Positions 1-64,000 of a stretch of 64,000 nt of DNA are shown here, piece by piece (the first letter of the stretch is position 1; each line of letters begins with the position of its first letter). The stretch is from positions 95,770,951-95,834,950 of the forward strand of contig OX393550.1 in assembly GCA_947650365.1 (NCBI GenBank). Direction: 5' to 3'. Position numbers and translations under genes: made by a program. The notes beneath the pieces are model-generated. The model saw only the letters and a program-made list of their open reading frames with translations, did no database searches and was not told the DNA's origin. The stretch is from Chamaelirium japonicum (Eukaryota > Streptophyta > Magnoliopsida > Liliales > Melanthiaceae).

Positions 1-713
1 CGGCTTAAATTTCTCAGTGTTATTGATGCTGAATTGTGTTGATTGAAATAAGAACTTTGTTCACATATAATCACTTGATTACAAATTGTTTGTCATTATA
101 TTCAATGGACCAGGAGTTTATTATCTTCATGTTTAAGTGCTAATTTTAAAAATTAGGCATGTTGAACCAGGACTAGATTGTACATATTGATCATTGAAGT
201 CCTTCATAATAGCACATTTATGGACTTATTTGGAGTAGGACTTAAGGTTTGAGGTTACGTGTAGAATAAGTACAAGATTCGAGCGCACAGATGGAACGTC
301 TCTATCTCTTCCTAGTCACTTTTCTTCAATTGATATGGAGAGAGATGAGGATTTGTTTCCAGGTCCTAAAGAAACTTATGGGATCCCAAAGTAACTCCAA
401 TGTGCCATTTAACCATATCGAAATTTTTCAACCCCGACTATCAAAGAGGATAGGAGTAGCTAGAGGAGTCGGCTGATGGGGCTTTCCAACAAACTTCTTT
501 TCCCCCTTCCAATCTAAAATTCGTAAACGTGGGTTTCACATTAAGGAGATACAGCTACAATTTGGGAAAAACAAAATAACCAACCAAATATAAATTTAAA
601 TACAACCCAGTTTCTAAGAGCAAGCAGCCGTCTTTACAACCAACTCATGAAGAACAATCAATAAAATTTAAAAAAACCCATTAATCGAACAATGCACAAG
701 TTGCTGAAATCCC
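1..713. other. Intergenic or intronic AT-rich DNA, no gene recognised
   Basis: I see no convincing exon, RNA gene or transposon end here. If the candidate minus-strand exon at 720-817 is real, this stretch would be its first intron and the rest of that gene would lie beyond the left edge. A 61-codon open frame at 291-476 has no recognisable motif and is treated as chance. Confidence 0.4.
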
Positions 714-719
714 ACTTAC

Positions 720-817
720 GCCCGTTGGAAATCCTCGGTGGAGGAAGACCCAGATGCTAAGAACCAACCCAAGATCACGGAGAGCACCGCAACCGAGTGC
801 AAGAGCCCCATCTGCAT
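720..817 (-). CDS. Candidate first exon with hydrophobic N-terminus (partial gene)
   Basis: On the minus strand an ATG at 817 (a second in-frame ATG at 811) opens a 32-codon reading frame. It has a hydrophobic core (LLHSVAVLSVILGWFLA) followed by a Ser-rich stretch and Thr-Glu-Asp, which looks like a secretory signal peptide with its cleavage region. The frame runs into a consensus plant splice donor, GTAAGT, at 714-719, which gives a 98-nt exon with phase 2. The DNA upstream of the ATG (820-1190) is an unusually GC-rich island with purine tracts, as expected for a 5'UTR or promoter in this AT-rich setting. I do not recognise the protein, and the next exon would lie left of the window or has been missed. 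It could be chance: the exon is short and unsupported by homology. What is seen is the frame, hydrophobicity and donor. That it is a gene is inferred. Confidence 0.3.
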
Positions 818-1289
818 CTCCCGTCCTCAGGACCGCCGGAGAAGATCCGACGATGCCCGGAGCCGATGGAGGAGAAACGGGACGGGCGGCGAGGGTCCAG
901 AGAAGCGGCTTCCTTGCAATGGAGGCATATAGGGGCAGAGATCTCCAATGGGTGGGAAGGGGATTGTACCGCGGGAGAAGCCAAGTATCCGGCGCCGCCC
1001 GGTTAACCAGCGGGGAAGGGGATCTGGGTCCAAGAGGGAAAGGGATCTCTCGCCGGTTTCCTTTTGGGGAGGGGGGAGGACTGTGGACGGCTTTGGGAGA
1101 GGACTCGGGAGGCTTGGAGGACAGGGAGAGGCTCCGTGATTTGAACCGTTCCAATGCCAAATGCCCTTCTATTTGTGGGGATTTACTTGGAGAGTAAACC
1201 ATGTGCACGAATTTAGGGTCTGATTCAAAGGCACACACTTTGATGTTCAAGAGGTCGGGCTAATCGCTCAACACCCGTCTGCATGCAGA

Positions 1290-1860
1290 ACGTGTTTCAA
1301 CGGGGACCTACTCGTTATTGGGTGAACGAAGGTCCGACGATCTAAATCCGATACATCGAGTCTTTTCGAAAGCGTGCCATGAGGTTCGACGTCGGAGTTT
1401 TCGATGATCACACAACCAAAGAAGATGATGCGCACATAAGCATGAACAAGATAAATACCGACAATCAAGGATTTAGGATTTCACTATCAGAAATTACAAT
1501 ACTTGGATTCACCGTTTGTCGGAACCATACACCTTGTATCTCTAACCCACTTTCAGAACAATCACCACAAAAGACAAACACCACATAGAAGGACATGCCA
1601 GAGATTACTAAATCATACCGAGAGATGAAGAACCAAAGAAGTTGCCGAAGTAGACATGTCGAGAAACCTGGAGCAGACCCAAGAAGCCGAGAAAGATATC
1701 CGCCAGGAGAAAGACCTCCCATTTCTCTCTCTTCTTCTTTCCTTCTTCCTTCCTCTTCTTTCTTTCTTCTTCTCTTCCTCTCTTCTCTCTTCCATGTTCT
1801 CTCTTCGTTGACAAAGCCATCATAAACAATCTATAGTACAAACTCTAGAGGCACACACTC
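1290..1860. repeat. Diverged dispersed repeat, related to 10740-11350
   Basis: Two far-apart regions share the same order of blocks: a segment containing ATCAAGGAT, then ATCACTATCA, then TCACCGTTT.TCGGA, then a long CT-rich tract ending near CTCTCTTCG. They are too diverged to align by eye throughout. The layout, with a CT-rich tract and a TATA-like CTCTTTATAATAGAG at about 1860, resembles an LTR or its leader. Family not identified. Confidence 0.4.
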
Positions 1861-2400
1861 CTCTTTATAATAGAGAAACTGTATGACAATAGGAATCCTT
1901 TTATGACTCAAACTCAACGTCTCTGATTGCACGTGTAGTCCCCAAGTCACTGGGATGCCACTGTCTGGCACCTGGGTGACTTTGTCACGCCTTCTGCACT
2001 CGGGAGAGCCCAGGCAAAACTGTCATATGCTGCCTTTGGGTCAGGATTTTAAAAAGGCCAAAAAAAAAACCCAACACCCGCGCGTCGAGAGAGACATCAG
2101 TGGGTGCACCATAGCCACTCGGGTGGTGCTGCCAAGCACGCCCAACTCTAAGACCATGTCACAGCACCCAAGTAATTCAAAAGGCTAGCCTCTTAGAAGG
2201 AGGAGAGCACATCGAGTATATGAAGACAACTATCTCTACTTCCATTATCGATGTGGGACTAACCGATCAATAGGGTGTTTATCAGTCATTTCATTGCCAC
2301 ATATCCATCGCTCATGAGCCCTCTTTATAGATATATGCAACCCAAATACCTATCATTCGTTCTATTGCCACAAGTCCTCTTGTGTGCGTTGTTGCAGTTT
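1861..2400. other. Unassigned repeat-like DNA
   Basis: No gene seen. Around 2245-2262 lies a minus-strand copy of the GTTAGTCCCACATCG motif that is common at plant LTR starts and recurs in this window near 8412, 8655, 14230 and 17040. It suggests LTR debris. I could not define ends. Confidence 0.35.
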
Positions 2401-4384
2401 TGAATGGTTGTTCTTTTTGTTGGGTATAATATAAAAATTAATTGCATACTCCTCTTAACAAATAAAATACATTGGCCAAGTAGCTAACAATGTCCATTTA
2501 AGAAAGGTTTTCTTTTTGACGAAGGTCAAGGGATCAAACCTTGGCCTCAACCATTCTTTTACAATCCCTATTAAGTTTAGTCCCATATTGATAAGGAAAA
2601 GAATAAGTAGTAGGTTTATAAGGGTAGTCCCTCAATGAGGAAGGTAAAGATCTTATGGGCCTAAGGTCTCACACACCACACATGCGCGTGCCAGGCCGGG
2701 CCCATAGTTTGCGACTCGCGAGCCACGTGGACGCTTTCCGGGCTACCGGTAGAACTTTGTGGGCTAATCTTTTTGGGCTACAAGGCATTGGGCTGGGCTA
2801 GCTGTAGAGTTCCCCTGGAGTCAGCCTCAGCCACACAACAGCCATCATTTCGCCACCTGGAGGCGTTGGGTTGGGTCATCATTTCTTCTGTCACCCAACA
2901 GTCATGTCACAGCAACATGTCCCATGTCAGCCGCCACCTCGAGTCGCTCCTCCTGTCAACAGCTAATAAACTATTTCATCCCAATGTTTATTAAATGGCC
3001 AACCTCATACTTTCTTTAATACAGAGAGAAAACTAGAGCCTCTTCTTCCACTCCTCTTTTTGCCATATCTGAACACAATGAGCTCCGATAGAAACATCCG
3101 AGTGCAGTTCCTTCACCCTATTCAAATCCTAGGATCATATTCGGACCTGATTTGAAGAGGATATCATGATTTCGCCTTTCTTTTTTGGATTCAAGTTGAA
3201 GCTGAGTTCGATTGTTCCCTTGGAGTCGTGCCAACAGAGGAACTCAAAGGGTCGTTGTATCTGTAAGATTGGACACTGGGAGCTTCACACCGAGGAGGAC
3301 AAATCCAATCTTAGGATAGCGCTTCACGCCTCGACCGAGGCCATTTCCTCTTCCTTAATTTCCACATCTATATTCTCTACTTATAACATTTAGCATGCTT
3401 ACTAATACTTGTTAGAACTACAAAGTATCATCTCTTTGCTAGTACCTAACTATTACCATAAATATTTTAAAATATTGTTGTTGTTGAAACTGGAATGTTG
3501 TTAAACATCATAAAAGATTAGCATCTCAAAATCTATTGCTTGCCATTTTATCGTGTTATAGCAATTTACAACATTCTAAGATTGGATTTTGTAGTTGGTA
3601 TTAAAATTGCATAGTATGGCTATATTTAGTGATGCTTGGTACTAAGTTTTGACACAAGCATTATCAATTTTCAGATTTGTGCTTCATCTCGGACCTATTG
3701 CCAAGAATCCTTCCCATATCGAGTCCATGTTGGCTAAACCCAACAAATTTGATGGCAAGAATTTTAAACGTTGGCAAAACCAAATGAGGTTTTGGCTAAC
3801 TACACTAGGGTTATTGTCGGCCATTGGTGGTAGTACCACCGAGGCAAGTGATGGGTCACACCCAACCCAAGATGCACCTCCAAATAACCCACGTCGGGCT
3901 CGAAACTGCAATGTCCAACCCCCCCAAGCCGAGGCACCATCCACTTCCACTTCCACCACCTCTAGTGGCCCACAAGAGATTGATTTTCATTGTCTACACC
4001 GCATTCTTAGCGTGTTGTCAGACCGTCTATATGACATCTACTACACCACGTACCAAGAATGTCATTGAGCTTTGGGTCACCCTAGAGAGTAAGTACGGTA
4101 CGGATGATGTGGGCTTGAAGAGGTTCAAAGTCGTAGATTTTCATAAATTCAAATTTGTGGATACAACGCCCATGAATAAGCAAATCCATGAATTTAAAAT
4201 TCTAGTAGCCGACCCTAAGACCGATGACACCGATCTTAGTGAGTCGTTCCTAGTGGCCTCCTTGATTGAGAAGCTTTCTTCCTCTTGGGTAGAGTTTGGT
4301 AGGATCCTTAGCGACACCCAAGGAGAACTTACTCTTTCTCATGTCCTCACATCCCTAAGGAATGAAGAACAACAAAAAGATTAA
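2401..4384 (+). mobile_element. Decayed Ty1/copia-type LTR retrotransposon remnant
   Basis: A gag-like coding remnant at 3727-4384 is preceded by about 1 kb that reads like a leader or LTR: GC-rich transcribed-looking DNA, a CT-rich tract near 3040 and a Cys/Thr-rich open stretch. I could not find a clean TG...CA LTR pair or a tRNA primer site, and pol is absent, so boundaries are rough. The element is old and truncated. Confidence 0.4.
3649..4384 (+). pseudogene. Copia-type gag remnant, frameshifted
   Basis: The translation begins MLAKPNKFDGKNFKRWQNQM at 3727, the usual start of a plant copia gag of the UBN2 (Retrotran_gag) type: a short lead, F-D-G-x-N, then W and a basic stretch. It continues in a second frame through a block with NVIELWVTLESKYG and FHKFKFVD, the hallmark W..L...Y...D pattern of this domain, to a stop at 4384. 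The frame changes near 4035-4055, so the gene is broken. No zinc knuckle, protease or integrase follows. The product would have been a capsid-like structural protein. It is not expressed as a functional protein in this state. Confidence 0.7.
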
Positions 4385-4564
4385 TGTAAATCAAGGTTTG
4401 CAATCAGGAAGATTTCTAACATGCAGTCGGTGTTTTGCGTAAATACATGATCGAACAATCTAGGTACGGAGCATTGGAATACAATTATATGGATATTGAA
4501 GTACTTGGGGGGTTCATTGGCTTTCGATATCGTATTTTAATGAAATCATAAGATATGATATGTT

Positions 4565-4930
4565 ATGGGATTTATGGATGCAGACTATGATAGCTAGACC
4601 CAAGAGGCACCACTCAGGTGCGCAGCTACACAGCCATCAGAGAAGCCCACCTGGCCCACAAGAAGCCGCTACACCACAAGTGGGAGTGCCACACCGAGCG
4701 AGGGAAGGTCCCACCTAGCCTGGCTCTAGGAAATCGTCGCACGAACGAACATAAGCACCACACCATGCACGGGAAGGGCCCACTTGGCCTCAAGAAATCG
4801 CCTCACAAGAAAGCGGGAGCGCCACACCCAGCAGAGAACGGGTATCGAACCCGGGATAATACTCACAAGGAGCAATTCCACTACCAACTGCCCAAAGCAA
4901 AGGTGGTGGAAGAGAATGAGAATTGAGTAT
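4565..4930 (-). repeat. tRNA-derived SINE-like repeat
   Basis: On the minus strand a perfect Pol III B box (GGTTCGATACC, complement of 4841-4851) lies about 40 nt downstream of an A-box-like TGGGCAGTTGG (complement near 4884-4894). The spacing and order match a tRNA-derived SINE promoter. Cloverleaf pairing and a tRNA 3' end are not apparent, so it is not called a tRNA. The rest of the segment has His/Lys-rich open frames that look like chance. Family and ends are not certain. Confidence 0.45.
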
Positions 4931-5421
4931 GTGTTAGTTGCTATATATGCCTTTACATGATGTTGGCCACAGGTGGGTTCTTGATAGCTTTCTCCATCTG
5001 ATTAAAAAGAATTTTGGCATTTTTGTGGGCCAATAAGTCGAACTCACATGGCCATCATCTCCTCAGTTGGGTTGCAGTCTGTAGGCCCCTATGATATGGA
5101 GGTTTAGAGATATGAAAATTCGGGTTGGTTCGGGCAGTGTTAATGAGTAAATGCTTGGTGCCTCTTGTGTCTAATTTAGATTCCTTATGAATTTTTTTTT
5201 TGTCTATTTAAGTACGGGGCCTTAAAAAACCTATTCTTGGCCCCTCCAATCCATTGGTGTGTTCTTGGGCCTGGAGGGCCATTTGTGATCCTTTTTACGT
5301 CATCACATGTGTTATGTTATTTCGATCGATACTTTTGTTCCGTGGAGTATCGCATGGGCCTCTGCTATTCCCTTCAACCGTCTTCCCCTTCTCCCCCAAA
5401 TGGATATGGCTCCATTAATTA

Positions 5422-5638
5422 GGCCTTGTTTGGTACTCGAAATCTTTAACTTAAAGGAAGGAAAGCAAAGTGATTCCACCCAATTTTCCGGCAACCAAAC
5501 ATCGATATCACTTTTCTATACAAAAGTGGGGGAAACTGGACGGAATCACTATCCTCCCCCCCCCCCCCCCCCCTGGGAATCATCTTGCCCTCGCTTTCCC
5601 CCATAACGGAAAAGTCATCCTGGGTACCAAACACGGCC
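5422..5638. mobile_element. Tourist-like MITE (PIF/Harbinger type)
   Basis: The left end GGCCTTGTTTGGTAC and the right end GTACCAAACACGGCC are inverted repeats with one mismatch. The flanks read TTA on the left and TTG on the right, consistent with the 3-bp TTA/TAA target preference of PIF/Harbinger MITEs after one mutation. Length is 217 bp with no coding capacity. A long C-run (about 5555-5572) lies inside. Confidence 0.7.
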
Positions 5639-7039
5639 TTGGTGTCTTCTATTTCACAATTTATTTTGCTCAATGGGTCTTGGGATTTAGCAATGCCTTT
5701 TACTCTTTTTCCTCTACACCAGTGCCAGGTTATTCTTAATCTCTCCATTATTTCACATAGGCCTATGTGTGGTATTCTACTATTCTCTAGAGCCGACTAC
5801 TTGGTACTATCTGTGGATCCGACTATTCGCCGCTCGACTACTTGCTACTATCTGTTTCTTGGATATTCTCTCATCTTATGATATAGCAAGAAGCAGAAGA
5901 TTGTTTCTCTGTCCAGCGCGCACTGAGGTAGAGTTCAGGGTTATGGCTAGCTAGCATTAAGGAGATTATTCATCTGAGGCGTCTCTATAGGGAGTTGAGA
6001 TATCTGGGCCTACAACTCTTCACTGCGATAACTAAAGTGCTATTCAGATTGCTAGCAATCTGGTCTTTTACGAGATGACAAAGCACTTCGAGAACTGCTA
6101 CTTCACGTACCCAAGAGCGCAATGTAGGCAAGACTATCTCTATCCCTTATATTTCGTATACAGAGCAAATCACTAACTTCTTTACAAAGTCACACCCGTT
6201 TCCTTGATTTAATTCGGTTTCTTATAATCAAACTCTCGATGTTTGACCTACCGTGAGTTTGAAGGAATTGGGGGGCGGGGGGTTAGTCATATGTACAGCA
6301 AAGCATATACATCCTTACAATGTATAGCAGCCACACATGAGGACATACATGTATACATATATTTTTGCTCCATTGGTCCTAATGAGAAGTATTCATTTCC
6401 CCCCAAACCCTAGATTTTGTTTATGGAATCCAATATTGAAAGCTAGATTTTCAAAGCAATTAGATTTCATACCCCGTTCTTTTACCAAATGTTTGATAAA
6501 ATTTGACATCCCAACCCCCAGATTTTTCCACAAAGCTGAGAGCATGAGAAATTGAAGTATAGCAATTAAGATTGGTTGGACATCAATCTCCGAGTTAGGT
6601 TGGTAAAATTTTATTTGGTCTCAGCCCGAACCTGCCATCACCCTAGCCACCCATCGTTGTCCTAACCACCACCACCACCACCACCACCACTATCCGCCAC
6701 TGCCACCGTCGGCCACCGCTATCACCAGCCACCACCACAACTGACGTGGCCACGATGGCACGTACCGTCACCGCCTACCACCGGATATTTGATGTCTTGG
6801 GTCGAAAAGAACAGTAGAAATTGAAGTCCTGTGACATCAGATGTCTCAGAAATTAATATGATGTCCTAAAACATCTAGGACATCAAGGTCCTATCCAAAG
6901 AAGGGACCCTATAGACATTCAAACTGAGGTACAAAGGTGGCAAGGATAGCTAAACACCCCCTCTGGCTGCAAATTTACAGTGCAATGCATGACACCAAGA
7001 GTGACGTTATTACAAACACACTAAATAGGTCACTCCACT
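5639..7039. other. Intergenic DNA with a (CCA)n tract
   Basis: No gene seen. A (CCA)n microsatellite sits at about 6669-6690 and a G-run near 6271-6280. The last part (6900-7039) is the 3' flank of the protease gene on the minus strand, where a GTAATAAC stretch could serve as a poly(A) signal. Confidence 0.5.
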
Positions 7040-9386
7040 CTAAGCAGTTGGGTATGAAGCCTGCATGGCAATGCCACAGAGCCCTTCCATTGCACCCACA
7101 TCTCTCTCCATCCTCACATACCCCTCCTCACCCCATGATGATCCCCATGAGTTCTTCACCAGCCAGTACTTGGTGTCGTCGCTCGCTGTGCCGTAACCGA
7201 CGGCGGCCACCCCATGATCGAGATCAGTCCCACAGTCACCTGTGAAGACACCACTGGAGTAGAACTGGAAAGCAAAGCCGCCGGCATCTACAGCGACGGA
7301 GACCGGCTGGTTCGCCACCGCCATGAGGAGCGCCGCCTCACTGTTCGCCGCCACGTTCTCGTAGCCCTTGACGGAGGTCGCATGGGGTGATTCTTTCTTC
7401 GAGTTGCAGGTGCCATCAGCTCCTTGGTATGGGTAGCGTGATTCGGCCGCGAGGCCGCCGTTGGTGGCGATGAACTCGAAGGCATCGTCCATGACCCCCC
7501 CATCGCATCCTCGGTCCTCGCCGCCGGTGGTGCAATCCACGAGCTCTTGCTCCGATAAGGAGATCAACTCCCCCGTCTTGATCTGGGTTATTCCTTCGGC
7601 TGCAGCCACGGCAGAGAACGCCCAACAAGATCCTATTTCCACATTCCATATCAGCAATCTATGCACAAGTTTGAAAAGGGGTCCAGTTGTTGTTTGCACC
7701 CACAAAATAACAAAGTACCCACAGTCTTAAATTAAAGAAATTCCCATGCCATGAGTTTGATTGGCCTCGTTACTAAGGGCACCCATCAGTCGCCGCCATC
7801 GTCAAAGCTCGTGCAGTCAGTTGCCGCCGACGGAGGCCACCCCCCAGTTTCAGTGCAGGCCCACCGTGGTCATCAAGTTATGGTTTCGATCAGGTTACGG
7901 TTTCAGTAGGGAAGATGGATGCTACAATAGAAAATTGGCCTATTTTGGCAGCGTAATTAGCGGCCAGCACGCCTCTGCCACAAATGAAGGTCGGAATCGA
8001 CGATCAGCTCGAAAAAGCCGCAAATGAATGTCAAAATCAGCGTCCATCTGGGCTCCGCCGCAAATGAAGGTATGTTGGAATCCGGCGGCTAGCTCGGCTT
8101 TGCCGCTGCAAAAGATCGAATCGGCGGTAAGCTCGGCTCCACCGCAAATGAAGATCGGTATCCGACGGCCAGGTCAATTCATCGCAAATAAAGGTTGGAA
8201 TCGGCGGCCCCTCAATCTGGAAGCCAAGCCTCTGTGGACCTCCCGACTCGATCGGGTTTTGTGGCGAGAGGGTATCTACAATTGGTATTCAGAGCTGGTA
8301 CGTGCCAGGCCATTTCGGTCGGGCCTTGTTGGGCCTTTTCCCATGTTCCGCACGAGAGGAGGGCCCTTGGAGACTGTCCAACCCTAGCCTAGTGTGAGGG
8401 AGAGATTGTTGGGTTAGTCCCACAACGGCCAGGGGCGGGGGGGGGGGGGCGATGACGACTTCATATACCCCTATAGACCTCATCACCTTACGACCCAAGT
8501 TTTGGCCGTGAGGGTATCTATAATCGGTATGAGCTGGGTGCCGCCCAATCCAATTTCGGTTGGGCGCTGTTGAGCCTCTTCCCATGGTCCGCACGAGAGG
8601 GGGGCCTAGGAGTCGGTCCATTCCTTATAACCTCCTGTGAGGGAGAGATTGTAGGGTTAGTTCCACATCAGCTAGGGGAGTGTAAGGAGGCCGGAGGAAG
8701 AGGAAGAAAAAGGGCGGTGGATTAGGGTTTTTATGGGGAAGGAGAAGGGGGAAGGAGGGGAGACGGTGTTGGCGACCTGAACCAGTAGTGTTGACATCGA
8801 CGACATGCAATAGGATGGACCCATTAATTTTTAATTTAGGATTGGTTGCACCAAGTAATTGGGGGCTCTTGGCTTTTTAGTAGTGCAAATAACATTACTC
8901 CCTCCAAATAACAGAAAGCTTTGACAATGATTTCTGTGTAGTTATTTGCTCACCACATTGGCCTTGGTCCTTAACGGGAGTGACCGCACCCTTCGCCCTC
9001 CAGTCGATGCTCGATGGCACAGCCGTAGCATTCCCATACCTAAAACCCTCGGCCGCCGTCACTCCCTTCGCCTGCGAAGGCCGGAAGCCGTTATAGATCG
9101 CCCTAAACTCATCGTTGGTGAGGTCTGCGAATCGGTTGGCCCCGAGAGTGTACTTGTGCTTCCCTGCATTGAACCTCTCGACCAGCTCGAGGTTGGCCTT
9201 GAATATCTTGAACCGCCGCCGCTGCTCTTCTGCGCCCTTGTACACACGCCCGAACCGAGCCATCCACTGCCGATGCCTCTCGGACATCTTCGGACTCTCA
9301 GCCAGCTCGCGGGTGGCGGCATGAGAGGCCCAAACCGCCAATATAAGAGAGGCCACCAAGAAACAGTTGGGTGGTTGCAAGGCCAT
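7040..9386 (-). CDS. Papain-like cysteine protease precursor (C1A, SAG12/SAG39-like)
   Basis: Two exons on the minus strand: 9386-8954 and 7632-7040, joined across a GTGAGC...AG intron, giving 341 residues, the normal length for a plant prepro-papain without a granulin domain. Residues 1-24 form a signal peptide. The I29 propeptide follows, with an ERFNIN-type helix ([17 protein letters not shown], 57-73) and [12 protein letters not shown] (83-94). The mature enzyme starts around 123 (VPSSIDWR). The catalytic residues are visible: Gln141 of the oxyanion hole, Cys147 in GSCWAF, His284 in DLDHG and Asn305 in [13 protein letters not shown] (186-193) is the usual disulfide region. The intron splits the codon for Gly145 just before the active-site Cys. 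It would act in the vacuole or secretory route, and SAG12/SAG39-type members are linked to senescence proteolysis (family knowledge). The gene looks intact, with its intron enlarged by repeats. Confidence 0.9.
7960..8230. repeat. Degenerate tandem repeat inside the protease intron
   Basis: About five units of roughly 46-50 bp carry a core like CCGCAAATGAAGGTCGGAATC followed by a GGCGG...AGCTCGGCT segment. Units are diverged. The array lies wholly within the 7633-8953 intron. Confidence 0.6.
8262..8690 (+). repeat. Two diverged copies of an LTR/TRIM-like segment in the protease intron
   Basis: Two blocks about 235 bp apart share GAGGGTATCTA.AAT.GGTAT, a GGGCC-rich part, CGCACGAGAGG.GGGCC, and GTGAGGGAGAGATTGT.GGGTTAGT. 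The last piece resembles the TGTTGGGTTAGTCCCAC start of many plant LTRs, and the GGTATTCAGAGCTGG near 8283 resembles a decayed tRNA-Met primer site. This suggests LTR-element fragments in tandem. A G-run sits at about 8434-8450. Confidence 0.5.
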
Positions 9387-9473
9387 GGTAATGAAGGTTG
9401 TGAGTGAGATGCAGTACTAGATTGATGGGAAGTGTTTGAGGCTTCACACAATCAAACACCATGGTGAGATTGG

Positions 9474-9506
9474 TCTCTATATATAGAGGGGTGTGTGTGT
9501 GTGTGT

Positions 9507-9579
<73 letters not shown>
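9474..9579 (-). promoter_or_regulatory. Protease promoter: TATA box and upstream (CT)n/(CA)n tract
   Basis: Reading the minus strand, a CTATATATAG TATA box sits at about 9477-9486, roughly 95 bp before the ATG at 9386. Directly upstream is a short (CA)n run (about 9489-9507) and then a 69-bp (CT)n run (9511-9579). The TATA position suits a short 5'UTR. That the CT tract acts as a GAGA-type element is inference. Confidence 0.6.
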
Positions 9580-9582
<3 letters not shown>

Positions 9583-10205
9583 TGGCCGAAGTGGAGATGA
9601 ACTTAGCTTTCTGCCGTGGATTTTGGGGTGATTATGGCTTGGTACTATCTTTGTTTTCAAAGATTCCATACATGCAAGTCTAAGCAACCCATGCCTTATG
9701 GATTGGAGAAGCTTTCCTTTGATGTCTCACCCTTGAAGTGCTTTGGATGTTGCACCATGCAATCTCCTTCTGGCTAGGCACCTAAGCTAGCTATGTATAG
9801 ACTATGGCCTATGGGTGGTTTGTGAGGAATGCTAAGCCCACACGATATTGCATCTCATCTCTTCCACAATCCCACTGGGAAGGTCTTCGCGCTTGGCATA
9901 AGGTTGATAGCGCGCCCAAAGATGAATTAGGGATTTGATCCTGTCTGTCAGCCCAATTCGAATAGAACTTGTTAACTAACCCTTGTAAGCTTTTAACACG
10001 CACGTTTACGTTTGAACCCAAACCCGCTAGTCATTGTTAGATTCGTTTATTGTAAGTCCCGATATTTGTTACCCGGTACGATTGTTCTAATTAGACTCGA
10101 TCACAATCAGAAACATAGGCCCGACCAGGCAATATGGTTTTCAAGTCTTAAGTTTAATGTTTGCGAGTACGATTATATCCATCGACATAAACCCATATTA
10201 TACCG

Positions 10206-10258
<53 letters not shown>

Positions 10259-10739
10259 CATCGGTAAAATTTTTTTCTTGTAGTGATGATTTTCAAGCTA
10301 TAAGTTCAATGTTTGGGAGTCCAATTGGAAAACCATTTGCGCCTGCCAGAAGCTGTCAGTGTGAAAATTTTATTGGTGTCTCATACTATAGCATTGAACG
10401 TTGTGAACGCTTAGTGGTTATTTCGAGCTGTGACAGTTATTTGAGAGACAAGGACCTTGAGGATATCATCCTTTAGTATGGAGCTCGGCACTCGAGGCAT
10501 ATCTTCCTTTTAGTGGTTATTTCGTTCAAGATTTTCTTGTAAATGTCAAAACATATCTTGATTATAAAGAGATTCCCGAAGAAAAGATGGTGACCTAATT
10601 ACAAACTAAAAGTAAGTGTCAACTTCAATTCTCACAAACTCGTGAAGGAGAAAAGCACTGATACGGTCATGGCGAAGAACTAAAGGGCTATTATAAGCTT
10701 GATTTATGTTGATAAATTATTACTAAATTGTTGTTGGGA
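9580..10739. other. Intergenic DNA with a (TA)n microsatellite
   Basis: No gene recognised. A (TA)n tract runs at about 10210-10255. A weak direct repeat (around TCAAG.TTAAGTT.AATGTTTG) occurs near 10139 and 10290. The remainder is unassigned. Confidence 0.5.
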
Positions 10740-11350
10740 ATGGAACCAAGAACCTGACGTAGAAGGACAAAAGACCCTAGCGATCTAGACCCGATCCGTT
10801 GAGTCTTTTCGGAATCGTCTTGCTACAGATCAATGGTTGAAGCCTTGCGGAGATCACATCCGACAGCAAACACATAGAATTTCAAGAAACCACAAAATAG
10901 TACGAACAACGAGAAAATGATCAGCGATCAAGGATGATCACTATCAAAAGATAAAACAAGCAGTGGGTCACCGTTTATCGGACCCCTGCAAAATCGTATT
11001 TGATCCTCTCAGAAGACTCGCACACACAGAGTAGAGATTCACACACAGTAGAGATACATAATTTGCCAGAGGATTGATCATGAGATGAAAGCACCATCGA
11101 AATAAAAACTTAGGTAGACACATCGATAAACCCGAATAAAAAACTAGGTTGAGAAGGACTGAAGTGAGATCCAAAGAAAGCCCTCTCCTCTCTCTTCTAT
11201 CTTATTCCTTCTTATTTCTTTCTCTTCTTTTTCCTTTTTCTTCTCTTCTCTTTCTCTTTTACTTCCTTCCTTGATCTCTTTTCTCTTTACAATAGCTAAC
11301 AAGAACCCTAGATCGGGTCTCCTTGCCTCTCTCTCTTCGTCTCGCACTCT
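10740..11350. repeat. Second copy of the dispersed repeat seen at 1290-1860
   Basis: It shares the ordered blocks described for the first copy, including GATCAAGGAT, ATCACTATCA and TCACCGTTTATCGGA, and a CT-rich tract at 11180-11290 ending in CTCTCTCTTCG. Probably LTR or leader debris of one family. Confidence 0.4.
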
Positions 11351-13379
11351 CTTATATCACATACAAGCCTCTTTCCATTCCCCTTATGTAGCATAGGGTG
11401 TTGGAATTGATGAGGTCTACAGTTCGTAAAAATCTATAGTTTAGATGTGTATAGTTGATAGCTTAGGATTGCATCTTGGTATACGTACTGTAGTGCGTGT
11501 TCTAATTATAGAATAGAGAGTCATGGCTATATGATAAATCTACTTGAGTGAGAGACTCAATGGACTGGTCCCATATAACTTAAACCATTCGTAGCTCTTA
11601 TTAGGGTTGGACACCCTATCAGGATAAGCTGTTTGGATGATATAGCATGGGTGTCTCCACTACGGTCATTACCAGGCACAGTGACTATGGTCGAATGGAA
11701 CCAACACGGTGTACAAATCGGTGAGCAGACATTGGTGCATTAAGTTGTCTTTCTACTTAGGGTAAAATGGTCCTAAATCTGAGGAACCACGATTGGTGGG
11801 CTAACCAATTATGTGGTGCTTTGGCGCACCAACATATGAGGGTTTAGTTATGTAACCTAAAACCACAGTGTGTTGGGTTACCTGGTTGACGTCACATCAG
11901 CATGCCACTCCTGGAGGCCATCCACACCCCCTAACAGGAGGTACGCTTCTTGGTTTGACTTATATCGTATTAAACCCAAGCCTAGTGATCACCAGTTGAA
12001 CTATTGATCATATTTGGTTACTCGGTAGGGTAATCAAAAATACGATATAGACACTTAACCTGAAAGGAACCGAGTCATATGACCACTCGAGTCTAACGGG
12101 GTTCTTCATCGCTCGAGTCAGGTCATGGCACCAAGTGGAGGGACAGCGGGTTTACCATTACTAAGCGGAGAGTATGGGTATGCGATAGAACATAGTAAAT
12201 CGAGGGGATTTGAGTGCAGCCTGCATCATACTCTGGGTGACTACGTAAGTTAACTCAGACTCAGAGAGTTGATAATACACTCAGGTAGTCTGTCGATCGA
12301 GTCTAAGTTGGAAGCCATAAACCTTGGTTCTTGAAGGTTCCACCTTATCCACATTATGTATGATCCTTGAACTATCTCTTTGTTTCACAGGACGTAATTA
12401 AAGGAGGTTATAAGTCCAACCCTAAAAATGCTCCATGTGTGCATTGCACTAGCTAGTGTACGGTAGATGCATAGATGCGTATGTGCTAGGGGAAACCCCA
12501 GAGTGGTACAGAGACACACGTAGTCAACCCCTTACCTTTAGTGGGCTTCGCTACATAGGTGTGATGCACCAGTACATGTTGCGAGTTGACTAATTGACTT
12601 TACTAGGGGCACCCTATGTATTTGCTAAGGGCACCAAGATAATAGTGAAATCACTAGTGACATCCCACGGGTATGCATCATGTGAGTCAATATACAAGTG
12701 GGCAGTCAATTAGTGCTATGAGGGTATTTTGGGAAACCAAAGTATCGCTCATGACCTAATATGGTCGACCCTATATGTTGGGGGACACACATGCCCCCCT
12801 TAACTTGTAGGAGTTGTACACTTCATAAGGAGGGGGCCGGCCTAAAAGGGTTTGATCAAAGGGGGTCGGCCATTGATCAAATCCAATCACACCGGTATCT
12901 TAAGTCCGATTCGTTTGAAGTAAGGGCTAATTACTAGTATCGTTCTCAGGGATTGTGACTACATACTCGGGTTTTTCCCATACTAGTAAATTCATTGATC
13001 GATCGGTCGTTGCCATAATTTCTTGGGTGTTTTGCATGTGTTTATCTTTTTGCTCGGTCTTGTGGTGGTCATCTCCACCGTGGTACTTCTACGCTAATTG
13101 TGTTCTACATGCGCGAGCGCCTTGGATCGTAACACCGTCTCTTTACTAAAGAACGCGTCAATAATCTCAGGCTCCGGCCAGGTTGTGCGAATGACTCACT
13201 GGGGATGGATGCTTGCCCTTTTCCAAGGGCGCGTCGAGAATATCGGAGGTTGGATCGTGCGCACGACTGCTGCAATCAAGCCGTTGAGCCATACCTCAAT
13301 ACGTTGGAGTTGTATGCGGCTTGTTTGGAGCCACATCTTCAACAAGGCCAAGAGCCCGTTGGTACATTTTGAGTTTGAT
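11351..13379. other. Unassigned intergenic DNA
   Basis: No coding exon, RNA gene or terminal repeat is evident in 2 kb. Base composition is even, unlike the AT-rich flanks, which is more typical of old retroelement sequence than of gene space. Short open frames near 12955-13385 carry no recognisable domain. They abut the LINE remnant that starts at about 13380 and may be its upstream part. Confidence 0.4.
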
Positions 13380-14096
13380 CGGTGAAAGTTATTTTGGAAA
13401 GCCAAGCAACTCTCTCCTCGTATTTGTTTCTTTCTATGGCGATCCATCTATGATGCCCTCTCTATGTGGCATTCACTTTCTTTTTGCGTCTCCATCAGCA
13501 TGGATTTTCCCCATACTAGTAAACAAAGGAAGATTACAACCCACAATGTGTTCAACCAAAGCATGGTTGAACACACCAGGGGATTGGAGAGTTGGCAAAG
13601 CAACTGATGCTTTGGTGATGAGGTTGTGGGTTCAACTCTTCCTCCCCTCGATTTACCCAGGAGTGAAGTGGGAATTGCCGAGTGGGTCGGGCTTCACTCC
13701 CGGAGGGATTAGTCCGAGCCTGAAGTGGGCCATTGCCCGAAAGGTTTCGGGACACCCGCCGATGTCAAAAAAAAAAAAAGCATGGTCACGTGTGTTGACT
13801 ATCCTAGGGACAAAGGATGGGGTGTAACCCATACAGTTAGCTTGTAGACTTCTGCTATATGGTTCGCAGATGCTAAGAGAGAACTAAGTCTACCTTCGAT
13901 AGACGGTGGGTAACTTGGAAGTTGTCATCCTCAATGATAGCCAAGTTGCACTGAAGTTGGAGAAGAGCTTTGAATGCATCACGAAAACCAAGGCATTCCT
14001 TGTTTCCCATATGTGCCAAAGGACGACGATTGTGGCTTTCTACCTAGAGCAAATCAAATCCCAGTTTGGAAGAGTCGAGGAGGAATATATAGATTC
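13380..14096 (+). mobile_element. LINE remnant, plus strand (zf-RVT and RNase H-like end)
   Basis: In one frame from 13389 the translation reads FWKAKQLSPRICFFLWRSIY, the typical reverse-transcriptase zinc-binding (zf-RVT) segment at the C-terminus of plant L1-type LINEs. Further on, 13906-13980 encodes VVILNDSQVALKL, which resembles the RNase H-like tail. Stops and frame changes show it is dead. A SINE interrupts it at 13568-13776, and it is cut at 14096 by the LTR of the next element. A related copy lies in inverted orientation at 17094-17478. Confidence 0.6.
13558..13786 (+). mobile_element. SINE insertion with target-site duplication
   Basis: The body runs about 13568-13776 and ends in a 13-base A-run. 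Both flanks carry AAAGCATGGT (13558-13567 and 13777-13786). A B-box-like GGGTTCAACTC sits near 13626-13636, with an A-box-like GAGTTGGCAAAGC upstream of it near 13589. The inverted related sequence at 17396-17478 reads straight through the same site with one AAAGCATGGT and no insert, so it preserves the empty site. Confidence 0.8.
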
Positions 14097-14278
14097 TGTT
14101 AGGAAGAGAGGGGGAGAGAGAATAGGATTAATGGGGAGAAAATCTCCTTGTATTATCTCATTGATCTCACTTTAACATTACATAAGACTACCTCTCCTTA
14201 TATAGAGAGAGAACGCACACCATTATGTTACCACAACCGAGGTGGGACTAATATATTACTAACACACTACATCTAATA
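14097..14278 (-). repeat. 3' LTR of the short-LTR element
   Basis: 182 bp, direct repeat of 16897-17075. The minus strand carries a GTCCCACCTCGG motif and a CTATATAAGGA TATA-like box that could drive transcription. Confidence 0.8.
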
Positions 14279-14760
14279 CCCCCCGTCAAACTGATGTAAG
14301 GTAGAAACCGACATCAATTTGCTTAATAAAAGGAAGGAGAAAGAAAGAAAAAAAAAATTACATCAAATAACCTTTTTTTTTTTTTGCTGAAAAGTAAAGA
14401 GTGCCAGGGCGACCTGCAAGCAAGTCGTCCTGGAAACCCGATTGACCTGCAAGCAGGACAACCGGGGGAACTCGGCCAACCTGTAAGCAGGTCAACCGGG
14501 AGAATTAGCAATGATCACTAAGGATCGGAGCGGAGGAAGCCGATGGTGATGGAAGCCGACAATAACGGAGGCCGAAAGAAGAGAGAGCGGCTAAGAAAAG
14601 AGGTGAATGCGTGAGACCTCATAAGAGGCAAGCACCCGGCCGAAGCAAGTACTTGACACCTCTTAGAAGATCTCAATCATCACAGACAAAGAAAAAAAAG
14701 AGAAGATAAAGAGTCGTAGCTCTGATAGGGTCACAAGACCAAGGAAATGAAGAGGATCCA
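14279..14760. other. Unique interior of the short-LTR element next to the 3' LTR
   Basis: No coding sequence recognised. A degenerate repeat with AACCTG(C/T)AAGCAGGTC occurs three to four times at 14410-14500, and a T-run lies at about 14373-14384. Confidence 0.5.
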
Positions 14761-14761
14761 A

Positions 14762-15160
14762 AAAGCCGGCACAAAACAAGTGTGACCGGAACTAGAGAGG
14801 ATCAAAAGCCGGCACAAGACAAGTGTGACCGGAACGAGAAAGGATCCAAAAGCCAGCACAAAACAAGTGTGACCGAAACTAGAGAGGATCAAAAGCCGGC
14901 ACAAGACAAGTGTGACCGGAATGAGAAAAGATCTAAAAAGCCGGCACAAAACAAGTGTGACCGGAACTAGAGAGGATCAAAAGCCGGCACAAGACAAGTG
15001 TGACCGGAACGAGAAAGGATCCAAAAGCCGGCACAAAACAAGTGTGACCGAAACTAAAGAGGATCTAAAAGCCGGCACAAGACAAGTGTGACCGGAACGA
15101 GAAAAAAGATCCAAAAGCCGGCACAAAACAAGTGTGACCGGAACTAGAGAGGATCTAAAA
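14762..15160. repeat. Minisatellite of about 45 bp, nine units
   Basis: Nine units share GCCGGCACAA(A/G)ACAAGTGTG followed by ACCGGAAC.AGA.AGGATC. Two slightly different unit types, with AAAACAAG and AAGACAAG, mostly alternate, giving a roughly 88-bp higher-order period. The frame is open in places only because the period is near a multiple of three. Confidence 0.9.
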
Positions 15161-15789
15161 GGTGCAAGGCGGATCGGTAGGGCGCAGAGCGCAAAAATAC
15201 CAAGGCGCAAGGGCACAGAGCGAGGCGATGGGGCAGGTGAATCGACAAAGCGCAAGAGCATAGGGTGCAAGGCGGGCTGACAAAGCTCAAGGTGCAGCGG
15301 ACGGCGAGCGCGGGATGCCAAGGCGGCCGGATCAAACGACTTAGAGCTCCGGTAGCCAGCAAGACCGATGGGTGTGGGTTGGAGCCGAAGGAGGAGCGGT
15401 AGCTCGAGCGTAGGGCCGCAGAGAGAGCGCAAGGCAAAAAATGCGAAGAGCCGGCCGTGTACGGAAGGGCCGGATCGAGTGGCGAGATGCTATGAGCACA
15501 GGATCCGGGCGGCGCAAAGGGCCAGGTGAAAGAGGGTCGGATCGGGTGCATAGGTCCGTGTCGGGTCGGATGCAGCAAGTCGCAAAGCACAGGGGCAGCA
15601 AAGCGTAAAGCACATCCATCCGATGCAAATCGGATGGCTGTGATAATTTATATAGAGAGAGAACTCGACTGCACGACGCAGTCACCGGCTCAAAGCAAGA
15701 ACGATGAGCGCGGGTTGGAGCGGAAGGATGAGCGGTGCGTGATAAGACACCGATACGGGATATCTTTCCGTACGGGATATATTCGAGTT

Positions 15790-16260
15790 CGAGACTGGAT
15801 AGGCACCGGTGCGGGATAGGTACCGGTGCAGGATAATGATATGGTGCGGGATAGTACCGAACGGACTCCGGTGCGGGATAAGTGGCCGGTGCGGGATAGT
15901 ACCGAACGGATCGGACTCCGGTGCGGGATAAGTGGCCGGTGCGGGATAGTGCCGAACGGATCGGACTTCGGTGCGGGATAAGCGGCCGGTGCGGGATAGT
16001 GCCGAACGGATCGGACTTCGGTGCGGGATAAGCGGGCGGTGCGGGATACTCGGCCGACTCGGCGGCGAAGTGGCGCAGGGCCGGGGGCCGACCGGCGCAG
16101 CTCCGGGTCGTGGTCGGCTCCCGTGCCGGTGCAGCTCCGGGTCGTGATCCACCCCGAGAAGGACTTTGGTGCCGGGGGACACAGCTCCGGGGAAGTGGCG
16201 CAGGGCCGGATTCGGCGGCGAAGTGGCGCAGGACTCGGCGGTGATCGGCTCCGGTGCCGG
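15790..16260. repeat. GC-rich tandem repeats inside the short-LTR element
   Basis: Several roughly 60-bp units with GGTGCGGGATA, AGTGGCCGGTGCGGGATAG and CCGAACGGATCGGACT repeat from about 15800 to 16045. They are followed by looser repeats with GGCGAAGTGGCGCAGG at about 16065, 16190 and 16220. They create long Pro/Arg-rich open frames on the minus strand that are not genes. Confidence 0.85.
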
Positions 16261-16395
16261 GGGACCTGCTCGGCCGGGCCGGACTCGAAGACGGGAGCGG
16301 GGGCCGGGGCCGAGCCGGAGACCGGAGCGGGGGCATCGGAGCTCCGAGCCAGAGACGGGGACGGGGCCGGGGCCAGATCGCACCTGCGATGACAT

Positions 16396-16767
16396 CGGTA
16401 CGGCCTCGCCTTCACAATCGCCCCCACCAAGGAGCTCCGGGGGGCCTTCCCGAGCCAGTACCTCGGTCTCCTCAGCCCTGTCGACAACGGCAACGCCAGC
16501 AACCACCTATTCGCCGTCGAGTTCGACACCCTCCTGAACTTGGATCTCGGGTACATCAACGACGTCGGCGTCGACATCAACGACATAGCCTCCAACGCCT
16601 CTGCCACCGCTGCCGTAGTGGGCGACGATCGGAATAAGACAGAACTGAATCTCAAGAGCGGCAGCACGATACAGGTGTGGGTCGACTACGACGGCGTCGG
16701 AAAGGTGCTCAATGTGACTGTCTCATCTTCCTCGTCGAAACCAACCAAGGGGATCACTAGTTTTTAG
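16396..16767 (+). pseudogene. Captured L-type (legume) lectin domain fragment
   Basis: An uninterrupted frame of about 120 codons encodes LAFTIAPTKELRGAFPSQYL, then HLFAVEFDTLLNLDLGYIND, then VGVDIN, and later IQVWVDYDG and LNVTVS. These are in the order of the legume-lectin domain of plant L-type lectin receptor kinases: the AVEFDT beta strand, the G.DIN strand, and Q.WVDYD with the following LNVT strand. The fragment starts in mid-domain (a stop lies just upstream at 16390) and ends at a stop at 16765-16767, so signal peptide, N-terminal half, membrane segment and kinase are all missing. It lies antisense to the host element. The full gene would be a plasma-membrane carbohydrate or ligand receptor. 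This piece is a transduplicated exon fragment. Preserved frame fits recent capture. Confidence 0.8.
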
Positions 16768-16880
16768 GAGAGAGAAACGGAAAAAAAAATATTTTGTACT
16801 GTTTCCGGCCTCCTCGATGTCATCAACGACGACTGAGGAGGCCGAGGCCGGAGAGGAGAGCGTCGAAACCCTAGGCGAGG

Positions 16881-16896
16881 GTTGGCTCTGATACCA
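16881..16896 (-). promoter_or_regulatory. Primer-binding site (initiator tRNA-Met)
   Basis: The minus strand reads TGGTATCAGAGCCAAC directly adjacent to the 5' LTR end. This matches the 3' end complement of plant initiator tRNA-Met and fixes the element's orientation. Confidence 0.85.
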
Positions 16897-17075
16897 TGTT
16901 ACGAAGAGAGGGGGAGAGAGAATAGGATTGGGGAGAAAATCTCCTTGTATTATCTCATTGATCTCACTTTAACATTACATAAGACTACCTCTCCTTATAT
17001 AGAGAGAGAACGCACACCATTATGTTACCACAACCGAGGTGGGACTAATATATTACTAACACACTACATCTAATA
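16897..17075 (-). repeat. 5' LTR of the short-LTR element
   Basis: 179 bp, almost identical to 14097-14278. It contains the TATA-like CTATATAAGGA on the minus strand. Confidence 0.8.
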
Positions 17076-17093
17076 ATCAAATCCTGGAGGAAT

Positions 17094-17478
17094 CTCTTTT
17101 TTTTTTTTTGAGTAAAGAAAATACACTACAAAGACCTAAAGAGTCACCAGAACCAAATCACCGTCCTCTGCGGGATCAGGATTGACCCTTAGCATCCAAA
17201 TCGATCAACACCTGAAGATCATGAGGCAAAAGCATTGGAGAAAGCAAAACCGGGCCCATCGAAAAGCCATGCCAGCCAACCAATCAGCCACCGTGTTTCA
17301 CTCTCGATACACGTGAGAGATCCTGCGAACCTAGGACATCCATAGTGAATGGGACACCAAACTAAATGACAATCGCGACCTCATACTCAAAGTATGGGTT
17401 ACACCCCATCCTTTGTCCCTAGGATAGTCAATGCATGTGACCATGCTTTTGTTGGACACATTGTGGATTGTAATCTTC
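17094..17478 (-). mobile_element. LINE remnant, minus strand, 3' end with poly(A)
   Basis: On the minus strand the translation near 17300 reads ISHVYRE, a stop, then NTVADWLAGMAF, the conserved end of the RNase H-like domain in plant LINEs. It is followed by a short 3' tail and an A-run (complement of the T-run at about 17096-17110). Positions 17396-17478 are a diverged inverted copy of 13524-13567 plus 13787-13837, without the SINE. Decayed and non-coding. Confidence 0.65.
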
Positions 17479-18253
<775 letters not shown>

Positions 18254-18592
18254 GAAAAAATTACAAAAACCTCCTTTGAACTATACACCTTGTTTTATTG
18301 GTTCCTCAACTTTTTTTTTGAACAATTTGATCACTGAACTATGCTCTGTTTGCATTTACCCTCTCAGCTAACTTTTATTCTGAAAATACCTTTGTCCTAG
18401 TAAGCATAAATTAAATATTTTAAAATAATTTTGAGTCTTATTTGAAATTGATAAGAGTATTTTCATGATAAAAAATTGGTGGAGGGGTTAAGTACACACG
18501 GAGCATAGTTCAGGGATAAAATTGTTCAAAAAATAATCAAGGGATCAATATGAAATGAGATGTATAGTTCAATGGAGGTTGTTGTAATTTGC
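18254..18592. mobile_element. MITE with about 85-bp terminal inverted repeats
   Basis: The left arm AATTACAAAAACCTCCTTTG, continuing to AACTATGCTC, pairs with the right arm around 18510-18592 read in reverse (AATTACAACAACCTCCATTG to GAACTATGCTC). The interior is AT-rich and non-coding. This resembles the widespread plant MITE type that begins with AAATTACA..AACCTCC. A partial relative begins near 31190. Confidence 0.75.
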
Positions 18593-19137
18593 CCTGAAAT
18601 AAAAACATTTAGAGAAATGTATCCGACACACAAAACGGTTGACTGCCCGACTTTGCGTGCATCCAACGGCAATGCGACCATCGAGCACCGAGCCTCATGC
18701 CCACCATGTTGGATGTGTGTCTATTGTAGGTCGGATATGTGAATTTGGACACACAGAGTGGGACATATGTTGATGTGGCATCCATCAGCCAGTGTCAGGC
18801 CGGCTCGATACAAACTGAGGCATAAGGCAAAAAATTTAAATGGAAAAAAATTTTAAAATAATATTATTACTAAAAAATAGATAATGTGAAAAAATTATTT
18901 AAAATTTATTCTTTCAGCCGTGAGCGTCGAACGATTGTCATCCAGTCGTCGGTCACTGATGGCTCAGTTAGCATGGGTCGTCGGGCACAAAGATAAGAGC
19001 GAGAGGGGAGCTATGGGCACAACGGCATGGACCTATGGTTAGCGACTGTCGGCGTCGGTACCTTGGTGATCACCCGGTATGATAGGCCGACGGTGTCGCT
19101 CGGTCGGTGATCGGTGTTGCCGCATCAAATGGAGAAG

Positions 19138-19187
<50 letters not shown>

Positions 19188-19829
19188 GAGAGAGAGATGT
19201 ATAAAAAATGTAAGAATTTTTTTTATTTTTGGTAGCAGGTTTTATGCATGGCTGACAGCTGATGTCTCGGAATCTGATGAAAGTTTTGGCAAGTGTAACG
19301 GATATTTATATTATTTTACGTGGGGCCATGCAAATTTTTTTCTTTTCTTATTTTGGTGCCATGGGCTATGCAAAACTGTTGCTGTAGTAGTGTTTTGGGC
19401 CCAAACCATAACTGATGGCCCAGTTAATGGGAGCCTTCTTCACAAGTGGGGCCTTAGGTAATTGCCTGAGTTGCCTCGCTATTGGGCCGGCTCTGGCCAG
19501 TGTTTGATGCATCAAAAAATGCACAAAAGGTGCATGCCACATCAGCATATATGCGACATTTGTGTGTTTGATGCGTTTTAAATAAATAACTTTGCTTATT
19601 GTATATATTCTTGTAAATCTCTGTGTAGGAAAAACTATTTAACACAATTGGAGGTTTATGCCCCAATATGAGATAGCATTGCATTACTGTGTATTGCTTG
19701 TGGGCCCATGAAGGATTGTTTTTGGTTTTTTTTTTAACGAAGTCATTTCTTTGTATGTTTGCTTAGAGCCTAAGTCCATTTGGCCCATTGTCTCTTAGGG
19801 CTGTGACATATTTTGGGGTGATATATTTT
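18593..19829. other. Intergenic DNA with a (GA)n microsatellite
   Basis: (GA)n lies at about 19144-19197. No exon or element end is recognised. Confidence 0.5.
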
Positions 19830-20949
19830 GGGAAATTTTATTCATACCCCATAAATCTGTAATTAGCCCCCATTTCCAACAAACTTGAACACATGCACCC
19901 CATTATTTTTTTTCATACCCCATTCCTATCCCAAAAATACCCTTCCCCCTTACACCCCACCTTCAATACACCCCAGTTAAATGGCCCGCCCCAACTTGAT
20001 TATACCCCAATCAAACACATACCCCCTTAAATATACCCCAATTATATGCACTCTTGAATACACCCCACTCTTAAATAAATCCCATGCAGTTGGCTGGTAC
20101 TTGAAGGCACAAGTAGAGCTGCAACTTGGGCGGGCCAACCTGAACCCAACCCGAGTCCAACCCGAATTTGGGCGGGCTAATCCGAGCCCAACCCGAATTA
20201 TTTCTCCTCGACCCGATAGGACCCGACACGAAGTTAGCGGGTCTGGGTCAGGGCTAAACAGGTTCGGGTCGTAAACGGGTCGACACGATAGACCCGTTTA
20301 ATAAATGGGTCGGGTCCGGGTTTAGGGTCTGGACACGGTAGACCCGGGAAGACCCGTTTAGTATTCAAATGATCGTGTCGGGTCGGGTCGGGTCGGGTCG
20401 GGTCTACCAGCAATCCGATACTATAATATATAATACCAGTGGGTCTTTCGGGTCAGGTCGGGTCGAGTCGGATTGGGTCGGATCGGGTCAACTGAATAGG
20501 TTCGGGTGGTAAACGGGTCTTACCAGGTCTTATCGTGTCTACCCGTTTATTAGCGAGTCGGGTACGGGTTTAGGATCTAGACACGATTAGTTTAACGGGT
20601 CGGGTCCGGGTCTAGGGGTTTTGGACACGACACGAACCCGGCACGACACGACCCATTGCCACCCCTAGCTGCAACTTGGGCGGGCCAATCCGAACCCAAC
20701 CCAACTTTGGGCGGGTTAATCCAAACCCAGCACGCACAAACCGGCAAACCCGACGGGTTGGGCTTGGGCTAAGTTTAAACAAACCTTGGGTTGGGTTGGG
20801 GGTACAAAAGACGCTAAGTTTAAACAAGCCAAGGCTTTGGGGTTTGGGGTAAAAAAAAAGGGCATTGTTGGTATTAAAGGATTGTTGAGTAAGTTATTGA
20901 GAAACGATAGGGATACGGGCAGATTTTTGGGATATGAATAGAATTTCCC
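19830..20949. mobile_element. TIR element of about 1.1 kb with nested GGGTCGGG-type element
   Basis: The left end GGGAAATTTTATTCATACCC matches the reversed right end GGGAAATTCTATTCATATCC over about 30 bp. The interior starts with AT-rich lines containing many CATACCCC and TACACCCC words. It then carries a GGGTCGGGTC-rich, hAT-like non-autonomous segment that ends at about 20666 in TTGCCACCCCTAG. The word AGCTGCAACTTGGGCGGGCC occurs both at about 20117 and at 20667, bracketing that inner segment. No transposase is seen. Confidence 0.6.
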
Positions 20950-21091
20950 TCTATTTTAGGTTAATTGGTGATGAGTCCCGGACAAAACAAGATTCGTATT
21001 GCAGGACACCTAAATATTTCATTAATGATAAATCTTTGGTTTATTCTATAAATCCAAAATTATCCCTCTTTTCTTCTACCATCTCTCGAGA

Positions 21092-21441
21092 AGGGAGCGG
21101 TGTGGTTTAAAACCGAAAACCGTGGTAAACCACACCGCATGGTGCGGTTTTGGTTTGCCAACATATAAAATCGTCGCGATGCGGTGCGGTTTCGGTTTTT
21201 GATTTCGGTGTAGCAGTGCGGTTTCGATTTTGACCAAAATCGTATAAAACTGCACCGTTTAGGTCTTTATATGTTAAACCGCGGTGCACCGCATTATACC
21301 GCACCGTATGGTGCAATTTTGGTTTTACATAATGATAAACCGTCGTAATGCGGTGCGATTTCAGCATGGTTGTTTAGTGTTCGGTGCGGTTTCGGTTTTG
21401 CTCAAAACCGCATCGAAATCGCACCGTTGCCATCCTTGCTC
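21092..21441. mobile_element. GGTGCGGTTT-rich hAT-like MITE
   Basis: Many copies of GGTGCGGTTTTGG and its complement AAAACCGCAC fill the segment, and it ends in a TTGCCATCC-type terminus. Such GGTGCGG and GGGTCGGG compositions are typical of plant hAT-type non-autonomous elements. No open frame of interest. Confidence 0.5.
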
Positions 21442-21540
21442 TCGAGCATGTGAGTGGCGGCAGTGAGAACAGAGGAGTGGCGATGGTCGGAAAGGTCAGC
21501 CTCCACTAGTAGCACCGACGACGATCGAAAAGTACACTCG

Positions 21541-21698
21541 GAGATCGGATGGCATGCACGAAGCAGTGTTGCACATGAGATTTTTAGGACCATTCTTTGG
21601 ATTCCCCCATGATTTATAAAGGCACCAAAAAAGGGACCTAAAATTGGAACCCGATAAAAAATCGTAGACATGGCCGCAAGTGGAGTTTGTCCTAGATA
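21541..21698 (+). repeat. Direct repeat, left copy (partner 23250-23407)
   Basis: About 158 bp beginning AGATCGGATGGCA.GCACGA and ending GTCCTAGAT. Its partner is roughly 90 percent identical by eye, in the same orientation. The two enclose 1.55 kb of TIR-element and promoter-like sequence. Confidence 0.85.
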
Positions 21699-22240
21699 GG
21701 AGTGGGACTTGGGCAGGTTGAAGGGTCTGCCCATGCCCAACCCGACTTGCACAAACCTTAACCCGTTTTACCTGTGGAACTCGGGGAACTCATGGAAGTC
21801 CAACCCGTGCTTGCCCATTCTAGTTGCTTGGGTTCCTCGGGTTGCCCAATTTGCAAAATAATGGGTGGGTTGCCCAATTAAAAATGCTTGTGCACATAAA
21901 TAGATACAAAAAAAAAACCAACAAATTTTTGAATTTCATAAAAAAATCTTTGATTTGCATAACGAAAACATAAAGTCCAATCCATACCCTCACATATTTC
22001 AAACAAATTCTTAGCATTCAACATCAAACAGACAGTGTTTGATTTTCATAAAAAAAAACTATCAAAGCATTCTTGGAGTGGGAAGATCGGTGTCCAAATT
22101 TGTCCAAATTAAAATCGGGTTGATCTTTTTTTATCCAAATCCATCCAAGTTTTTGATCAGTTTTGCCCATGCATGTTTGTCCATTGTTCGGGTTGGGCGG
22201 ATCGGGTTCGGGTCAGACCCGCCCAAGTCTCACCCCTAGG
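21699..22240. mobile_element. hAT-like TIR element
   Basis: The left end AGGAGTGGGACTTGGGCAGG corresponds to the reversed right end AGGGGTGAGACTTGGGCGGG. The interior is AT-rich with no transposase. Confidence 0.6.
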
Positions 22241-22455
22241 CCTGTCAATTAGGCCCTCCAAGGACATCCGGTCTGGCCCGGCCCCTCAAAGCTTTTCTAA
22301 AACCCGGTCCAACCAAAGCCCGGCCCGGCTAGAATATATAATTATATATATAATAAATATATTAATTAAATATATTAAATTTTTTTATATAACTGAGAAT
22401 TGAGAAGAGGGGGGGAGGGTTGACTTGGTTCACCCAGATGGGCCAGATTGGAACT

Positions 22456-22541
<86 letters not shown>

Positions 22542-23249
22542 CGCTCGCTCGCTCGCTCAATTGATTTGAAGAGGGTTTCAAATTCAGGGCTATATAATAA
22601 CATTTTGTTTTTCGTTTTTTATGTTCTCTCTCTCTCGCTCAAATCCTAACCCTAATCTCAGCCCACCGCCGTCTGCTTCTCTCTCGATCTCTCTCTCGTT
22701 GTCTGTCTCTCGACCCAGATCGGTCTGATCGAATCATCGCCTCGAGTCCTCGACGCTTGCAAAGGGTTCTCTGAGTTCTCTCATCTCTAATCAGCGTAAT
22801 AGCTCATAGTCTTGTTCTTGTTCAGTTTTATTTTGAGATTTTTTTTGTTGGGTAAAGAGTAAAGACTAAAGATCATCTATTCTCTCTCACACACACTCTC
22901 TCTCAATTTCTCAGCCCAGCTATGATTATTAGACTTATTAGATCTGTTTTTTTTATTTTTTTTTATTTTTGGATAAAAAAAATTGGATAAATATCATCAA
23001 TCTTTTTCTCTAATCCCAGTTTTTTATAAAAAAAATTATTAATATTTATTTTTTAAAGACAATTTCATATAATTTATAGGCCCGCGTCCGGCCCGGGCCC
23101 GGGCCCGGCCCTGACCTTCGAAGGACCGGACTAGAGCCGGTGGTTTTTAGGCCCGGAAGGGCCAGAGCCCGGGCCTGCCTGTATATAAAAGGGCCGGGAC
23201 CGGGTTTACCAAAGCCCGGCCCTAGCACGGCTCTTACCCGCCCCTACTA
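22241..23249. other. CCCGGCCC-rich segment enclosing a 5'UTR-like fragment
   Basis: Both edges carry ACCAAAGCCCGGCCC words in direct orientation (about 22312 and 23208). Between them lies a (CT)n run (22461-22538, then GCTC repeats to 22558), a TATA-like GCTATATAATAAC (about 22590-22602) and a CT-rich leader with AAATCCTAACCCTAATC and CTCTCTCGATC to about 22820. It looks like a captured or decayed promoter plus 5'UTR. No coding exon follows. Confidence 0.45.
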
Positions 23250-23407
23250 GAGATCGGATGGCACGCACGAAGCAGTGTTGCACATGCGATTTTTAAAACC
23301 AATTTTTTTTTATTCCACTGTGATTTATAAAGGCACAAAAAAGGGACCTAAAATTGGAACCCAATAAGAAATCGTAAACAAGGCCGCAGCAGGAGTGCGT
23401 CCTAGAT
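23250..23407 (+). repeat. Direct repeat, right copy (partner 21541-21698)
   Basis: Same segment as the left copy with scattered substitutions and a longer T-run (about 23307-23312). It borders the promoter-like region that follows. Confidence 0.85.
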
Positions 23408-23862
23408 CGACGTGTCAAAACCTGGTTCGATTTTCCTGTCTAAATCCGGTTCAATTTTACCTGTCCACACGTGTGATTCCTGTCTCCCCACGGAGCACGT
23501 ACTCCTCCGTATCCCCCGACAAAAATCTAACTAGCCGAGATATTCCGGGGGCGCGGGGCGCAAGCCGCGCAACACCCTATGAGTCCCAGCACCATCTTGT
23601 ACGCACACGGCCGATCCGACGGTCCACATGCCGCTTATACGCCGTCTGGTTTCCAAAAGTGGGCACCAACTTGTACGCAAATATCAAGATATGTGAAGGG
23701 TTATCTATAAAACTCAAAAAAAAGAGAGGGTTATTTGTATATCGATATTTGTCAGGGGGTATATCCAAAATCCCTTCACTGCATTATATAAAGGGGAAGG
23801 GGGGGGCTCCGGTGCCCTCGGAGCGTTCTCTCTCTCTCTCTCTCTCTCTCCGGTGTCCTTGG

Positions 23863-23900
<38 letters not shown>

Positions 23901-23921
23901 TTCGTGGGATTTTCGAATGAG
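23408..23921 (+). promoter_or_regulatory. Promoter-like region with TATA box, (CT)n leader and splice donor
   Basis: Features in order: ACGTG words (CGACGTGTC at about 23409, CACACGTGTG at about 23466), GC-rich DNA to about 23650, a TATATAAAG TATA box at about 23785-23793, two (CT)n tracts at about 23826-23850 and 23867-23898, then TTTTCGAATGAG directly followed by GTAAAC, a plausible donor at 23922. The next 350 bp are T-rich, like a plant 5'UTR intron. Splicing from 23921 to the acceptor at 29219 would join ATGAG to AATGGG, keeping that upstream ATG in frame with GME. This makes it a candidate GME promoter and first exon, 5.3 kb upstream. That link is inference. Confidence 0.45.
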
Positions 23922-24250
23922 GTAAACTTCATAAGCACTTCTGTAGAATGTTCTTGTTTTAGTAAAGGTTTGATTTCCCCCCACCCGTCTACTTTTTGTG
24001 TATTTCCTGTGATTTGTGCGGTTGAAGGAATTCCTCATGGTTTTATTTTTTCAATTTCAAGTTTTCTAATTGTGCGTGATTTGGCATTAATTGGAACCTT
24101 TGATTGTATCTTCTGATGAGACGAAAAAGATTTGATTTTGTTCTCTTTTTCGTTTTAGTGGGTGTTTCTTTCTTTATTTTCCTTTTGAGTTAGAGGCTAA
24201 CCTGGGATCTGGGTTTTTCTATATCAGTTGTGTATCACCCCTCTGTATGA

Positions 24251-24491
<241 letters not shown>

Positions 24492-24524
24492 GTCCATTAA
24501 AACTGATAATTTGAATTATGTTTT

Positions 24525-24640
24525 TGATGCCTCAAGAGGTTTTAGAATTTGATGATTTTTTGTGAAGATGATCAACTTGACATAGAGAGCATACCCACCA
24601 ATTTTCATCAAATTCTAAAACCTCTAGATAGGTTTTTCAC
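24525..24640. mobile_element. Half copy of the MITE family found in GME intron 1
   Basis: It contains GAGGTTTTAGAATTTGATGA and the reverse TCATCAAATTCTAAAACCTC around a GATGATCAACTTG...AGCAT.CCCACCAA core. This is the same core as 30260-30385. Confidence 0.75.
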
Positions 24641-25079
24641 AAGGTAAATTAAAAGTGCGTGAACTGTAGAGGAGCGCCTGAGATCGCCGAAGGAGGGACA
24701 TCGGAGGTTGATGCCTTTGGAGTTGAACGCGCTCCTCTCGTGCTTGGGGCCACTTCTTAAGATAAACCCATAATTACCAAGGGGATTCGAACGGTTGTAC
24801 CACATTTATCTTTTTTTTTCCCCTTTTTTTTTATGTGGGTTAAGTCAACGATTCTGATTTTTGATGTTTTATATAACCACAAACCCGGAAGCAGCCAACC
24901 AGCTTCCCTGAGCGCATGTTTTCAACAAGGCATGTCTTCAGTGCACCTTGAGCCCTGCGCCTTTTTCCTAGGCGCGCACCTTCTTATCAGCGCCTCACCT
25001 TGCATTGTTAGATGCGCAAAGTCTGGGCTTAGCTGCGCCTAGTCACGTGTGCCTTTAATAACACTGAGGTAGAGGCACC
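24641..25079. other. Unassigned repeat-like DNA
   Basis: No gene seen. The 24900-25050 part is rich in GCGCCT and AGGCGCGC words, a composition often seen in old plant repeats. Confidence 0.4.
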
Positions 25080-27130
25080 TAGCTTTGACGAATCCCTTGA
25101 TCCAAAAGTATACATTGATTGGGTAGCAAGCATGGAGCACAATTTTGACTAGTACGACATGAGCAAAAATCATCGTATCTGTTCGTCAAGATGAAGCTAA
25201 TCGGACAACAAAATTGTTCTGGAACACCACTGGGAGAATGTTAGAAAGGGCACGCCAACCTCCAATTTTCCACTGGGATGAGATGAAAAATAAGCTGAAT
25301 GAGTTTGACTAGTACGACATGATCGAAGATCGCCGAGGGCGGTCCGCCACGACGAAGCTAATCGGACATTTAAAATTGTTCTGGAACACCACTGAGAGAA
25401 TGTTAAAAAGGGCACGCCAACCCCCAATTATCCAGTGGGATGAGATGAAAGAGAAGTTGAATGAGAAATACTATCTAGTATCCTACAACTAGTAACTCCA
25501 AGATCAATGGTACATCACAAAATTTCATGCTGATACCGAAAAGGATCCTCAGTTGATATTGTCCTGATTTCATGCTGGTCTTCGAGATGAATTCAAGAAG
25601 GAATTGAAACTGCGAGAGGTGACAACTTTGGAACAAGCTTACTAGATGTTACAAGAACTCAAAAAGTATTCTAGACCAGTCTTCGAAAAGTGATTCAATC
25701 CATCTCAACTAGCAACAAGCCAATTTTTGGAAAGCAAACCGCTAGATTGGATCAGATCAACAACCCTACCTTCAAAGATAAAGGAAAGAGGGTAGCTACC
25801 GATACCTCCAGGATAACACATGATCAATGCTATAAGTGCAAGGGATTTGGGCATTATGCAATTCAATGCCCCGATGAGATTCCAAAGAAGAACTGGGTTA
25901 CTGGTGATAAAAAAAGTAGATTGTGAGGGGGGGAGGGGCGTGGAGATTTATGAGCCCGATATTAATGAATATTTTTATGAGGATTATGATGAGCAATTGT
26001 GTTGCATACAAACGTTTCCTTCCCAAAAGTAAACTGAGGATGCCATTGGTGCTTTCCAGGTGCTACTTTTGAGATGTGCCCTAGCCCAGCTCTAGAGAGA
26101 AGATAACGAGCTTAGGAAAGCCATCTTCCATATGTTCGTCAAGCACAGGGACAAGACTGTAAAGTACTTATCGACAATAAGAGCTGCATCAACGCGGTAT
26201 CCCTACCACTGTCACTCGTTTGGGATTGAAACCAATTCCCCATCGCCCCTACTACTAATCGTGGGTCGACAAAACTTTCCATTTCCCAACAGTGTCTTGT
26301 ACCCATCCAGTTCTCGTCCTACAAGGATTCCATATTGTGTGATGTTTCTCCTAGGGATGTAGGATCAATAATTTTGGATAGACCTTGCTTGTATGACATG
26401 GACGCCACCATTTATAGTAGATCCAACACTTACACATTCATACACCAGGGTTAGAAGATTAAGTTGAATCCCATGCCTCCCAAATCAGTTCGCACGAAGA
26501 AAGAGGATAAAAGATAGGACAAAGGACTTCATATCATTGGTGCGACCGAGTTTGGGAGGGAAGCAAACGAAGAGTCTATTGGTTTTGCTTTGGTTGCTAA
26601 AGGGGTTACTCTGGATTTCACTGAAGAGCCCTCAACAGAGGTATTCTTGTGTTACAAGGATTCAAGGATATTTTCTTTGAGGACCTACCAGATCAGCTAC
26701 CTGCTATTCGTGATATCCAACAAGCCCTTGATCTGGTCCCTGTTGCTCCCCCCCTTTCACATTACTGGTTGAATCTGACAGAGCATGCCAAACTAAAAAG
26801 GAAAGTCGAACTCTTAAGAATGGGTTTTGTTGGAGAAAGCTTACGTCTGTGCATTGTACATGCATTCCTTACTTTCAAGAAAGATGGGTCTTAGACGATG
26901 TGCGTTGATAGCCGTGCCATCAAAAATATCATGGTTAGGTTCAAATTTTTCATCTTGTTTTTTGGACGACATTTTAGATATGATAGCAGATGCCACCATC
27001 TCTTTCAAGATCTATTTGAAGAGTGGTTACCACCAGATTCGAGTTTGTCTTGGTGATGAGTGGAAATCCACCTTTGAGTGGATGGCCATGCCCTTTGGGA
27101 TTTGAAACACGCCTCGCACGTCTATGTGGG
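25080..27130 (+). mobile_element. Decayed Ty3/gypsy retrotransposon (gag, zinc knuckle, start of RT)
   Basis: In order: gag core segments (FWNTT.RMLERARQPP and HWDEMKNKLNE) at about 25205-25300 and again at about 25370-25465; a CCHC knuckle, CYKCKGFGHYAIQC, at about 25829-25870; and the N-terminal RT region with KDIFFEDLP and ALDLVP at about 26655-26745, then KSGYHQIRV and EWMAMPFG at about 27015-27100. Many stops and frame changes are present. No protease motif was found with confidence, and integrase, RNase H and LTRs are absent. The gag part carries a 160-bp internal tandem duplication. Confidence 0.75.
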
Positions 27131-28120
27131 TTATGACCACAACACTTTTAAGATTTTAAGTGAAAAAGAAAAAGTGCAACTTCACTCGCCACTCAATATA
27201 TCACACAAATATCGAGGTATGCAAAAGCTTTACAAGGTCAAAACATACTAGGCCCTAAATATAGCATTTAATGTAAAACACACGTAGAAATTAGAAATTT
27301 CTACGTGGAAATCCCGTAGGGAAAAAACCACACCGGGACGAACCCAGATGGAAAAACCATGCCTTGTATGTAGGGCCTCAAGTGCTCAACACTTGGCAAG
27401 TTCCTCGTTGTCTACTTCTACGACATTTGAATCTACAGTAAGTCTAGAAATCAGCACCTCACATATCTAAAGATAGTCTGTGACACCTTAAGGAAGGAAA
27501 GTCTATACTAACATGAAGAAATGCTCTTTCCTCATGGATATAGTTATCTTCCTTGGATAGATAGTGTCCTTAGAACTTAGAAGGTGTAATGGACTAAACC
27601 ACAAAACAACAAGGACACTATTTTCACACTAGTCCGTGCTTCACGCGACCGAAGGTGCTGGCCGCCTCCGGTGAGTACCAAGAAGCTCCGTCAACAAAAA
27701 CACATAGGATACGAGATTGAGTAGGTCACAAGGAGAGCATACGCAGGGTGCAAGGAGAAAATGAAGCGACAAACCATTTTTTTTTTTGTAACTGGTGATG
27801 GTGGCCTACGGGCGACGATAGCAGAGTTGCGCAAGTTACAATGAGAAAATGCAAAGAAGAACAAGTGTACCACTAAAGGGTTAAAACGTACCTCCAAGTG
27901 AAATATACAAGTGCGGCCTATTTGGCACGTGCCTGTGAGCATAAAATTCAAGTTAAAAACTCTATAGTTTGGGCAATACTTGATACTTGGCCTTTATTTC
28001 GGGGGAAAAACTCTATTTTCTTTTAGTATTACTTATTCCTAGTGGAAGTGTGTCTTTGTTTATACCATTTTGCTCGTGTGTTTCCATATTTGTCCATTGT
28101 CTATTGTAAAGAGGAGGGGG
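27131..28120. other. Unassigned intergenic DNA upstream of the duplicated block
   Basis: No gene recognised. It carries an ACGTAGAAATT...AATTTCTACGT inverted pair near 27284-27310. The last base before the shared block is 28120, because the second copy begins at the assembly gap. Confidence 0.4.
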
Positions 28121-28380
28121 CCCTGGTGGTTGTGGTTGGGCTATGGGGTTGGGTGAGGTTTGAGTTAGGAATTCATGATACTAGATAGTGTGCAAACTTT
28201 ATTATATTTTCATCATCATCGAAGTCTAATCCCGTCAAGATGGAATTAAGTGTAAGGAATTATTAACAAGGATTTCCTAACCGACGATCAAGCTATCCCA
28301 TCACCTCTCTAAGATTGGTATTGAAAACCTGACAGTGCAACATGGCAAGATTGGGGCAACCAAGAAACCTAATAGGCTAG

Positions 28381-28602
28381 TTGACGGGTAAGGAAGGAGG
28401 CCTACCTACCCAGTTTAAACACATGCAAGAAGAATTAAGAAACAACCCTCCAAGGTTACCAGAACTAGGAAAGAGTCTAGACGGAGATTGTAGAATGTGG
28501 GATTTGATATATGGAATGACCTTTATCTCTATGGCACAATTTATGAGCCAGAGGGGTGAAATGAAGCAACATTCTAGAAGTCTGAGCTTTGACCTTGGTT
28601 AA
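28381..28602 (+). other. Unknown open frame upstream of GME (copy 2 at 44070-44291)
   Basis: An open stretch of about 73 codons without an ATG start contains RLPELGKSLDGDCRMWDLIY and ends LSFDLG, with no simple-repeat character. It directly follows a stop codon and is not linked to any exon. I do not recognise it. It may be a remnant of a gene or transposon. Identical in both copies, which says nothing about selection because the copies are nearly identical overall. Confidence 0.25.
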
Positions 28603-29220
28603 CACTTAACATTTACCTTGTTTTCATGCTCAATTCGTTTTTTGTGGAGGGTTCCAACCGCTATATATGTAGATGTCAAAAGACCACGTCTAAAATAATA
28701 AGGCTTGTTGGCTAATGAGTGTGTTTTTATTGGATCTCAATCCTATGACTGGTGTTGGATTGATATGATGGGTTACCAGTTTTTCCCTAAAACTACTGGT
28801 TTGAGGCTGTAATCCTTCTGAGATTTGTATTTAAATATTTTTTCTGAGGTCTGATCCTTGACTTAAAGCTTGCAATGATATTTGACTAATATGTTTGTTC
28901 GTTGTCGTTTCCCATGGGTCTATTTCAGCCCTTAAAATGCTGGGTTAGAGTGTTCTGATTGTGTTTGCGTTGTAGCGTATTTGCTTCGGGTTTTCTTACC
29001 CTGGATTGTAAATCAGATTTTTTGTCCTCTTCAGATATTAGTTATATTTCACACCGTTTTTAGATTTTCTTGCTTTACGTATTTTTTCATCTCAGAAAGG
29101 ATTTCAATTGGATTTTTTTTGTAATTTTTCCTTGCATAATTATAAGTTGCTTTTATTCCCTTCTTTGGGTATTAGTCATAAATCTATATATGATCATCCT
29201 GGTTTTACGAATGATGCAGA

Positions 29221-37093
<7,873 letters not shown>

Positions 37094-37249
37094 AGCTGAT
37101 GTGCTTGGCTAGGGTGGAGGAAATCGAAATCATGGCGTGATTCGGAGTCGATTGTAGTATCTCGGCTTTTCATTGCTGCTTTAAGATATGGTGAAGGGAT
37201 GTGTTTTTTTGATCCCTATGCAATAATATATTTATAAAATGTGTTTTCG

Positions 37250-37665
37250 TTAGGTTTGGGTTTGAGCCAACCCGAAACGAACCGAAGTAGTTTGGTTTTA
37301 CCGTATTGAAATCCGAACCAATCCAAATTGGGCATAGACCCGAACCGAACCAACTGATATTAATGTCGGTTAAAAAATAATGGCTATTGGTTATTTATTA
37401 GCAAGCCAGAGGTCTGCATTAGGCTTTAGTCCTTTGTTGTTTCTCCCAGTAGTTGGTTCAATGTTAGCAAACGGTTACTTATGTGCTATTGTGATGTGGG
37501 CTTGTCTTGTATGTGGGCTTATATGTTGGAGTTCTGTTCTCAGGATTGGTCGGGTCTATTCGAACCCCAACTCGGAACCAACTTATATTTAATCGGTTCC
37601 CTAAAGCTAAGAACCGAACCAACCCATTTGGTCAAAATACCCGACCCAAGTTGCACCCCCAGCAC
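37250..37665. mobile_element. hAT-like non-autonomous fragment 3' of GME
   Basis: GAACCGAACC and GGTTCGG-type words occur at both sides. The right end reads ACCCGACCCAAGTTGCACCC, the terminus type of plant hAT-like elements. The left terminus is not clear. It lies about 30 bp after the GME poly(A) signal. Copy 2 is at about 52914-53329. Confidence 0.45.
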
Positions 37666-39235
37666 CAAGTAGGTGCCAATATTGCTGGGACAATCGCAAC
37701 CATCCTTTTACTTGCTGGTCGGGGCTGTGGTGTAGGGTGCATGCAATGGAACAGATAAAGGGGCAGACCGCAGACGGATCGAAAGGCATGAATTTAAGGC
37801 AGCAAGATACACAATCTGTATAGAAAACTAGTAAGAAACCGGGGCAATGCCCGAATGAACTTGATGCACGATATTTGACACAGACAATGTCACAGTTGTC
37901 CGAATAATATGGAGTGTGATTCACTCACTCCAGATTAGCATCAAACGGTTTTCCTAATGATTTTCCTAATTAGCATCAAATGATCATTAAATATCATTGA
38001 ATGGGTATTTGTTATAGATTTTCATAATTGGTTTTTAATAGGATCCAAGAGAGAGAACCGTGTTCACACACGGGAGAAAGATAAGGGTTTTTTAAATAGA
38101 TGTCCACGGATCACAACAGGGGAGAGAGGGCTCCATTTTAGTATTATACTATTATATTGAACAAAACTTTATTTTTTAGTTGCGAAAATGGACGATGAAG
38201 TTTAACAAGTTGGCGACCAAAAAGTCCGAAAACACAATTATTGATCTAGGTTTTGCTTATGGATTTATGTCCGTCGGCACAGGCAACAAATATACCCAAA
38301 CAATCATCCTTCACAATTTTCTAAAATCTCAAGCTTAAAGATCAATAATTATAAGTCATTAGGTTTTTCATTGATCTTCATCAACTCACACCACTACAGC
38401 GACGTCGGTCACACCTAGATGGCGAAGCACCTCTCACTCTGGGTGAGTGGTCTCACGTTCGACATATGCTTCTACTTTGGAGCAGTGTTAAAATCCTAAT
38501 GGGTCCAGAATGGGCAGTCTCGACAAGTTTTAAACCTTGATCGGGGGGTTGGTACCCATGTTGTGTTTCCGGTAGGCTGTAGCTGACTACAAAAAAAAAA
38601 CTGACACCACCACCCACCCACCCCACCAACTAAAAAAAAAAATCAAAAAATAAAAAGGAACATGAATTGCATTTTATCCATACCCCTCAAATAAATCCGC
38701 ACTTTTGGGACCTTACATCCTTCCATCTTTTTGTATTGAGTTTTCATTTTACGCTTCACCTTATATATTAATCCACGCCCAATATTTTGAATCTCATGAA
38801 AACAAACACAAAGACTAGGACTGCAATATATCATTTTTGCTCCTTCCCGTTCCATCCCTATACAATCACAAATACCATCCAAGAATATTACCCTTTTGCC
38901 ACTAATCAATTGAGTCTTTTTTTTTTTTGAAAGGTCAATTGAGTTTTATTTATCCATTTAAAAAACCAAGGGCTATTATGGAAATAAATCGCACTAACCC
39001 ATTCTTCCTTTCATCCTATTTTTTGTTTTCCATTTTGTCCTTCTCTTTTTTTCCACTAATCAATTGAATCTTATTTATCTATTAAAAAAAAGATTATAAT
39101 GGGAAGGGCAATCCCTCTAATCCACTAACTCATTCTTCCTTCCATCCTACAATTTGTTTCCCATTTTCCCCTTCTCAATCCTATTTTTTTAAACAACATC
39201 AACGGAAATACTTGGGTAGGGTATGGGCATTGGAA
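37666..39235. other. Intergenic DNA, AT-rich
   Basis: No gene recognised. Two similar lines with ATCAATTGA(G/A)TCTTATTTATC and CATTCTTCCTTTCATCCTA near 38905-39030 and 39055-39160 form a loose tandem repeat of about 130 bp. Confidence 0.5.
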
Positions 39236-39285
39236 CTAGGGGTGGCAATGAGTCATGTCCAAAACCCCTAGATCCAGACCCGACC
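39236..39285. mobile_element. hAT-like terminal fragment
   Basis: CTAGGGGTGGCAATGAGTC followed by CCAAAACCCCTAGATCC matches the reversed terminus at about 20600-20666. It is cut off at the start of the next repeat. Copy 2 is at about 54899-54948. Confidence 0.55.
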
Positions 39286-41091
39286 TGTCACGCTCTGAAT
39301 TTCACTCTGCAGCGAGAAATCTCGGGCGTGAGATTTTACTGTCATTTTTTTTTTGAAAGAAAAGGAAAAGAGAAAAGGTTTTTAAGTTTAGTTGTTCTTC
39401 CATATTTGGACCAATCCAATGCTTGAAGACACTAGAGCACCCGTTCTCGCAAGGAATATAAGAAAATTATTTTGTGGAAAAATAATATTGCTCGACTGTT
39501 AGAGGGCATCACTCTTGGAAGGAGGGAGACAACTCCCTAAATTATTCTAAGAGTTTTGCACTCGTAGGAGCACAAGACTCAGGCCTAGAAGACGAGTCAT
39601 TCCTTACGTCACTCTGAATTGGCCTTAAGTGGCTCCGCACACTCAATTATTTTATAATTAAGATTAGCAGAAGCAGTTGGTATCCCAAGTCAGAATAACA
39701 CACCACCAGAAGCAAACTTTTATATATCAACGATCTTTATATTATTTTTGGAATATTTGATTATACTATCATACTGATCCAAATAAGACCAGCCTTGAAT
39801 CTAAAGTTCATGCTCTAGCTCCAGTGCTTCACAGCTACTCCATAGCTTCTAGCCCCCACTATTTCATCAGCTACATACGTCCGTCTGATCCATGAACTCA
39901 ACTCTATCTTATACCTGAGTTTGTGCCCAACAAAGAAAACGCACACAAACCCTGAGTTACTTAGAAGACTAAATGACTTAGTGAGCCACGCTAATATATA
40001 TCAAAAGAAACTCATAAAAAAAATAAATGGTGCTTTAATTGACATCATCCTTTGTTGTTCAACCTAAATCAAGTCATTCCTCTCTAGCATCATATCTTGA
40101 GTTATATTATACCTCTCATTATTTCTTGACATAAATTATGTTATTTTGACTAATATCAATTCTCAATTAATATCATACCTTTAGTACTTTTAATATTATA
40201 AGAATATCGTTATTTGAATAATATCGAATCTCACTCATATCTCAGATAATGCCATACCTTTTATACTTTAAATGTTATACGAATATCACTATTCGAATAA
40301 TATCGAATCTCATGAAATATCATCTCTCAAAGAATATCGAGTCTTTGTCCTAAGACCTTCATCAGCGATGCAAACACTGTTATACTCATCATGATCTAGC
40401 ATAGACTTCTACAACCGATGTCTATCATAAAATTACTTTCACAACCTTAACCACTAGTCTTAGGGTACTCAAAAGAGACCACCAGCACCCAAAGACTCCT
40501 AGTGATAAGCCAGAATACTAAAGAGGTCTACACATCAACCAAACCGGTCTGTTGTATTTTGGTGTATCTGATTTTTCAAATTTAGGGCTAGAATTATAAC
40601 TCTAACAGTTATTCTAGGGTGCTGATATCATAATTCAAACAACTTATTTACGGTATTCAAAAGAGACCACCAGCATCCAAAGACTCCTTGCAATAAGGCA
40701 GATTACTCTATGAGTCTACACATCAACCAAACTAGTCCGATGAATCATGGTGTATTTGATTCCCCTAATCTAATGCTCGGACCCTAAACACGCATCTAAG
40801 TTTCTGAGGTGGCCAATATGGAGACTAGGGGAATGACCCTATCTCCAAATCGTTGTGTGATCCTAAGCTCAATCAATTCTTAGTTTTACATTGTAGGTTT
40901 TGCCCTCGCATGCGGTAACGAGATCACAACTGCATGTGATTTGGGTTACACCCGTCCACACGCATCATCATCTCACTTTCCGCATGCATTGTTAGGACCT
41001 ACTACTTTATAAAATAATTCATATCTTACTAATACAAGTCATAGACTCCAGACATGCATCAAACCCGAGGGTTTGGTCACATGCCGTGACA
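39286..41091. repeat. Long LTR-like repeat with internal tandem repeats
   Basis: It begins TGTCACGCTCTGAATTTCAC, like many gypsy LTRs (TGTCACG...), and a possible end in CCGTGACA lies at 41091. Inside are a 188-bp tandem duplication (AAAAGAGACCACCAGCA at about 40470 and 40658) and AATATCGAATCTCA-type repeats at 40140-40340. No coding region. A solo LTR is my best guess, but no target-site duplication was found. Copy 2 is at 54949-56756. Confidence 0.4.
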
Positions 41092-41549
41092 TAGCCACTC
41101 AAGGCGAATTCAATCATACATATAATACAAGACTACAAATGTTGCCCCGCGTAATACAACATTACCTTCGGTAGATAGATGACGTGTGCTCCAACCAAAT
41201 CCGGACAGGGGACACGTCCCCTAACTACGTTAGGTAATGCACTAACCATACTAAGTAATTTCTATAATACCTAAACATTGATTCTATTCCTAATATGCTC
41301 CCGCATCCCATACAATACACTTATTATCTAAATCCCTAAACTACCTATGTGACCGTGCATCACCGTCATGCCTTTTTGCTTGTCATTATCTTAACCCACT
41401 AAAAGTAAAGGAAGTTGCTATTTTACACCCAACAAATTACTTACACCCCTAACCTAACAAATAAAGAAATGTCGGATGTATCCCACAACATCCCACACAT
41501 ATTGATATGCATATTGTCACCTCCACTGCCTCCTCCTCCTCCCCTACTT

Positions 41550-41581
<32 letters not shown>

Positions 41582-42159
41582 TTGCATATGGGTCAGTCAC
41601 TCTCAACTGACATGGTGGTCAATTTCTCATGGCCGACATGTCATGGTTCATGTTGGTCGCGATCAAATAATCGCATTATTTTCTAAGCTAATCTTAGATT
41701 AGGCCTATTAGATTCAGTTTTGTTGAACCTACACCTCTAGGTCCGGACTAGACTCAAATGGCTGGGTCCGAGTCAGATATATATCGGTTTCGATGGGACC
41801 ACATTCATCCGACTCACTAGCTTGCAGCACGCAGCACGCAAGTAAAACCTAAAATATGGTGAGGGGTGTACCTAAACCTTATGTTTTTATCTTGTAAAGA
41901 ACTATTTATCATATTTAAATAAGGAGAGAAAAGGATAAAGAATTTAAAATATTATCACCATTGATTATTTAATCACACAAGGTGCAACAATTAATTCTCA
42001 CCCATTGACATGCAAAATAATTTACAATAGAAAAAAAGTATCCCTCGATAACTTTGCTCTGAATTTAGAGTCTCTTGAAGAATTACTTGATAAAGACTCC
42101 AAAGATTCTCACAAAATTAAGAATACTCTTCACCATGATCAAATATCTTCTCTAGATAA
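41092..42159. other. Intergenic DNA with a long C-run
   Basis: No gene seen. A C-run of about 32 bases lies at 41549-41580; in copy 2 (57217-57252) it is longer and interrupted by T. Such runs are difficult for sequencing. Confidence 0.6.
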
Positions 42160-42404
42160 GGGGGTGTTTGGCATGACGAACAGTTGTTCTGCTTAATCCT
42201 CATCCAACAGAGGGTATTTTTGTCAATTTACCACTTCTAGTGTAAATTCGATGGTTCAAACGTCCGATTGGTAGAGAAACACACGGAGCAATAAATTCTC
42301 GGTTCCCAACTCTTCATTCCACTAGAACAAATAATAGCCATTACTTTTAAAATCTGAAACCGAGAATAGAAACTGGAGGTTCCGGAATGATGCCAAACAC
42401 CCCC
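42160..42404. mobile_element. Tourist-like MITE with TAA target-site duplication
   Basis: The ends GGGGGTGTTTGGCAT and ATGCCAAACACCCCC are a perfect inverted repeat, flanked on both sides by TAA (42157-42159 and 42405-42407), the PIF/Harbinger signature. Length 245 bp, non-coding. In copy 2 it is 57845-58087 with the same TAA. Confidence 0.9.
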
Positions 42405-42716
42405 TAAGTACGTCACCTCAGTTCGTAGGCTTTCGAATATATCAAAGTTCTCAACCTTAATTGTTGTATTAGTTGATTTAGCAGCTCGGGATTTGAATCT
42501 TATTGTATTCGAGGATGAATCTTCCTCTGGTCTTATTAATTTGGATGATTAACTTTGTATGGATTTTGCTTTGGGTTTGGGTCTGGGGCGCCATGAATAG
42601 ATCCCCATGATTGTTGTAAAAAAAAAAAATTTGGTTGAAGAATTTTTTTCTTGAAGATGAATTGTTATTAAGTATTACTAAGGATAAGAATGTGCGATTC
42701 ATGTGTATGAAGAGGG

Positions 42717-42719
<3 letters not shown>

Positions 42720-42778
<59 letters not shown>

Positions 42779-42795
42779 GGGGGGGGGGGGGGGGA
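42720..42795. repeat. (GA)n followed by G-run
   Basis: (GA)n to about 42775, then a G-run with one interruption to about 42794. Copy 2 (58404-58463) is clearly shorter in both parts. Confidence 0.9.
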
Positions 42796-42874
42796 CTTGG
42801 AAAGCGCAACAGCGAAAGATTCAAGTTATTATTATATTTCCTGAGCTTAATGTGTCGTTTCTTTGGTTTAATTA

Positions 42875-43309
42875 GAAACAAAAAAATGTTGTAGATGTGT
42901 AGATTTTTAGGTCCAGGAGTCCAACTTCCTCCATCATTTTTTTTTTGGGTGATTTGTAGGGGAGATCACAACAGACCTCAGAGGCACCACAACCTCGTGC
43001 AAGTAACAAAAAGAGTCGCCACTTTGGCGAAAAAGAAATTGCCACATCCCAGCGAAGACACCCACGGTCTAAAACCAACACAAACATCGCCACACCGGCA
43101 AACAACCATAAGGACACCAGCCCTAAAATCGCCACACCGGCGAGCCAACATCAGGGTCAACATTCCACCACAAGCCTACATACCAGTGCAGCAACAAAGA
43201 AAAGGAAAAAAAATTACCCATCTAAAGGCCATCACAAGCCCAAAACCGGAGGAACCGCAATGTAGTCGGCACTCTGCCAGCCAGCAGTCCAGGGACCGCC
43301 ACTCTGAGC
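42875..43309. other. Empty site and flank of the copia insertion, end of the left contig
   Basis: TTAGAAAC at 42872-42879 is where copy 2 is interrupted by the copia LTR. Here the sequence simply continues with AAAAAAATGTTG to the N-run at 43310. No gene recognised. Open frames here run only into the gap. Confidence 0.8.
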
Positions 43310-43809
43310 NNNNNNNNNNNNNNNNNNNNNNNNNNNNNNNNNNNNNNNNNNNNNNNNNNNNNNNNNNNNNNNNNNNNNNNNNNNNNNNNNNNNNNNNNNN
43401 NNNNNNNNNNNNNNNNNNNNNNNNNNNNNNNNNNNNNNNNNNNNNNNNNNNNNNNNNNNNNNNNNNNNNNNNNNNNNNNNNNNNNNNNNNNNNNNNNNNN
43501 NNNNNNNNNNNNNNNNNNNNNNNNNNNNNNNNNNNNNNNNNNNNNNNNNNNNNNNNNNNNNNNNNNNNNNNNNNNNNNNNNNNNNNNNNNNNNNNNNNNN
43601 NNNNNNNNNNNNNNNNNNNNNNNNNNNNNNNNNNNNNNNNNNNNNNNNNNNNNNNNNNNNNNNNNNNNNNNNNNNNNNNNNNNNNNNNNNNNNNNNNNNN
43701 NNNNNNNNNNNNNNNNNNNNNNNNNNNNNNNNNNNNNNNNNNNNNNNNNNNNNNNNNNNNNNNNNNNNNNNNNNNNNNNNNNNNNNNNNNNNNNNNNNNN
43801 NNNNNNNNN
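43310..43809. other. Assembly gap, 500 N
   Basis: Exactly 500 N, the fixed size used by scaffolding programs, so its true length is unknown. Sequence to the right starts in the middle of the block already seen at 28121. Confidence 1.
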
Positions 43810-44909
43810 CCCTGGTGGTTGTGGTTGGGCTATGGGGTTGGGTGAGGTTTGAGTTAGGAATTCATGATACTAGATAGTGTGCAAACTTTATTATATTTTC
43901 ATCATCATCGAAGTCTAATCCCGTCAAGATGGAATTAAGTGTAAGGAATTATTAACAAGGATTTCCTAACCGACGATCAAGCTATCCCATCACCTCTCTA
44001 AGATTGGTATTGAAAACCTGACAGTGCAACATGGCAAGATTGGGGCAACCAAGAAACCTAATAGGCTAGTTGACGGGTAAGGAAGGAGGCCTACCTACCC
44101 AGTTTAAACACATGCAAGAAGAATTAAGAAACAACCCTCCAAGGTTACCAGAACTAGGAAAGAGTCTAGACGGAGATTGTAGAATGTGGGATTTGATATA
44201 TGGAATGACCTTTATCTCTATGGCACAATTTATGAGCCAGAGGGGTGAAATGAAGCAACATTCTAGAAGTCTGAGCTTTGACCTTGGTTAACACTTAACA
44301 TTTACCTTGTTTTCATGCTCAATTCGTTTTTTGTGGAGGGTTCCAACCGCTATATATGTAGATGTCAAAAGACCACGTCTAAAATAATAAGGCTTGTTGG
44401 CTAATGAGTGTGTTTTTATTGGATCTCAATCCTATGACTGGTGTTGGATTGATATGATGGGTTACCAGTTTTTCCCTAAAACTACTGGTTTGAGGCTGTA
44501 ATCCTTCTGAGATTTGTATTTAAATATTTTTTCTGAGGTCTGATCCTTGACTTAAAGCTTGCAATGATATTTGACTAATATGTTTGTTCGTTGTCGTTTC
44601 CCATGGGTCTATTTCAGCCCTTAAAATGCTGGGTTAGAGTGTTCTGATTGTGTTTGCGTTGTAGCGTATTTGCTTCGGGTTTTCTTACCCTGGATTGTAA
44701 ATCAGATTTTTTGTCCTCTTCAGATATTAGTTATATTTCACACCGTTTTTAGATTTTCTTGCTTTACGTATTTTTTCATCTCAGAAAGGATTTCAATTGG
44801 ATTTTTTTTGTAATTTTTCCTTGCATAATTATAAGTTGCTTTTATTCCCTTCTTTGGGTATTAGTCATAAATCTATATATGATCATCCTGGTTTTACGAA
44901 TGATGCAGA

Positions 44910-52757
<7,848 letters not shown>

Positions 52758-54948
52758 AGCTGATGTGCTTGGCTAGGGTGGAGGAAATCGAAATCATGGC
52801 GTGATTCGGAGTCGATTGTAGTATCTCGGCTTTTCATTGCTGCTTTAAGATATGGTGAAGGGATGTGTTTTTTTGATCCCTATGCAATAATATATTTATA
52901 AAATGTGTTTTCGTTAGGTTTGGGTTTGAGCCAACCCGAAACGAACCGAAGTAGTTTGGTTTTACCGTATTGAAATCCGAACCAATCCAAATTGGGCATA
53001 GACCCGAACCGAACCAACTGATATTAATGTCGGTTAAAAAATAATGGCTATTGGTTATTTATTAGCAAGCCAGAGGTCTGCATTAGGCTTTAGTCCTTTG
53101 TTGTTTCTCCCAGTAGTTGGTTCAATGTTAGCAAACGGTTACTTATGTGCTATTGTGATGTGGGCTTGTCTTGTATGTGGGCTTATATGTTGGAGTTCTG
53201 TTCTCAGGATTGGTCGGGTCTATTCGAACCCCAACTCGGAACCAACTTATATTTAATCGGTTCCCTAAAGCTAAGAACCGAACCAACCCATTTGGTCAAA
53301 ATACCCGACCCAAGTTGCACCCCCAGCACCAAGTAGGTGCCAATATTGCTGGGACAATCGCAACCATCCTTTTACTTGCTGGTCGGGGCTGTGGTGTAGG
53401 GTGCATGCAATGGAACAGATAAAGGGGCAGACCGCAGACGGATCGAAAGGCATGAATTTAAGGCAGCAAGATACACAATCTGTATAGAAAACTAGTAAGA
53501 AACCGGGGCAATGCCCGAATGAACTTGATGCACGATATTTGACACAGACAATGTCACAGTTGTCCGAATAATATGGAGTGTGATTCACTCACTCCAGATT
53601 AGCATCAAACGGTTTTCCTAATGATTTTCCTAATTAGCATCAAATGATCATTAAATATCATTGAATGGGTATTTGTTATAGATTTTCATAATTGGTTTTT
53701 AATAGGATCCAAGAGAGAGAACCGTGTTCACACACGGGAGAAAGATAAGGGTTTTTAAATAGATGTCCACGGATCACAACAGGGGAGAGAGGGCTCCATT
53801 TTAGTATTATACTATTATATTGAACAAAACTTTATTTTTTAGTTGCGAAAATGGACGATGAAGTTTAACAAGTTGGCGACCAAAAAGTCCGAAAACACAA
53901 TTATTGATCTAGGTTTTGCTTATGGATTTATGTCCGTCGGCACAGGCAACAAATATACCCAAACAATCATCCTTCACAATTTTCTAAAATCTCAAGCTTA
54001 AAGATCAATAATTATAAGTCATTAGGCTTTTCATTGATCTTCATCAACTCACACCACTACAGCGACGTCGGTCACACCTAGATGGCGAAGCACCTCTCAC
54101 TCTGGGTGAGTGGTCTCACGTTCGACATATGCTTCTACTGTGGAGCAGTGTTAAAATCCTAATGGGTCCAGAATGGGCAGTCTCGACAAGTTTTAAACCT
54201 TGATCGGGGGGTTGGTACCCATGTTGTGTTTCCGGTAGGCTGTAGCTGACTACAAAAAAAAAACTGACACCACCACCCACCCACCCCACCAACTAAAAAA
54301 AAAAATCAAAAAATAAAAAGGAACATGAATTGCATTTTATCCATACCCCTCAAATAAATCCGTACTTTTGGGACCTTACATCCTTCCATCTTTTTGTATT
54401 GAGTTTTCATTTTACGCATCACCTTATATATTAATCCACGCCCAATATTTTGAATCTCATGAAAACAAACACAAAGACTAGGACTGCAATATATCATTTT
54501 TGCTCCTTCCCGTTCCATCCCTATACAATCACAAATACCATCCAAGAATATTACCCTTTTGCCACTAATCAATTGAGTCTTTTTTTTTTTTGAAAGGTCA
54601 ATTGAGTCTTATTTATCCATTTAAAAAACCAAGGGCTATAATGGAAATAAATCGCACTAACCCATTCTTCCTTTCATCCTATTTTTTGTTTTCCATTTTG
54701 TCCTTCTCTTTTTTTCCACTAATCAATTGAATCTTATTTATCTATTAAAAAAAAGATTATAATGGGAAGGGCAATCCCTCTAATCCACTAACTCATTCTT
54801 CCTTCCATCCTACAATTTGTTTCCCATTTTTTCCTTCTCAATCCTATTTTTTAAAACAACATCAACGGAAATACTTGGGTAGGGTATGGGCATTGGAACT
54901 AGGGGTGGCAATGAGTCATGTCCAAAACCCCTAGATCCGGACCCGACC

Positions 54949-56756
54949 TGTCACGCTCTGAATTTCACTCTGCAGCGAGAAATCTCGGGCGTGAGATTTT
55001 ACTGTCATTTTTTTTTTGAAAGAAAAGGAAAAGAGAAAAGGTTTTTAAGTTTAGTTTGTTCTTCCATATTTGGACCAATCCAATGCTTGAAGACACTAGA
55101 GCACCCGTTCTCGCAAGGAATATAAGAAAATTATTTTGTGGAAAAATAATATTGCTCGACTGTTAGAGGGCATCACTCTTGGAAGGAGGGAGACAACTCC
55201 CTAAATTATTCTAAGAGTTTTGCACTCGTAGGAGCACAAGACTCAGGCCTAGAAGACGAGTCATTCCTTACGTCACTCTGAATTGGCCTTAAGCGGCTCC
55301 GCACACTCAATTATTTTATAATTAAGATTAGCAGAAGTAGTTGGTATCCCAAGTCAGAATAACACACCACCAGAAGCAAACTTTTATATATCAACGATCT
55401 TTATATTATTTTTGGAATATTTGATTTTACTATCATACTGATCCAAATAAGACCAGCCTTGAATCTAAAGTTCATGCTCTAGCTCCAGTGCTTCACAACT
55501 ACTCCATAGCTTCTAGCCCCCACTATTTCATCAGCTACATACGTCTGTCTGATCCACGAACTCAACTCTATCTTATACCTGAGTTTGTGCCCAACAAAGA
55601 AAACGCACACAAACCCTGAGTTACTTAGAAGACTAAATGACTTAGTGAGCCACGCTAATATATATCAAAAGAAACTCATAAAAAAAATAAATGGTGCTTT
55701 AATTGACATCATCCTTTGTTGTTCAACCTAAATCAAGTCATTCCTCTCTAGCATCGTATCTTGAGTTATATTATACCTCTCGTTATTTCTTGACATAAAT
55801 TATGTTATTTTGACTAATATCAATTCTCAATTAATATCATACCTTTAGTACTTTTAATATTATAAGAATATCGTTATTTGAATAATATCGAATCTCACTC
55901 ATATCTCAGATAATGCCATACCTTTTATACTTTAAATGTTATACGAATATCACTATTCGAATAATATCGAATCTCATGAAATATCATCTCTCAAAGAATA
56001 TCGAGTCTTTGTCCTAAGACCTTCATCAGTGATGCAAACACTGTTATACTCATCATGATCTAGCATAGACTTCTACAACCGATGTCTATCATAAAATTAC
56101 TATCACAACCTTAACCACTAGTCTTAGGGTACTCAAAAGAGACCACCAGCACCCAAAGACTCCTAGCGATAAGCCAGAATACTAAAGAGGTCTACACATA
56201 AACCAAACCGGTCTGTTGTATTTTGGTGTCTCTGATTTTTCGAATTTAGGGCTAGAATTATAACTCTAACAGCTATTCTAGGGTGCTGATATCATAATTC
56301 AAACAACTTATTTACGATATTCAAAAGAGACCACCAGCATCCAAAGACTCCTTGCAATAAGGCAGATTACTCTATGAGTCTACACATCAACCAAACTAGT
56401 TCGATGAATCAGGGTGTATTTGATTCCCCTAATCTAATGCCCGGACCCTAAACACGCATCTAAGTTTCTGAGGTGACCAATATGGAGACTAGGGAATGAC
56501 CCTATCTCCAAATCGTTGTGTGATCCTAAGCTCAATCAATTCTTAGTTTTACATTGTAGGTTTTGCCCTCGCATGCGGGCAACGAGATCACCAACTGCAT
56601 GTGATTTGGGTTTACACCCGTAACACGCGATCTAGTGTCACTTTCCGCATGCATTGTTAGGACCTACTACTTTATAAAATAATTCATATCTTACTAATAC
56701 AAGTCATAGACTCCAGACATGCACAAAACCCGAGGGTCTGGTCACATGCCGTGACA
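54949..56756. repeat. Long LTR-like repeat, copy 2
   Basis: Counterpart of 39286-41091 with about 1 percent differences. The clearest divergence from copy 1 is near 56578-56640, where several indels cluster. Confidence 0.4.
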
Positions 56757-57844
56757 TAGCCACTCAAGGCGAATTCAATCATACATATAATACAAGACTA
56801 CAAATGTTGCCCGCGTAATACAACATTACCTTCGGTAGATAGATGACGTGTGCTCCCAACCAAATCCGGACAGGGGACACGTCCCCTAACTACGTTAGGT
56901 AATGCACTAACCATACTAAGTAATTTATATAATACCTAAACATTGATTCTATTCCTAATATGCTCCCGCATCCATACAATACACTTATTATCTAAATCCC
57001 TAAATTACCTATGTGACCGTGCATCACCGTCATGCCTTTTTGCTTGTCATTATCTTAACCCACTAAAAGTAAAGGAAGTTGCTATTTTACACCCAACAAA
57101 TTACTTACACCCCTAACCTAACAAATAAAGAAATGTCGGATGTATCCCACAACATCCCACACATATTGATATGCATATTGTCACCTCCACTGCCTCCTCC
57201 TCCTCCCCTACTTTGCCCCCCCTCCCCCCCCCCCCCCCCCCCCCCCCCCCCCATTCCTTCTCATTCCTACATATGGGTCAGTCACTCTCAACTGACATGG
57301 TGGTCAATTTCTCATGGCCGACATGTCATGGTTCATGTTGGTCGCGATCAAATAATCGCATTATTTTCTAAGCTAATCTTAGATTAGGCCTATTAGATTC
57401 AGTTTTGTTGAACCTACACCTCTAGGCCCGGACTAGACTCAAATGGCTGGGTCCGAGTCAGATATATATCGGTTTCGATGGACCACATTCATCCGACTCA
57501 CTAGCTTGCAGCACGCAGCACGCAAGTAAAACCTAAAATATGGTGAGGGGTGTACCTAAACCTTATGTTTTTATCTAGTAAAGAACTATTTATCAGATTT
57601 AAATAAGGAGAGAAAAGGATAAAGAATTTAAAATATTATCACCATTGATTATTTAATCACACAAGGTGCAACAATTAATTCTCACCCATTGTCATGCTAA
57701 ATAATTTACAATAGAAAAAAAGTATCCCTCGATAACTTTGCTCTGAATTTAGAGTTCTCTTGAAGAATTACTTGATAAAGACTCCAAAGATTCTCACAAA
57801 ATTAAGAATACTCTTCACCATGATCAAATATCTTCTCTAGATAA

Positions 57845-58087
57845 GGGGGTGTTTGGCATGAGGAACAGTTGTTCCGCTTAATCCTCATCCAACAGAGGGT
57901 ATTTTTGTCAATTTACCACTTCTAGTGTAAATTCGATGGTTCAACGTCCGATTGGTAGAGAAACACACGGAGCAATAAATTCTCGTTCCCAACTCTTCAT
58001 TCCACTAGAACAAATAATAGCCATTACTTTTAAAATCTGAAACCGAGAATAGAAACTGGAGGTTCCGGAATGATGCCAAACACCCCC
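57845..58087. mobile_element. Tourist-like MITE, copy 2
   Basis: Counterpart of 42160-42404, flanked by TAA at 57842-57844 and 58088-58090. Confidence 0.9.
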
Positions 58088-58401
58088 TAAGTACGTCACC
58101 TCAAGTTCGTAGGCTTTCGAATATATCAAAGTTCTCAACCTTAATTGTTGTATTAGTTGATTTAGCAGCTCGGGATTTGAATCGTATTGTATTCGAGGAT
58201 GAATCTTCCTCTGGTCTTATTAATTTGGATGATTAACGTTGTATGGATTTTGCTTTGGGTTTGGGTCTGGGGCGCCATGAATAGATCCCCATGATTGTTG
58301 TAAAAAAAAAAATTTTGGTTGAAGAATTTTTTTCTTTGAAGATGAATTGTTATTAAGTATTACTAAGGATAAGAATGTGCGATTCATGTGTATGAAGAGG
58401 G

Positions 58402-58453
<52 letters not shown>

Positions 58454-58547
58454 GGGGGGGGGGCTTGGAAAGCGCAACAGCAAAAGATTCAAGTTATTAT
58501 TATATTTCCTGAGCTTAATGTGTCGTTTCTTTGGTTTAATTAGAAAC

Positions 58548-59263
58548 TGTTGGGGTTCCATCCCCATGGAGGAGACCCAAAGGGGAGGGGAGCATAGCTC
58601 CTTCCCAATCGGACTTGCACCCGAGTCACCCGGCGCGAGACCCGACTCGCCCGGGCGAGTTCCTTAGCCACAAATGAGCAGAAAATTCAGCAAACCCACT
58701 TGGGCGAAGTCGGGTCGGATCTGTTTTTCTGCAGACCCGTTTTGGGATGTTTTAAAGGCTCTTTGAAGGGGCTTTTGGAGTATGCTTGAGTTGGCTTTGA
58801 GAAACCTTGGAGGGGCTTTGAGGGCTGATTTTCTAAGGGAGAATGAGTGCTTTCTTCTACAAGGGAGGAAAAGATTTCCTTGGGGATCGATCTTCGACGG
58901 ATAGATCGGATCTAAGCTTGCAAAGAGGTATGTTCCTTGAGGCTTGCTAGGGTCTCTACTTGTTGAGCCCTAGAAGGGGGGAAAGGTGTAGATCTAGAAG
59001 GAGGAAGAAGAAGGAGTCGGGTTGTACTCTCGTCTTGCTTGCCGTCTTTGATAGTGAAGCCCTCCCCCGAGCATTTGCTCCGAGCATTTGCTCACCGTGG
59101 TTTTTCCCGCAAGGGTTTCCACGTAAATCACCGAGTCATCTTCTTTGCTTGTGATTGAATTATTTTGCATTTGTGATTGGATTGTTGTTTGCTCCTTTTT
59201 TGGTTCATCTCACGGGGAAGAGATCGTCGGTTTCGTGGTTGAGCCGGTGCGGTTTTCCCATCA
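58548..59263 (+). repeat. 5' LTR of the copia element
   Basis: 716 bp, TGTTGGGG...CCCATCA, with the standard TG and CA ends. Its direct repeat begins at 63369. It overlaps the start of a spurious open frame. Confidence 0.95.
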
Positions 59264-59265
59264 AG

Positions 59266-59277
59266 TGGTATCAGAGC
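59266..59277 (+). promoter_or_regulatory. Primer-binding site (initiator tRNA-Met)
   Basis: TGGTATCAGAGC lies two bases after the LTR end and matches the 3' end complement of initiator tRNA-Met, as usual for plant copia elements. Confidence 0.95.
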
Positions 59278-59327
59278 ACGGGTTGTGCACACAAGGTGTT
59301 TGTTCTTGTGTCTGTGAGAAATCAAAA

Positions 59328-62300
59328 ATGGATGAGAGCGGCGGTAGCAAGAATGAAGGGATGTTTTGCTTCAATGGCACTAATTCATGGCCGATTTGGA
59401 AGGAGAAGATGGAAGATATCTTGTATTGCAAGGATTTGTACTTGCCGTTAGGTGGAGATTCAAAGTGCCCAGAAAAGATGTCCGATGAGGAATGGCGGGT
59501 GTTGAATCGAAAATCATGCGGCACGATTCGCAAGTGGCTAGATGTTAGTGTTTGCCATCACGTCTCTGGAGTTACGTCTGCATTCGAGATGTGGACTCGG
59601 CTTCATGATCGGTACGAGAGGAAGACAGTTGGCAACAAGACCATGCTCATCCGCAAGCTTGTCAATTTGAAGTATCGGGATGGAACGTCGGTATCAGATC
59701 ATTTGAACGAGTTCCAAAGCATAGTCAATCAATTGACCGTCACGAAAACAGTCTTGGAAGAGGAGCTTCAAGCTATGCTACTATTGAGTTCGCTTCCAAA
59801 TAGTTGGGAGACACTTGTTGTGTCGGTGAGCAACTCTTCCCCGGATGGCAAGTTAACATTGTCTATTGTGCATAGTGCTTTGCTAAATGAGGAAACAAGG
59901 CGGAAGGTGAATGGAGAAGACCATCCGCAAGGTTTGATGAATGAAGAGCGAGGCCGGAGCAAGAGTAGGAAACCTCATTGGAGGGGGAAGTCGCAAGCTC
60001 GGTCAAAATCCAAAGGTAAATCATTGACGTGCTTCTATTGCAAGAAGGAAGGGCATTTTAAGAAAAATTGTTTCAAGTTCAAGAATGATCTCAAGGGGGG
60101 TAAGGTGAAGCCCAAGGAGGAGGAATGTACATCCGCTACCATCACCGGTGATGATGGTGTAGTTGTCTTGTTGGACAATGGGGAGTGCTATCACACCTCC
60201 GCAAATGAGGTTGAATGGGTTGTCGACACGGGAGCATCATACCATGTCACACCCAGAAGGGACTTCTTTATGAGCTACCGGAGCGGCAATTTTGGCAATG
60301 TCAAAATGGGCAATAGTAGTGCGTCGAAGATTCAAGGTATTGGAGATGTCCAAGTGAAGACCAATTTGGGATGCACCTTGATTCTACGGGACGTAAGGCA
60401 TGTCCCGAATCTTCGACTGAATTTAATGTCGGGATTGGTTCTTGATTGAGAAGGCTATGTGAGTGTCTTCGGTAATGGAGTGTGGAAGCTAAGCAAGGGT
60501 TCATTGGTTGTTGCCAAAGGCAAGGCTTGTTGCACACTATACAAGACGGCCACGGAGGTGCACACTCAAGAAGGTAGTGTGAATGCTAGTGAGGCCACTC
60601 CAGGGCTATGGCATCGAAGGCTTGGTCACATGAGTGAAAAGGGCTTAGAAATCTTGAGGAAGCAGAAGCTCATCACACCTCAGGTTGGCTCTATGGCTTA
60701 TGGCACTTGTGATGACTGTTTGATCGGGAAGCAACATAGGGTGTCATTCTCGGGGCACTCGGAGAGGAAGAAGGAAGTGTTGGAGCTTGTCCACTCGGAC
60801 GTTTGCGGACCCATGGATGTTGCTACTCTCGGGGAACACCGCTACTTTCTTACCTTCATCGATGACTCATCTCGCAAGGTATGGGTCTACTTACTAGCAA
60901 ATAAAAGTGATGTATTTGATGCTTTCTCTAAGTTTCATGCTAAGGTTGAGCGGGAGACAGAAAAAAAACTCAAATGCCTCCGTAGTGACAATGGAGGCGA
61001 GTATGTTTCAAAGGAATTCCAAGACTATTATGCTAGGCATGGAATTCGGCACGAGAAGAGTGTACCCCGCACCCCTCAGCACAACGGGATAGCAGAGAGG
61101 ATGAATCGCACACTAATGGAGAAGGCACGTGCAATGCTATCCATGGCTAAGCTTCCTAAGACCTTTTGGGGGGAGGCAGTGGTGACCGCTTCCTATATCG
61201 TCAATCGGTCTCCCTCGGTTCCCTTGGAGGGTGGCATTCCGGAGAAGGTTTGGAGCGGCAAGGAAGTTAGCTACCGTCACATGAAGGTGTTTGGGTGTCG
61301 GGCTTTTGTACACGTGCCAAAGGAGAATCGATCGAAGCTCGACGATCGGGGCACACCATGTGTGTTCATTGGCTATGGGGATGAAGAATTTGGGTATCGC
61401 CTCTATGATCCCAAGGCCAAGAAGATAGTGCAAAGCCGTGATGTTGTATTCTTTGAAGATGAGACCATTGCCGATTTGGAGAAGACCATGAAGGTCCATG
61501 GTGGAGGTGTAGAGGAATCCAATGATTCCACTCCCATCTCCTCTCCACCAAGCCAAGGGGTGGATGATGGAGAGGGGGAGACTCATGAAGACCCACCGGT
61601 TGTTGAACCGATCGGTGGAGGAGCCTATGAAGACCCGGTAGATGATGCTTCTACCGGTGATGAAGACGAGCTCCTACCTCCGGAAGTGCCTCAAGTCCGG
61701 AGGTCGACTAGGGGGCCTCAATCGTCGAGAAGGTACTCCTCGGAGGAGTATATTATGGTGACAGATGAGGGGGAGCTTGAAGACTTCCTAGAGGCTCTTA
61801 GTGACAAGGAGGATGCAAATTGGAAGAAGGCAATGGATGAAGAAATGGCTTCTTTGGAGAAAAATCAAACATATGAGTTGGTAGAGGCTCCGAAGAGGGT
61901 GAAAGTATTGAAGAACAAATGGGTCTTCAAGCTTAAGCGAGACGGCATCGGCAATGTTGCAAAATACAAGGCGAGGTTGGTTGTCAAGGGCTTTGAGCAA
62001 AAACAAGGTATTGACTACACCGAAATTTTCTCACCCGTGGTGAAGATGACTTCTATTCGGGTCGTGTTAGCATTGGCGGCGAGTCTTGATTTGGAGATCG
62101 AGCAGCTTGATGTCAAGACTGCCTTCTTGCATGGAGATTTGAAGGAGAAGATTTATATGATGCAGCCGGAAGGTTATGAGGTGAAGGGCAAGGAGCACTT
62201 AGTGTGCCGCTTGAAGAAAAGCTTGTATGGGTTGAAGAAAGCACCGCGTCAGTGGTACAAGAAGTTTGACTCCTTTATGGCTTCTCAGAAGTATAAGCGG

Positions 62301-63323
62301 ACAGCGGCAGATCACTGTGTCTACATCAAGAGATTCAAAGGAGGCAAGTTCATTGTTCTTCTGTTCTATGTGGATGATATGTTGATTGTGGGACAAGATG
62401 CTAGTTTGATCAAGGAGCTAAAGCGAGACTTGGCAAAGGCGTTCGACATGAAGGACTTGGGTCCTGCTCAGCATATTTTGGGCATAAAGATCGAGAGGGA
62501 TCGCAGCGGTCGACGACTTTGGTTATCTCAAGAGGCATATGTTGAGAAGGTGCTCGAGAGGTTCCACATGAAGGAGGTGAAGCCTGCGAGTACTCCTCTC
62601 GCAGGTCACTTCAAGCTATGCTTAGCCTTATCACCGAAGACAGTGAAGAAGAAGGAGATGGAGTTGATTCCATATATGTCTGCCGTTGGTAGCCTCATGT
62701 ATGCCATGGTGTGCACGAGGCCCGATATTGCTCAAGCCGTAGGGATGTTGAGCAAATTCATGTCAAATCCGGGCAAGGGGCACTGGGAGGCTGTGAAGTG
62801 GGTACTTAGATATTTGAAAGGGACTTCTAAATACCGATTGTGCTTTGGCAAGGGAAGTCCGACTCTTACAGGATATACAGATGCTGATATGGCAGGAGAC
62901 ATTGATAGCAAGAGGTCCACATCCGGCTATGTGTTTACCTTCTCAGGGGGAGCTGTGTCATGGCAGTCTCGTTTGCAGAAGTGTGTGGCACTGTCAACCA
63001 CCGAAGCAGAGTATATTGCCATGAATGAGGCCGGCAAGGAACTTCTATGGTTGAAGAGGTTCCTCCTAGAGTTGGGGATGAAGCAAGAGGCTTATGAGCT
63101 CAATTATGATAGCCAGAGTGCGATCGAGCTAAGCAAGAATGCTACCTACCATCCGAGGACCAAGCACATTGCAGTTCGTTATCACTGGATTCGGGAAGTG
63201 CTTGAAGAGGATGAAATGGTGCTTGAGAAGATCCACACTAGCAAAAACCCGGCAGATATGCTAACGAAGATGGTGGCTCGAGATAAACATGAGCTCTGTT
63301 GTGAGCTCATTAGCGTCACTTAA
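59328..63323 (+). pseudogene. Copia gag-pol polyprotein with one in-frame stop
   Basis: A single frame of 1331 codons from ATG 59328 to the stop ending at 63323, broken only by TGA at 60447-60449 (codon 374), between protease and the pre-integrase region. Domains in order: gag of UBN2 type (FNGTNSWPIWKEKMEDIL near residue 15), CCHC knuckle CFYCKKEGHFKKNC at 235, aspartic protease DTGA at 300, GAG-pre-integrase WHRRLGH near 426, integrase with Asp491, Asp554 and Glu590 (exactly 35 residues between the last two, the DD35E rule), reverse transcriptase with YVDD (first Asp 1016), and RNase H with STTEAEY near 1226. All catalytic motifs are present. The stop lies where no copia recoding is known, so a nonsense mutation is the simplest reading. 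I rate this copy as non-autonomous unless the stop is a base error. Confidence 0.93.
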
Positions 63324-63349
63324 TGGCTTTGAAGACGTCTTCCTCTCCA

Positions 63350-63368
63350 TGGGTCTGGAGGGGGAGAT
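63350..63368 (+). promoter_or_regulatory. Polypurine tract
   Basis: GGAGGGGGAGAT directly precedes the 3' LTR and would prime plus-strand synthesis. Confidence 0.85.
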
Positions 63369-64000
63369 TGTTGGGGTTCCATCCCCATAGAGGAGACCCA
63401 AAGGGGAGGGGAGCATAGCTCCTTCCCAATCGGACTTGCACCCGAGTCACCCGGCGCGAGACCCGACTCGTCCGGGCGAGTTCCTTAGCCACAAATGAGC
63501 AGAAAATTCAGCAAACCCACTTGGGCGAAGTCGGGTCGGATCTGTTTTTCTGCAGACCCGTTTTGGGATGTTTTAAAGGCTCTTTGAAGGGGCTTTTGGA
63601 GTATGCTTGAGTTGGCTTTGAGAAACCTTGGAGAGGGCTTTGAGGGCTGATTTTCTAAGGGAGAAGAAGTGCTTTCTTCTACAAGGGAGGAGAAGATTTC
63701 CTTGGGGATCGATCTTCAACGGATAGATCGGATCTAAGCTTGCAAAGAGGTATGTTCCTTGAGGCTTGCTAGGGTCTCTACTTGTTGAGCCCTAGAAGGG
63801 GGGAAAGGTGTAGATCTAGAAGGAGGAAGAAGAAGGAGTCGGGTTGTACTCTCGTCTTGCTTGCCGTCTTTGATAGTGAAGCCCTCCCCCGAGCATTTGC
63901 TCCGAGCATTTGCTCACCGTGGTTTTTCCCGCAAGGGTTTCCACGTAAATCCCCGAGTCATCTTCTTTGCTTGTGATTGAATTATTTTGCATTTGTGATT
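63369..64000 (+). repeat. 3' LTR of the copia element (truncated by window)
   Basis: The first 632 of about 717 bp. Differences from the 5' LTR include G/A in CCCCAT(G/A)GAGG, C/T in ACTCG(C/T)CCGG, an extra base in GGAG(A)GGGC and A/C in AAATC(A/C)CCG. Confidence 0.95.

What the first reader, a model, noticed from the sequence alone, without database searches (positions are those of the whole stretch)
14097..17075. Young gene-capturing short-LTR retroelement carrying an L-type lectin receptor fragment
Seen: about 180-bp LTRs that differ at about one base plus a 3-bp indel, a perfect tRNA-Met primer site on the minus strand, no gag-pol, and an uninterrupted 120-codon lectin-domain fragment in antisense. 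Established: short-LTR (TRIM-like) elements occasionally transduce host exons, as maize Bs1 did. Inference: this is a TRIM or LARD-type family that captured part of a lectin receptor kinase gene and moved recently. Antisense transcription from the LTR could produce small RNAs against receptor genes.
Basis: partly seen in the sequence, partly recalled or inferred. Interest (0 to 1): 0.8.

Follow-up and report, generated by a model that had tools for sequence, protein, structure and literature searches.

The report
Retrotransposon family with swappable gene cargo
A short plant retrotransposon that carries a backward piece of a lectin receptor gene belongs to a family in which several copies carry pieces of different host genes in the same place, so it looks like a natural gene-fragment shuffler.

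Summary
14097-17075 is a non-autonomous LTR element on the minus strand: LTRs of 179/182 bp (1 mismatch, one 3-bp indel), primer site, polypurine tract, no gag-pol seen, and an antisense L-type lectin fragment (Pfam E 3e-29). The host genome, apparently a plant, could be searched. I examined 29 two-LTR copies close to this LTR: 22 have perfect 5-bp target duplications and 5 have identical LTRs. The frame is shared, but the slot behind the leader differs. Of 21 other representative copies, 8 carry recognisable host domains in that slot (WRKY, cyclophilin, PPR, thaumatin, cytidine deaminase, G-patch, DUF1005, methyltransferase), in either orientation. Four further copies carry the same lectin piece at other loci. 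The likely donor is an uninterrupted lectin receptor kinase frame on another contig, 3.9-5.6% from the copies. The window copy is a mosaic (AU test p = 0.003) and lacks a target duplication. Capture predates the last jump. Template switching or DNA repair as the capture route is unresolved; small RNAs were not tested.

The parts
16897..17075 (-). 5' LTR (179 bp, TATTAG...TAACA)
16883..16896 (-). primer-binding site TGGTATCAGAGCCA (initiator tRNA-Met type; tRNA match recalled)
16806..16844 (-). leader hairpin GGCCTCC...GGAGGCC; found in the first 118 nt of 28 of 29 copies, and further down, behind a G-run, in the 29th (L032)
16781..16800 (-). A/T-rich tract behind the hairpin; in this copy the lectin piece starts about 35 nt beyond it
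16397..16747 (+). captured fragment of an L-type lectin receptor kinase coding sequence, antisense to the element RNA; lacks 6 bp (in frame) that the four siblings and both donor-type genes have
16051..16392 (.). GC-rich stretch matched only in the lectin-bearing copies; origin unknown
15843..16048 (.). 50-bp tandem repeat, about 4 copies, matched only in lectin-bearing copies
15162..15660 (-). internal region matched, with gaps, in 22 of the 24 other elements (not L021, L031)
14753..15161 (-). tandem repeat of 44/88-bp units, matched in 23 of the 24 other elements (not L031)
14279..14750 (-). 3' internal region, matched in 23 of the 24 other elements (not L031), ending in the polypurine tract (14279-14287)
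14097..14278 (-). 3' LTR (182 bp)

Best explanation
A non-autonomous short-LTR retrotransposon whose family keeps a constant frame (LTRs, primer site, leader hairpin, 44-bp repeats, polypurine end) and an exchangeable slot behind the leader that in several copies holds fragments of different host genes. The window copy carries 349 bp of an L-type lectin receptor kinase coding sequence in antisense. Shown: the family, different cargo in one slot, donor-type genes, repeated retrotransposition of the lectin lineage, and exchange of LTRs between lineages. Inferred: copies move in trans with the enzymes of an autonomous element (superfamily not determined), and new cargo enters when reverse transcriptase switches templates near the leader hairpin and A/U tract while two RNAs share a particle. 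The cargo is most likely a passenger; if LTR transcripts are made they would contain antisense lectin-receptor RNA.
For: LTR search of the host genome: 40 scored hits out of 2,712 first-look candidates, most of those fetched in pairs 2.4-3.3 kb apart. Of 29 two-LTR copies, 22 have perfect 5-bp target duplications (18 of 25; 4 of 4), 5 have identical LTRs and 19 have at most 2 mismatches. Lectin, GC-rich and 50-bp-repeat segments have no match in the 24 other elements. Host domains in the slot of 8 of 21 representative copies, E 1.7e-8 or better: thaumatin, G-patch, Methyltransf_29 (sense); cyclophilin, DUF1005, WRKY, PPR, cytidine deaminase (antisense). Donor-type gene: 727 codons open as far as fetched, Lectin_legB 8.8e-76 over profile 3-248 of 250. 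WRKY donor candidate: 95% identity in a 426-aa frame. Window LTRs group with L009 (97/88); one LTR clade for the five lectin copies is rejected, AU p 0.0034. Leader fold z -3.68, 0 of 200 shuffles.
Against: Six of nine identified cargoes are antisense, which a switch onto an ordinary mRNA during minus-strand synthesis does not explain. Both donors traced are intronless, so RNA-level capture is not proven. Thirteen of the 21 representatives have no assigned Pfam cargo (one further hit, DUF7138 at 8e-5, was not traced to a copy). L031, the methyltransferase carrier, is a rearranged 1,235-bp pair without the 3' half; without it the count is 7 of 20. The window copy has no target duplication. No autonomous partner was found, and none was sought beyond. 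Copies were chosen by likeness to the window LTR.
Confidence: 0.78

Rival explanations
1. The family is as described, but cargo enters at the DNA level: breaks at the hairpin or A/T tract are repaired with filler copied from genes, and the filled element is then transcribed and retrotransposed.
For: Both orientations occur, six of nine antisense. The two traced donors are intronless, so genomic DNA would give the same product. The slot lies beside a hairpin-forming sequence.
Against: LTR and cargo histories disagree (AU p 0.0034), so templates are exchanged in this family. L036 carries a duplicated half hairpin plus A/T tract, as stuttering synthesis would leave. Neither point concerns the capture of host genes directly.
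Confidence: 0.38
2. The lectin piece belongs to the genomic location and two unrelated repeats flank it by chance.
For: No target duplication at the window copy.
Against: Four other copies with the same junctions at other loci between target duplications (in c44 the duplication borders an extra partial LTR); donor-type genes on contig C4 without leader or LTR.
Confidence: 0.01
3. The fragment is maintained by selection as an antisense regulator or a small lectin peptide.
For: Open frame in the window copy and in three of the four siblings. The element shares 76 and 72 exact 21-mers with two donor-type genes.
Against: One sibling has a TAA stop, the window copy alone lacks 6 bp, and six of the ten changes shared by the five copies alter the amino acid. 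No expression data.
Confidence: 0.08

Closest known systems
Bs1 of maize
   Same: LTR element that carries exon-only fragments of three host genes (passages in PMC4717578 and PMC13317346; the Bs1 paper asked for was not held).
   Different: Described there as one element with three captured genes; here different copies of one family carry different genes in one slot. Bs1 sequence was not compared.
Gene-carrying TRIMs (e.g. GmaRetroS15 of soybean; the Arabidopsis TRIM with a P450-like fragment)
   Same: Short LTRs, 5-bp target duplications, exon-only fragments, more than one gene in some copies (PMC4717578; PMC13317346).
   Different: Reported as 30 elements of seven subfamilies, 1,172-1,449 bp; the copies here are 2.4-3.3 kb (except L031) with 44-bp repeat arrays.
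Long Veju elements of wheat
   Same: A short LTR element enlarged by foreign sequence, attributed to template switching between co-packaged RNAs.
   Different: The inserted sequence is described there as unknown, not as a range of host genes.
Pack-MULEs and Pack-CACTA elements
   Same: Many copies of one family carry different host gene fragments (partly recalled; named).
   Different: They are DNA transposons; here LTRs, primer site and polypurine tract point to retrotransposition.

Membership tests
LTR retrotransposon (order) | Direct LTRs, tRNA primer site, polypurine tract | tested here: met
LTR retrotransposon (order) | Target-site duplication | tested here: met
   22 of 29 copies, perfect 5 bp; not met by the window copy itself
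TRIM | No gag-pol coding capacity | tested here: met
   No retroelement domain in the window ORFs or in 126 frames of 21 slots. tblastn with the window's Copia gag and pol hit 8 of the 30 regions, in each case outside the element by my comparison of coordinates
TRIM | Short LTRs (68.1% of subfamilies under 250 bp) | tested here: met
   177-188 bp; criterion from PMC4717578
TRIM | Small total size (77.9% of subfamilies under 1,000 bp) | tested here: not met
   2,979 bp; other copies 2.4-3.3 kb except L031. One review lets TRIM reach 4 kb (PMC6696364), so the label depends on the definition
LARD | Length over 4 kb | tested here: not met
   2,979 bp (definition)
Copia or Gypsy superfamily | RT/integrase order or sequence | not testable with these tools
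   no coding region; no autonomous partner identified
Bs1-like gene-transducing element | Host exon fragments inside LTRs that moved after capture | tested here: met
Bs1-like gene-transducing element | Captured from spliced RNA (introns absent) | tested here: inconclusive
   both traced donors are intronless; the multi-exon test did not complete by the tool

The most novel reading that the evidence does not exclude
The leader hairpin plus A/T tract is a capture site proper: a retrotransposon family that has repeatedly and independently loaded fragments of unrelated host genes, in either orientation, at one position, and that reshuffles LTRs and cargo between lineages, so that the genome holds a moving library of antisense and sense gene fragments under LTR promoters.
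Probability: 0.35. Interest if true: 0.8.

Novelty: new variant of a known kind. Interest (0 to 1): 0.64.

Why it matters
How plant LTR elements take up host genes rests, in what I read, on rather few cases. Here one family gives many captures at a shared position, with donor genes in the same genome and young copies, so junction rules, orientation bias, RNA or DNA origin, and effects on donor genes can be tested directly. Antisense receptor fragments under LTR control are also a possible source of small RNAs against a receptor family.

Tried and rejected
Ancestral lectin locus with chance repeats: rejected. TRIM or LARD by size: not met in the strict sense. Lectin open frame as evidence of coding by its length: rejected (358 of 500 shuffles). 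The long minus-strand frames (up to 356 aa) are reached by 4 of 500 shuffles, but have no Pfam match and cross tandem repeats, so I read nothing into them. A hidden target duplication of the window copy: not found. The 9-base match ATCAAATCC on both flanks is rare in random trials (30 of 20,000) and the 21-base alignment score was reached by 57 of 20,000, but on the left it ends 35 bp from the LTR; a link with LINE remnants on both flanks is suspected (RVT_3 at only E 0.014 on the right, nothing on the left) and left open. The WRKY cargo does not decide RNA or DNA capture, as the donor candidate is itself intronless. Ideas by eye that Pfam did not confirm: BTB/ankyrin-like cargo in L010 and L020, C2-domain-like cargo in L014, DnaJ-type cargo in L015 (E 0.26). 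The DUF7138 hit (8e-5) was not traced, which scanned only part of the sense frames. No tRNA gene in the window; no Rfam match at E 0.1 in 13000-18000. No covariation control was run for the leader hairpin beyond the pair counts. An earlier count said the hairpin is lost in L032; one search shows it is there, displaced by a G-run.

Full report
OBSERVATION. The two repeats at 14097-14278 and 16897-17075 align over their whole length with one substitution and one 3-bp indel. On the minus strand the order is LTR (TATTAG...TAACA), primer site TGGTATCAGAGCCA, a leader, cargo, 50-bp repeats, 44-bp repeats, polypurine tract GACGGGGGG, LTR. That the primer site matches the 3' end of plant initiator tRNA-Met is recalled, not tested. 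The plus-strand frame 16393-16764 matches the legume lectin domain (PF00139, E 3.3e-29, profile 83-197 of 250), and the five minus-strand ORFs of 120 aa or more have no retroelement domain. The length of the open lectin frame alone is not unusual (358 of 500 shuffles).

FAMILY. The host assembly is held (1.52 Gb, 3,253 contigs; a plant by its gene content, my inference). The LTR search scored 40 of 2,712 candidates, 93-100% identical. From these I fetched 30 regions. One search lists 28 LTR pairs including the window's; the two overlapping pairs of L009 were taken as one element with the outer LTRs and the two of L038 were dropped, leaving 25 elements. Six regions gave no element (five with a single LTR hit, and L038). 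Four lectin siblings were added, making 29. Perfect 5-bp target duplications: 18 of 25 plus 4 of 4 (in c44 the duplication borders an extra partial LTR outside the full one). Among the seven without, some LTR ends were only extrapolated (L021, L024, L035). LTR mismatches range from 0 to 8; five copies are identical and 19 have at most two. The copies were chosen by likeness to the window LTR, so ages and cargo frequencies describe its nearest relatives, not the whole family.

CARGO. The 44-bp repeats and 3' region match in 23 of the 24 other elements (not L031), while the lectin, GC-rich and 50-bp-repeat segments match in none. Some copies share cargo (L014, L016, L022; L012, L027). I scanned 699-747 bp of the slot of 21 representatives (the 24 others less L016, L022, L027) in six frames, stops read as X, against Pfam (126 frames), with assignment to copies. 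In sense: L032 thaumatin 1e-22, split over two frames; L020 G-patch 1.8e-13; L031 Methyltransf_29 8e-77. In antisense: L021 cyclophilin 3.7e-38, L023 DUF1005 2.2e-30, L036 WRKY 2.6e-25, L028 PPR 1.3e-15, L034 cytidine deaminase 1.7e-8. One DUF7138 hit (8e-5, sense) is unassigned. Thirteen of the 21 have no assigned host domain. L031 is a rearranged 1,235-bp pair without the 3' half and with about 29 bp of its left flank repeated before the second LTR; it is the weakest member, and without it the count is 7 of 20. With the window lectin this makes nine different host families, six antisense and three sense.

LECTIN LINEAGE AND DONOR. The lectin protein finds 30 places in the genome from 37 candidates. 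Four are further copies in the same frame, matching the window from the GC-rich part through lectin, leader and LTR at 92-96%. All four lie between target duplications, and c41 and c43 have identical LTRs. One more is a partial copy (L045, 250 bp). Two donor-type genes on contig C4 (the window is on C2) match only the captured part in the stretch compared and lie in open frames of 768 aa. The C4:46.1-Mb gene is open over 727 codons as far as fetched; its lectin domain scores 8.8e-76 over profile 3-248 of 250; the membrane and kinase parts are read by eye, as Pfam saw only the start of the kinase (0.026). Over the captured 355 bp, donor-type genes and copies differ by 3.9-5.6%, copies among themselves by 0.9-3.1%, and the window LTRs by 1 of 179 aligned bases plus the indel. 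So capture precedes the last transposition, unless a closer donor exists or existed. The window copy alone lacks 6 bp that siblings and donor-type genes have. The element holds 76 and 72 exact 21-mers of the two donor-type genes, longest exact run 54 nt.

MOSAICISM AND MECHANISM. The window LTRs are closest to L009 (98.9% and 97.8%), a copy without lectin, while leader and cargo are closest to lectin siblings. In the LTR tree (179 columns; 15 of 25 inner branches open) the window groups with L009 (97/88), and one clade for the five lectin copies is rejected (AU p 0.0034). LTRs and cargo have therefore been exchanged, as expected when reverse transcriptase switches between co-packaged RNAs. Precedents: Onsen recombination (PMC5668417, two passages) and Triticeae complex elements (PMC1950507, passages including the abstract). 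The leader ends in a hairpin found in the first 118 nt of 28 of 29 copies and, displaced by a G-run, in the 29th. One pair shows two-sided change (20 T-A, 6 C-G), others mostly one-sided changes. In the window the leader folds better than 200 of 200 shuffles (z -3.68). An A/T tract follows, and the copies diverge soon after it; in the window the lectin piece starts about 35 nt beyond. In L036 half the hairpin and the tract are duplicated. That the hairpin promotes switching, or serves packaging or dimerisation, is inference. Antisense cargo is the main difficulty for capture from mRNA. DNA-level filling is the chief rival and is not excluded, because the lectin donor and the WRKY donor candidate are both intronless.

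PLACE AMONG KNOWN THINGS. Plant LTR elements with captured genes are established: Bs1, gene-carrying TRIMs (30 elements of seven subfamilies; PMC4717578, passages and part 1 of the Results), captured genes in rice and sorghum LTR elements (PMC3726574, passages), and a 2026 review (PMC13317346, passages and outline). In the listings of seven literature searches and the passages read I did not see a single LTR family with this many different host genes in one slot; that is a statement about those searches in an open-access library only.

VERDICT. The larger finding is the family. Not shown: expression, small RNAs, the autonomous partner, RNA versus DNA capture, the whole-family count, and why this copy lacks a target duplication.

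Noticed in passing
window 28121-42879 and 43810-58547: Near-identical repeat of about 15 kb (98.96-99.5%) around a 500-N gap near 43.3-43.8 kb; by eye it holds a GDP-mannose-epimerase-like gene twice. Recent tandem duplication or an assembly artefact.
   Followed up: no
window 58548-64000: Copia element with gag and pol frames (Pfam) and direct repeats 98.7% identical at its ends, reaching the window end.
   Followed up: partly
window 13518-13834 and 17392-17489: Inverted repeat on both sides of the element (pieces of 62 bp at 94% and 50 bp at 90%); the left copy is split by an insert of about 200 bp that ends in an A-run between short repeats (SINE-like, by eye).
   Followed up: partly
window 17098-17490: Reversed LINE-like 3' end with poly(A), close beside the element (RVT_3 E 0.014 only).
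   Followed up: partly
G000 C4:42.3-42.75 Mb and C4:45.77-46.19 Mb: The lectin receptor kinase cluster appears twice, about 3.4 Mb apart, with matching gene pairs: large duplication or uncollapsed haplotype.
   Followed up: no
G000 C2:68840296-68840790: A WRKY gene with an uninterrupted 426-aa frame where some related WRKY genes of this genome match in pieces that break near residues 53 and 97; possibly a retrogene.
   Followed up: no
L036 leader: Half hairpin plus A/T tract duplicated in tandem just before the WRKY cargo.
   Followed up: no
L037 element and flanks: Copia pol matches lie directly on both sides of this element, as if it had inserted into a Copia element.
   Followed up: no
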